From NCBI GenBank assembly GCA_021737225.1, contig JAIPEJ010000003.1:1-41420 (forward strand): a DNA stretch of 41,420 bases. Reading direction: 5' to 3'. The position numbers and the translations under genes are program-made. Below, piece after piece: positions 1 to 41,420 of this stretch. The notes under the pieces were generated by a model, which saw only the letters and a program-made list of their open reading frames with translations, did not search any database and was not told the origin of the DNA. Positions within the stretch are counted from its first letter, which is position 1. Every line of letters starts with the position of its first letter. This DNA is from Desulfobacteraceae bacterium. Lineage in GTDB: Bacteria; Desulfobacterota; Desulfobacteria; Desulfobacterales; Desulfosalsimonadaceae.

Positions 1-656
1 GCTTCAATCTCCAGCGGATCCTCCTGCTCAAGGGATCGTTTCCCTTTGTCTCTGGTAAATACCGATCGCATGTGCCATGGAATGATAAGGTGGCCTATCA
101 TCAAGGCCATCGTAAACTTGTGTCTAGCCACATGCTCCATGGTATTATCAAGTATTATAAAAGGTTCAGGCATGGATTTATGAAGTATTCCTTCGTAGGG
201 CAAGGGGTTCGAGGAATAGATAACATTTATGTCCAGGCGGTTGGCGACCTCGAAGGGGTCGATGGGTAAGGTATTATATTCAATTTGCCGTAGCAAATAC
301 TCAGCATATGAAGCTGACTCATTGAGCATCGGAAATTCGCCGAAGCGAATGGAGCCTGTTAGTTGGTGGAGGTACTCGATAACTTTTGTTTTTTCCTCCG
401 CGGTAAAAAAGTTGACAGCAGCATGAATCAGTTGCGTAGATGGCTCGCGAGTGTTTCTATCCTGGATGCCCCAAAAATAGCTTATCGGGACGTCCAACGC
501 GCTGGATAACTTTATAAGGAGTGAGTAGGAAGGGTTCCGTAATCCGTTTTCAATCTGACTGACATAACCTATCGAAATACCAATTTTTTTTGCCAAGTCT
601 TCTTGGGTCAACCGATATTCTTTACGTTTACTGGAAACCCTTGGTCCAAGCGTCAT
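1..656 (-). CDS. XRE-family regulator with ImmA/IrrE-like C-terminal domain (partial, runs off window edge)
   Basis: The reading frame starts at ATG 656-654, behind a good Shine-Dalgarno (AAAGGGGA), and stays open to base 1, so the C-terminus is missing. Residues about 5-65 form a typical XRE helix-turn-helix (RLTQEDLAKKIGIS, then GYVSQIENGLRNPS). The later part has the layout of an ImmA/IrrE (M78) peptidase domain: RHKFTMALMIGHLIIPWH matches the usual FTLAHELGH region. The zinc motif is degenerate, however. The first His and the catalytic Glu of HExxH are replaced by Leu and Met, while the second His is kept, so the domain is probably not an active protease. Proteins of this build often regulate mobile or defence genes by DNA binding. 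It is divergent from the ubiquitin-like operon with about 245 bp between them, so it may repress that operon; this is inferred from position only. Confidence 0.8.
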   Translation of the reverse strand, partial: MTLGPRVSSKRKEYRLTQEDLAKKIGISIGYVSQIENGLRNPSYSLLIKLSSALDVPISYFWGIQDRNTREPSTQLIHAAVNFFTAEEKTKVIEYLHQLTGSIRFGEFPMLNESASYAEYLLRQIEYNTLPIDPFEVANRLDINVIYSSNPLPYEGILHKSMPEPFIILDNTMEHVARHKFTMALMIGHLIIPWHMRSVFTRDKGKRSLEQEDPLEIE

Positions 657-900
657 TATAATCCCCTTTCATTATATAGCCGATCGTTAAAGGGCGCGTG
701 TATCATATTTCACCTTCCATAGGCAACCATTAGGCTTAGATAGAGCGGGTCGTATTTTTAAAGAATTTAACACATAGTTAAAATAAAAAATAGCTTTTTG
801 TAAAAATTTCTTGCATTATGTTTCCAGATTCGATAAAAAAGAATCAGTCAAGGTCGGCTTGGCAGAAATAACAACATTGGTTAAAGAAAGGGATTACATT

Positions 901-1020
901 ATGAGTGACAAAGAAAAGAAACCGGACCATCCTCCCCACCCGGAACATCCACCGAAACCGGATGTTCCTCCTGGCCCTCCCGATTTTCCACGGCCTCCGC
1001 GTAAACGTGAGGTAGGTTAG
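901..1020 (+). CDS. 39-residue proline-rich peptide ending in Gly; candidate modifier or partner of the E1/E2 system
   Basis: ATG 901 follows a GAAAGGGA ribosome site. An upstream TTG at 811 would give 69 residues but has no such site, so 901 is preferred. The product has 14 prolines in 39 residues, with repeats of the form HPPHPEHPPKP and PPGPP, five lysines, a basic tail and a C-terminal EVG. It should be disordered and soluble, with no signal peptide or membrane segment. Its stop lies 3 bp before the E2 start, and its last codons carry the Shine-Dalgarno of that gene (GAGGTAGG), so the two are probably translated together. In related operons the first small gene often encodes the ubiquitin-like modifier, which is a beta-grasp protein; this peptide is far too short for that fold. 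A C-terminal Gly would suit adenylation by the neighbouring E1. That role is inference; it could also be a scaffold or a substrate. Confidence 0.6.
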   Translation: MSDKEKKPDHPPHPEHPPKPDVPPGPPDFPRPPRKREVG

Positions 1021-1023
1021 CCT

Positions 1024-1905
1024 ATGAAGCCGTGGTGGGAGCGTTTTCCTGAACGACTTGAGCATGAAATCGAAAGGCTGGAGAGCGAGGGGTATTCCTG
1101 CCGGAAGGACGAAGATGCCTTCGAAGCGGGATACGGCGCTCTCCATCTTTCAACACATGTGGAGGGGGTGGGACCGCTTTCTTTGGCGGTCCATTTTTCA
1201 TATCTGCACCCCTACTTCCCCTTCCAGGTAATCTGTAAGGACCTGGATCTCCCGCACCACCAAAATCCGTTCGCCAAAAACTTGTGCATCCTTGGGCGTA
1301 ATCCAGAGCGATGGAATCATACTTGGACAGTTGCTGATGTACTCACGAATATGTTGCCAAAGGTTCTGGAAGCCGGCCAAGCAGACAACCAAGCTTTCAC
1401 CGCACATTTGGAGCAAGATCAGGCTGAGCCCTTTAGCGAGTATTATAGCTTTTATCGGCCCTCAGCGGTGGTATGGGACGGGAGTTGGGTTTTACCTGAA
1501 ACAGTATCCCAAGGATATCTTGAGATGGGCTTTCATCCGTGTGCAAGCCGCAGTCATGGAATTGAGGCTGTAGCTAAGACAGCCGTGCTTTCAATTCTGG
1601 ACCCTGACGGCAGGGTAATAGCAGAGGCTAATCCAAGGCTGGTACAGTTTTTTGGATCGGGGCGAAGAAAGCGATACCCTTGGGTCCGGGTTGAGCAAGA
1701 GATCCGGGAGGCCAACCCGGTTCAATTCGTAAACAGGTTGGCTGAACACAACGCATTCTTGAAAAAGCAGATCGGTGCGATGCTCAAAAAACGTGGCTCA
1801 ATGCTACTGGGAGTGGTGTTTCCTGAGGAGGTAAAACGCAGGAAAACTTCTGATGGATGGGTATTTGTCTATGTCAAAGTCAAAAAAAGCTCAAAAAAAA
1901 GATGA
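1024..1905 (+). CDS. E2-like (ubiquitin-conjugating fold) protein with C-terminal extension
   Basis: This 293-residue protein has an N-terminal segment of about 115 residues resembling prokaryotic E2/UBC-fold proteins. It contains a YPF-like strand (HPYFPFQVI), then H79-Q-N81 in the place of the eukaryotic HPN motif, then Cys88 in NLCIL as the likely thioester cysteine, then a Trp-rich helix start (RWNHTWTVADVL). Residues about 125-293 form an extra region that I do not recognise. It includes EPFSEYYSFYRPS and a Lys/Arg-rich end. Known bacterial E2s receive a modifier from an E1 and pass it to a target or membrane lipid. The gene sits between the small peptide (3 bp gap) and the E1 gene (53 bp overlap), which supports one operon. 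The assignment rests on motif pattern and context rather than a clear full-length match. Confidence 0.75.
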   Translation: MKPWWERFPERLEHEIERLESEGYSCRKDEDAFEAGYGALHLSTHVEGVGPLSLAVHFSYLHPYFPFQVICKDLDLPHHQNPFAKNLCILGRNPERWNHTWTVADVLTNMLPKVLEAGQADNQAFTAHLEQDQAEPFSEYYSFYRPSAVVWDGSWVLPETVSQGYLEMGFHPCASRSHGIEAVAKTAVLSILDPDGRVIAEANPRLVQFFGSGRRKRYPWVRVEQEIREANPVQFVNRLAEHNAFLKKQIGAMLKKRGSMLLGVVFPEEVKRRKTSDGWVFVYVKVKKSSKKR

Positions 1906-2779
1906 AATTCAGTTGGAGGGCGTCTTTCTGCAACCCCACCGCGGCGGTCTCCAGGATGTGAGCGCAAGGCTCCCCTTTTTAGCTGGCATGAACAACAAGA
2001 AGGTATCCCTTATCGGTCTGGGGTGCCTCGGTGCGCCCTGCGCTCTTGAGTTGGCTCGCTCCGGCATTGGTCAATTGCACCTTGTAGACGATGATACTGT
2101 AGATCTTGGAACTACTGTGCGTTGGCCTTTTGGCTCCTCGGAAATCGGCAATTACAAGGTGGATGTACTGGAACGTTTCATTCAGGAAAATTACCCTTAC
2201 ACTAATGTTACTAAATCTTTCTGTAACTTAGGCATAGCACCATTGGACCCTATCGGCGATAGTAACCATTTAGAAGAGGTGGAACGTGTATTCCAGGAAA
2301 GCGATCTTGTCTTTGATGCGTCGGCGAACCTCAATGTAAATCATCTGCTTTCGGATCTGGCTCAAGAAAGACAACTCCCCTATCTGGCAATTACCGTGAC
2401 ATATGGTGCATGGGGAGGGCATATTGTTCGGGTCAGGCCGGGCAAAACTGTCGGTTGCTGGCAATGCTATCGCCGGTTTTTGGATGGAGATCAGACAATC
2501 CCTTATGCCCACGGCGACCCAAGAGGTTTAGTGCAACCGGGAGGATGTGGCACACCCACCTATACCGGTGCAGGCTTTGATGCCTTGGAAATCGCGATGG
2601 GTGGAGTTCGGATGGCAGCATCTACCCTGACCGAGAATGAACAAAATGGGTATCCAACCACCCCTTGGGATGTGGCGGTAATCAACTTGCGTAACGCAAC
2701 GGGAGAAATGATCCCGCCCCATTGGCAGACTTTTCCTCTACAAAAGCATCCGGGATGTGCTTGCGTAAAAAAGTTATGA
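1853..2779 (+). CDS. E1/ThiF-like modifier-activating enzyme
   Basis: The 308-residue protein carries a Rossmann-type adenylation domain. The ATP-binding loop is GLGCLG (residues 55-60), followed by the acidic run DDDTVD (79-84), an Arg (R90) and GNYK (K102), the usual ATP-handling residues of the E1/MoeB/ThiF family. GGCGTPTYTGAGFD (Cys232) matches the conserved segment that holds the candidate catalytic cysteine in E1s of bacterial ubiquitin-like operons. CWQC (202-205) and a C-terminal CAC (302-304) form a split zinc site. It should adenylate the C-terminus of a modifier and pass it to the E2. ATG 1853 is chosen because AGGA lies nine bases upstream; ATG 1871 is an alternative. The start overlaps the E2 gene by 53 bp and the stop overlaps the JAMM gene at ATGA. 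GC content is below that of the core genes, consistent with transfer. Confidence 0.9.
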   Translation: MDGYLSMSKSKKAQKKDEIQLEGVFLQPHRGGLQDVSARLPFLAGMNNKKVSLIGLGCLGAPCALELARSGIGQLHLVDDDTVDLGTTVRWPFGSSEIGNYKVDVLERFIQENYPYTNVTKSFCNLGIAPLDPIGDSNHLEEVERVFQESDLVFDASANLNVNHLLSDLAQERQLPYLAITVTYGAWGGHIVRVRPGKTVGCWQCYRRFLDGDQTIPYAHGDPRGLVQPGGCGTPTYTGAGFDALEIAMGGVRMAASTLTENEQNGYPTTPWDVAVINLRNATGEMIPPHWQTFPLQKHPGCACVKKL

Positions 2780-3276
2780 GAACCGCGTGGATCTCCTATC
2801 GTGATGTTGCTTTCATGCAACAGGAGGCTGAACGGGCATTTCCTTTGGAGACGGGCGGGGTTCTCATGGGTTATTGGACCAAGAATAATCAAGACGCAGT
2901 CATCCGATCAGTGATTGGCCCGGGCCCTAAGGCAAAGCATGAGCGCTCTTCTTTTGCCCCGGATTATGAATGGCAGGAAATGCAGATTGCATGTATTTAT
3001 AAGGATTCAGGGCGTTTTTTTACCTATCTTGGGGACTGGCATTCACACCCGGATGGATTATCAAGACTCAGTTTGAAAGACCGTATCACACTGTGGCGCA
3101 TTGCCAATTACAGGCAGGCCAGAATCGCCCACCCAATTATGGTCATTTTGGCTGGACCGCAGTGGAAGATTAAATTATGGCGACAGGACTGCATGGTTTT
3201 GTTTGATGCTTTTATACTTCCCTTTATTAGGGAGATACGGGTTTATCAATACTGCCACCAATACAAATTTCTATAA
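2776..3276 (+). CDS. JAMM/JAB (MPN) metalloprotease, deubiquitinase-like
   Basis: The ATG at 2776 overlaps the E1 stop as ATGA and gives 166 residues; a longer frame from 2722 would overlap the E1 gene more and is less likely. The JAMM zinc motif is complete: Glu25 in PLETGG, then H89-S-H91, seven residues to Ser99, and Asp102 (HSHPDG, then LSLKD). Such enzymes cut isopeptide bonds or trim the modifier tail. In bacterial ubiquitin-like systems they act as the deconjugating or maturing protease, as Cap3 does for Cap2. With E1 and E2 in the same operon, that role is the natural reading here. The C-terminus after about residue 125 is hydrophobic and aromatic and is not assigned. No terminator is obvious after the stop. 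Confidence 0.9.
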   Translation: MRTAWISYRDVAFMQQEAERAFPLETGGVLMGYWTKNNQDAVIRSVIGPGPKAKHERSSFAPDYEWQEMQIACIYKDSGRFFTYLGDWHSHPDGLSRLSLKDRITLWRIANYRQARIAHPIMVILAGPQWKIKLWRQDCMVLFDAFILPFIREIRVYQYCHQYKFL

Positions 3277-3616
3277 AATGTTCTTGTCATAGACTTAACC
3301 TGAACAATTTTTCGGGCTTCAGAAAAGAATGCTTGCCACTGTCCGCTCCAAGGCAAAAACAATTTTTGTCAACATTGAATCTGGCAATCTGCTTGGCCCG
3401 AGAGGCGCACTACTGGCGTTTCATAGCATGGTGCAGTGGGCCGGAAAACTGGTTGTTTGGCGGTGAACTGGGGCGCAGATATGGGGCACAGATGGGTCGG
3501 GCTGGCGGGAGTGAGAGTTTCCGATGCCAGAAAATACGATAAGGACTGTCGGTTTTCACGAGTTCTCTTCGAGTCGTCCTTGAGCCTTCAGGGAAAATTC
3601 TTGCAGGCTCTTTTTT
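3277..3616. other. Intergenic stretch without a supported gene
   Basis: About 340 bp lie between the JAMM gene and the decayed nuclease. Short open frames exist in several phases but none has a ribosome site, a family resemblance or a sensible composition. I see no hairpin with a T-run, so the end of the operon transcript is not defined by sequence alone. Confidence 0.5.
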
Positions 3617-3936
3617 CTATTTTGAATGCCGCCACTTCCAGGGCGGGATAGGGCAGGCCTGTTGCCAGAGCCCTATCTCGGATTCCCGGGCTTGGTTTTC
3701 CAGATCCCCCCAGGCATTGCAATCCCGAATGCGGCAGTATCTGTCATATACCCACGCGAATCCGACACGTACCAATTCCTCATTCAGCCATTCACCGTCG
3801 CTCTCGATATAGACCAGACCCACCGTCCTGCCATACTTGGTTCTTTCTCCTCCCTCGTTAGGCAGTTTTTGCTTAACCCCCGATTTTGCATGAGGGATAC
3901 TTCGTCCCCATCTGTTTCTGTCTGCAGGGCTTCCAT
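3617..3936 (-). pseudogene. Decayed staphylococcal-nuclease-like (TNase) gene, C-terminal remnant
   Basis: Reading from about 3841 down to 3617, the frame gives KYGRTVGLVYIESDGEWLNE, then a cysteine-containing segment, then a Trp-rich end (IPPWKWRHSK). This matches the C-terminal half of secreted thermonuclease-like proteins. The N-terminal half with the DGDT and Arg/Glu catalytic region is missing. Further upstream the same frame is open but does not resemble a nuclease. A different frame starts at ATG 3936 behind a GAGGA ribosome site and ends after 50 codons (MEALQTETDGDEVSL...). So an expressed start appears to be joined out of frame to the nuclease tail. It lies directly downstream of the recombinase gene. 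I read it as debris of island rearrangement, probably non-functional. Confidence 0.65.
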
Positions 3937-3951
3937 CTTTGGTCCTCTATA

Positions 3952-4542
3952 TTAAATTTCGTTCATCAGGATTCCGTTGATCTCCTTGTCCTCAACACCC
4001 AGGTAGCGCATGGTCACGGCCGGACTGCTGTGGTTGAAGCGTTTGCAGAGCAGCTCGAATCCGATTCCGTAGTGGACCCGCTGGATGTATCCGAAAGTCT
4101 TTCTCAGGCTGTGGGTCCCATAATTGCCGCGCATGTTGATCTGGTCGCACCACGACTTGATCATCCGGTTGGCCGCGCTCACCGTGATGGGCCCGCTACC
4201 CTTCTGGCTGGGAAACAGGTATTCCTCCGGACCTGGCCGACGGTGCTTCAGGTAGTTGGCCAGGGTTTTGTGGGTGGCCTTGTTGACGAGCAGTATGTTT
4301 TCCTTGCCGGTCTTCTGTTCCCGGACCCGAATGATGTCACCCTGCTTTGCCCCTTCGACATCCTTTACCTTGAGCTTTAACAAGTCGCTGATCCGCAGCC
4401 CATTATTAATCCCCATCGTAAAAAGCAGAAGATCCCTGGGACGATCAGAGAGGAGTTTTTTAATGGACCTGATGTCCTCGATCCTTCGGATGGGTTCGAC
4501 GGTGATTCGGGAACCTTTTTTTGGGTGGTTTGTGTTCTGAAT
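3952..4542 (-). CDS. Short tyrosine recombinase/integrase (catalytic domain), non-ATG or damaged start
   Basis: The catalytic domain of a phage-type tyrosine recombinase is clear: Arg in NGLRISDLLKL, HSLRKTFG (HxxR), FNHSSP and the nucleophile Tyr in VTMRYLG. Similarity to a short-integrase family continues upstream of the first ATG (4416) through SIKKLLSDRPRDLLLFT and back to an in-frame stop at 4557-4555. Translation must therefore begin between these points, where the best candidate is ATT at 4542. No good ribosome site precedes it. Either a rare start codon is used or the true N-terminus has been lost by a frameshift or deletion. The length (about 196 codons) suits integrases that lack the arm-binding domain. 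It may have moved the island or act as a resolvase-like accessory. The gene is followed within 20 bp by the decayed nuclease. Confidence 0.75.
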   Translation of the reverse strand: MQNTNHPKKGSRITVEPIRRIEDIRSIKKLLSDRPRDLLLFTMGINNGLRISDLLKLKVKDVEGAKQGDIIRVREQKTGKENILLVNKATHKTLANYLKHRRPGPEEYLFPSQKGSGPITVSAANRMIKSWCDQINMRGNYGTHSLRKTFGYIQRVHYGIGFELLCKRFNHSSPAVTMRYLGVEDKEINGILMNEI

Positions 4543-4555
4543 GGCAAAATCCGAT

Positions 4556-4928
4556 CAAATATCAAGTTTGAGCATTTTTTTGAGAGATTCTTGGTGTTTT
4601 ATTTTTGACCCCGAAAATCGGGGCTCGGGATGTTCCGGAAAAAGCCCGAAACGGCGGGGGTTTTCCTCGTTTTTCAAAGAAAAATGTCAACTTTGGGTAA
4701 AAAGTTGAGATTTTCCATCTTAACGACTTCAAAAGGATTTATAACATTCATTCCGCATAACAAAGCAAATCAACACGCACAAATAACTCCATACCACAAC
4801 CAAATAACCCCCGCTTTCCGAATCGGAAAGCGGGGGTCAGCTAAACAAAAAAGTCAACAAATAAATAACAAAAGATTTTATGAGGCGCCTTGAGCTAATC
4901 CTGTCTAAAAGCCCACCAAATATATGGT
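4556..4928. other. Intergenic stretch with two hairpins, no supported gene
   Basis: About 370 bp are AT-rich apart from two inverted repeats: a small one, CCCCGA-AAA-TCGGGG, at 4609-4623, and the long one listed separately at 4807-4837. A frame of 87 codons on the plus strand has no ribosome site or recognisable product. The stretch probably holds the upstream region of the recombinase gene and the end of the lipoprotein transcript. Confidence 0.45.
4807..4837. repeat. Perfect 14-15 bp inverted repeat (hairpin)
   Basis: ACCCCCGCTTTCCGA is followed after one base by its exact complement. The hairpin is very stable. No T-run of more than three follows on either strand (the minus strand continues TATTTGG), so it is not a textbook terminator. 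It lies about 90 bp beyond the lipoprotein stop on the transcribed side and could still end that transcript, or it could be a recombination or protein-binding site. Confidence 0.5.
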
Positions 4929-5195
4929 CTATTTTTGTTGTGATTCCAGCCTTTCTAATTTATCTATCAGATTCTGAGGGATAACTTGCACTTTAGTTGT
5001 TGTCGGATTATCCCCTGATGAAACCGTACCAGTAAAAGAGTTGAATTTTGCGGTATTCTTTTCAATAATAAGATTCCCTTGGCCATCACTTGAAATATTC
5101 GTGACGTAAGGGCCAGCAGACGTACACCCTCCCAGAACTAACAAGACACCGGCAAAAAAAGAGCATAAACAGAATAATCTCAGTTTGTTAAACAC
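4929..5195 (-). CDS. Small predicted lipoprotein
   Basis: The 88-residue product begins with a charged residue and a hydrophobic stretch (LRLFCLCSFFAGVLLVLGGC) ending in a lipobox LGGC, so it should be acylated and anchored to a membrane by Cys24. The mature part is Ser/Thr/Asn-rich with a short charged helix at the end (IDKLERLESQQ). The start is GTG at 5195, directly behind a strong AGGAGG ribosome site; an overlapping ATG is out of frame. I do not recognise a family. It lies between the recombinase and the BREX operon, in the same orientation, and is separated from brxL by a terminator. A role in defence cannot be claimed from this. Confidence 0.65.
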   Translation of the reverse strand: MFNKLRLFCLCSFFAGVLLVLGGCTSAGPYVTNISSDGQGNLIIEKNTAKFNSFTGTVSSGDNPTTTKVQVIPQNLIDKLERLESQQK

Positions 5196-5275
5196 ATTTC
5201 CTCCTTTAAGCTGAAGTTAGAAACTACCACATTTTATTCTCTTTTTTTTAAATATCAAGCCATGATATTTAAAAC

Positions 5276-5316
5276 AACCCCGCTTCCGGCCACCTGGCCG
5301 GGCGGGGTTTTTATTT
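5276..5316 (-). terminator. Rho-independent terminator after brxL
   Basis: ACCCCGC and GCGGGGT form the outer stem, with CCGGCCA-type pairing inside. On the minus strand it is followed by TTGTTTT and on the plus strand by TTTTTATTT, so it can act in both directions. It begins 8 bp beyond the brxL stop and should end the BREX transcript. Confidence 0.75.
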
Positions 5317-5323
5317 GTCATCG

Positions 5324-7363
5324 TTACTCCACCCCCAAGGCCTTAAACACCGCATCCACTGGATCTGAGTAGAAGCTGGTCTGAAACTTGGCAAAAAGTT
5401 CGCCCGGGACGCTGGGGATGTCATTAACATTGCTCATCGGCAGCAGGATACGTTTGGCCCCGGAGTCAAAGGCCACCTGAAGGGCTTCTGCCACGTTGGT
5501 TGCCGGCACGATATTGCCCCCAAGGCTCATGTCTCCCAGTACCACCAGTTGATTTAACACGGGTTTGCCCATCAGCCCGGAGCAAAAGGCGATCAGGCTG
5601 CAAAGGGTCAGGGGGCGTGCAGGGCCGGTATTATGGATTTCAACAGTGTGGAGATGGTAGTCATGGTCTCCTACCTTGCTCATGGAACTGACCCTGGAAA
5701 TATTGGCCTTGAAATAATCAAATGCGATCTTGATGGCCTCCTTTGTTTTCGGATCCGCCCCGGAGCCTGAAACAGACAGCCTGCCGTTGCCGCCCACCAC
5801 CTGCAGTTCCAGGCGATAAAGGCCCATGTGTTCCCGTGTACCCATAACAACTGTATGAAGCGTGCCGGGGTTTGAAGGCCCTTCCGGTATCAGTGCCCCT
5901 CCCCGCTGTTCGGGCACACTGGTAAATTTTTCTTCCAGGCTGTCAGCGTCGATATAAGAGAAGTGCACATCGTAAAATTCCATCCCGCCGATCTTCTTTA
6001 ATTGTTCTTTGACCCGGCGACGGGATTCCAGGGCGTAACCCAGGCATTTTTCCACCACCTCCTTGTCATATTCCCCGTGCGGATACAGGAGCTTTAACAT
6101 ACCGGACACGGTCTTTCGCACTGCGATTACATCGCGCTGGTTCAGGTTGTTGCCGAGTTTAAAATAGGACTCGAGTGCATCGGCAAAATTGCGCTTTCGC
6201 ATCTCACGGAAATATTCTGCCAGAAAATCCACGATCAGGCCGTAGCGGCTTGTCAGAAATTCCGGCTTCATCTTGGGTATTTCCCAGCCGGGAACATAGG
6301 CGTGCATGCGGTCAAAAAAGGCGGAATCAATCATTTCCTCTGGAAACGGGGCAAACAGGTGACCGGTTTTCACCAGGTTTTCGACACTCTGGTTGAGGTT
6401 GCCCACAAATACCATGGCCGCATTGGCATTGATCACATCCCGCCCCCGGGAAAAGGAGCCCGAGGCCATATAGTCTTTCATGACCTGGATACCGTCCTGG
6501 TCCTTGAACTTGATGCCCGCCACCTCGTCAAATGCCACCACGTCCCATACGCCCACCAGGCCGACTTTCCGGGTGTTCATGTTGTAAAATAGGTTGGGCA
6601 CCGTGGTCTGGCCGCCGGATACCAGTATGGAGTTGGGGCTGATTTCCTTGTAGACGTGGCTTTTGCCGGTGCCCCGCGGCCCAAGCTCGCAGATATTGTA
6701 ATTGTTTTCCACAAGGGGGATCAGCCGGGCAAGCAGGTGCCACTTGGTCCGCTCTTCAAACACGGTGGGCTCAAGCCCGGTGGACCGCAGCAGCACATCC
6801 ATCCACTGGCTTTCCGTAAAAGACCTTCTGCCTTCAAACAAGGCCTCCATGTCCAGGTTGGGCATCTGGATCGGCTTTAATTCTTCCAGTAAAAAGGGAG
6901 AGGTCCTGCCGCCTTCCTCATAGTAATATTGCAGGGTCAGAATGCACCAGATACCGCCCACCAGGAGCTTTTCAAACTGCTTGACATAAGCGCTCGAAAT
7001 TTCAATGCCCTTCACGCCCAGGTTGGCCAGTTGTGCCTCGTACACGTCGCGGCGTTCATTTAACTTTACAGTCACCTTGTCTATGATCTTGAAATGCCCC
7101 TGCTCCTTGATCCGGGACTTGACCTTTTCCGACTCGTCCGGGCGCACATAATTGTCTGCCAGGATACTCTTGACGGTTTTCATGCCGTCTGCAATGACTT
7201 CCTCGTCTTCCACGGCACAATACATCCCGAGCAGGTATTCCAGCACAAAGACCGGGACGTTTGCCCCTTCTTTTAAGAGCTTGGTCAGGTCCTTTCGCAC
7301 CACCCTGCCGGCAAAATGGATGTTTAACAATACATCAATGTCTGTTTCCGCGTTTGCTTCCAT
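5324..7363 (-). CDS. brxL: BREX system AAA+ / Lon-like protein BrxL
   Basis: This is the last gene of the BREX operon (679 residues). The N-terminal 200 residues match BrxL. The AAA+ domain has Walker A GPRGTGKS (228-235), Walker B VVAFDE (275-280) and a sensor-like Asn in GNLNQ. The C-terminal part (from about 490) has the Lon protease fold pattern (LVVLGDMSLGGNIVP). The Lon catalytic pair seems absent: the Ser position reads GPARP (Ala582), and the Lys position within NVAEALQVA also aligns with Ala (about 627). This suggests a DNA-acting motor with a structural Lon-like domain rather than a protease. BrxL homologues are hexameric AAA+ proteins needed for phage defence in several type 1 systems. 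It lies 11 bp after pglZ and is followed by a terminator. Confidence 0.95.
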   Translation of the reverse strand: MEANAETDIDVLLNIHFAGRVVRKDLTKLLKEGANVPVFVLEYLLGMYCAVEDEEVIADGMKTVKSILADNYVRPDESEKVKSRIKEQGHFKIIDKVTVKLNERRDVYEAQLANLGVKGIEISSAYVKQFEKLLVGGIWCILTLQYYYEEGGRTSPFLLEELKPIQMPNLDMEALFEGRRSFTESQWMDVLLRSTGLEPTVFEERTKWHLLARLIPLVENNYNICELGPRGTGKSHVYKEISPNSILVSGGQTTVPNLFYNMNTRKVGLVGVWDVVAFDEVAGIKFKDQDGIQVMKDYMASGSFSRGRDVINANAAMVFVGNLNQSVENLVKTGHLFAPFPEEMIDSAFFDRMHAYVPGWEIPKMKPEFLTSRYGLIVDFLAEYFREMRKRNFADALESYFKLGNNLNQRDVIAVRKTVSGMLKLLYPHGEYDKEVVEKCLGYALESRRRVKEQLKKIGGMEFYDVHFSYIDADSLEEKFTSVPEQRGGALIPEGPSNPGTLHTVVMGTREHMGLYRLELQVVGGNGRLSVSGSGADPKTKEAIKIAFDYFKANISRVSSMSKVGDHDYHLHTVEIHNTGPARPLTLCSLIAFCSGLMGKPVLNQLVVLGDMSLGGNIVPATNVAEALQVAFDSGAKRILLPMSNVNDIPSVPGELFAKFQTSFYSDPVDAVFKALGVE

Positions 7364-7374
7364 GCCAACGTCCT

Positions 7375-9996
7375 TTAAAAGTCGTTTGTAAAGGCCAGGT
7401 CAATATAAAGAGAAATCCGATCGTATTCAGTGTCATCATCTGCATGCCGCATCACCAGGTCATAGGGCCGGCTGCTGTCAAACTGGCCGGATTTCAGGTG
7501 CAGCTTTATGCTGCGGGTGCGATCCTCCACAGAAGCGCTCTGGCTGTCAAAGGTCACGGTCTCCTCGTTGCTGATCAACGTGCTGCCGTCTCTGATGGAG
7601 ATTTTCAGCACCCTGGAATGGACTCGCTCGGATACGGCATCCGTCTGGATAAACTTAAACCGCGGGATATTGGTGACGATCTTTTTATGGGTGCCCAGAA
7701 GCGACACCCCGACCCGGCGCACCTCGGTCTCAGCCAGCCGGCCGCCCTTGGCCTCTGTCACCGTGACCACTGGCACGGCGATTTCCTGGGGCATGGTTCC
7801 GCCATGAAAAAACCGCGCCCCGCCTGAGAAAGAAAACCGCTGGGACCCTTTCGGGGTGATAAAGCCAAGGTCGGTTTCTGTGCCGGCTGTGTTTTTGGTG
7901 GCTCCGTAAAATGCATTCTGCGGCCGCTCAAGGTCTTTTCCAAGGATAAACCGCTTGTGCTGCTTTATTATGCTGTTTTTAGATGCCTCCATACTGGTCT
8001 TGTCCAGGGAAGCCGGCGGCTTTTCATGATACACAAATCCATGATCCGCGGTAATGATCACCCGGGTGCCGTTTAAGCTGTTAATGATAAAGCTGACCAT
8101 GGCATACAAATCCTCGATCGCCTGGCGCACCGCGTGAAAGGTTTCCCCCTCTGAGGCGGCCTTATCGCCGATTGCATCGATTCTGTCATGATAGATATAG
8201 ATGACCCGGTACGGCTTTACAAATTCGCGGCCCTGGTCCTTTGTCATGGCCATGAGGCTGTCTGCCTTAATGGCAGTACCCTCACGGGAAGCCAGGATTT
8301 TTTCGCGTTGCTCCATTGAGGCAACCGGGCTGCCGTCTGCCAGCACATCTGCCTTTTCTGTAAACGAAAGGGTCTTGTGCGGCAGAAGGCTTGCCATGCC
8401 GAGTGCGGTATATCCGGGCAACACCCCCAGCATAGCAGACAGACTGGCTTTCAACCGGTATCTGGAATTAATTTCCCGGGTAAATTCTTCTGCCGCCTCA
8501 TAGCGCAGGGCATCGCTTGCAATCACAAAGATCCGGTTTCTGGGGTTGGCCTTGATAACCGGCTCGACAAATTCCCTAAAGAACCGGTACTGGTTGCAGA
8601 TCTTCGGTAGGTGCCAGTCATCGAGCAGGCCGGAGCTGTTGTCTGCTTGCAGGAAATCGCCCCAGGCAAGTCCGATGTTTTCCAGAAACCAGCCGGTGTA
8701 GCAGTTTTCAACCGATTCGCGCAGGGTCTTTAAAACATCCCACCCGGCTTTTTCCACAGCATCCGCGCTTTCATTAAACACCCGGTAAAACTGGTCAAAA
8801 TAAAACAGTTCCCTGGTGTAGGCGGAAAACATTGCCGCTGCCTCAGGATAAGTCATGCCTTCATCATATTTCTTCCGCAGGTCAAACAGTCGGGTGGCTT
8901 TTTCAAGGGCATGGTAGGCTGCCTGGTAGCGGTTGGCCTGGTGGCCGCCTCCTGGTGCGGCGCTTGCCCAGTAACCGTCCAGCCGACGGTTGATAATGGC
9001 CCGTATCTGATCAAAACTCTGCCCGCCGTTTTCTATGACGGCATCGCGCAGGGCGCTTATAATGCGTTGTTCAACCGCCTCAAAGGTCATGACATCCTGT
9101 AAGGCCTGTGGCTCATAGGCAGAGAGCAGGTTGGGCGCGTCGATTTTTTTGCCGATAGCACCTGAGATGATATGGTAGTGATTATGGTACTTGATATGGC
9201 TGCGCCATTGGGACAAAAAAACGGGAGCGTTTAAAGCACGGCCATTTTCCGGCAGCACAAAGTGGACAACAGATGCCGGGACTTCGCCGTTTATGGAGCC
9301 GGCCATCTCCGTGACCATCAGCCGCAGGATCAGGTCTGCCAGGCCGGGACTTTCCTGGTTGTCATACCCGAAGGTTTGGGCGGCAAATTTCCAGAAGCGC
9401 TCTTCCAGGCCCATTTTCCGGATATCATCCCAGGCCCTTGGAACCTGTTTTTCATCATAGCGGTCCTGGTCGCAGCAGGCCTCGTATAGCTTTATCAAAA
9501 CGGAAAACAGGTCTGGTTGATCGGCCCGGGCAAGCACGGCCATCATCTTGACGGCCAGTTCATCCTCCCTGTCCTGGGGCGCCGCCCATTTTTTAAGCCT
9601 TTCCCAGCGGTCCGCGCTTCTGAAAAAAGCCAGGTGCTCCCTGATAAAGGAGCGAACAGCCTGGTTTTCCAAGCTGAGATCATTTGCGATAATAGAGGCC
9701 TTGTCAGCATGAAAAGTCCGGCTGTAAAGGCGGATGTCAATAAGCCAGTCGTCTTCTGCTGCCGGTTCATGATGGGGGGCATACAGCAGATACCGGCTGT
9801 ATGCGTCCTCGATCTCTAGGCGGATCTTGATTTCAAGGGGGCTGTATTCATCAAGCCGGAGCACATTGACACCATCCATGCCCAGCTCCGACAGTGTTTC
9901 TGTAAATTCCTGTTCCCCGTCATACCAGAACACGATCCGGTGTTTTTCCTTGTCAAATATGTCCTGGAGGGCTTCTTTTATTTGTTTGTTATCCAT
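7375..9996 (-). CDS. pglZ: BREX type 1 protein PglZ (alkaline-phosphatase superfamily)
   Basis: The 873-residue product is the signature protein of BREX. The alkaline-phosphatase-like core contains VIASDALRYEAA (metal-binding Asp495), IYHDRIDAIGDK (about 602-612) and ITADHGFVYHE (Asp651, His652), all in the order usual for PglZ. The N-terminal 480 residues are mainly helical and the C-terminal 200 are strand-rich. PglZ works with BrxB, BrxC and PglX in site-specific DNA methylation and phage exclusion. ATG 9996 follows a 40-codon ORF by three bases. The gene is 421 bp from the toxin gene upstream, the only large gap in the BREX operon. Confidence 0.95.
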   Translation of the reverse strand: MDNKQIKEALQDIFDKEKHRIVFWYDGEQEFTETLSELGMDGVNVLRLDEYSPLEIKIRLEIEDAYSRYLLYAPHHEPAAEDDWLIDIRLYSRTFHADKASIIANDLSLENQAVRSFIREHLAFFRSADRWERLKKWAAPQDREDELAVKMMAVLARADQPDLFSVLIKLYEACCDQDRYDEKQVPRAWDDIRKMGLEERFWKFAAQTFGYDNQESPGLADLILRLMVTEMAGSINGEVPASVVHFVLPENGRALNAPVFLSQWRSHIKYHNHYHIISGAIGKKIDAPNLLSAYEPQALQDVMTFEAVEQRIISALRDAVIENGGQSFDQIRAIINRRLDGYWASAAPGGGHQANRYQAAYHALEKATRLFDLRKKYDEGMTYPEAAAMFSAYTRELFYFDQFYRVFNESADAVEKAGWDVLKTLRESVENCYTGWFLENIGLAWGDFLQADNSSGLLDDWHLPKICNQYRFFREFVEPVIKANPRNRIFVIASDALRYEAAEEFTREINSRYRLKASLSAMLGVLPGYTALGMASLLPHKTLSFTEKADVLADGSPVASMEQREKILASREGTAIKADSLMAMTKDQGREFVKPYRVIYIYHDRIDAIGDKAASEGETFHAVRQAIEDLYAMVSFIINSLNGTRVIITADHGFVYHEKPPASLDKTSMEASKNSIIKQHKRFILGKDLERPQNAFYGATKNTAGTETDLGFITPKGSQRFSFSGGARFFHGGTMPQEIAVPVVTVTEAKGGRLAETEVRRVGVSLLGTHKKIVTNIPRFKFIQTDAVSERVHSRVLKISIRDGSTLISNEETVTFDSQSASVEDRTRSIKLHLKSGQFDSSRPYDLVMRHADDDTEYDRISLYIDLAFTNDF

Positions 9997-9999
9997 TGC

Positions 10000-10122
10000 T
10001 TACAGCCCCAATACCTTTCTGAGCTTAGCCGTTACCTGTATTGGCGGAAAAGAGCGTGGTGGTATACCAAAGGGCCACGCCTGAAGCACGCGGTTTAAAA
10101 TATTTCGCTTTTCACTAGTCAT
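10000..10122 (-). CDS. Small 40-residue ORF just upstream of pglZ; possible remnant of an AbiEi-type HTH
   Basis: ATG 10122 opens a frame of 40 codons (MTSEKRNILNRVLQAWPFG... ending RKVLGL) that stops three bases before the pglZ start. The beginning resembles the N-terminal winged-helix segment of AbiEi-like antitoxins (ILNRVLQAWPFG), but the resemblance ends early. It could be the stump of a deleted antitoxin gene or a small leader gene coupled to pglZ. No clear ribosome site is visible. The 295 bp between it and the toxin gene (10123-10417) hold only low-complexity sequence with a repeated CGGCCAGAGTCA motif on this strand, and no gene I can support. Confidence 0.4.
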   Translation of the reverse strand: MTSEKRNILNRVLQAWPFGIPPRSFPPIQVTAKLRKVLGL

Positions 10123-10417
10123 GGTTGTTTATTTAGCCCTACAGTAAACCGATTCAATTATTCTCCACGTTTCCCTTTGAAAGCAATGTGACGACCTTAT
10201 CCCGCAATGACTCTGGCCGCGACTATAGCTGCGGCTCTAGCTGTGACTCTGGCCGGTTTCCATTGGCCCTGCACCAGCCTGTTATGTTTAAATTCCTTGT
10301 GTCCCTTTTTCCAGCAGGACAACCGGGGCGCTCGACTTGGTCGCCGACCGGGTCGCTGTCGCCTATTTTCGGCTGTTTTTTCTGGCTTCCATCCATGATA
10401 TTGAGAGTACCCGTGTT

Positions 10418-10726
10418 CTATCGTCTTTTCTTTAAGCGTCTTGAAATCCATGCGGGGTCTCTTCGCATGGGCAAAACAGCGGCAACATAGGCGATGCCCT
10501 CGACGATGTCATAGTAAATGGCGTAAGGGAAACGCTTGGCAAGCATTTGATACAGCCCGTGCTTCTTGCGATGGATCCCGGCATATATTATCAAAGATTC
10601 GATATCCGCGATCAGGCAATCCCAGAAATAGTCGCCAACACCTGATTCCTGACGGTCATAAAAAGCCCTGCCTCCTTCCAGATCCCCAACCGCTTCCTTC
10701 AGTATATAGACATCTTTTACTTTCAT
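10418..10726 (-). CDS. RelE/ParE-family toxin
   Basis: The 102-residue protein has the ParE/RelE pattern: an N-terminal strand and helix (YILKEAVGDLEGGRAFYD), a central helix with HRKKHGLYQMLAKRFPY, then the final strands IYYDIVEGIAYVAAVL and MRRDPAWI. Family members act as ribosome-dependent RNases or gyrase poisons; ParE-like members of this type are often of uncertain target. Its ATG overlaps the antitoxin stop (ATGA), the normal layout for co-translated toxin-antitoxin pairs. The pair sits inside the BREX operon between pglX and pglZ in the same orientation, so it is probably carried on the BREX transcript as well as its own. Confidence 0.85.
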   Translation of the reverse strand: MKVKDVYILKEAVGDLEGGRAFYDRQESGVGDYFWDCLIADIESLIIYAGIHRKKHGLYQMLAKRFPYAIYYDIVEGIAYVAAVLPMRRDPAWISRRLKKRR

Positions 10727-10929
10727 CGTCTGCGGCTTGCCTTGAGTTCGGAAAGAGAAACAAACCTGGCGCTGCCGTCTGCAATGGTCTTTTTTCTTTC
10801 TTCGAGCACTTCTTCATGCCATTCAGGCGTCCCGATTTCCTGATTTTCATACAGCAGTGAATCCCAAAGCGCTTCCATGGCCTGGAGGCGCTCGGCCCTG
10901 CTCATTTTTTTTACATCGTTAATGTTCAT
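10723..10929 (-). CDS. Antitoxin of the addiction-module component type
   Basis: The 68-residue protein (MNINDVKKMSRAERLQAMEALWDSL, then TPEWHEEVLEERKK) matches short antitoxins of the addiction-module component family (TIGR02574/PF09720), which pair with ParE-like toxins. These bind and neutralise the toxin and often repress the pair's promoter. A strong ribosome site (AAGGAGG) precedes the ATG. It starts 49 bp after the pglX stop and overlaps the toxin gene by four bases. Confidence 0.85.
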   Translation of the reverse strand: MNINDVKKMSRAERLQAMEALWDSLLYENQEIGTPEWHEEVLEERKKTIADGSARFVSLSELKASRRR

Positions 10930-10978
10930 TTATTCCTCCTTGTTATTTGCTTTTCATTCAAAATAATCATTAATCCGT

Positions 10979-13900
10979 TTATTTGCCGCAGACCGCTTTG
11001 GTTTCTGCCAGCAGGGTACCGAATTTGGCATAGTTAACTTTGACCCCGTCATCAAGGTCGAGGTTGATTTTCCGGTCAGCCAGGTGGCGGAGCTGGTCGT
11101 CAAAAGCAGCGAGTTCCGCCTGTTTTTTGCCGAGCAAATCCATTTCCTTCTGGAGCTTTTTCTTTGCAGAGGCAGAGGGTGCGGCATCAAGCTCGTTTTG
11201 CAGGTATTGCATGCGCGCGGAAAAATTGCCCTGCAATGGGGTGACATACAGGCTGCGCATGCGCGAAAGCGTGGATTCGTTGTAGCGGTGGAGGTAAACT
11301 AGGCATTCAAAAGCCTTGTGTTTGCCCGAGGAAAACAGCCAGTAAATGGGCCGCCTTTTATACATGCGCAGATGATCCTTGAAAAAGCTCGTGCTGATAT
11401 AGCGCCGGATGGTTTCCACAGGGGCCTCGTTGTTTTTGGTGCCCAGGCTTTCTGCCACGAACCCGAGGTTTTCTTCCAGGTGTTCTTCCGGCCAGGCGGT
11501 TTTAATAAACTCCACAAACCTGTGGGTGGCGTCATCTTCAAACCAGTCCCGGTCCATCACCGGTATGATGGCGTCATCATCTGCCGGAAAAGTCTTGTAC
11601 CTTTCAGGGTCAAAGCCGATGTTTCCCTCGCGGGCATAGATCAGGCCGGGTTCATCCAGTGAGTATCTGCCCATCATGCAGCCGATGGCATAGGAGATGA
11701 GTTCCTTGATGGTGTCGGTTTGGAGTTGTGCCTCGAGTTCATCTTCGGATTTGTTGCCGCCGTAGCGGTAATAGGGGTTGCAGGTGAGGGTGATTTCTTC
11801 GAGGGGAACGTCCGATGTCAGCTCGTCCTGAAGTCCGTAAGCCTTAATGAAGATGCGGTTGTTTTCTTCTTCGAGGCGTTTCATTTCCATGGTCGTTTCA
11901 TGGCAATGCATATAAAATTTCTCACAGGTTGATTTGATTTTCCTTTGGTAATTATCCGATTGCAATAATTTTAATTTTTTGAAATCCCATGATATCTCAA
12001 ATAAGTCCCAATCTGATTTCGAAATCTTAACTAACTTTTCACCAATAGGGGAAAAATTTTCCGCATCCTTAAATGGAAGCCGGGCTATTGTACCTTGTTC
12101 AAAATTTAAGGTTTGCGATAAAATAGAAAGAAAAAACGTAGTAACCGGAGTATTCAAGTAAATGATTAAGGTTAATGCGTCCGAAGAATTATCGGTTGGT
12201 ATCTTAGAACCTGCGTCGCTAAAAATAAAACCTTCTTCAGTATACCTAGCTGAAAATAATGATGAAGTTATTTTTCCCCAAGTAACTCCTGGTTTAAAAT
12301 AAAAATCAGGGTTTTTTGCAACGTAATCAGGGTTCCCTTTTAAATACGGGTATTTTCTTAAAATATTTTGTTTTATTTCAGATCCATCGTGTTGCCAGTT
12401 AACTATGGCAAAATTATTACCATACCATTTTCTATAACCTCCGCCTTTATCCATCGGGAACCATTTCATCCCAGTTTGGGCAGCCTGTTGACGGGATTTC
12501 ATGCCGAAGCCAATTTTGGTAATATTTACCTCAAACCAAAATCTTACAAATCTATTGTTATCAGTGGTAGCCAAGCCCTGCCGAGGCATATATAGGTCTG
12601 CAATTGTGGGGTTTTCTTCAAAAGCTTTGAAAGCGGAATCGGTAGCCCAATATGCGATCGGACTGCCCGGAATTTTTTGAAAATCATGTGGCTTTGCAGT
12701 ATAATACCAACCACAATCAGGGTTGTTTATTGCTTCTTTTGTTTTAGGACCCTGGTTTTCCGCGCCCCTGAAATCCGCCAGCCTTATAAAAGAAGACAAA
12801 TATTCAGGGATATGCTGGTTGAGGATCGTATAAGTGCAAATCGGGACAGTTGCCCCGGCAAACCCTGAGTATTCGAGCTGTACAAGAGAGGTTAACAGCT
12901 TTTGGTTAATTACAAAGTCTCTCAAGTTTTCATAGCTTGAGATAAACATCCAGACATACGGGGACATATAACCCAACTGGCCGTTGTTTTTTGCCAGTCG
13001 CATATCCCGGACCACAAATGCTGAAAACAAGTCTTTTTCAAAACCGCTGTAACTGTTTTTCAAAAGGGTCTTTAAATCTGGGTTCAGATATTTGTTCCCC
13101 ATATACGGCGGATTGGTCACCACGCAGTCATACTTCCCAGCCAGCATCCTTGCCTGCCTCACCAGGGCAACCAAGTTCTGCGCGCCGCTGATTGTAAAGC
13201 CCGTTCCGATTTTTTCATCCACCGCCTTTTGCAGGGTATCCAGTTTTTCTGCCAGGTGATCCGGGATCGTGATCAGGGAACCAAAGGTTTTGGCGTTTTC
13301 AAACAGGGTGACAAGTTCCTTTAAACCATCTCTTACCTGCGCGCAATCCTCCCCCTTGAAAAACAGGTCGATATTGCGGAGGTCAGTTCGCGTGGACGGC
13401 TGGATGGACATGATATTAAGAGGAGTTCTGTTTCTGGAAAAGATGTTTCTGTCATCTGCCCGGGCGCGCATCAGTACGGCAAATCCGGCCAGTTGTGCGG
13501 CCCGGTCGTCGATTTCCAGACCAAAAAGATTGTTTTTCAGGATCAGACTTGGGATATCCCGGGTGCGGTAGCCGCGCTCCTGGTAGATCTGCTTGAAAAT
13601 GTCATAGGCTTCCACCAGGATGTGGCCGGAGCCGCAGGCCGGATCCATAAAGGTGATTTCCTCGGGATTTAACGTATTCGGGGTTATGGCATCGAGCTGC
13701 TTTTGTACTTCGGGCTCCTGTTCTGCAGGCTCGATGTAGAAATCCATCCGGCTGCGCAATGGGGAGTCCGGGTAGGTGGCCAGCCACATCCGGCCCAGGG
13801 TATTCTGGGTCATGTATTTGACGATCCAGTTGGGGGTGAAAAGCTGGGTGGCAGCCGGGATGTCTTCGCTTTTGACCGTCTTGCCGATGACCTCGGATTT

Positions 13901-14557
13901 TTTCTCCGAAATATAGAACTGATAAATCCAGCCGATAATTTCCACATCCTGCCACAGGGATTCGTCGAGTTCAGTGACCAGTTTCCTGATGGGCGAATCC
14001 GAATGCAGGAGGTTGTCGGGCAGAAGGAGCTCGGTTTCCGAGTCAATGGGCTCAAATAAAAACGGCATGGCCTGGTGCAGGGCATTGCACTGGGCCACGA
14101 TGATCATTCGGTAAAGTTCATTGTCCCGGTTCCCGGCAAGGCGAAGTTCAAGCACCTTGTCCTTATCCAGGCCCGGCAGATCCACGTCAGCGGCGCGGGA
14201 AACAATTTCAGGCACATCTGATCCATTTGGGTGGCTCAACACCCGCAGGCCATGGTCCAGGTAGTCGTGGAGTTCCATGTAGCGAAGCGCTACAAAACGG
14301 TTAAACCAGGTATAGGCCATGGACCGGATCATCATGTCAAAGCCCTGGCTTTGGACCCGCTGGACCAGTTTTTCGCGCAGTTCACCTTCCTTTTGGGTAA
14401 CTGCGCGGTCGCCGATCATTGCCACATCCCCCTTAAAGGAGATTTCTTCTATATGCTCGTCTCCGAATATGCCGAAGCGGTTGGCCCGCTGGGTTACGGC
14501 TTCTATGAAATCGTTTCTGGCTTTTGGCGCATAGGCCTTGATTTTGGAGGTGTCCAT
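10979..14557 (-). CDS. pglX: BREX-1 adenine-specific DNA methyltransferase PglX
   Basis: The 1192-residue enzyme carries the SAM-binding motif MDPACGSGH (residues 304-312) and the catalytic NPPY (482-485) of gamma-class N6-adenine methyltransferases. The first 250 residues contain the usual PglX helical region. PglX marks host DNA at a non-palindromic site and is the specificity subunit of BREX. The segment coding residues of about 530-885 (roughly 11.9-13.0 kb) is much more AT-rich than both flanks; this is where target recognition lies in such enzymes, so the specificity region may have been exchanged by recombination. The gene begins five bases after the brxC stop. No strong ribosome site is seen, which suggests coupling to brxC. 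Confidence 0.95.
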   Translation of the reverse strand: MDTSKIKAYAPKARNDFIEAVTQRANRFGIFGDEHIEEISFKGDVAMIGDRAVTQKEGELREKLVQRVQSQGFDMMIRSMAYTWFNRFVALRYMELHDYLDHGLRVLSHPNGSDVPEIVSRAADVDLPGLDKDKVLELRLAGNRDNELYRMIIVAQCNALHQAMPFLFEPIDSETELLLPDNLLHSDSPIRKLVTELDESLWQDVEIIGWIYQFYISEKKSEVIGKTVKSEDIPAATQLFTPNWIVKYMTQNTLGRMWLATYPDSPLRSRMDFYIEPAEQEPEVQKQLDAITPNTLNPEEITFMDPACGSGHILVEAYDIFKQIYQERGYRTRDIPSLILKNNLFGLEIDDRAAQLAGFAVLMRARADDRNIFSRNRTPLNIMSIQPSTRTDLRNIDLFFKGEDCAQVRDGLKELVTLFENAKTFGSLITIPDHLAEKLDTLQKAVDEKIGTGFTISGAQNLVALVRQARMLAGKYDCVVTNPPYMGNKYLNPDLKTLLKNSYSGFEKDLFSAFVVRDMRLAKNNGQLGYMSPYVWMFISSYENLRDFVINQKLLTSLVQLEYSGFAGATVPICTYTILNQHIPEYLSSFIRLADFRGAENQGPKTKEAINNPDCGWYYTAKPHDFQKIPGSPIAYWATDSAFKAFEENPTIADLYMPRQGLATTDNNRFVRFWFEVNITKIGFGMKSRQQAAQTGMKWFPMDKGGGYRKWYGNNFAIVNWQHDGSEIKQNILRKYPYLKGNPDYVAKNPDFYFKPGVTWGKITSSLFSARYTEEGFIFSDAGSKIPTDNSSDALTLIIYLNTPVTTFFLSILSQTLNFEQGTIARLPFKDAENFSPIGEKLVKISKSDWDLFEISWDFKKLKLLQSDNYQRKIKSTCEKFYMHCHETTMEMKRLEEENNRIFIKAYGLQDELTSDVPLEEITLTCNPYYRYGGNKSEDELEAQLQTDTIKELISYAIGCMMGRYSLDEPGLIYAREGNIGFDPERYKTFPADDDAIIPVMDRDWFEDDATHRFVEFIKTAWPEEHLEENLGFVAESLGTKNNEAPVETIRRYISTSFFKDHLRMYKRRPIYWLFSSGKHKAFECLVYLHRYNESTLSRMRSLYVTPLQGNFSARMQYLQNELDAAPSASAKKKLQKEMDLLGKKQAELAAFDDQLRHLADRKINLDLDDGVKVNYAKFGTLLAETKAVCGK

Positions 14558-14562
14558 ATTAT

Positions 14563-17500
14563 TTATTTGATCCGAATCCGGGTGTTCTGGTTCACGGACT
14601 CCAGCAGGGCCTCTCGGAGCTGCTGTATAAAATCTTCCACGTCTTTTTCGGTCTCGATCCAGGTTTTGTTCACAAAAGCTGCGGGACTAATTGTTTTTGT
14701 CTGTTTCTTGGGCTTTTTTTCATCATCGGCGGGGATGGCCTCCTCGATTTTTTCTATTGCGGTCTCAAAGGCTTCCTGGGCCTCTTTAACCGCGTAGTCG
14801 ATTTGGGGAATACTGGTTTCATGATCCAGTCTTTTTCGGATCTGCTGGAACGGATAGAGGGCGGAATTGCGCAGGTCATCGTTTGCTTTTGCGTCGTCGA
14901 GTTCGGTTTTCACCTGCTGAATCCAGCCGTCTAATTCCTTGTCGGTTTGTTCTCGCTGTTTTTCAACAAGGCTGGTGTTGATGGCTTCCACTGCTGAGAT
15001 CAGGTCGTCAGCGTCTTTTAACATACCATAGGGAGCAGGGGCGTTTAAGATTTTCTCCATTTTTCGGAGCGCTTTGGCTGCGGCTTCGTTCTTGGAAAGA
15101 AGCGTTTTGTTGGGGGCGAATCTGGCCATGGCCGACTGTAGCCGCTCCCAAGCGGGTTTCTGGTTGGTGTAAAAATCGTTTAGTTCGTGTAGATCATCTG
15201 CCGCATCCCGCAGGTCCGCGGCCATTTCATTAAAGGAACGGATCAGTTCGTAGCTGTCTTGGATCTGGCCCAGTTTGTTGACAAGGGAGAGGATCTCGTT
15301 GATTTCTTTTTGTCCGGGGTAGCTGCCGGTATCTGCCAGGGGTTTGTATTTTTCTGCCTGGCCGCGCCATTCTGACAGGCCGTCCCTGATAAAGCCTGCG
15401 AGTTTGTCCTGGTGTTCCGGGGCGATGGATCCGAAAAGATCCTTTGCCAGTTTCTGGGCGTTTTCAATATCTGCCTTGGATATCTTCTTGCGCTTGACAA
15501 TGCCCACCTGTTTCCACTGGGAGGTCTTGGAAAGCGGGGCCACGGCGTCCTTGGGGGCGAGCTTACCGCCGTCTGCCACCAGGTTGATATTTCCGGCCAT
15601 GAAATACTTGGCTACCAGGATGACCACTTGGTACTCGGGCCATCCGTAGGGCTTTTTGCTGAAATGAGCCACCAGCTCATCAAGCATAATGGCGTGATTG
15701 CTCCGGGCTTTCAAATCAATAAAGGTGGCAATCTCCTGGATATCCTGCGGCGGCTGCTCTTCGAGATCGAGCTTTAGCTGGTGTTGGGAAGTGTCGTCTG
15801 CCTGCAGGATGGTTTTGATTTCCTTTACCGGTTCTTCTGCAATGGATGAAAGGTAATTAAACTTGCTGAAAGTGTTTTCCACCACGTAATCCAGGGCTTC
15901 TTCAACTGCCTTGGCGGCTGTCTGACCCTTGACGGAAATCGGCTTTCCAAGGGCATAAAAATCCGCATCCGCTATCAGTTGCGCGATTTTGGCAGTCAGG
16001 CGTTTTCTGCGGTCCCCGTTTTCTTTTGCATTTTTGTGCAAAATCTCCTGTAAGGTATTGGATGCGGCGGCATTGCTTTTGTCATTGATGTATTTTTGTG
16101 TCTGCAGATAGAGGCGAAGGCCGCCGGTCATTTCCTCGTCATCTGCCAGCCTGATGACCACAAAGCCTTCCTGGTTAGCACTGTGAAAATTGCACTTTGG
16201 GGGTGTGAACAGACTGTACTCGTCATTTAACGGGCTGATGATTTCAATTCCGATTTCGTCCTGCAGTTCTTTTCCCCAAATGCGGCCGTCACAGATCCTG
16301 TTGAAGGGGTAGTCCCGCTTGAAAGGCGCGTAGCGGTGCTTGGTTCTGGACTTTAGGATGTCGTCAAATATGATGTCTCCCAGAAGTTCGACTTCTTTAG
16401 AAGCCAGAACCTGGGTGTTTTTGATTTCCCTGGAGACTTCCCGTTCCTCGTTTGTCAGAAAAAAGTACAGATCACCATTGCGGCTGATCAGAGTTTCTTT
16501 TTCCAAGCGTTCCAGCGCCCCCTCAATCTCTTTTTTCAACGCAACGCGGTCAGCATCCACCTGGTCGATGCAGAGGGTCACCAAGTTGTCCACGTTGGAC
16601 TTGATGATATCCACGTACCGGATCAGAAAAAGGGTCTGCAGCACGCAGATATCAAAAGGCGGCGAAAGACCCGGGTGGGTGCGGGCCTGATCAATGCTGC
16701 GTTTAACTGCTGTATCAAGGAAGCTTTCAATGCAGGGATAGAATTCATAAAGCGGGGATAGGGCGCTGACCTCGCGATCCGATATGTTGTTTGCCGCTGA
16801 CTGGAAGGCATCAAGCAGGGAACGCTCCCCCTTGGCAAGATGCAGTCCGGTGGCGCCGGCCTTGCGGATGGATTCAAATATTTTCTGCAGCAGTTGGAAG
16901 TGATACGGGGCAAACGGGTAGTTTGTGACAAAATCCCCGGCATCCGTGAAGTTGTACATGGTGCTGCTGTCATGGGTAAAAGAGAGCTGGTTCTTGATAA
17001 TGTCGCCTTTTTCCACAAACAGGGTTTTGAGCTCGGCTTCGGCTTCGTTTGTTTTTTCCAGCAGGCGGGCCTGGATGACCTCGTCGGTGTTGGTGGAGGA
17101 AAGCGACAGCCGCGTGTTGAACCGGCCGGTGATTTTGGAAAAATCGTTGGACTTGGCCGCGTTTAGATAACCGATTACCGCGTCAATGTCTTCCTGGGCG
17201 GTGACTACCACCCAGGCCCGCCCCTGGCAGGTGCGGCCAAGATCTTCGATCAGGGTCTGCAGGTTTAACATTAAATGGGTGTCATCGCCGATAAACTGGC
17301 CCATTTCATCTACCAGGAAGACCAAGCGGTGGCTTGCCGAGCGGGTGTTTAAGTATTCGTTGACCCGTTTGACAAAGTTTTCCACAGACAGGGTAAAGTC
17401 GGTGGTGATTTGATCAAACCATTGGCCGGCTGATGTTTGGTCTTTTTCCAGGGCAATGGACAGGGCTTGGACAATCTCGTCTTTGATCAGGATGTAAGCA

Positions 17501-18126
17501 TCGCGCTCTTGTTCCCAGGGTAGGCCGTAGATGCGTTGGAATTCTTTTTTAAATGTGTCAAATCGCTCCTTGCGGGTCAGGTAGCGTTCCATTTCGGCAA
17601 GCGCCAGGGAATCTCCGCAGAATCCCAGGTGCTGGTTGAAAATCCGCCAGAAGGTTGTAAGAAGCGCGGTTCGGCCGTCTGTGGCATCCGCCCGGCTGTC
17701 GATGTTAAAAAGGATCACGTCGGTATCCACGCCGGCAATGCGCTTGATATCGCCGAGTAGCATGGGATCTGCGATTTTTTCGGCAAAAAACTCGGTTGCT
17801 TTCTTTTCCCGGCCTGTACCTGGTTCATGGGCGTTGCGGTTTTCCAGCAGATAGGAAAGGATCTTTAAAAAATGCGATTTTCCGGATCCGAAAAAGCCGG
17901 ATATCCATACCCCGATCCTGCTGGCAAGCACCGGATCCGCGGCATTATCAATAGAACCCAAGTAAGCGGAAAGAAACTTTCGCAGGTGGCTCCCCAGTTC
18001 CTGAGTAATCACGTATTCATCAAGTTCCTGCCAGATGATGGACTCATCGAGCTGATCCGCCTTGACCACGCCGTTGATGGGGCGGGCGATGTCTTTTGCA
18101 AAAATCTGTTTGATCTGCATTTTCAA
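14563..18126 (-). CDS. brxC: BREX P-loop ATPase BrxC
   Basis: The 1187-residue protein matches BrxC/PglY. The N-terminal P-loop is GFFGSGKSH (from residue 77), inside WISGFFGSGKSHFLKILSYLL, and a Walker B-like segment (LVFLVDEMGQF) lies near residue 270. The C-terminal 400 residues contain coiled-coil-rich segments (EKILNAPAPYG... and EKQREQTDKELDG). BrxC is an essential ATPase of type 1 BREX and is thought to work with BrxB and PglZ around the methyltransferase. It lies 15 bp after brxB and 5 bp before pglX. I see no frameshift. Confidence 0.95.
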   Translation of the reverse strand: MKMQIKQIFAKDIARPINGVVKADQLDESIIWQELDEYVITQELGSHLRKFLSAYLGSIDNAADPVLASRIGVWISGFFGSGKSHFLKILSYLLENRNAHEPGTGREKKATEFFAEKIADPMLLGDIKRIAGVDTDVILFNIDSRADATDGRTALLTTFWRIFNQHLGFCGDSLALAEMERYLTRKERFDTFKKEFQRIYGLPWEQERDAYILIKDEIVQALSIALEKDQTSAGQWFDQITTDFTLSVENFVKRVNEYLNTRSASHRLVFLVDEMGQFIGDDTHLMLNLQTLIEDLGRTCQGRAWVVVTAQEDIDAVIGYLNAAKSNDFSKITGRFNTRLSLSSTNTDEVIQARLLEKTNEAEAELKTLFVEKGDIIKNQLSFTHDSSTMYNFTDAGDFVTNYPFAPYHFQLLQKIFESIRKAGATGLHLAKGERSLLDAFQSAANNISDREVSALSPLYEFYPCIESFLDTAVKRSIDQARTHPGLSPPFDICVLQTLFLIRYVDIIKSNVDNLVTLCIDQVDADRVALKKEIEGALERLEKETLISRNGDLYFFLTNEEREVSREIKNTQVLASKEVELLGDIIFDDILKSRTKHRYAPFKRDYPFNRICDGRIWGKELQDEIGIEIISPLNDEYSLFTPPKCNFHSANQEGFVVIRLADDEEMTGGLRLYLQTQKYINDKSNAAASNTLQEILHKNAKENGDRRKRLTAKIAQLIADADFYALGKPISVKGQTAAKAVEEALDYVVENTFSKFNYLSSIAEEPVKEIKTILQADDTSQHQLKLDLEEQPPQDIQEIATFIDLKARSNHAIMLDELVAHFSKKPYGWPEYQVVILVAKYFMAGNINLVADGGKLAPKDAVAPLSKTSQWKQVGIVKRKKISKADIENAQKLAKDLFGSIAPEHQDKLAGFIRDGLSEWRGQAEKYKPLADTGSYPGQKEINEILSLVNKLGQIQDSYELIRSFNEMAADLRDAADDLHELNDFYTNQKPAWERLQSAMARFAPNKTLLSKNEAAAKALRKMEKILNAPAPYGMLKDADDLISAVEAINTSLVEKQREQTDKELDGWIQQVKTELDDAKANDDLRNSALYPFQQIRKRLDHETSIPQIDYAVKEAQEAFETAIEKIEEAIPADDEKKPKKQTKTISPAAFVNKTWIETEKDVEDFIQQLREALLESVNQNTRIRIK

Positions 18127-18141
18127 TGACCCTGTTTGCCG

Positions 18142-18726
18142 TTACAAAACCAGGCGAAAAGCCCGGTAATAGTTGCTGCTGCTGAGTTTTCCGAACAGGC
18201 GAAGGCCCTGTCCGGTATAGATTCCCGGATAAAACATGACCAGGGGAGTATCGCCCATGGGTGCATGCAGGTTGTTTAAAAGACTGTGACTTCTGATCAT
18301 GGGGTAAGCATTGCCCACGCCTGAGACCATCACCAGATCCTGGCTGGCAGGTTCGGCTCTGTTGACAAATTCGCGGGCGACACGCTCCGGATTAAGGGGG
18401 CCTTTTTTAAGCTCGGAAAGCAGTTTTCTGTTTGGTCCGTTTTTTCTCTGCTCTGCGATGAGCCGGTCAAGGAGTTTTCTGTCTTTGAGATAATCCACAA
18501 GCAGGTGGAACAGATTGACATGGGCAACCCGGATGTCCGGGCGTTTTTTGGGGATCTGAGCAAGTAGAAACCCGATATGCTCGCGCATCTCAAGTTCGTA
18601 TTCTGGGGGATAATCAAAGATATAAAAGCCGATCTCGTTTCCGAGTCCGGTGTTTGACAAAAGCTCGTCCGAAATCAGGCGGGGGAGTATTTTATCCAGT
18701 CTCTGCCTGAATGTATGTAGATCCAT
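18142..18726 (-). CDS. brxB: BREX protein BrxB (DUF1788)
   Basis: The 194-residue product matches the DUF1788/BrxB family in length and in conserved segments: the N-terminal FRQRLDKILPRLIS, then IGFYIFDYPPEYE, the NLFHLLVDYLKDR helix and the C-terminal PLVMFYPGIYTGQGLRLFGKL. It has no known catalytic motif. BrxB is required for BREX activity and is thought to bridge BrxC and PglZ. The gene is second in the operon, 25 bp after brxA and 15 bp before brxC. Confidence 0.95.
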   Translation of the reverse strand: MDLHTFRQRLDKILPRLISDELLSNTGLGNEIGFYIFDYPPEYELEMREHIGFLLAQIPKKRPDIRVAHVNLFHLLVDYLKDRKLLDRLIAEQRKNGPNRKLLSELKKGPLNPERVAREFVNRAEPASQDLVMVSGVGNAYPMIRSHSLLNNLHAPMGDTPLVMFYPGIYTGQGLRLFGKLSSSNYYRAFRLVL

Positions 18727-18751
18727 TATGCGCCACCTGTTTCAAATACAG

Positions 18752-19372
18752 TTATGCAGTGACTGATATGCAGTTTATGACATAGTCTTCATCGTTGGAT
18801 CTCAGATAGTTTTTGAGTTCCGGCTCAATTGACACCGGCTGCAGAATAAGACTCCTTGTATTATTAACGTATCCCGCTTCTGCCAGGATACGAAAAATCA
18901 CCTGTTTCAGCTTTGCCCGGGTGCTGTCAGACCATTTCTCAACTCCCGGATCCACCTGGGCGCAGACGTCCATGAAATAATGCCAATCACTGATGGATAT
19001 GGATTTTTGAAATGTCCGCCAGTGCTCCCGGACAACTGTATTCATGAAGTCGCCAAGCAGTCTGCTGTGCTTGATCGCAGCAGCCAAAACCGCCTGGGTG
19101 GCAAGACCGGCATGAGCATTTACGACCATTTCCCAGAGGGCCGGCTTCATCAACAGAAACCGCCTTTTGATCAATCTTGCCTGGCGCCTGGCAGTTTCCG
19201 GGTTTCTTTTTTGCAGGATATTGCTTTTTAAGACAGCATCTTTCCAATCCTCCGGATCCGCGCCTTTTAAAAGCAGTTCAGCAATCCCCCGACTTTCGGC
19301 CACAAGCAATGACCCGGCGACAATTTCGCCGTTATAGAGCTTATGCTGTTTTTCTTTTTTATGTAATGACAT
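18752..19372 (-). CDS. brxA: BREX protein BrxA (DUF1819)
   Basis: This is the first gene of the BREX operon. The 206-residue product matches DUF1819/BrxA: YNGEIVAGSLLVAESR near the start, RQARLIKRRFLLM in the middle and a C-terminal SNDEDYVINCISV. BrxA homologues have a fold similar to the RNA-binding antiterminator NusB and bind DNA. ATG 19372 has no strong ribosome site. No WYL-type BrxR regulator gene is present upstream in the 830 bp before ssrA, so control must come from elsewhere. Confidence 0.93.
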   Translation of the reverse strand: MSLHKKEKQHKLYNGEIVAGSLLVAESRGIAELLLKGADPEDWKDAVLKSNILQKRNPETARRQARLIKRRFLLMKPALWEMVVNAHAGLATQAVLAAAIKHSRLLGDFMNTVVREHWRTFQKSISISDWHYFMDVCAQVDPGVEKWSDSTRAKLKQVIFRILAEAGYVNNTRSLILQPVSIEPELKNYLRSNDEDYVINCISVTA

Positions 19373-19520
19373 GGGGGCTTATCAAGGATAATTTAAGAAA
19401 AGGGAAATGTATCAAAAACCATATGGTTATATAACATACGAAGCCCGAATGTTCGAGGGGAAAATACAGATGCAGAAGAGAGGCGGGGCAATGTCTTTCC
19501 CTATGGCCAATTTCAGCATA

Positions 19521-19733
19521 TTAACGGTTGTTTGAAAAAACAGATTTATCGTCAAAATCTGTCTGCTTCTTGATCTCCGTTACGCGGGCCCCGGCTTTGA
19601 TGTCCTTAATAGCGTCTAAAGCGGGCTCATTAGCAGATGATCCCTTCCACTTTCCAGCCCCGAATTTCTTGGCACCGGGTTTTTGACAGGGTTTTCTCCC
19701 GCTCTTCCACGGAATAGGCGGTTTATGCTTTGC
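19521..19733 (-). pseudogene. Startless open frame, possible remnant of a Lys-rich protein tail
   Basis: A 70-codon frame ending at TAA 19523-19521 reads ...KKFGAGKWKGSSANEPALDAI... and ends DDKSVFSNNR. It has a protein-like composition but no ATG, GTG or TTG start before an upstream in-frame stop. I cannot assign a family. It may be the C-terminal piece of a gene cut during island formation, or a chance frame. Confidence 0.25.
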
Positions 19734-19885
19734 TTATTTGAAAGGCTCATGGGTAAAGTGCTTGTTAACAGCCGTCTGTTTTGATTACCAACGCTTCCAC
19801 CTGGTAGAGGTTACCATTCAGGAGGTTTTAGGCAAAACGATGTGATGAAATACCGGCTGTGAAAAAAGAGTATGCTCCATTGACA

Positions 19886-19987
19886 GGCAAACAGCCCGTG
19901 GCATGAAGTGCAGTTGTGTGTCGCTGCAAGGAGAGTTGGCTTTGCCAGTCTCCACTTTCTCCAGGGTGCCACGGGCTTTTATTTGCC
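19886..19987. repeat. Branched inverted repeat / structured element
   Basis: GGCAAA (19886-19891) and GCCCGTGGCA (19894-19903) pair with TGCCACGGGC (19967-19976) and TTTGCC (19982-19987). Inside this outer stem lie a hairpin, GGAGAGTTGGC-TTT-GCCAGTCTCC (19930-19953), and a weaker one, GCAG...CTGC (19910-19927). The whole can fold into a multi-branched structure on either strand. It could be a small RNA, a recombination site or a transposon-end relic. Confidence 0.5.
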
Positions 19988-20202
19988 CGTCAATTCCGCA
20001 TCTTCCTTTTTTCGGGACATTTGTGCGGAATGGCATCTGATTTTTGATGTGTGTGTGAAGTGTCGTGTGAAGTGTGGGTGTTGGTTTAGGGGAAGAGGCT
20101 TTCAGCCAGCAATTAGGCTCCTCCGTTTTTTTATACGGCTATGTGCGGAACGAGTGCGGAACCAATTTCGAATGTATAAATCTAACAAAATCAATAAGTT
20201 AA

Positions 20203-20560
20203 TGGTGGAGGCGGCGGGAGTCGAACCCGCGTCCGGAAACATTCCACAAGGGCATCTACATACTTAGTCTGAATTTTGGATTTCGCAGTTTACGGCTCCT
20301 TCAGACTGGATCCGCAAACCGCTAGCCTGTTTGATTTTCGCCTTACCAGGAACAGGCATCCCGGATCGGCTATCCTGCTAGTCGACGCCCTGTACCGGGT
20401 CCGCAGGAGAAAACCCGGAAGGACGCTAGCTGCCTTTAAGCAGCTAGGGCGTAGTTATAGTCGTCTGCTTTTGTGTTTAGACGCCGCCGGTTTTTACGAG
20501 CCAGCGGAACTCGGTATGCAGCCATTGTTTCCATGTCCCCGTCGAAGCCGTTTCGCCCCC
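20203..20560 (-). ncRNA. ssrA: Transfer-messenger RNA (tmRNA)
   Basis: The 5' end GGGGGCGAAACGGCTTCGAC (20560 downwards) and the 3' end CGCCTCCACCA (to 20203) form the tRNA-like acceptor stem, with CCA encoded and a T-arm GGGTTCGACTCCC. The tag frame runs from 20468 to 20436: resume codon GCA, then DDYNYALAA and a TAA stop, giving the tag ADDYNYALAA, whose ALAA end is the usual protease signal. tmRNA rescues stalled ribosomes together with SmpB, encoded just upstream in the same orientation. The accessory island abuts the 3' end, a common integrase target. Confidence 0.97.
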
Positions 20561-20605
20561 TCATTAAGGAAAGCTGTTTCGATGGGTCTTAGAAGCTTTG
20601 TATAT

Positions 20606-20634
20606 AAAATAATGAATCCGGGCCGGATTGTCAA
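20606..20634 (-). promoter_or_regulatory. Sigma-70-type promoter of ssrA
   Basis: TTGACA (20634-20629) and TATTTT (20611-20606) are separated by exactly 17 bp and lie 46-74 bp upstream of the mature tmRNA end. Transcription would begin about 40 bases before the mature 5' end, as expected for a precursor trimmed by RNase P. Confidence 0.75.
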
Positions 20635-20679
20635 CCAGAAGAGAAAAAAAGGCTGATCAAAAAACCGGCCCCCCTTTTT

Positions 20680-21141
20680 TTACATGGCGTTTTTTTTGGC
20701 GCGGTCCATTTCGCGCTTGACCTCGCGCTCCTTGATGGCGCTGCGCTTGTCGTATTTGCGCTTACCCCTGACCAGGGCCATGTTCACCTTGGCCTTGCCG
20801 TCTTTGAAATAGACCCGCAGGGGGACCAGGGCGTAACCCTTTTCCTTGATTTTCCCGTAGAGCCGCTTGAGCTCGGATTTGTGCATGAGCAGCTTTCTGG
20901 GGCGTTCCGGCTCGTGGTTGTCATAATAGGCAAACGGGTAGGCCGCGATATGCATCTGGTAGAGCCAGAGCTCGCCTTTGTGGAACTTGCCGTAGGCGTC
21001 CTTGAGATTGGCGCGTCCCTCGCGCAGGGACTTGACCTCTGTTCCCCGCAGCACCATGCCGGCTTCGAATTCGTCCAGAATGAAATACTCATGCCTGGCT
21101 TTGCGGTTTTCAGTAACTTTTTTCGTGTGTTCGTAAGTCAT
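20680..21141 (-). CDS. smpB: SsrA-binding protein SmpB
   Basis: The 153-residue protein is SmpB. It has NRKARHEYFILDEFEAGMVL at the start, then GTEVKSLREGRANLKDAY (tmRNA-binding barrel) and the basic tail KRKYDKRSAIKEREVKREM, which enters the decoding site in the ribosome. SmpB carries tmRNA to stalled ribosomes. Pairing with ssrA about 120 bp downstream in the same orientation is a frequent bacterial arrangement, although ssrA has its own promoter. The length is normal. Confidence 0.97.
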   Translation of the reverse strand: MTYEHTKKVTENRKARHEYFILDEFEAGMVLRGTEVKSLREGRANLKDAYGKFHKGELWLYQMHIAAYPFAYYDNHEPERPRKLLMHKSELKRLYGKIKEKGYALVPLRVYFKDGKAKVNMALVRGKRKYDKRSAIKEREVKREMDRAKKNAM

Positions 21142-21185
21142 CGGGTGATTTTCCGCTGTGGCACTGTCGGCCTTTTGCGATTGCG

Positions 21186-22955
21186 TTATTCGGCGTAAAT
21201 GTCTTCGAAAAGAAGCTCGCCGTAATTGTCCTTGATGATCTGCTGCAGGTCTGCCGCAGAAGATTGGGCAAGGAGCGTGGACATGAGTTTCTCGGCATCG
21301 TCAACGTTGATCTTGCGGATCAGGTTTTTGATTTCCGGGATGCTTTGCGGGGCCATGCTCAGCTCCTCGATGCCCAGGCCCAGGAGGATGGGCAGATTGA
21401 TGGGGTCTGCCGCCATTTCCCCGCACATGTAGGTTTTCTTGTTCTTGTGCCGCCCGGCATCCACCACGTGGCGGATCAGCCGGATGACCGCCGGGTGCAG
21501 GGGATTGTAGAGATGGGCCACGTGCCGGTTGCCCCGGTCGATGGCCAGGGTGTACTGCACCAGGTCGTTGGTGCCGATGCTGAAAAAATCCGCCAGGTCC
21601 GCCAGCATGTCTGCCATCAGGGCGGCCGATGGGATCTCGATCATGATGCCGACTTCAATGTCGCGCTTGTATTCGATGCCTTGCTCTTCCAGTTCGGCAG
21701 CGGCCTCGTCAAGCAGGCTGATGGTCTCGGTTACCTCCTCTGCGCAGGATATCATGGGCAAGAGCAGCCGGACGTATCCGTGAGCCGCGGCCCGCATGAT
21801 GGCGCGCAGCTGCGTTTTGAAGATATCCGGCCTTTTCAGGCAGAACCGGATTGCGCGGAGGCCCAGGGCTGGGTTGGCCTCCTCGGGCGTGGGCATGGTC
21901 GATATTTCCTTGTCCCCGTTGATGTCCAGGGTGCGGATGGTTACCGGCAGGGGCGCCATGAGTTCCACGACTTCCTTGTACTGGTCGTAGAGCTCCTGTT
22001 CGCCGGGGAAATCGATCCGGGACAGATACAGAAATTCGGTGCGGAAAAGACCGATGCCGTCGCCGCCGTGGTCCTTGACCGCCACGACCTCTTCTGGCAG
22101 CTCGATGTTGCCCATGATGCGAAAGAGCTTGCTGTCCGCCGAGGTGGCGGGCAGATCGCCCCTGCGGATGACTTCTTTTTTGTGTTCCTCGTACCTGCGG
22201 GAGAGCTCCTCGTATCGCAGCAGGGTCTCTTCTGCGGGGTTGACGATCACGATGCCTTCGTTGCCGTCTACAATGATCAGGTCTTCGCTCTTGATCATTG
22301 CGGTGGCCTGTTCCAGTGCGAGTACCGCCGGGATCTCCAGGGTCCGGGCAATGATGCTGGTATGCGATGTTTTGCCGCCCCGGTCGGTGATAAATCCCAT
22401 GACCCGGTCGAGATTGATCTGGCTGGTCTCCGCGGGGGACAGGTTGTTTGCCACCAGTATGACCCGCTTGTTGATCCCGGAGATATCCACGTCATCCGTG
22501 CCCATCAGGTGCCGCAGGATCCGGTCGGACACGTGCTCGATGTCAGCGGCCCGGGCCTGGAGGTAGGGCTCGGAGATGTTTCTGAATATGGCCTTGGCGG
22601 CCGCGGAGGCCTTTCTGAGCGCCCACTCCGCGTTGATCTGCTCGTTTTCAATCAGCTCGATGGTCTTGCCGTAGAGCATCTTGTCCTTGTGCAGCAGCAG
22701 GTGGGTCTCCAGGATGTAGGCATGCTCCCGGAGGTCTTCGGGAATATCCTCGATAATCGCGGAAAGTTCGTTTTTTGCCTTGTTGACCGCCTGTTTGAAG
22801 CGGTTGGTCTCCTTTTTCACGTTCTGGGGGTCAAGGTAGTAGCGTTCAATTACATCCACGCCCTCGCGATCCACAAGATAGGCCTTGCCGATGCAGATTC
22901 CCTGCGAGCCGCTGATGCCGCGCAGAACGATCTCTTCTGGGTTATCTGTTCCCAT
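21186..22955 (-). CDS. ptsI: Phosphoenolpyruvate-protein phosphotransferase (PTS enzyme I)
   Basis: The 589-residue enzyme I transfers phosphate from PEP to HPr. The phosphorylated His198 lies in DRGGKTSHTSIIART. The PEP-binding barrel has GIGLFRTEFLYL, the DINGDKE segment, IEIPSAALMADMLA and the active Cys in YMCGEMAADP. The length is standard. It lies 11 bp after ptsH and should be in the same transcript. No sugar-specific EII genes are in the window, so the pair may serve a regulatory or mannose-type PTS encoded elsewhere. Confidence 0.97.
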   Translation of the reverse strand: MGTDNPEEIVLRGISGSQGICIGKAYLVDREGVDVIERYYLDPQNVKKETNRFKQAVNKAKNELSAIIEDIPEDLREHAYILETHLLLHKDKMLYGKTIELIENEQINAEWALRKASAAAKAIFRNISEPYLQARAADIEHVSDRILRHLMGTDDVDISGINKRVILVANNLSPAETSQINLDRVMGFITDRGGKTSHTSIIARTLEIPAVLALEQATAMIKSEDLIIVDGNEGIVIVNPAEETLLRYEELSRRYEEHKKEVIRRGDLPATSADSKLFRIMGNIELPEEVVAVKDHGGDGIGLFRTEFLYLSRIDFPGEQELYDQYKEVVELMAPLPVTIRTLDINGDKEISTMPTPEEANPALGLRAIRFCLKRPDIFKTQLRAIMRAAAHGYVRLLLPMISCAEEVTETISLLDEAAAELEEQGIEYKRDIEVGIMIEIPSAALMADMLADLADFFSIGTNDLVQYTLAIDRGNRHVAHLYNPLHPAVIRLIRHVVDAGRHKNKKTYMCGEMAADPINLPILLGLGIEELSMAPQSIPEIKNLIRKINVDDAEKLMSTLLAQSSAADLQQIIKDNYGELLFEDIYAE

Positions 22956-22966
22956 ATACAGCGGGT

Positions 22967-23248
22967 TTACTCCTTAAAGCCGATTTCAAAAAGGGCGGCG
23001 ATTTTCTCGAGTACTTCAGTGTCCGAAGGGTCTTCTATCCTCAGGGTGATCCGGGAGTCCTTGGTACCGGACAGCGAAAGAATATCAATAATGCTGCTGG
23101 CGTCGACTTTTTCATCTTCTTTTATCAGCCATACATTGGATTCGGCCTGCATGGCGAGTTTGGCGATCATGGCCGCCGGCCGCGCATGCAGGCCGAGTTC
23201 ATTGGTAACGGTGACCTCTTTTGACAGTTCCTTTTCCAATCGACTCAT
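22967..23248 (-). CDS. ptsH: HPr family phosphocarrier protein
   Basis: The 93-residue protein has the HPr signature NELGLHARPAAMI with the phosphorylatable His21. A Ser-rich helix start (DASSIIDILSLSG) corresponds to the region of regulatory Ser46 in other HPr proteins. It accepts phosphate from enzyme I encoded immediately downstream. An N-terminal extension of about six residues and a C-terminal extension make it slightly longer than E. coli HPr. The upstream region is AT-rich and shared with the divergent LOG gene. Confidence 0.95.
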   Translation of the reverse strand: MSRLEKELSKEVTVTNELGLHARPAAMIAKLAMQAESNVWLIKEDEKVDASSIIDILSLSGTKDSRITLRIEDPSDTEVLEKIAALFEIGFKE

Positions 23249-23331
23249 TTTGTTGGTAATTTGTTAATATAATTTTAAAATTTTAACACGTCAAATCACC
23301 GGATGTCAACTAAATCGTTGCGGATAAATAA

Positions 23332-23361
23332 TTGACAAGTACCGGGGGGGATTGCTATGAA
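23332..23361 (+). promoter_or_regulatory. Possible promoter of the LOG-family gene
   Basis: TTGACA at 23332-23337 is a perfect -35 box. The best -10 is TATGAA at 23356-23361, with an 18 bp spacer containing a run of seven G. The start would lie about 30 bp before the ATG at 23397. Confidence 0.45.
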
Positions 23362-23396
23362 ACCCGAATGTTTATACATTTCTCAAGGGGAAGCCA

Positions 23397-24047
23397 ATGG
23401 AAAAGCAGTATCGCATGGAAGAACTCGAGCTGAGCGAGTCGTGGCGCCTGTTTAAAATCATGGGCGAGTTCGTCGACGGTGTGGAGGCGCTGCATGATCT
23501 CGGCCCGGCTGTCAGCATTTTCGGTTCCGCGCGCATGACCCCGGACAATCCCTATTACCAGGCCGCCAGGGAGCTGGCCACAAAGCTTGCGCAAAGCGGC
23601 TTTGCCGTGATTACCGGCGGCGGCGGCGGCGTCATGGAGGCGGCCAACAAGGGCGCGGCAGAAGGAAACGGCCAGTCCGTGGGTTTGAACATCATGCTTC
23701 CCATGGAGCAAAAGCCCAATGCCTACACTAACGTCCTGGTTGAGTTCAAGTACTTCTTCGTGCGCAAGGTCATGTTTGTCAAGTATGCTGATGCCTACAT
23801 CATTATGCCGGGCGGGTTCGGCACGCTCGATGAGCTTTTTGAGGCCGTAACGCTTATTCAGACCGACCGGATCAAGCCCCTGCCGGTGGTTTTGTTCGGC
23901 GTGGAGTACTGGGGCGGGCTGGTGGAATGGATCAAGACCCGGCTTTTGGCCGACCGGATGATTTCGCCCCAGGATCTCGATATTATTCATTTAACCGACG
24001 ACCCGGATGAAATCGTGGAGATTGTCAAGCGGGGCTCGGGCATGTAG
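23397..24047 (+). CDS. LOG-family / TIGR00730 Rossmann-fold protein
   Basis: The 216-residue protein has the paired LOG motifs: VITGGGGGVMEAANKGA (from about residue 72) and PGGFGTLDE (138-146), with Arg123-Lys124 before them. LOG enzymes hydrolyse nucleoside 5'-monophosphates to the base and ribose phosphate; some make cytokinins in plant-associated species. In most bacteria the physiological substrate is unclear. ATG 23397 follows AAGGGGA. The gene ends 14 bp before the methyltransferase gene and may be co-transcribed with it. Confidence 0.9.
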   Translation: MEKQYRMEELELSESWRLFKIMGEFVDGVEALHDLGPAVSIFGSARMTPDNPYYQAARELATKLAQSGFAVITGGGGGVMEAANKGAAEGNGQSVGLNIMLPMEQKPNAYTNVLVEFKYFFVRKVMFVKYADAYIIMPGGFGTLDELFEAVTLIQTDRIKPLPVVLFGVEYWGGLVEWIKTRLLADRMISPQDLDIIHLTDDPDEIVEIVKRGSGM

Positions 24048-24061
24048 AATCGGCTGCTGCC

Positions 24062-25195
24062 ATGCAAACCGTTCATCGGCTTTTATTCCGGGATAGCCGC
24101 AGCATGGAAATCCTGGAGGACCAAAGCATCGACCTCGTGGTCACCTCGCCGCCATACCCGATGATCGGGATGTGGGACGGCGCGTTTTCGGCCATGGACC
24201 CCGAAATCGGCCCGGATCTGGACGGGGGCAACGGGTGGGAGGCCTACGAACGGATGCACAGGCTTCTCGATGCGGTCTGGCAGGGCGTATCCCGCGTGCT
24301 CAGGCCGGGCGGATTTGCCTGCATCAACATCGGCGACGCCGTGCGCAAGCTTGGAGACGACTTTTTCCTCTATCCCAATCATTCCCGGGTGATCCGGGCG
24401 TTTCTGGAAAACGGCCTGTCGCCTCTGCCTGCGGTGATCTGGCGCAAGCAGACCAATGCGCCCAACAAATTCATGGGCTCGGGCATGCTGCCGGCAGGCG
24501 CCTACGTGACCCTGGAGCACGAATACGTGCTGATTTTCCGCAAAGGGGGCAAGCGGGCGTTTCAAACCCCGGAAGAGCGGATGCGGAGACAGAAAAGCGC
24601 CATCTTCTGGGAAGAGCGCAATCAGTGGTTTTCGGATATCTGGTTTGATCTGAAGGGCGCGCGTCAGCAACTGTTTAATGACAAGCTTCGCAAACGCAGC
24701 GGGGCCTACCCGTTTGAATTGCCCTACCGGCTGATCAACATGTACTCGGTCATGGGCGACCATGTGCTGGATCCGTTTGCCGGCATGGGTACCACCATGT
24801 TTGCAGCCATGGCCGCGGGCAGAAACTGCAAGGGCTTTGAAATCGAGCCGGGCTTTTACCCGGAAATCGAAAAAAAGGCCGACAGTGTCGCGGGTTTTGC
24901 CAACACGGTCATTCGCGATCGCATCCGGCGGCACCTTGCATTTGCAGCCGGGCGGGAGGTTTCGCACGGGCCGCTGAAATACCGCAATGAGCCGCACGGG
25001 TTTGCCGTGATGACACGGCAGGAAAAGCAATTGCAGCTTCATTTCTTAAAAGACATGGAAAATCCAGAACCGGGGCGTTTTGCGGTCAATTACCGGCCGC
25101 CCGAGGCCGCGGATGCGGAGCCGGGGCAAAGCGCGGATGTCGCAGGCGTACATGAAGCGGGCCAACAGTCATTGTTTGGAGACTTTCGTCCATGA
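24062..25195 (+). CDS. Site-specific DNA methyltransferase (beta-class, SPPY type), apparently orphan
   Basis: The 377-residue enzyme has the catalytic motif TSPPYP (SPPY 29-32) near its N-terminus and the SAM-binding motif DPFAGMGTT (237-245) later, the order of beta-class amino-methyltransferases. SPPY is commonest in N4-cytosine enzymes but is also found in some N6-adenine ones. No endonuclease gene lies beside it: the neighbours are a LOG protein and a membrane protein whose ATG overlaps its stop (ATGA). It may therefore be a solitary regulatory or protective methylase. The last 60 residues (EPGRFAVNYRPPEA...) are probably flexible. GC content matches the core genes, so there is no sign of recent transfer. 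Confidence 0.9.
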   Translation: MQTVHRLLFRDSRSMEILEDQSIDLVVTSPPYPMIGMWDGAFSAMDPEIGPDLDGGNGWEAYERMHRLLDAVWQGVSRVLRPGGFACINIGDAVRKLGDDFFLYPNHSRVIRAFLENGLSPLPAVIWRKQTNAPNKFMGSGMLPAGAYVTLEHEYVLIFRKGGKRAFQTPEERMRRQKSAIFWEERNQWFSDIWFDLKGARQQLFNDKLRKRSGAYPFELPYRLINMYSVMGDHVLDPFAGMGTTMFAAMAAGRNCKGFEIEPGFYPEIEKKADSVAGFANTVIRDRIRRHLAFAAGREVSHGPLKYRNEPHGFAVMTRQEKQLQLHFLKDMENPEPGRFAVNYRPPEAADAEPGQSADVAGVHEAGQQSLFGDFRP

Positions 25196-26523
25196 ACACG
25201 GTCTTTTTTGCCATTGTTGCGGTCGCCTTTTTATTTGCCGCCGGCCATCAGCTTTTCGGCGGGCCGGCCGAGGGCGATACCGCGCCCATCCAGGAGCTTT
25301 CCCGGGCGGTGGTGGATTCCGCGGGCGGGGCCGTGGAGCTGGCCATCGGCCTGATCGGCGTGATGACCCTGTTTCTGGGTCTGATGAAGGTGGCTGAAAA
25401 GGGCGGGCTGCTGCAGGTGATCTCCCGGCTGCTCAGGCCCCTGATGGTCCGACTTTTTCCGGATGTGCCGGCCGATCACCCGGCCATGGGCGCCATGATT
25501 TTAAACATGTCTGCAAACGCCCTGGGCCTGGGCAATGCGGCCACGCCCTTCGGCATCCGGGCCATGCAGGAACTCGATAAGCTCAATACCCGAAAGGGGA
25601 CTGCCACCAATGCCATGGCCCTGTTTCTGGCCATTAACACCTCGAGCATCACCCTTTTGCCCACGGGCGTGATCGCCCTGCGGGCCTCGGCCGGATCGGC
25701 CGACCCGGCCGGCATTCTGCCCACCACGCTGTTTGCCACCCTGGGCTCGAGTATTGTGGGCATTGCTGCGGCCAAGTTGTACCAGCGGTTTTCCGATCCC
25801 GGACCGCCCGTGGATGAAGGCCCGCCGCAGACAGATGAAAACACGGATCCGGATGCCGGTCAAAGTACGGGTGCGGCAGATGATGACGGTGATGAACAGT
25901 TCATGCCCGACGAGGCATCCGAGGGATATCCCATGTGGGTGAGCCTGGCCGCCCTTTGCGGGGTGGTGGTGATCATTCCCCTGGCCATCGTCTACGGGCA
26001 GGTGATTTCCCCGTGGATCATTCCCGGCCTGGTGGTGGGCTTTCTTACGTACGGCATGATCCGGCGGGTGCGGATCTACGAGGTGTTCGTGGAAGGCGCC
26101 AAGGAGGGATTCCAGGTGGCGGTCAAGATCATTCCCTACCTGGTGGCCATACTGGTGGCAGTGGGCATGTTCCGGGCCAGCGGGGCCCTGGAGGCCATGG
26201 TCGGACTGCTGGGCCCCTGGACGTCAAAGATCGGCCTTCCCGCGGATGCCCTGCCCATGGCGCTGCTGCGGCCGCTTTCGGGTTCCGGCGCCTACGGGGT
26301 GCTGGCATCCATCATCAACGACCCGTCAGTGGGTCCGGACAGCTATGTCGGGTTTCTGGTCAGCACGCTGCAGGGATCCACGGAGACCACGTTTTACGTG
26401 CTGGCCGTGTATTTCGGGGCGGTGCAGGTGCGCCGCATCCGCCACACCATGGCCGCGGCCCTGACCGCGGATGCGGCCGGGATCATGTTCGCGGTGCTGG
26501 CCTGTTCGCTGTTTCTCAGCTAA
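25192..26523 (+). CDS. Nucleoside-recognition (SpmA/SpmB-type) membrane protein
   Basis: The 443-residue polytopic membrane protein has two Gate/nucleoside-recognition halves. The first, SpmA-like, has GLMKVAEKGGLLQVISRLLRP, then MILNMSANALGLGNAATPFG; the second, SpmB-like, has GFQVAVKIIPYLVAILVAVGMF, then RPLSGSGAYGVLASI. They are joined by an acidic Asp/Glu/Gln linker (about residues 205-245). In spore formers the two halves are separate genes needed for spore core dehydration; in non-sporulating bacteria the fused form is of unknown function, perhaps transport. It overlaps the methyltransferase gene by four bases. Confidence 0.88.
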   Translation: MNTVFFAIVAVAFLFAAGHQLFGGPAEGDTAPIQELSRAVVDSAGGAVELAIGLIGVMTLFLGLMKVAEKGGLLQVISRLLRPLMVRLFPDVPADHPAMGAMILNMSANALGLGNAATPFGIRAMQELDKLNTRKGTATNAMALFLAINTSSITLLPTGVIALRASAGSADPAGILPTTLFATLGSSIVGIAAAKLYQRFSDPGPPVDEGPPQTDENTDPDAGQSTGAADDDGDEQFMPDEASEGYPMWVSLAALCGVVVIIPLAIVYGQVISPWIIPGLVVGFLTYGMIRRVRIYEVFVEGAKEGFQVAVKIIPYLVAILVAVGMFRASGALEAMVGLLGPWTSKIGLPADALPMALLRPLSGSGAYGVLASIINDPSVGPDSYVGFLVSTLQGSTETTFYVLAVYFGAVQVRRIRHTMAAALTADAAGIMFAVLACSLFLS

Positions 26524-26573
26524 AAATGGAGGATGGGCTGCAAGCCTGCCGCCGAACATGAGCAGATGCGGGC

Positions 26574-28292
26574 TCAGGCCTGGCGGACCTGCAGGGTGCG
26601 TATCCGGTTGATGGCCCCGGCGATGTCCATGCTGCGGATTTCGGCAAGATCGCCGGTGATGTGCGGGACCAGGACGTCGAGCCCGTTTTTTTCCATGTCC
26701 GCGATCACTTTCTCAGCCACCTTGCGAAGCGGCAGGCCGTCATTCATGAAGCCGGTGGCATGGTACACGGCATGGGCCAGCGCCCGGGTCTGGGAAGGGT
26801 CCACGATCTGCTCCAGGTCGCTTAAGTCCACGTCGGTCTCACCCAGCAGGATCTCCCTTAGGCCTCTTCCGGCGATCTTCATCTTCCTGTTGCGCCGGTA
26901 CACGGAGATGCTCTGCGCCTCGGGAATGCGCTCGGCGATGATGCCGAAATTTTCCCCGCCTTCTTCCTGCCGGCCCGCCGGGTCCCGGCTGGCAATGTCC
27001 CTTGCCGCATCGGTGGCGTCCTCCGGGAGATAGGCGGTCATGCGGATCACGTGGTCTGCCACGTTGAAATAATCCCCGGAGCCGCCCATGACCAGCACCG
27101 TGGAAACGCCTTTTTCCGTGTAAAGCTGGCGCACCTTGTCGATAAACGGGGTGATGGGCTCGCCTTGCTTGGCCACGAGCTGCTGCATCCGGCGGTCCCG
27201 GATCATGAAGTTGGTGGCAGAGGTGTCCTCGTCAAGCAGCAGGGCCTCGGCCCCGGCTTCCACCGCCTCGATGATGTTGGCGGCCTGGGAGGTGCTGCCG
27301 CTGGCGTTCTGCGTGGAGAATTCGGCCGTGTCCTTGTGCAGGGGCAGGTTGCTTATAAACGGCGTAATATTGGTTTTTGCAATGCTCCTGCCGTCGCAGG
27401 CCCGGATCTTGGCGGTGTTTTTCAGGGTAACGGCAAATTGCCTGCCGTCTTCCGGAACGTGGTTGTAGATCCCGCGTTCCAGGGCATGCAGCAGGGTGGA
27501 CTTGCCGTGGTACCCGCCGCCAACGATCAGGCTGATCCCGCGCGGGACTCCCATGCCCGGGGTTTTGCCGTTGTTCGGCAGATCCAGCGTGGCCCGGTAG
27601 GTGTCATCGGTTTGAAATTGCACCGCTGCCGGGTCGTCTAAGGGACGGTCGTCAATGCCGCTTCTGCGGGGCAGCAGACTGTTGTCCGCGATAAACGCGA
27701 TCAGGCCCTTTTCCGATAGTTGGTCCCGGGCCGCGTCCGCGTCCTCGGCTGTTTCCAGGTGCCGGTACAGGGCTTGTTCGTCTACAGCGGAGAAAAACAG
27801 GGTGCTGTGGACAATATCCGGCAGCTCGGAGAAGAACATGGTCTGCGCGTCCCGGCCGGCGATTTTCCTGCCGAACGCGGGCAGACCCATGAAAAACCGA
27901 GCCTCCACGAACTCGTCATTGATCAGAAATGCGCTGCGCTGCAGGATCTGCTGGCCGGGCCGGTCAATGGCGATGGCCCCGCCTTTGCCGGTGCCCCGGC
28001 TTCCCTTGCAAATGCGCCTGGACTGCCGGGAAAAACGCCGGGTCAGAAAATCGCCCAGGGCGATAGTCCGGCTTTGGTTGGCCATGGTGTCTCTTGCAAA
28101 TCCGGATTCCGGGCGTGAAACGCGCACGCGGACCCGCGAGGGCGCGGCAAACGGGTCGCCCTGCACGTGGTCGATATACAGCGTAAATTGCCGGAAGTCG
28201 TAGGCGCCGGAAATGTCCTTGTATGCCTTGTATCCTTTACCGTCAATGCGCCTGAGCTGGTCTCTCAGGGCATCAGCCGGTTTTACTCCCAT
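26574..28292 (-). CDS. Predicted ATPase of the ABC class (P-loop protein)
   Basis: The 572-residue protein matches the bacterial ABC-ATPase family (PF09818-type). It has a conserved N-terminal domain (LRDQLRRIDGKGYKAYKDISG), a P-loop in GGGYHGKSTLLHALERGIYNHVPEDGR, a Walker B-like ALLLDEDTSATNFMIRD, and VSTVLVMGGSGDYFNVAD. Family members lack transporter domains and are of unknown function, perhaps acting on RNA or nucleotides. It overlaps the holin-family gene by 10 bp and is probably co-transcribed with it. The ATG at 28292 gives the family's normal N-terminus. Confidence 0.88.
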   Translation of the reverse strand: MGVKPADALRDQLRRIDGKGYKAYKDISGAYDFRQFTLYIDHVQGDPFAAPSRVRVRVSRPESGFARDTMANQSRTIALGDFLTRRFSRQSRRICKGSRGTGKGGAIAIDRPGQQILQRSAFLINDEFVEARFFMGLPAFGRKIAGRDAQTMFFSELPDIVHSTLFFSAVDEQALYRHLETAEDADAARDQLSEKGLIAFIADNSLLPRRSGIDDRPLDDPAAVQFQTDDTYRATLDLPNNGKTPGMGVPRGISLIVGGGYHGKSTLLHALERGIYNHVPEDGRQFAVTLKNTAKIRACDGRSIAKTNITPFISNLPLHKDTAEFSTQNASGSTSQAANIIEAVEAGAEALLLDEDTSATNFMIRDRRMQQLVAKQGEPITPFIDKVRQLYTEKGVSTVLVMGGSGDYFNVADHVIRMTAYLPEDATDAARDIASRDPAGRQEEGGENFGIIAERIPEAQSISVYRRNRKMKIAGRGLREILLGETDVDLSDLEQIVDPSQTRALAHAVYHATGFMNDGLPLRKVAEKVIADMEKNGLDVLVPHITGDLAEIRSMDIAGAINRIRTLQVRQA

Positions 28293-28843
28293 CGATCCCC
28301 CTTTCGTTCCAGGTCGATATGCTCCGAATCCCTGCGCCTTGTTCCGGAACCCGTGCCCGGTCCGGGGCCTGACCCGGGACGCCGGGCATCTGCAAGCAGG
28401 GAATTTAACAACCAGGAGACCGCGCTGATCAAGATGGCGCCGAACACGGTGCTCCAGAACCCGGCCACGGAAAAGCCCGGGATTATCCCTGAGGCGATCT
28501 TTAACATCAGCGCGTTGATGACAAAGGTAAACAGCCCCAGGGTCATGATGTTAATCGGCAGTGTGAGCACCAGCAGCACGGGGCGGAAAAACAGGTTGAG
28601 CACCCCGATGGCGGCGGCCGCGAAAAAGGCCGTTATAAAACCGCTGACGTGGATGTCCTCGATGATGTAGGCGGCCATCATGACCGCGGCGGTAAGGATC
28701 AGCCACTTGGCAACCAGCACGGGCAGCAGGTTCTGGGCAAACGGCCCGCCGCCGGGGCCGCCGGAATGCTGTCGAAAGTCAATTCGTATTTGTCGTCTCA
28801 ATTTCCTCACCGTTGATGGTAATGTGGAGTTGGCCGGATTCAT
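28283..28843 (-). CDS. Phage holin family (superfamily IV, four-TM) membrane protein
   Basis: Four hydrophobic segments are visible between about residues 42 and 150: LVAKWLILTAAVMMAAYII, FITAFFAAAAIGVLNLFF, then LTLPINIMTLGLFTFVINALML, and STVFGAILISAVSWLLNSLL. This matches the widespread small membrane family named after phage holins (PF04020). Most such proteins are chromosomal and of unknown role, not lytic. ATG 28843 overlaps the preceding gene by 65 bp; a later TTG or GTG is possible. The tail is Gly/Pro/Arg-rich. It sits between a hypothetical gene and the ABC-class ATPase in one probable operon. Confidence 0.8.
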   Translation of the reverse strand: MNPANSTLPSTVRKLRRQIRIDFRQHSGGPGGGPFAQNLLPVLVAKWLILTAAVMMAAYIIEDIHVSGFITAFFAAAAIGVLNLFFRPVLLVLTLPINIMTLGLFTFVINALMLKIASGIIPGFSVAGFWSTVFGAILISAVSWLLNSLLADARRPGSGPGPGTGSGTRRRDSEHIDLERKGDRWE

Positions 28844-29075
28844 CTGATCTCAGGCGGACATCTGCATCCGAGTCCCCGCGCAGGTCCGCATGGCGATTTC
28901 GCAGGCCGTTGAAGTCAAATGTTTCCAGTGCATGTTGCAAAAGCGCGATGCGGTTTTCAAGGTCTTTTTTTTCATTTTCGTCGCCTGCCTTGAAATATTC
29001 GGATATGGCGCGGTTATACTGCCGCCTGATCTCGGTTTCAATGCAGTGCCGCTTTGTGGAAATTTTCAGGTTCAT
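28779..29075 (-). CDS. Hypothetical protein, 98 residues
   Basis: The product is hydrophilic and probably helical in its first 60 residues (IETEIRRQYNRAISEYF, then EKKDLENRIALLQHALETF), followed by a strand-rich end with ESGQLHITINGEEIE. There is no signal peptide. I do not recognise the family. It is the first gene of a likely three-gene unit with the holin-family and ATPase genes and overlaps the former by 65 bp. An AT-rich mobile-repeat-like element begins about 60 bp upstream of its start. Confidence 0.6.
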   Translation of the reverse strand: MNLKISTKRHCIETEIRRQYNRAISEYFKAGDENEKKDLENRIALLQHALETFDFNGLRNRHADLRGDSDADVRLRSDESGQLHITINGEEIETTNTN

Positions 29076-29380
29076 TTTTCCACTCTTTTTTGGTATTGTA
29101 AGTAAATATCAAAAATAATTATTATTTGACCGTTACGCAACTGTTGATAAGCCTGTAAAAAGTCTTTTTTACAGGCAGTGTTAAGTTTTAAGTGATTAAG
29201 TGTTTAAGTAAAATCAGATGGTTATATTTTTGTTGCTTGGAGAGCATAACATTTTTTAGACTTTTTACGAAGCCATCAACTGTTGACAAGAACGGATTTT
29301 CTGAATTATCGAGATCGCTTTATCTGTTTGAAACGCGGACAAGTATCGTCAGCATGTGATAAAGCCGGGAGATTGGAACC
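29076..29380. other. Intergenic region with repeat element
   Basis: These 305 bp separate the divergent hypothetical gene and pdaD. Most of the space is taken by the inverted-repeat element at 29138-29286. The promoters of both neighbours must lie at its edges or inside it. No ORF here is credible. Confidence 0.6.
29138..29286. repeat. MITE-like element with terminal inverted repeats, copy 1
   Basis: The left end GTTGATAAGCCTGTAAAAAG and the complement of the right end (GTTGATGGCTTCGTAAAAAG) match at most positions, and both continue with TCT. The 10 bp CAACTGTTGA occurs at both edges (29138-29147 and 29277-29286). The left part contains the hairpin GCCTGTAAAAA-GTC-TTTTTTACAGGC followed by AGTGTTAAGTTTTAAGTGAT (29151-29216), which recurs at 33250-33314 (inverted) and 41368-41420. 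There is no transposase inside. Confidence 0.65.
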
Positions 29381-29926
29381 ATGTATGTACCCAGATATGT
29401 ATTTTTCACCAAGGGCGTTGGCATTGACAAGGCCCATCTGGCCTCTTTTGAGAATGCGCTTCGGGAGGCCAATATTGCGCACTTGAACCTGGTGCAGGTT
29501 TCTTCCATATTTCCCCCGGGATGCAAGATTCTGGACAAGGAACAGGGGCTTGCCAAGCTCGAAGCCGGAGAGATCACCCATTGCGTGATGGCCCGGGAGC
29601 AGAGCCGCGAGCCAGGGCGCCGGCTGGTGGCCAGTGTCGGACTGGCCCTGCCCGAGGGCAATGAGCGATACGGGTATCTCTCTGAACATCACGGCTTTGG
29701 CCAGACCGAGGTGGAGGCCGGCGAATTTGCCGAGGACATGGCCGCCTCCATGCTGGCCACGACCCTGGGCATTGAGTTTGACCCGGAAAAGGACTATGAC
29801 GAGCGGCGCGATATTTACAAGATGTCTGGCAAGATCATTCATTCCAGGCATATCAGCCAGGCCGCCCTGGGGGCGGAAGGCAGTTTATGGACCACCGTAT
29901 TGGCGGCGGCCATATTCGTGAAATAG
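29381..29926 (+). CDS. pdaD: Pyruvoyl-dependent arginine decarboxylase
   Basis: The 181-residue proenzyme converts arginine to agmatine. The self-cleavage site is in [14 protein letters not shown]: cutting between Ser41 and Ser42 would turn Ser42 into the pyruvoyl group. Later family segments include [21 protein letters not shown], then [17 protein letters not shown], and the end [18 protein letters not shown]. The length is normal. The next gene encodes agmatinase, so together they make putrescine from arginine. ATG 29381 opens directly with the family N-terminus ([14 protein letters not shown]). Confidence 0.95.
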
Positions 29927-29989
29927 TGACGGTTTCATGGAAGATTCCATTGCCGTCTCAAAAACGACTTTTTGCGAGAGTTTCAAACA

Positions 29990-30859
29990 ATGACACAGCA
30001 ATCATTTATTCCGTTTGGCGGCGAGGCGATTTACATTCAACAAATCGAGGATGCCCGGGTGGCGGTGTTGCCGATTTATTACGAAGTGGCCCCGTCTTTT
30101 GGCAGCGGGGCCGGCCAGGGGCCTGGCCATCTGCTGCAGGCTTCTCGGGAGCTGGAGTGTCTGGACGAAGAAACCCTGGTGGATTGGCGCAACCTGGGTA
30201 TCCACACGCTTTCCGGGCTGGTTCCCACGGAAGATCCGGAACAGGCGATGGCGGAGATCGAAGAAGCCGCCGGTCTGTATATGGACGGCGAGCGGTTTCT
30301 TCTTTCCCTGGGCGGGGACCATGCAATTACCATCGGGTTAAGCAAGGCCGTGGCAGCGCGTTATCCGGATGTGGGCGTGCTCCAGATTGATGCGCACCTG
30401 GATCTGCGCGATCACTGGAACGGCAGCCGGTATAATCACGCTTGCGTCATGCGCAGAATCGGCGAGGACTTAAAACTTCCGTTCGTGCAGGTGGGCATCC
30501 GCTCCTTTTGCCCGGAGGAGTATGACTACATCAAGACCAATCACCTGTACCCATTCTACGCGCACAACCTCAACCCGGCAGACGATTCCTGGATGGATGA
30601 CGTGGTCTACGCGCTGCCGGATAATGTGTACATGAGCATTGATCTTGACGGCCTGGATCCCAGCGTCCTGCCCGGTACGGGCACGCCCGTGCCCGGGGGG
30701 ATGACTTACCGGCAGGTCGTGGAGTTGATCCGGCGGGTCGGCGCGGAGAAAAACGTGGTGGCCGCGGATATCAACGAACTGGCCAAGGTGGAAGGCTCGG
30801 TGGTTTCGGAATTCACAGCGGCCAAGCTGGCCACCAAGGTGTTTGTGTACTGTGTGTGA
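29990..30859 (+). CDS. speB: Agmatinase
   Basis: The 289-residue ureohydrolase splits agmatine into putrescine and urea. The manganese ligands are all present: GGDHAITIG, then IDAHLDLRD, then SIDLDGLDP. SVLPGTGTPVPGGMTY is typical of agmatinases. ATG 29990 (MTQQSFIPFGG) is preferred over an in-frame TTG at 29972, since GAGAG lies nine bases ahead of it. It begins about 60 bp after pdaD and probably shares its transcript. Putrescine would feed polyamine synthesis. Confidence 0.93.
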   Translation: MTQQSFIPFGGEAIYIQQIEDARVAVLPIYYEVAPSFGSGAGQGPGHLLQASRELECLDEETLVDWRNLGIHTLSGLVPTEDPEQAMAEIEEAAGLYMDGERFLLSLGGDHAITIGLSKAVAARYPDVGVLQIDAHLDLRDHWNGSRYNHACVMRRIGEDLKLPFVQVGIRSFCPEEYDYIKTNHLYPFYAHNLNPADDSWMDDVVYALPDNVYMSIDLDGLDPSVLPGTGTPVPGGMTYRQVVELIRRVGAEKNVVAADINELAKVEGSVVSEFTAAKLATKVFVYCV

Positions 30860-30988
30860 ACAGTGGACTGTGGTCAGTTGTCAGTAGTCAGTGGCCTGTG
30901 AAATATAATTAAGGTTTTGTCTACTGTCTACTGCCTACTGCCTACCGACCACCGACCACCGACAACTGATAACTGATAACCGTTCACA
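30855..30988. repeat. Degenerate CAGT/CTACTG-type short-repeat element with inverted ends
   Basis: TGTGAAC at 30855-30861, overlapping the speB stop, is the complement of GTTCACA at 30982-30988. The left arm is built of GGTCAGTTGTCAGTAGTCAG units and the right arm of the complementary kind (CTACTGCCTACTGCCTACCG, then ACCACCGACCACCGACAACT). The two arms can pair imperfectly into a long stem. It lies just before the shared terminator and has no coding content. Confidence 0.6.
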
Positions 30989-31026
30989 AAAAAGCCCCGG
31001 GCGGATTGACCGCCCGGGGCTTTTTT
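30988..31026. terminator. Strong bidirectional terminator between speB and fhs
   Basis: GCCCCGGGCGG (30994-31004) and CCGCCCGGGGC (31010-31020) form a perfect 11 bp stem with a five-base loop, flanked by A6 and T6. It ends the convergent speB and fhs transcripts. Confidence 0.92.
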
Positions 31027-31053
31027 AATTCAACCAAATGTGGGGATTCGGCC

Positions 31054-32817
31054 CTAGAACAGTCCGGAGACCTTGCCGGTTTCCGTGTCCACGTCGACCT
31101 TGGTGTAGGCCGGGCTGGAGCTTGTGCCGGGCATAAACGGAATTGCGCCGGCCACGGGTACCAGGAACTTGGCACCGGAGTAGATGTAAATGTCGCGCAC
31201 AGGCAGTCTCCATCCCTTGGGCACGCCTTTCCACGTGGGCTCATGGGACAGGCTAAGGTGCGTCTTGGCCATCATCGTGGAGTAGTCCTTGAACTGCGGG
31301 TCTGAGTCCAGCATCTCAAGTTTCTTTTCGGCATCCGGCAGCCAGTCCACGCCGTCTGCGCCGTAAACCTCGCGGGCGATGGTGTCCACGCGCTCGCGCA
31401 GGGTCTTGTCCATGGAATAGAGGAAATCGAACTTGGACTCTTCCTCGCAGGCGTCGATCACGGCATCGGCGATCTCAAGGGCTCCGTCGCCGCCGTCCAT
31501 GAAGTGGGTCGACGGTGCGCACCGGGCGCCGGCTTCTTCTGCCTTTTTCTTGACCAGCTCGATTTCCGCCTTGGTGTCCGTGGGGAAGCAGTTGATGCAG
31601 ACAACAGGGTTCATGCCGGACTTGCGGATCACGCCGATCATGTGGACCATGTTTTCAATGCCTTTTTCCAGCAGGCCCAGGTTTTCCTTGGTGTATTCCT
31701 CGGGAAGCGGACGTCCCGGAACAACCCTGGGTCCGCCGCCGTGCATCTTCAGGGCGCGGATTGTGGCTGTGAGCACGGAAACGTGGGGCTTTAAGCCCGA
31801 GTTGCGGCACTTGACGTTCCAGAATTTTTCAAAACCGATGTCAGCGGCAAAACCGCTTTCAGTCACATGGTAGTCAAACATCTTCAGGCCCATCCGGTCG
31901 GCGATGATGGAGGACTGACCAACCGCGATGTTGGCAAACGGGCCGGCATGCACGAAGCAGGGCTGATACTCAGCGGTGCACATCAGCGTGGGGTTGATGG
32001 TATTTCGCATCCAGGCGGTCATTGCGCCGCCGACCCTGAGGTCGCCGGTGGTTACCCGGTTGCCGGAGATGTCAAAGCCCACGGTGATGTTGTTCAATCT
32101 TTCCCGGAGATCGGGCAGGTCCTTGGCAATGGCCAGGATGGCCATGCACTCGGAGCTAACCGCGATGTTAAAGCCCGATTCCATGGTATAGCCGTTGGCC
32201 CTGCCGCCGAGCCCGATAACCATCTTGCGCAAGGCCTGGGCGCAGTAGTCGATGATCCAGTTCATCTCCACGCGGTTGGGGTCGATGTTTAAGGCCGGAA
32301 TGCCGGAGAGTTTTTCGACCTTTTCCGGACCGTAGTTGCGCTCGTGCTGCATCCTGGCGGTCAGGGCGACCATGGCCAGGTTGTGGGCGTTCATGATGTC
32401 GTTGATATCGCCGGTCAGTCCCAGGGAGAATTCGGTCATGGGAATCAGGATGGCATTGCCGCCGCCGGCCGCAGATCCCTTGATGTTCATGGTCGGTCCG
32501 CCGGAAGGCTGGCGCAGGGCGCCGCCCACGTTCTTGCCGCGTTTGCCCAGGCCTTCCATGAGGCCCACGGATGTGGTGGATTTGCCCTCTCCGAGCGGAG
32601 TGGGGGTGATGGCGGTGACCTCGATGTATTTCCCGTCCGGCTTATCCTGCATCCGGTTCATGATCTTGAGAAAGTCGAGCTTTGACAGCCGGCCCATGGG
32701 AATCATCTCTTCCCGGGAAAGCCCGAGCTTGTCCTGCCACTCCTCGGGCATGGGCATGTTCTGCTCCGCTGCCTCGGAAACCTGCCAGTCGGCCATTTTG
32801 CTTACATCGTATGCCAT
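31054..32817 (-). CDS. fhs: Formate-tetrahydrofolate ligase
   Basis: The 587-residue enzyme makes 10-formyl-tetrahydrofolate from formate, ATP and tetrahydrofolate. The ATP loop is TPLGEGKST (residues 73-81), followed by [20 protein letters not shown]; the later [13 protein letters not shown] and [13 protein letters not shown] are also family landmarks. The length agrees with bacterial synthetases, slightly longer at the N-terminus. In sulfate reducers it belongs to the methyl branch of the Wood-Ljungdahl pathway. AAGGAGA precedes the ATG by six bases. No partner genes of the pathway adjoin it here. Confidence 0.97.
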
Positions 32818-32982
32818 GTTTCTTCTCCTTTGGCGTTTAGGTTAATAATCAATATTTTTCAATGGTTACGGACATTCCAGTAGATCAAGAGATACTCATA
32901 CCATTTCACTTTGTTTTTGACAAGAACTATCAGAAGGGTTCAGGCGATTCTTTACAATGTGAAACAATATCAAATGTCAAAA

Positions 32983-33314
32983 TTGATGAACTCGTAAAAA
33001 GCGGTTTATCCCGCCAGGGCGGTATTTTTGCAACAAAGGAAATCGGCAAGCACCTTGGCTGATCGGCGGTGCGAAAAAGGAGTTTCCTCGCTCCAGGAGC
33101 CTCTGCGAGCCTCAATTTCCGCTCGGAAACCCGCTTTCCCGCACCGCCGTCAGGGCAGCGAAGTGCAATTTTGCAAGTGCGCAAAAAAGGACTTTCTTAG
33201 AAGAAGTCCAGAAACTTCAATAATCGACAAATAGTAAAAAATAACTTGTTGATTTTATTTAACACTTAATCACTTAAAACTTAACACTGCCTGTAAAAAA
33301 GACTTTTTACAGGC
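32983..33314. repeat. MITE-like element with terminal inverted repeats, copy 2
   Basis: The left end TTGATGAACTCGTAAAAAGC and the complement of the right end (TGACAAGCCTGTAAAAAGTC) are imperfect inverted repeats related to those of copy 1. The right 65 bp (33250-33314) are nearly identical, in reverse orientation, to 29151-29216, with only one or two differences. The interior differs from copy 1 and holds the hairpin at 33064-33149. No transposase is present. Confidence 0.55.
33064..33149. repeat. Long imperfect hairpin inside repeat copy 2
   Basis: CGGCGGTGCG (33064-33073) pairs with CGCACCGCCG (33140-33149); further in, GTTTCC (33082-33087) pairs with GGAAAC (33125-33130), and an inner GCTCC-A-GGAGC hairpin caps it. 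The result is an 86-base rod-like fold that could be transcribed as a structured RNA or be an element relic. Confidence 0.55.
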
Positions 33315-33317
33315 TTG

Positions 33318-35198
33318 TCATCCTTGGGTTTCCACCATGCGCCGGTAAAAGCCGTCTGCTGCCATGAGCTGTTCGTGGCCGCCGGATTCGATAACGCGGC
33401 CGTGGTGCATAACCAGTATTGTATCGGCGATTTTCGCGGTGGACAGCCGGTGGGCGATGACAATGGCGGTGCGTTCTGCCATGAGAGTGGACAGGGCCTG
33501 CTGGATACTGGCCTCGGTTTCGGAGTCGATGTACGAGGTGGCCTCGTCAAATATGATGAGTTCCGGATCCGCGGCAATCGCCCGGGCAATGGAAATTAAC
33601 TGCCGCTGGCCCGAGGAAAGCGTGGCGCCCTGCTCGGTGAGCCGGGTGTGAATGCCTTCGGGCAGCCGGTGGATAAAGGGTCCGGCATGGGACCGGGCCA
33701 GCACCCGGTCGATGGTTTGCCGGTCCGGCTCGCCGTTTGCCCCGAAGATGTTGTGCATGATGGAGCCGGAAAACAGAAACGGGTCCTGGGAGACCAGGGC
33801 GATTTTGCTGCGCAGATCACTGAGCCTGAATCTGCGGATATCCGTGCCGTTGACCCGCACGGCGCCCGCGTCCGGATCGTAAAAGCGCATGATCAGGTTG
33901 ATCAGCGAGGTCTTGCCCGCGCCCGTGGGACCCACCACGGCCAGGGTGCTGCCGGCGGGCACGGAAAAATCGATTCCCCGGATCACGGGTTCGTCCTGGG
34001 CGTAGCCGAACCAGACGTTGTGCCCGGAGATTTCGGTAAAGCGCGCAGGCATGGCCGCGGCCCGGCCGGCTTCGGGCTCGGGCAGGCGGTCTTCTTCATC
34101 CAGGATCAGGAAAATGCGTTCCGCGGATGACAGGGCATTTTGCGTGATGTTATATTTTTCCGCAATATCCCGGATCGGCCGGAAAAACATCCGGATATAG
34201 GAGATAAACACCACCAGCTCGCCGAGGCTCACCCGGCCGGCCAGGATGCCCGAGCCGCCGGCAAAGATCACCACGGCCAGCCCCACAGAGCTCATCAGCT
34301 CGATAAACGGCATGAACAGGGCAAATACCGTGATCTGGCGCATGCCCGCGGTGAAGTTCTCGCGGTTAATCCGCCGGAAATCGTCGTAGTTGTTTTTCTC
34401 CTGGCCGAAAAGCTGGATGATGTTGATGCCGCCGATGGTCTCCGAGAACTTGGTGTTGATCTCCGCGGCCTTGATGCGAAGCGTGCGATAGGCGTTCCTG
34501 GCGGTGTTGGCGAACTTGAACCCGGCGTAGAACACAAACGGGAAGATTACGTACACGGCCAGGGAAAGCTGCCAGTCAATGGCAAAAAGCACTGCTGTGA
34601 TGCCGATGAGCAGGAAGATGTCCTTTAGCACGAAAATAATGACCGAGGTCAGCATTTCATGCATGTTCTGGATGTCGTTGGTCACCCGGGTCACCAGGCG
34701 GCCCACCGGGTTGGTGTTAAAGAAATGCACAGACAGCCGCTGGATGTGGGAAAAAAGCGACAGCCGCAGCTCGTGCATGATGCTCTGGGCCGTGTATTCC
34801 ATGAGCAAAACATGCCCGAAGTTCACCGCCAGGTTGAGCAGGATGATCACCAAAAGGATCAGGGCCATTTTGTTTAAGCCCTGGTAATCCGCCTGTTTTT
34901 CTTCGGGTGTTCTTTTTTCGGCCGGCTTTTGGGAGCTTTGCGAATCCGGCCCGGGCGCGTCGGTCCCGACGGATGCGGGCCGATCAACTGCGTGCTCGGG
35001 TACGATATAGCGGTCAATGGCTTCCTTGGTCACGTAGGGAACGGCCAGTTCCAGCAGGGTCACCGCTGCCATGAGGATCAGGGCGACGGTCAGCAGGAGC
35101 TTGTATGGCCGGATAAACGGAACAATCCGCCGCAGCAGGCGCACGTCCGCGGACTTGCCCAGCTCCTTTTCCCCGAATATGTCCCTTTGCTCAGTCAT
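33318..35198 (-). CDS. ABC exporter half-transporter with fused ATPase (consensus site subunit)
   Basis: This 626-residue protein has an N-terminal six-helix membrane domain (roughly residues 25-350) and a nucleotide-binding domain with Walker A GPTGAGKTSL, signature LSSGQRQL and Walker B IIFDEATSYID. The catalytic Glu is present. A charged Pro/Gln/Glu-rich insert between TM1 and TM2 (about residues 70-105) is unusual. It matches the larger partner of heterodimeric YheI/YheH (BmrC/BmrD)-type exporters. The smaller partner is encoded 12 bp upstream. The substrate is probably drugs or lipids and cannot be told from sequence. It ends almost at the repeat element. Confidence 0.92.
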   Translation of the reverse strand: MTEQRDIFGEKELGKSADVRLLRRIVPFIRPYKLLLTVALILMAAVTLLELAVPYVTKEAIDRYIVPEHAVDRPASVGTDAPGPDSQSSQKPAEKRTPEEKQADYQGLNKMALILLVIILLNLAVNFGHVLLMEYTAQSIMHELRLSLFSHIQRLSVHFFNTNPVGRLVTRVTNDIQNMHEMLTSVIIFVLKDIFLLIGITAVLFAIDWQLSLAVYVIFPFVFYAGFKFANTARNAYRTLRIKAAEINTKFSETIGGINIIQLFGQEKNNYDDFRRINRENFTAGMRQITVFALFMPFIELMSSVGLAVVIFAGGSGILAGRVSLGELVVFISYIRMFFRPIRDIAEKYNITQNALSSAERIFLILDEEDRLPEPEAGRAAAMPARFTEISGHNVWFGYAQDEPVIRGIDFSVPAGSTLAVVGPTGAGKTSLINLIMRFYDPDAGAVRVNGTDIRRFRLSDLRSKIALVSQDPFLFSGSIMHNIFGANGEPDRQTIDRVLARSHAGPFIHRLPEGIHTRLTEQGATLSSGQRQLISIARAIAADPELIIFDEATSYIDSETEASIQQALSTLMAERTAIVIAHRLSTAKIADTILVMHHGRVIESGGHEQLMAADGFYRRMVETQG

Positions 35199-35210
35199 GA
35201 GATCGTCGGA

Positions 35211-36944
35211 TTACGCCTCGTATCGCTGAAGCATTTCGGTTTTGGCATAGTAGTCGTGCTTTGCCGTCAGTTCTTCGTGCGTGCCCGACTCCGCGATTGT
35301 CCCGTTCTGGACCACGATGATCCGGTCTGCAAACGAAACCGCCGGGATGCGGTGCGATGCGATCAGGATGGTTTTTTCCCGGGCCAGTCCCTGGATTACA
35401 GAAAGAATTTCCGCGGCGGTTTCGGTGTCCACCTGGCCGATGGGATCATCGAGCAGCAGCACGGGCGCGTCCCGGAGCAGGGCGCGGGCCAGCACGATGC
35501 GCTGTTTCTGGCCGCCCGAAAGCACCACGCCCCGTTCTCCCACCGGCGTGTCAAATCCCTTTGGAAACGTCCGGATGGTTTCATACAGGGCGGCCTGCTC
35601 GGCCACCCGGATGAGCTCGGATTCCTGCGTGGGCCGGCCAAAGGCGATGTTGTCCCGGATGCTGCCGGAAAACAGGTACGGCTCCTGGGGCACGTGCGCG
35701 ATGCAGCTTCGCAGGTCCGCGAGTTTCAGGTCCCGGATGTCGGTTCCATCGAGGCGGATAATGCCATGGCTGACGTCATAGCGCCGGGTGACCAGGTTGA
35801 GCAGGGTGGTTTTGCCGCATCCCTGGGGGCCGATAATCCCCAGGGTGCCGCCCGGGGGCAACTCCAGGTCAAGGTTTTCTACCGCGGGCCCGCTGCTTTT
35901 GGGGTAGGCAAAAGAGACGTTTGCAAATGAGATCCGCCCGTGGCATGTCTCAAGACTCCGGGCATCCGGGCGGTCCCGGATGTCTGGCTCGGCTGCGAGA
36001 ATCGAGTTGATCCGGTCCAGCGATGCGCTGCCGCGCTGGATCAGGTTGGTCAGCCAGCCCAGGGCCATCATGGGCCAGGTGAGCATGTTGAGGTAGCTGA
36101 TAAATGCCACGAAATCGCCCGGGGTGATGAGTTTCGCGATTGTGAGCCGCCCGCCGAAAAACACCACGATGGTCAGGCTGACATTTGTGAAAAACACCAT
36201 CATGGGGAAAAAGGAACCGGTGATATTGACAAGCTTGATGTTGTCGGCAATGTAACTGTTGGAAACGCTTTTCAGGCGCGTAAATTCGGTTCCCTCCCGG
36301 TTGTAGGCCTTGACCATGCGGATGCCGGAAAAGCTTTCCCGCACGATTTCGGTCATATCCGAGAAGGTGGCCTGCACCCGGGTGTACAATCGGTGCATCT
36401 TGCGCCCGAATATGCGGGTGAACACCGCGATTACAGGCATGGGAATCAGGGCCAGGGCCGTGAGCCGGATGTCGATGTATGCCATGAAACCGATGGCTGC
36501 ACTGCCCAGGAAAATCGCGTCGGTCAGGGCCACCATGCCCATGCCCACGGCCATGCGCACGTTGTTGATGTCGTTGGTGGCATGGGCCATGAGGTCGCCC
36601 GTGGAGCGCTGGTCAAAATAGGCTGATGAAAGGGTCTGCACGTGGGAAAACAGGCGGTTGCGCAGGCCTTCTTCAACCACCCGGGAGGTGCCGATTAACA
36701 GCCGGCGCCAGAAGAAACGCAGTACCGTCATAAACGCGGCGATCAAGGCGATCATGCCCGCATACCGGCCCAGGCCCGCCATGTCGATGGTTCCTGCAGT
36801 GAGTTCGTCAACCGCCCACTTGACCACCCGGGGGATGAACAACTGGAGAACATCGACCACCATCAGGCAGGCGATGCCGATGAATATGATTCCGCGTCTC
36901 TGGTGAAAGTAGGGTTTTATCAGGTGAAACGAGCCCATGGGCAA
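35211..36944 (-). CDS. ABC exporter half-transporter with fused ATPase (degenerate site subunit)
   Basis: The 577-residue protein has a six-helix exporter domain (from FIGIACLMVVDVLQLF on) and a nucleotide-binding domain with Walker A GPQGCGKTTL, signature LSGGQKQR and Walker B VLLLDDPIGQVD. The residue after the Walker B Asp is Asp instead of the catalytic Glu, as in the degenerate subunit of heterodimeric exporters. With the next gene (12 bp gap) it should form one asymmetric exporter in the inner membrane. The start ATG 36944 is about 185 bp from the divergent channel gene, so both promoters lie in that space. Confidence 0.92.
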   Translation of the reverse strand: MPMGSFHLIKPYFHQRRGIIFIGIACLMVVDVLQLFIPRVVKWAVDELTAGTIDMAGLGRYAGMIALIAAFMTVLRFFWRRLLIGTSRVVEEGLRNRLFSHVQTLSSAYFDQRSTGDLMAHATNDINNVRMAVGMGMVALTDAIFLGSAAIGFMAYIDIRLTALALIPMPVIAVFTRIFGRKMHRLYTRVQATFSDMTEIVRESFSGIRMVKAYNREGTEFTRLKSVSNSYIADNIKLVNITGSFFPMMVFFTNVSLTIVVFFGGRLTIAKLITPGDFVAFISYLNMLTWPMMALGWLTNLIQRGSASLDRINSILAAEPDIRDRPDARSLETCHGRISFANVSFAYPKSSGPAVENLDLELPPGGTLGIIGPQGCGKTTLLNLVTRRYDVSHGIIRLDGTDIRDLKLADLRSCIAHVPQEPYLFSGSIRDNIAFGRPTQESELIRVAEQAALYETIRTFPKGFDTPVGERGVVLSGGQKQRIVLARALLRDAPVLLLDDPIGQVDTETAAEILSVIQGLAREKTILIASHRIPAVSFADRIIVVQNGTIAESGTHEELTAKHDYYAKTEMLQRYEA

Positions 36945-37127
36945 CTCCGATTACATGGTGGCCTTCTGGCTTACTATGGCATGCAGAAGGTGTAAAGATT
37001 TTTTTCATACCCGGTGATGTGCGCACAAGGGTCTGAAAACCGGTGAAAGTGCATTGATATTTCAGATATCCGTGTGATAAGAAGAAAACTGAAAATACTA
37101 CTTCGAATTTATTTTTGAAAGCCTGCA

Positions 37128-39749
37128 ATGAAGCACATCAGATCCTCATTGAAAAAGCCGGGCCGGGCCGCGGGCGCCTGCATCCGGCTTGTGTTCATAC
37201 CCGTTATTCTTGTCCTTTTCTTTCATTGTTCCGCTGTCTGTGCCCAGGAGGTTGCCGCTCCCGGCAGCGCCGGCGAAGGGGTGGTCGGGGCGCCGCGCCT
37301 GTATCAGACCCTTACGCAGTCATTTGAACAGGCCGAGGCGGTGGAACGACAGGAACTGGAGCGAATTTCCGGGCGCCTTGAAGCGGCCAGGGCCGAGCAG
37401 GAGCAGATAAACCGCAGGCTCGGCCGTTTGCAGATCATGATTTCCACGCATTCCAACCTGCTGCTGCTGCCTGACACGGATATTCAATCACTGGAGCAGG
37501 CAGAGATCAGGCAGACCGTGGCCGTGGGCTACATCCGGGAACAGATCCGGGAGCTTCAGGAAAAAATCGAGGAATTAAACAGCGCCCGGGACGAGGCCGA
37601 GGAACAGATTGGTTTTTATACCCGGCAGATCAACGATATCCGGGCTTATCCGGCCGAGATGTCCAGGAGAAAGGAGCTGACAGGCAAGCTTTCCACCCTG
37701 ATGGATATCCTGAAAAGCAAGCAGGAGAAAATCCAACAGCTCATAAAAATTTATACCAGCCGAGTGGAGCGCTTCGAGCGTCTGCAGGCCGAGATGGCCC
37801 CTTTAATCGAACAGATTCACCAGCGTATTGCAAGACAGAAGCAAAGCCGCATTTTTCACTACACCACCACCCCGGTCATTCGGCTGTATAAGGGAGAACT
37901 CCGGACCAATCTGCAGGAGTTCCGGGAAAAAACCCGCAGGTTGTTCGCGCATACCGCCTGGCAGAAACCCGACGTGATCACGTGGAAACAATACGGCATT
38001 TACCTGGCTGTATTTGCTTTTTTTCTGACATTGCTCGAGCTGGTTTTGTACTGGCTCGGCAGGTATTGTCTGAGATGGATGCAGCACTGTCTGGACATGG
38101 GCAAGTTCTGGCAGTACGTGCTTGTCAAGCTGATCCAGAAGTCGCTGCCGCTGGCGGCCGCCATTGCCTTTTTCTATTTTTATCCTATCCGGCCGGCATA
38201 CCGGATCGCCCCGTTTTTCTCGCTTTTTCCCCTGATCATCCGCATCCTGGGGCTGGCCCTGGTCATCCGGTGGGGACTGGTTTTTCTGCGGATGGTTGGC
38301 TCCAGGACCGAAGATGTGCTGTTTCACCGGCTGTATCTGCCGCTGCGGCAGCTTTTGTTCGGGGTGCTGGTCTACGGGATCGGGTATTTCTTCATCAGCC
38401 GGGTGATCTGCTATAACTGCATCAGCCTGGTGGTCTGGCGCCTGGTTTTTGAATTCCTCCTGCTGGGCTGGGGCCTATATTTCTTCGACATTTTCCGGCG
38501 CAATGCGAATTATTCAGGCTATGCCGGGCATTCCGGGTTTACCTGGGCAAGGGTGGCCTTCCCGGTTCTGGGCTACGGGGTGATCGTGCCGGGGATGGTT
38601 GCCGAGCTGGCGGGTTTTGGCGGTCTTGCCGCACACTGGTATAACGGGGTGGCAAAAAGCGTGCTGGTGGTGTTCTGGGGTTTTATCCTGCTGCGGGTGC
38701 TTCGGGAAGCAGACGTACCCGCCTACATGGAGCGATCCGATGATATTGACGTGGACGCCTCGGATCTTGCCGGCAAACAGCCATATCCCGTGCGATGGCT
38801 GCTTGTGCGCCTGTTTCGGCTGGGATGCGTGGCAGGCGGGTTTTATGTTCTGCTGCTGGTCTGGGGGACGCCCCGGGCGATCCTGGCGGATATTTTTTAC
38901 GCCGTGAATTACAAGGTCAATGTCGGCGATTTTCAGCTCAGCCTGATGGGGTTTGTTTACGCGGTGATCGTCCTGGTTGTGATCCACACGGTTGCCGTGA
39001 TCACCAAGGAGCTTTTGCGCAGCCGGATCCTTAAAGACAGGAAGCTGGAAGTCGGGGTAAAAGATTCCATCATCCGGATTACGGGATATGTGCTGTGGGG
39101 CATTGGCGTGGTGATCGCGCTGCGGGTGATGGGCATCAGCGGCACATCGCTCACCGTGGTGTTCGGTGCCCTGGGTATCGGGATCGGGTTCGGCCTGCAG
39201 AATATTTTCAACAACTTTTTAAGCGGCATCATCCTTCTTTTCGAGCGGCCGATCCAGGTGGGCGATGTTGTTGAAATAGGCGGCATATGGGGCACTGTAC
39301 AGGAAATCAATGTTCGTTCCACCCGGGTGCGAACATTTGACAATGCGGACCTGATCATCCCGAACGCGGATTTTATAAGTCAGAGCCTGACCAACTGGAG
39401 CTTTCGTGACTCCCGGGTCAGGAGAAACGTCCTGGTTGGCGTGGCCTACGGCTCTGACATCGATCTGGTGCGCCGGCTTTTAATCGAGGTGGCCTACAAG
39501 CATCCGCGCATTCTGCGACGGCCGCACCCGGAGGTGCTGTTTTCCGATTTCGGTGAAAGCGCCCTGATTTTCAAGCTGCGCTTCTGGGTGCATATTGACT
39601 GGTCTTTGATCGTGGAAACAGACGTGCGCTTTGACATTGACAAGGTTTTCAGGGAAAATGGCATTACGATCCCGTTTCCGCAGCGGGATCTGCATTTTAA
39701 ATCAGACCCCCGTATTTCCGTTTCCGGGACACAGGAGCAGGAAACATGA
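37128..39749 (+). CDS. Large MscS-family mechanosensitive channel (MscK/KefA-like)
   Basis: The 873-residue protein has an N-terminal signal peptide (LVFIPVILVLFFHCSAVCA, cleavage likely after AVCA), a long periplasmic coiled-coil region (about residues 65-245, Glu/Gln/Arg-rich), several membrane helices (about 290-600) and a C-terminal MscS domain. The pore helix and beta domain are recognisable in VVFGALGIGIGFGLQNIFNN, FERPIQVGDVVEIGGIWGTV, and NADLIIPNADFISQSLTNWS. It should open under membrane tension to release solutes. The stop overlaps the next gene as ATGA, so both are co-translated. Confidence 0.93.
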   Translation: MKHIRSSLKKPGRAAGACIRLVFIPVILVLFFHCSAVCAQEVAAPGSAGEGVVGAPRLYQTLTQSFEQAEAVERQELERISGRLEAARAEQEQINRRLGRLQIMISTHSNLLLLPDTDIQSLEQAEIRQTVAVGYIREQIRELQEKIEELNSARDEAEEQIGFYTRQINDIRAYPAEMSRRKELTGKLSTLMDILKSKQEKIQQLIKIYTSRVERFERLQAEMAPLIEQIHQRIARQKQSRIFHYTTTPVIRLYKGELRTNLQEFREKTRRLFAHTAWQKPDVITWKQYGIYLAVFAFFLTLLELVLYWLGRYCLRWMQHCLDMGKFWQYVLVKLIQKSLPLAAAIAFFYFYPIRPAYRIAPFFSLFPLIIRILGLALVIRWGLVFLRMVGSRTEDVLFHRLYLPLRQLLFGVLVYGIGYFFISRVICYNCISLVVWRLVFEFLLLGWGLYFFDIFRRNANYSGYAGHSGFTWARVAFPVLGYGVIVPGMVAELAGFGGLAAHWYNGVAKSVLVVFWGFILLRVLREADVPAYMERSDDIDVDASDLAGKQPYPVRWLLVRLFRLGCVAGGFYVLLLVWGTPRAILADIFYAVNYKVNVGDFQLSLMGFVYAVIVLVVIHTVAVITKELLRSRILKDRKLEVGVKDSIIRITGYVLWGIGVVIALRVMGISGTSLTVVFGALGIGIGFGLQNIFNNFLSGIILLFERPIQVGDVVEIGGIWGTVQEINVRSTRVRTFDNADLIIPNADFISQSLTNWSFRDSRVRRNVLVGVAYGSDIDLVRRLLIEVAYKHPRILRRPHPEVLFSDFGESALIFKLRFWVHIDWSLIVETDVRFDIDKVFRENGITIPFPQRDLHFKSDPRISVSGTQEQET

Positions 39750-40963
39750 CCGCACAGTTTGTCGTACTGGGCCTGTTGATCGTACTCTCGGGCCTTTTTT
39801 CATCATCGGAGACCGCGCTTTTTTCCATCAGCAAGACCAAGGCCCGGCACTTGGCAAAGTCCGGCGGCCGGGCCAGTCAATTGATTTTCCGGATGAAGGA
39901 GGATCCCCACAGGCTGCTTTCCACGATTCTCATCGGAAACAACCTGGTCAATATCGGGGCCTCGTCTCTGGCCACAGCCGTTACCATGCAGTATTTTTCA
40001 AACAATGCCGTGGGCATTGCCACCGGCATCATGACGTTTCTGATCCTGGTCTTTGGCGAGATCTTTCCCAAGACCCTGGCAGCCCAGCACAACGTGGCCA
40101 TCGGCAGGGTCGTGATCCTGCCGCTGTTCTGGCTTTCCTTCCTGCTCTTCCCGGTGATCTGGCTTTTGAACTTCGTGCCCAGGCTGGCGGGCGCGGCCCG
40201 CGGGGCGCCGCCGGTTACCGAGGACGAGCTGATCACCTTTGTCGACGTGGTCCAAGAAGGCGGGCAGATCAACCCGGAGGAGCGAGAGTTGATCTACAAC
40301 GTGATCAAGCTCGATGATGTCAGCGTATCAGAGATCATGACGCCGAGTGCCGATATATTCGTTATAGAAAGGGACAAGCAGCCGGACCTGGAAAAGATCC
40401 TGGAGTCCGGCTTTACCCGGATTCCCGTGATCTCCGGGGACATCGATCACGTGGTGGGGCTGGTCAATGTCAAGGACCTGTTCAAGCAGGCAGTGCGCTC
40501 AAACGGCGGCGTGGATATCGAGAAAATCATGCGGGCGCCTTATTTCGTGCCGGAGCACAAAAAGCTCGACCAGTTGCTCAACCAGTTCAAGCGTAAAAAG
40601 GAGCATGCGGCCGTCGTGGTCAATGAATACGGCGAGGTCTCCGGCATGATCACGCTAGAGGACGTGCTCGAGGCCATTGTGGGCGATATCGTGGATGAAA
40701 CCGATATTGTCAAGCCCCCGGTGGTAAAGCTCCGGGAAAAGGAATGGCTGGTGCTGGGGTCTGCGGATATCAGGACCGTAAACGAAAAACTGCGCATGAA
40801 CATCCCGGAATCGGGCGCCTATGAAACCTTTACCGGGTACATCCTCGAGCAGATCGGTCGCATCCCACGCGAGCAGGAACAACTCGTGGTCGGCAAGTAC
40901 GTGGTCACGGTCAAGGAAGTCGAGGGCAACCGTGTGATCTCATTTATCGTGCAGCGCAAGTAG
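39746..40963 (+). CDS. CNNM/CorC-HlyC-type membrane protein with CBS domains
   Basis: The 405-residue protein has an N-terminal DUF21/CNNM membrane domain with SGLFSSSETALFSISKTKAR, then GNNLVNIGASSLATAV and the FGEIFPKTLA segment. Two CBS domains follow (MTPSADIFVIE, then IPVISGDIDHVVGLVNVKDL; and FVPEHKKLDQLLNQFKRKKE, then VVNEYGEVSGMITLEDVLEA), and then a CorC/HlyC C-terminal domain. Family members are linked to magnesium or cobalt efflux; the old name haemolysin is misleading. It overlaps the MscS-family gene by four bases, which suggests coordinated response to ionic or osmotic stress. Confidence 0.93.
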   Translation: MTAQFVVLGLLIVLSGLFSSSETALFSISKTKARHLAKSGGRASQLIFRMKEDPHRLLSTILIGNNLVNIGASSLATAVTMQYFSNNAVGIATGIMTFLILVFGEIFPKTLAAQHNVAIGRVVILPLFWLSFLLFPVIWLLNFVPRLAGAARGAPPVTEDELITFVDVVQEGGQINPEERELIYNVIKLDDVSVSEIMTPSADIFVIERDKQPDLEKILESGFTRIPVISGDIDHVVGLVNVKDLFKQAVRSNGGVDIEKIMRAPYFVPEHKKLDQLLNQFKRKKEHAAVVVNEYGEVSGMITLEDVLEAIVGDIVDETDIVKPPVVKLREKEWLVLGSADIRTVNEKLRMNIPESGAYETFTGYILEQIGRIPREQEQLVVGKYVVTVKEVEGNRVISFIVQRK

Positions 40964-40967
40964 CCGG

Positions 40968-40988
40968 TAACCCCCCTTCGGGCGGTTA
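40968..40988. terminator. Hairpin between convergent genes, possible terminator
   Basis: TAACCCCCC and GGCGGTTA form a stem with one C-C mismatch around a TTC loop. It lies between the convergent stop codons of the CBS-domain gene and the SHOCT gene. There is no T-run, so termination is only a possibility. Confidence 0.35.
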
Positions 40989-41348
40989 TGTGAGCAGGTC
41001 CTTTTTCTTTTCCTCGAATTCCGCCTTGTCGATTTCGCCCCGGGCATAGCGCTGCTTGAGAATATCCAGCGCGCCTGCCGAATCGCTGCGGGGGGTGCCG
41101 GACTCTGTTTTCGTGCTCTGGACCAGCCACTTGATCAGGTAAATCAGCCCCACGATCACAAGCACCCAGACCACGAGCATGAAGATTCCGCCGAACCAGC
41201 CCATGAATCCCCATCCGCCCATCATTGACGGGCCCATGTGCCAGTCGTTGTATCTGCCCTGCTGGGCCAGGGCCGGCTGGGCAAATTGAAACAGCATTAT
41301 AAAAGAGCTTAGAACGGCACTCAAAGTAAAAGTACGACGCAGTTTCAT
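40986..41348 (-). CDS. Small membrane protein with SHOCT domain
   Basis: The 120-residue product has a signal-like N-terminus ([20 protein letters not shown]), a Gly/Met/Trp-rich stretch, one strong membrane helix ([20 protein letters not shown]) and a C-terminal SHOCT motif ([20 protein letters not shown]), a short domain often found at the ends of membrane proteins. The function of this family is unknown. AAGGAGA precedes the ATG by seven bases. The repeat copy at 41368 lies only 20 bp upstream, so it occupies the expected promoter or leader of this gene. Confidence 0.85.
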
Positions 41349-41367
41349 GACAAGTCTCCTTGGTCCG

Positions 41368-41420
41368 GTAAAAAGTCTTTTTTACAGGCAGTGTTAAGTT
41401 TTAAGTGATTAAGTGTTTAA
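41368..41420 (+). repeat. Dispersed repeat, copy 3 (cut by window edge)
   Basis: GTAAAAAGTCTTTTTTACAG, then GCAGTGTTAAGTTTTAAGTG and ATTAAGTGTTTAA match copy 1 (29155 onwards) without a difference as far as the window goes. The upstream GCCT of the hairpin is changed here, so the element seems truncated at its left end next to the SHOCT gene. Confidence 0.7.

Follow-up and report, generated by a model that had tools for sequence, protein, structure and literature searches.

To our knowledge, every modifier conjugated by E1-E2 enzymes carries a folded domain, be it the ubiquitin fold or, in CBASS, the CD-NTase enzyme itself. Bil and Bub operons also comprise E1, E2, and protease genes together with a gene for the modifier, which is a folded ubiquitin-like protein. 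Pupylation relies on PafA/Dop enzymes and on a modifier with a C-terminal Glu or Gln, and MccB, the E1-like enzyme of microcin C7, acts on a short ribosomal peptide in a system that has neither E2 nor JAMM and that yields a peptide-nucleotide rather than a conjugated protein. The nearest kin that we found for the locus reported here is type II CBASS, with its E2-E1 fusion Cap2 and its JAMM protease Cap3. Cap2 is reported to conjugate the CD-NTase via its C-terminal Gly or Ala, a residue whose conservation is confined to operons that have Cap2 and Cap3 in full, while the penultimate residue of CD-NTases is reported to be variable (PMC10097602).

The window (the whole stretch of DNA analyzed, 41,420 nucleotides of contig JAIPEJ010000003.1 from a Desulfobacteraceae bacterium) carries at positions 901 to 3276 of the forward strand an operon made up of a Pro-rich ORF and genes for an E2-like protein, an E1-like protein, and a JAMM protease. 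The preliminary description of this DNA had reported a tight four-gene unit with a 3-bp gap, a 53-bp overlap, and an ATGA overlap; rereading of the boundaries and motifs in the sequence, together with Pfam matches, bore this out, and all three junctions are present. The peptide gene (901..1020) runs from the ATG at 901 to a stop ending at 1020, with a Shine-Dalgarno-like AAAGGG (887..892) 8 nt ahead of the ATG. It encodes 39 residues, including 14 Pro (36%), five Lys, one Phe, and no Cys, has the C-terminal sequence REVG, and has no Pfam match. The E2-like conjugating protein (1024..1905; Pfam Prok-E2_B, 1.3e-11) has Cys88 after HQNP. The E1-like activating protein (1853..2779; Pfam ThiF, 9e-23) contains the motifs GLGCLG, GGCGTPTYTG, and CxxC...CxC. 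The JAMM protease (2776..3276; Pfam Prok-JAB, 1.8e-11), with Glu25 and HSH...S..D, starts at the ATG at 2776, where the mechanical ORF list instead puts the start at the TTG at 2722. It is the last gene, and there is no effector gene in the window operon. A divergent XRE-type helix-turn-helix (HTH) gene on the reverse strand (1..656), open to the contig start, may encode an operon regulator.

In order to determine whether the peptide gene is a regular member of such operons, as the preliminary description had demanded of it, we assembled 55 loci with homologous E1 genes, the plasmid part being 9 of the 38 plasmid records with an E1 match; in the genome searches of the drawn sets no more than three candidates were scored from any one genome, and members may have been missed. 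E2 was present in 53 of the 55 loci by a profile search, the profile having been built from these same loci. A short Pro-rich ORF lies just 5' of E2 in 52 of these 53 (52/55 overall) and ends in Val-Gly, with a single Val-Ala end (L042). The three loci lacking it are the two without E2 (L046 and L053) and L056, a decayed operon in which the peptide is frameshifted and the E1 is broken. The ORF is thus conserved, with a near-invariant VG end. Over 44 distinct peptides, for which start codons in homologues were chosen by script score, Val occupies position -2 in all 44, Gly position -1 in 43 (Ala in the other), and Arg or Lys position -4 in 42; Cys is absent from 43. The Ala end of L042 counts against a peptide modifier, yet Cap2 also tolerates Ala (PMC10097602). 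The gene is under coding selection (pooled pN/pS of about 0.17 over 34 nonindependent pairs).

Six-frame translation of the 55 loci gave 5,647 ORFs with a length of 30 aa or more. In 49 of them, Pro makes up 25% or more of the final 40 residues and the tail is [RK]xVG followed by zero to two residues. These fall one each in 49 different loci, just upstream of E2 by coordinates, though the loci do not represent 49 independent events because some are near copies of one another. The tail occurred 12 times without Pro richness and Pro richness 41 times without the tail, and three of these 41 are operon peptides with a variant tail; a second Pro-rich ORF in L054 was false and was ignored. Of the 39 loci in which the peptide-to-E2 spacing was measured, 37 have between -4 and +10 nt; the other 13 of the 52 include L022 and L039, in which the first-start E2 frames begin about 80 to 90 nt downstream. 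Free peptides are 39 to 76 aa long. In L015 the tail forms the end of a 162-aa protein with two DUF1508/YegP stretches. Some peptides have residues past the Gly, as ubiquitin precursors do: QQ in L005 and L014 (the same peptide), Q in L021, R in L025, and QG in L026. In L021 and L025, whose extensions are a single residue long, the peptide stop abuts the E2 start, so the extra residue may be a by-product of gene packing. The peptide was also found in the later matches L003, which has the gene order of the window, L084, L068 (identical to the L025 peptide), and the diverged L067, with four residues past the Gly (YG-RACL). Named phyla with the operon are Pseudomonadota, Bacteroidota, Actinomycetota, Planctomycetota, and KSB1. 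No relative was found in viral_contigs or phage records at the search sensitivities used, and a phage-borne system was rejected on this ground. The peptide gene is absent from the listed annotation in eight of the nine plasmid records, whose annotation table is incomplete.

The catalytic residues of the enzymes are conserved. In 30-row alignments (the window plus 29 of 45 genome loci), Pro63, His79, Cys88, and Trp97 of E2 and Cys232 of E1 are invariant. Cys232 aligns with residue 548 of crystallized Cap2, an Ala that is presumably the mutated catalytic Cys. E1 Cys 202, 205, and 302, at least 90% conserved in the family, look like Zn ligands. E2 and E1 share one open frame in 45 of the 55 loci. 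They are split in the window, where the two frames diverge at eight consecutive A (1893..1900), so the 53-bp overlap may be due to slippage at this site, to misassembly, or to a frameshift that occurred recently. Interruptions beyond a simple split affect 3 of 52 loci (L030, L047, and L057). The JAMM motif is present in 52 of 55 loci; it was missed in L012, where the protein is annotated as Mov34, and in the frameshifted L036 and L042. Among PDB entries the E1 profile best matched Cap2 (5e-22), followed by MoeB (1e-21), and the best Foldseek match of the E2 model was the Cap2-CdnD02 complex (4e-7; TM, 0.38). Compared by fold, the E1 model comes closest to UBA5, and Cap2 ranks 25th. MccB and PaaA are among the matches of both the E1 model and the E1 profile. 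The window E1 alone exceeded the ThiF cutoff in its own genome, a 77% complete assembly.

Type II CBASS, the closest relative found, has homologous E2, E1, and JAMM genes in the same order. As in Cap2, there is an E2 with its His and catalytic Cys and a ThiF-fold E1 with a crossover-loop Cys, and the E1 Cys positions of the two align. The CBASS operon, however, contains a CD-NTase and an effector, and the peptide operon has neither: none of its four genes matched a CD-NTase model (Pfam and PADLOC), and in the window and 51 other loci the peptide takes the slot that the CD-NTase holds in CBASS. As an outgroup we used 12 CBASS-type loci chosen from many plasmid records. A CD-NTase lies upstream of E2/E1 in nine of them by Pfam and in a tenth by annotation. 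Nine of the 10 CD-NTases read (that of L083, a cut record, not being counted) end in Gly or Ala, and in 9 of 10 the last 25 residues are richer in Pro than the body. The invariant Val at -2 and the mostly Arg or Lys residue at -4 of the peptides differ from the varying penultimate residues of CBASS CD-NTases, as reported in PMC10097602. One locus, L085, is transitional; its CD-NTase has a Pro-rich tail ending in RDERYG, and its E1 groups with that of L067. A plasmid search with the L085 E2-E1 protein matched no further CD-NTase of this type. In a first E1 tree, which left out seven peptide rows and one CBASS row, separation of peptide-type from CBASS-type E1s was weakly supported (77/64). In a rebuilt tree (HMM trimming; 43 rows; L084 and L085 added; L017, L026, L028, L036, L052, and L054 left out), the separation needs two changes once L085 is included. 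A single peptide-type clade was not rejected (p-AU, 0.108).

The NCBIfam model for 6A-MBL cap2_3 matches the window E1 (5.9e-17) and JAMM (4e-20), both below the model cutoff, and the JAMM scores better with it than with the Cap3 model. That system (type 6a, PMC1779556) is a single E2-E1-JAB protein beside a metallo-beta-lactamase, whereas the window operon has no metallo-beta-lactamase and a peptide instead; cap2_3 is absent from the E1 tree. In the same source, E2-E1 plus JAB operons are listed for Rhizobium NGR234 in rows 6b and 6c and for the actinobacterium "Asp.", which the abbreviation list expands to Arthrobacter sp., in row 6b. The partner there is a nucleotidyltransferase (6b) or a metal-binding protein (6c), and these entries describe no Pro-rich peptide (PMC1779556). 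Rhizobium and Arthrobacter also have members in the peptide family, a match with 6b and 6c at genus level only. From Bil and Bub operons, ours differs in encoding a short peptide in place of a folded modifier. Pup and UBact likewise are short, intrinsically disordered bacterial proteins used as covalent tags, and the enzymes that attach Pup are unrelated to E1 and E2 (PMC5286830); our operon encodes E1, E2, and JAMM and no PafA-type ligase, and its peptide ends in Gly, not in Glu or Gln.

A regular beta-grasp partner elsewhere, which the preliminary description had named as evidence against a peptide modifier, was not found in the genome's own assembly or among the clustered neighbor ORFs of 80 aa or more, and the operon slot itself encodes the 39-aa peptide. 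One ThiS gene exceeded the cutoff in the assembly; it was rejected as the beta-grasp partner, lying on another contig 3' of an aldehyde ferredoxin oxidoreductase gene. A Multi_ubiq search gave no match in this genome; it was silent in every control genome too, and its null result is therefore no proof. Neighboring ORFs from the fetched flanks were clustered if they reached 80 aa, with pairs at 95% identity or above left unlinked, and no cluster is common to more than 7 of the 55 loci. A conserved neighbor as the target or effector was rejected for this reason, and no recurrent exporter or tailoring gene was seen among these ORFs.

We propose, with a probability of roughly three in four, that the operon performs reversible protein conjugation with the Pro-rich peptide, probably disordered, as the modifier. 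The peptide would be made and, in some relatives, trimmed by JAMM of a few residues after the Gly. The E1 would adenylate the C-terminal Gly and then form a thioester on Cys232; the peptide would be handed to Cys88 of the E2 and moved onto amines of target proteins, from which the JAMM protease, a putative maturation and deconjugation enzyme, would take it off again. E1 and E2 may recognize the peptide by its [RK]xVG tail, with the Pro-rich stretch forming an extended arm. The peptide may descend from, or mimic, the conjugatable Pro-containing tail of a CD-NTase. Of the three roles offered by the preliminary description, a minimal modifier fits best, since conservation falls on the part that an E1 requires. 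A polymerizing tag with Lys linkage as an obligatory feature is a poorer fit and is disfavored because 2 of the 44 distinct peptides have no Lys.

The third role was that of a dedicated target or scaffold, to which a pseudosubstrate, such as a tail that inhibits the E1 by sitting in its pocket, may be added, the real modifier lying elsewhere. A peptide this short and disordered could bind yet escape conjugation, and the incomplete assembly does encode one ThiS protein. We nevertheless regard this as unlikely: the best-conserved part is the extreme C terminus with its near-invariant Gly, some relatives have residues past it, neighboring ORFs that reach 80 aa are shared by 7 of the 55 loci at most, and the ThiS gene sits behind an oxidoreductase gene. 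Moreover, in the kin enzymes the gene in the same slot encodes the conjugated protein (PMC10097602). The matches of the E1 to MccB and PaaA indicate that short linear peptides do serve as substrates of E1-like enzymes, and the peptide could be an E1-activated precursor of a small-molecule or peptide natural product, in the style of MccB and its heptapeptide MccA, released by JAMM. This appears quite unlikely for a family in which 53 of 55 loci have an E2 with invariant Cys88 and His79, 45 loci join E2 and E1 in a single frame as in the conjugating Cap2, and no exporter or tailoring gene of at least 80 aa recurs. ThiF-type RiPP systems have a stand-alone E1 with a precursor peptide and export or tailoring genes, not an E2 (53/55 here) and a JAMM motif (52/55), and the main text of a review of them lacks the terms proline, JAMM, ubiquitin-conjugating, and E2-like (PMC12250964).

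It is very unlikely that the ORF is a regulatory leader coupling EF-P-dependent ribosome stalling at Pro-Pro to E2 translation. Its many PP motifs and the short gap or 4-nt overlap to E2 would suit such a role, but protein-level conservation extends to the last two residues, and neither the DUF1508-fused tail nor the residues past Gly make much sense for stalling. That the ORF arose by chance or as an artifact we give almost no credence and reject; it is unlisted in most plasmid annotations, from an incomplete table, but its position, tail conservation, and pN/pS refute this explanation.

Turning to what a peptide modifier would mean, such a peptide was not described in the literature searched, which mostly lacked subscription journals and included no bioRxiv preprints; the tag here is probably a short floppy Pro-rich peptide, which would be of a kind previously unknown for such enzymes. 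On balance, we favor the view that it represents a new class of E1-E2 modifier, a free disordered peptide without a ubiquitin fold. It would have been released from the conjugatable tail of a CD-NTase in CBASS and then have reached plasmids and chromosomes sporadically, probably in the service of defense or stress, with machinery that needs only a linear VG-type tail. If so, the definition of a ubiquitin-like modifier would shrink to its tail, and the peptide would be the first disordered tag handled by E1, E2, and JAMM instead of Pup-type enzymes. It would also suggest an evolutionary route from enzyme tail to free tag and offer a minimal tool for peptide tagging.

A stress or anti-phage role for the operon is likely. 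A BREX set adjoins the operon, which makes a role in defense plausible. Bub operons can carry CapH/CapP regulators (PMC13373217). In our set, M78/IrrE peptidase genes occur in the flanks of seven loci, fused to an HTH in three of the seven, which suggests regulation of the CapH/CapP kind only.

The operon in the window had been described preliminarily as a peptide gene followed by E2, E1 and JAMM genes at 901-3276, and the gene boundaries in the sequence agree with this. The peptide gene (901-1020; MSDKEKKPDHPPHPEHPPKPDVPPGPPDFPRPPRKREVG) is Pro rich and had no match in Pfam. The E2 (1024-1905), E1 (1853-2779) and JAMM (2776-3276) genes matched Prok-E2_B, ThiF and Prok-JAB/JAB, respectively; PADLOC models named E1-E2 and JAB were strong on E1 and JAMM and weak on E2. 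A run of eight A residues (1893-1900) lies at the junction of the E2 and E1 frames. A one-base shift there would merge the two, as in 45 of the 55 family loci (the window and its homologs), in which E2 and E1 form a single open frame; they are split or interrupted in eight, the window included. The run may mark a recent frameshift, transcriptional slippage or an assembly error.

The same preliminary description placed a Pro-rich, Gly-terminated peptide in the modifier slot and named conservation as the check. A tblastn search of plasmid records with the window E1 matched 38 records, of which 17 reached 80% cover or more. Nine were fetched (L004 to L012), and all nine carry a Pro-rich ORF upstream of the E2 gene; it is a listed CDS in one of them (L005) in the annotation table used, which is incomplete. 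A profile scan with one genome per species added 45 further loci, giving 55 with the window. The proposal stood: a Pro-rich ORF ending in V[G/A] plus 0 to 2 residues lies immediately 5' of E2(-E1) in 52 of the 55 loci. E2 was detected by profile in 53, and the E1 genes that lack E2 (L046 and L053) also lack the peptide; in L056, E1 is broken and the peptide is a frameshifted remnant. When a Pro content of 25% or more over the final 40 residues and an [RK]xVG(0-2) ending were demanded, 49 of 5,647 six-frame ORFs passed, in 49 different loci. Variant tails are GQVG (L022), GKVG (L033) and RPVA (L042). In the last, from Nocardioides (2874-3104, +), Ala replaces the C-terminal Gly, and the JAMM gene of this locus is seemingly frameshifted.

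The 52 peptides collapse to 44 distinct sequences, comprising 43 of 39 to 76 aa and a 162-aa protein (L015). Their composition is 35% Pro and 13% Gly; Cys is absent from 43, and Trp, Tyr and Phe from 39, which suggests disorder. The body is of variable length. At the tail, Val occupies position -2 in 44/44 and Gly position -1 in 43/44, with Arg (37/44) or Lys (5/44) at -4. Pooled pN/pS for the peptide gene was 0.17 (34 pairs of close relatives). When the tail was mapped on the E1 tree (28 rows; no shuffled control), five changes were counted at -3 and three at -4, so the tails seem to track their E1 clades.

Judged by sequence and structural models, the enzymes look competent. Pro63, His79, Cys88 and Trp97 of E2 are invariant in 30 rows, as are Cys232 of E1 and Asp79, Asp81, Arg90, Lys102 and Asp155, which we take to serve the ATP site. 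The closest solved E1 by profile was Cap2 (7tsq, 5e-22), followed by MoeB (1e-21). Cys232 aligned with Cap2 residue 548, presumably the position of the catalytic Cys; the crystallised construct carries Ala there. The AlphaFold2 model of E2 (pLDDT 84.7) best matched the Cap2-CdnD02 complex (E 4e-7, with a TM score of only 0.38); that of E1 (pLDDT 83.7) best matched UBA5, then ThiF, MoeB and MccB, with Cap2 at rank 25.

The machinery is of a known, Cap2/Cap3-like kind; the peptide substrate is not. We favour a role for the peptide as covalent modifier and consider it probable, at roughly three chances in four. On its targets it may mark phage or host proteins, hold Pro-rich-binding partners or control another system. 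No account of such a peptide was found in the literature searched, the coverage of which is incomplete, leaving priority uncertain. The founding survey lists operons from NGR234 and Arthrobacter sp., possibly not these very ones, and the portion of its operon descriptions consulted contains no Pro-rich peptide gene (PMC1779556).

Several features hint that the Gly is the functional end of the peptide. Five loci carry residues past it: QQ in L005 and L014 (one sequence), Q in L021, R in L025 and QG in L026. Since the peptide stop abuts the E2 start in L021 and L025, those two extensions may simply result from gene packing. A diverged member from the window's phylum (L067) reads YG-RACL. Extensions past Gly follow the pattern of ubiquitin precursors, and the operon JAMM, whose motif is present in 52/55 loci, is a protease that could trim them. 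In L015 (1602-2090, +; a Hymenobacter MAG), a protein containing two DUF1508 (YegP) stretches terminates in the Pro-rich VG tail, giving a folded version of the proposed modifier. YegP-like genes are reported in PMC13373217 to lie next to capK-capS regulators of immune operons.

As a CBASS-type outgroup, twelve loci whose E1s are more distantly related were used. A CD-NTase (SMODS or DncV-like, above the Pfam cut-off) precedes the E2/E1 genes in nine of them, and an annotated nucleotidyltransferase does so in a tenth (L083), which is the layout of type II CBASS; the other two are L074 and L082. Because the outgroup CD-NTases precede E2/E1, the peptide occupies the CD-NTase slot. CD-NTases of Cap2- and Cap3-containing operons are described in PMC10097602 as having a conserved C-terminal Gly/Ala that Cap2 conjugates, with variable penultimate residues. 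Nine of the ten CD-NTases read here (nine outgroup and L085) end in Gly or Ala, and in nine of ten the last 25 residues are richer in Pro than the body. L085 (3095-4450, -) encodes a SMODS CD-NTase beside E2-E1, with a Pro-rich tail (...PPSPPAPGHVASRPRAPRDERYG) ending RDERYG. Its E1 groups with that of L067 (92/88, long branches), making it a possible evolutionary intermediate. In an E1 tree taken without other Cap2-like lineages such as 6A-MBL, the split between peptide-type and CBASS-type E1s takes one step when L085 is left out (77/64) and two when it is added; a single clade was not rejected (p-AU 0.108). Given the tail likenesses, L085 and the tree, an origin of the peptide as a freed CD-NTase tail is attractive but not proven, the alternative being convergence of tail and peptide on the taste of the E1.

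At the thresholds used, the family is rare and sporadic. Separate searches, each count including its starting genome, found it in 2/395 genomes of the window's phylum, in 1/345, 2/398 and 3/376 genomes of further sets (the 3 including the CBASS-type L085) and in 1/360 of the window's order. An E2-protein search (2/98 genomes) added one member of the order, L003, which is cut by a contig end and whose peptide ends KHRPVG. Of 38 plasmids with an E1 match, CBASS-type ones included, 26 were typed conjugative. The window operon has a divergent XRE regulator on one side and an integrase fragment (3952-4416) on the other; next comes a BREX set identified by PADLOC models (BrxL, PglZ, PglX, BrxC, BrxB and BrxA; 5324-19372, -), and then SmpB at 20680-21141. 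Together, the operon, integrase fragment, BREX set and SmpB look like a defence island. Within the window's assembly, a single ThiS gene exceeded the cut-off (L058, 1417-1656, +); its product has a terminal GG, and the gene lies after one for an aldehyde ferredoxin oxidoreductase. M78/IrrE peptidase genes were seen in the flanks of seven operons (L022, L037, L038, L041, L042, L043 and L054); those of L022, L041 and L042 also encode a fused XRE HTH domain. The arrangement resembles the CapH/CapP regulation of CBASS.
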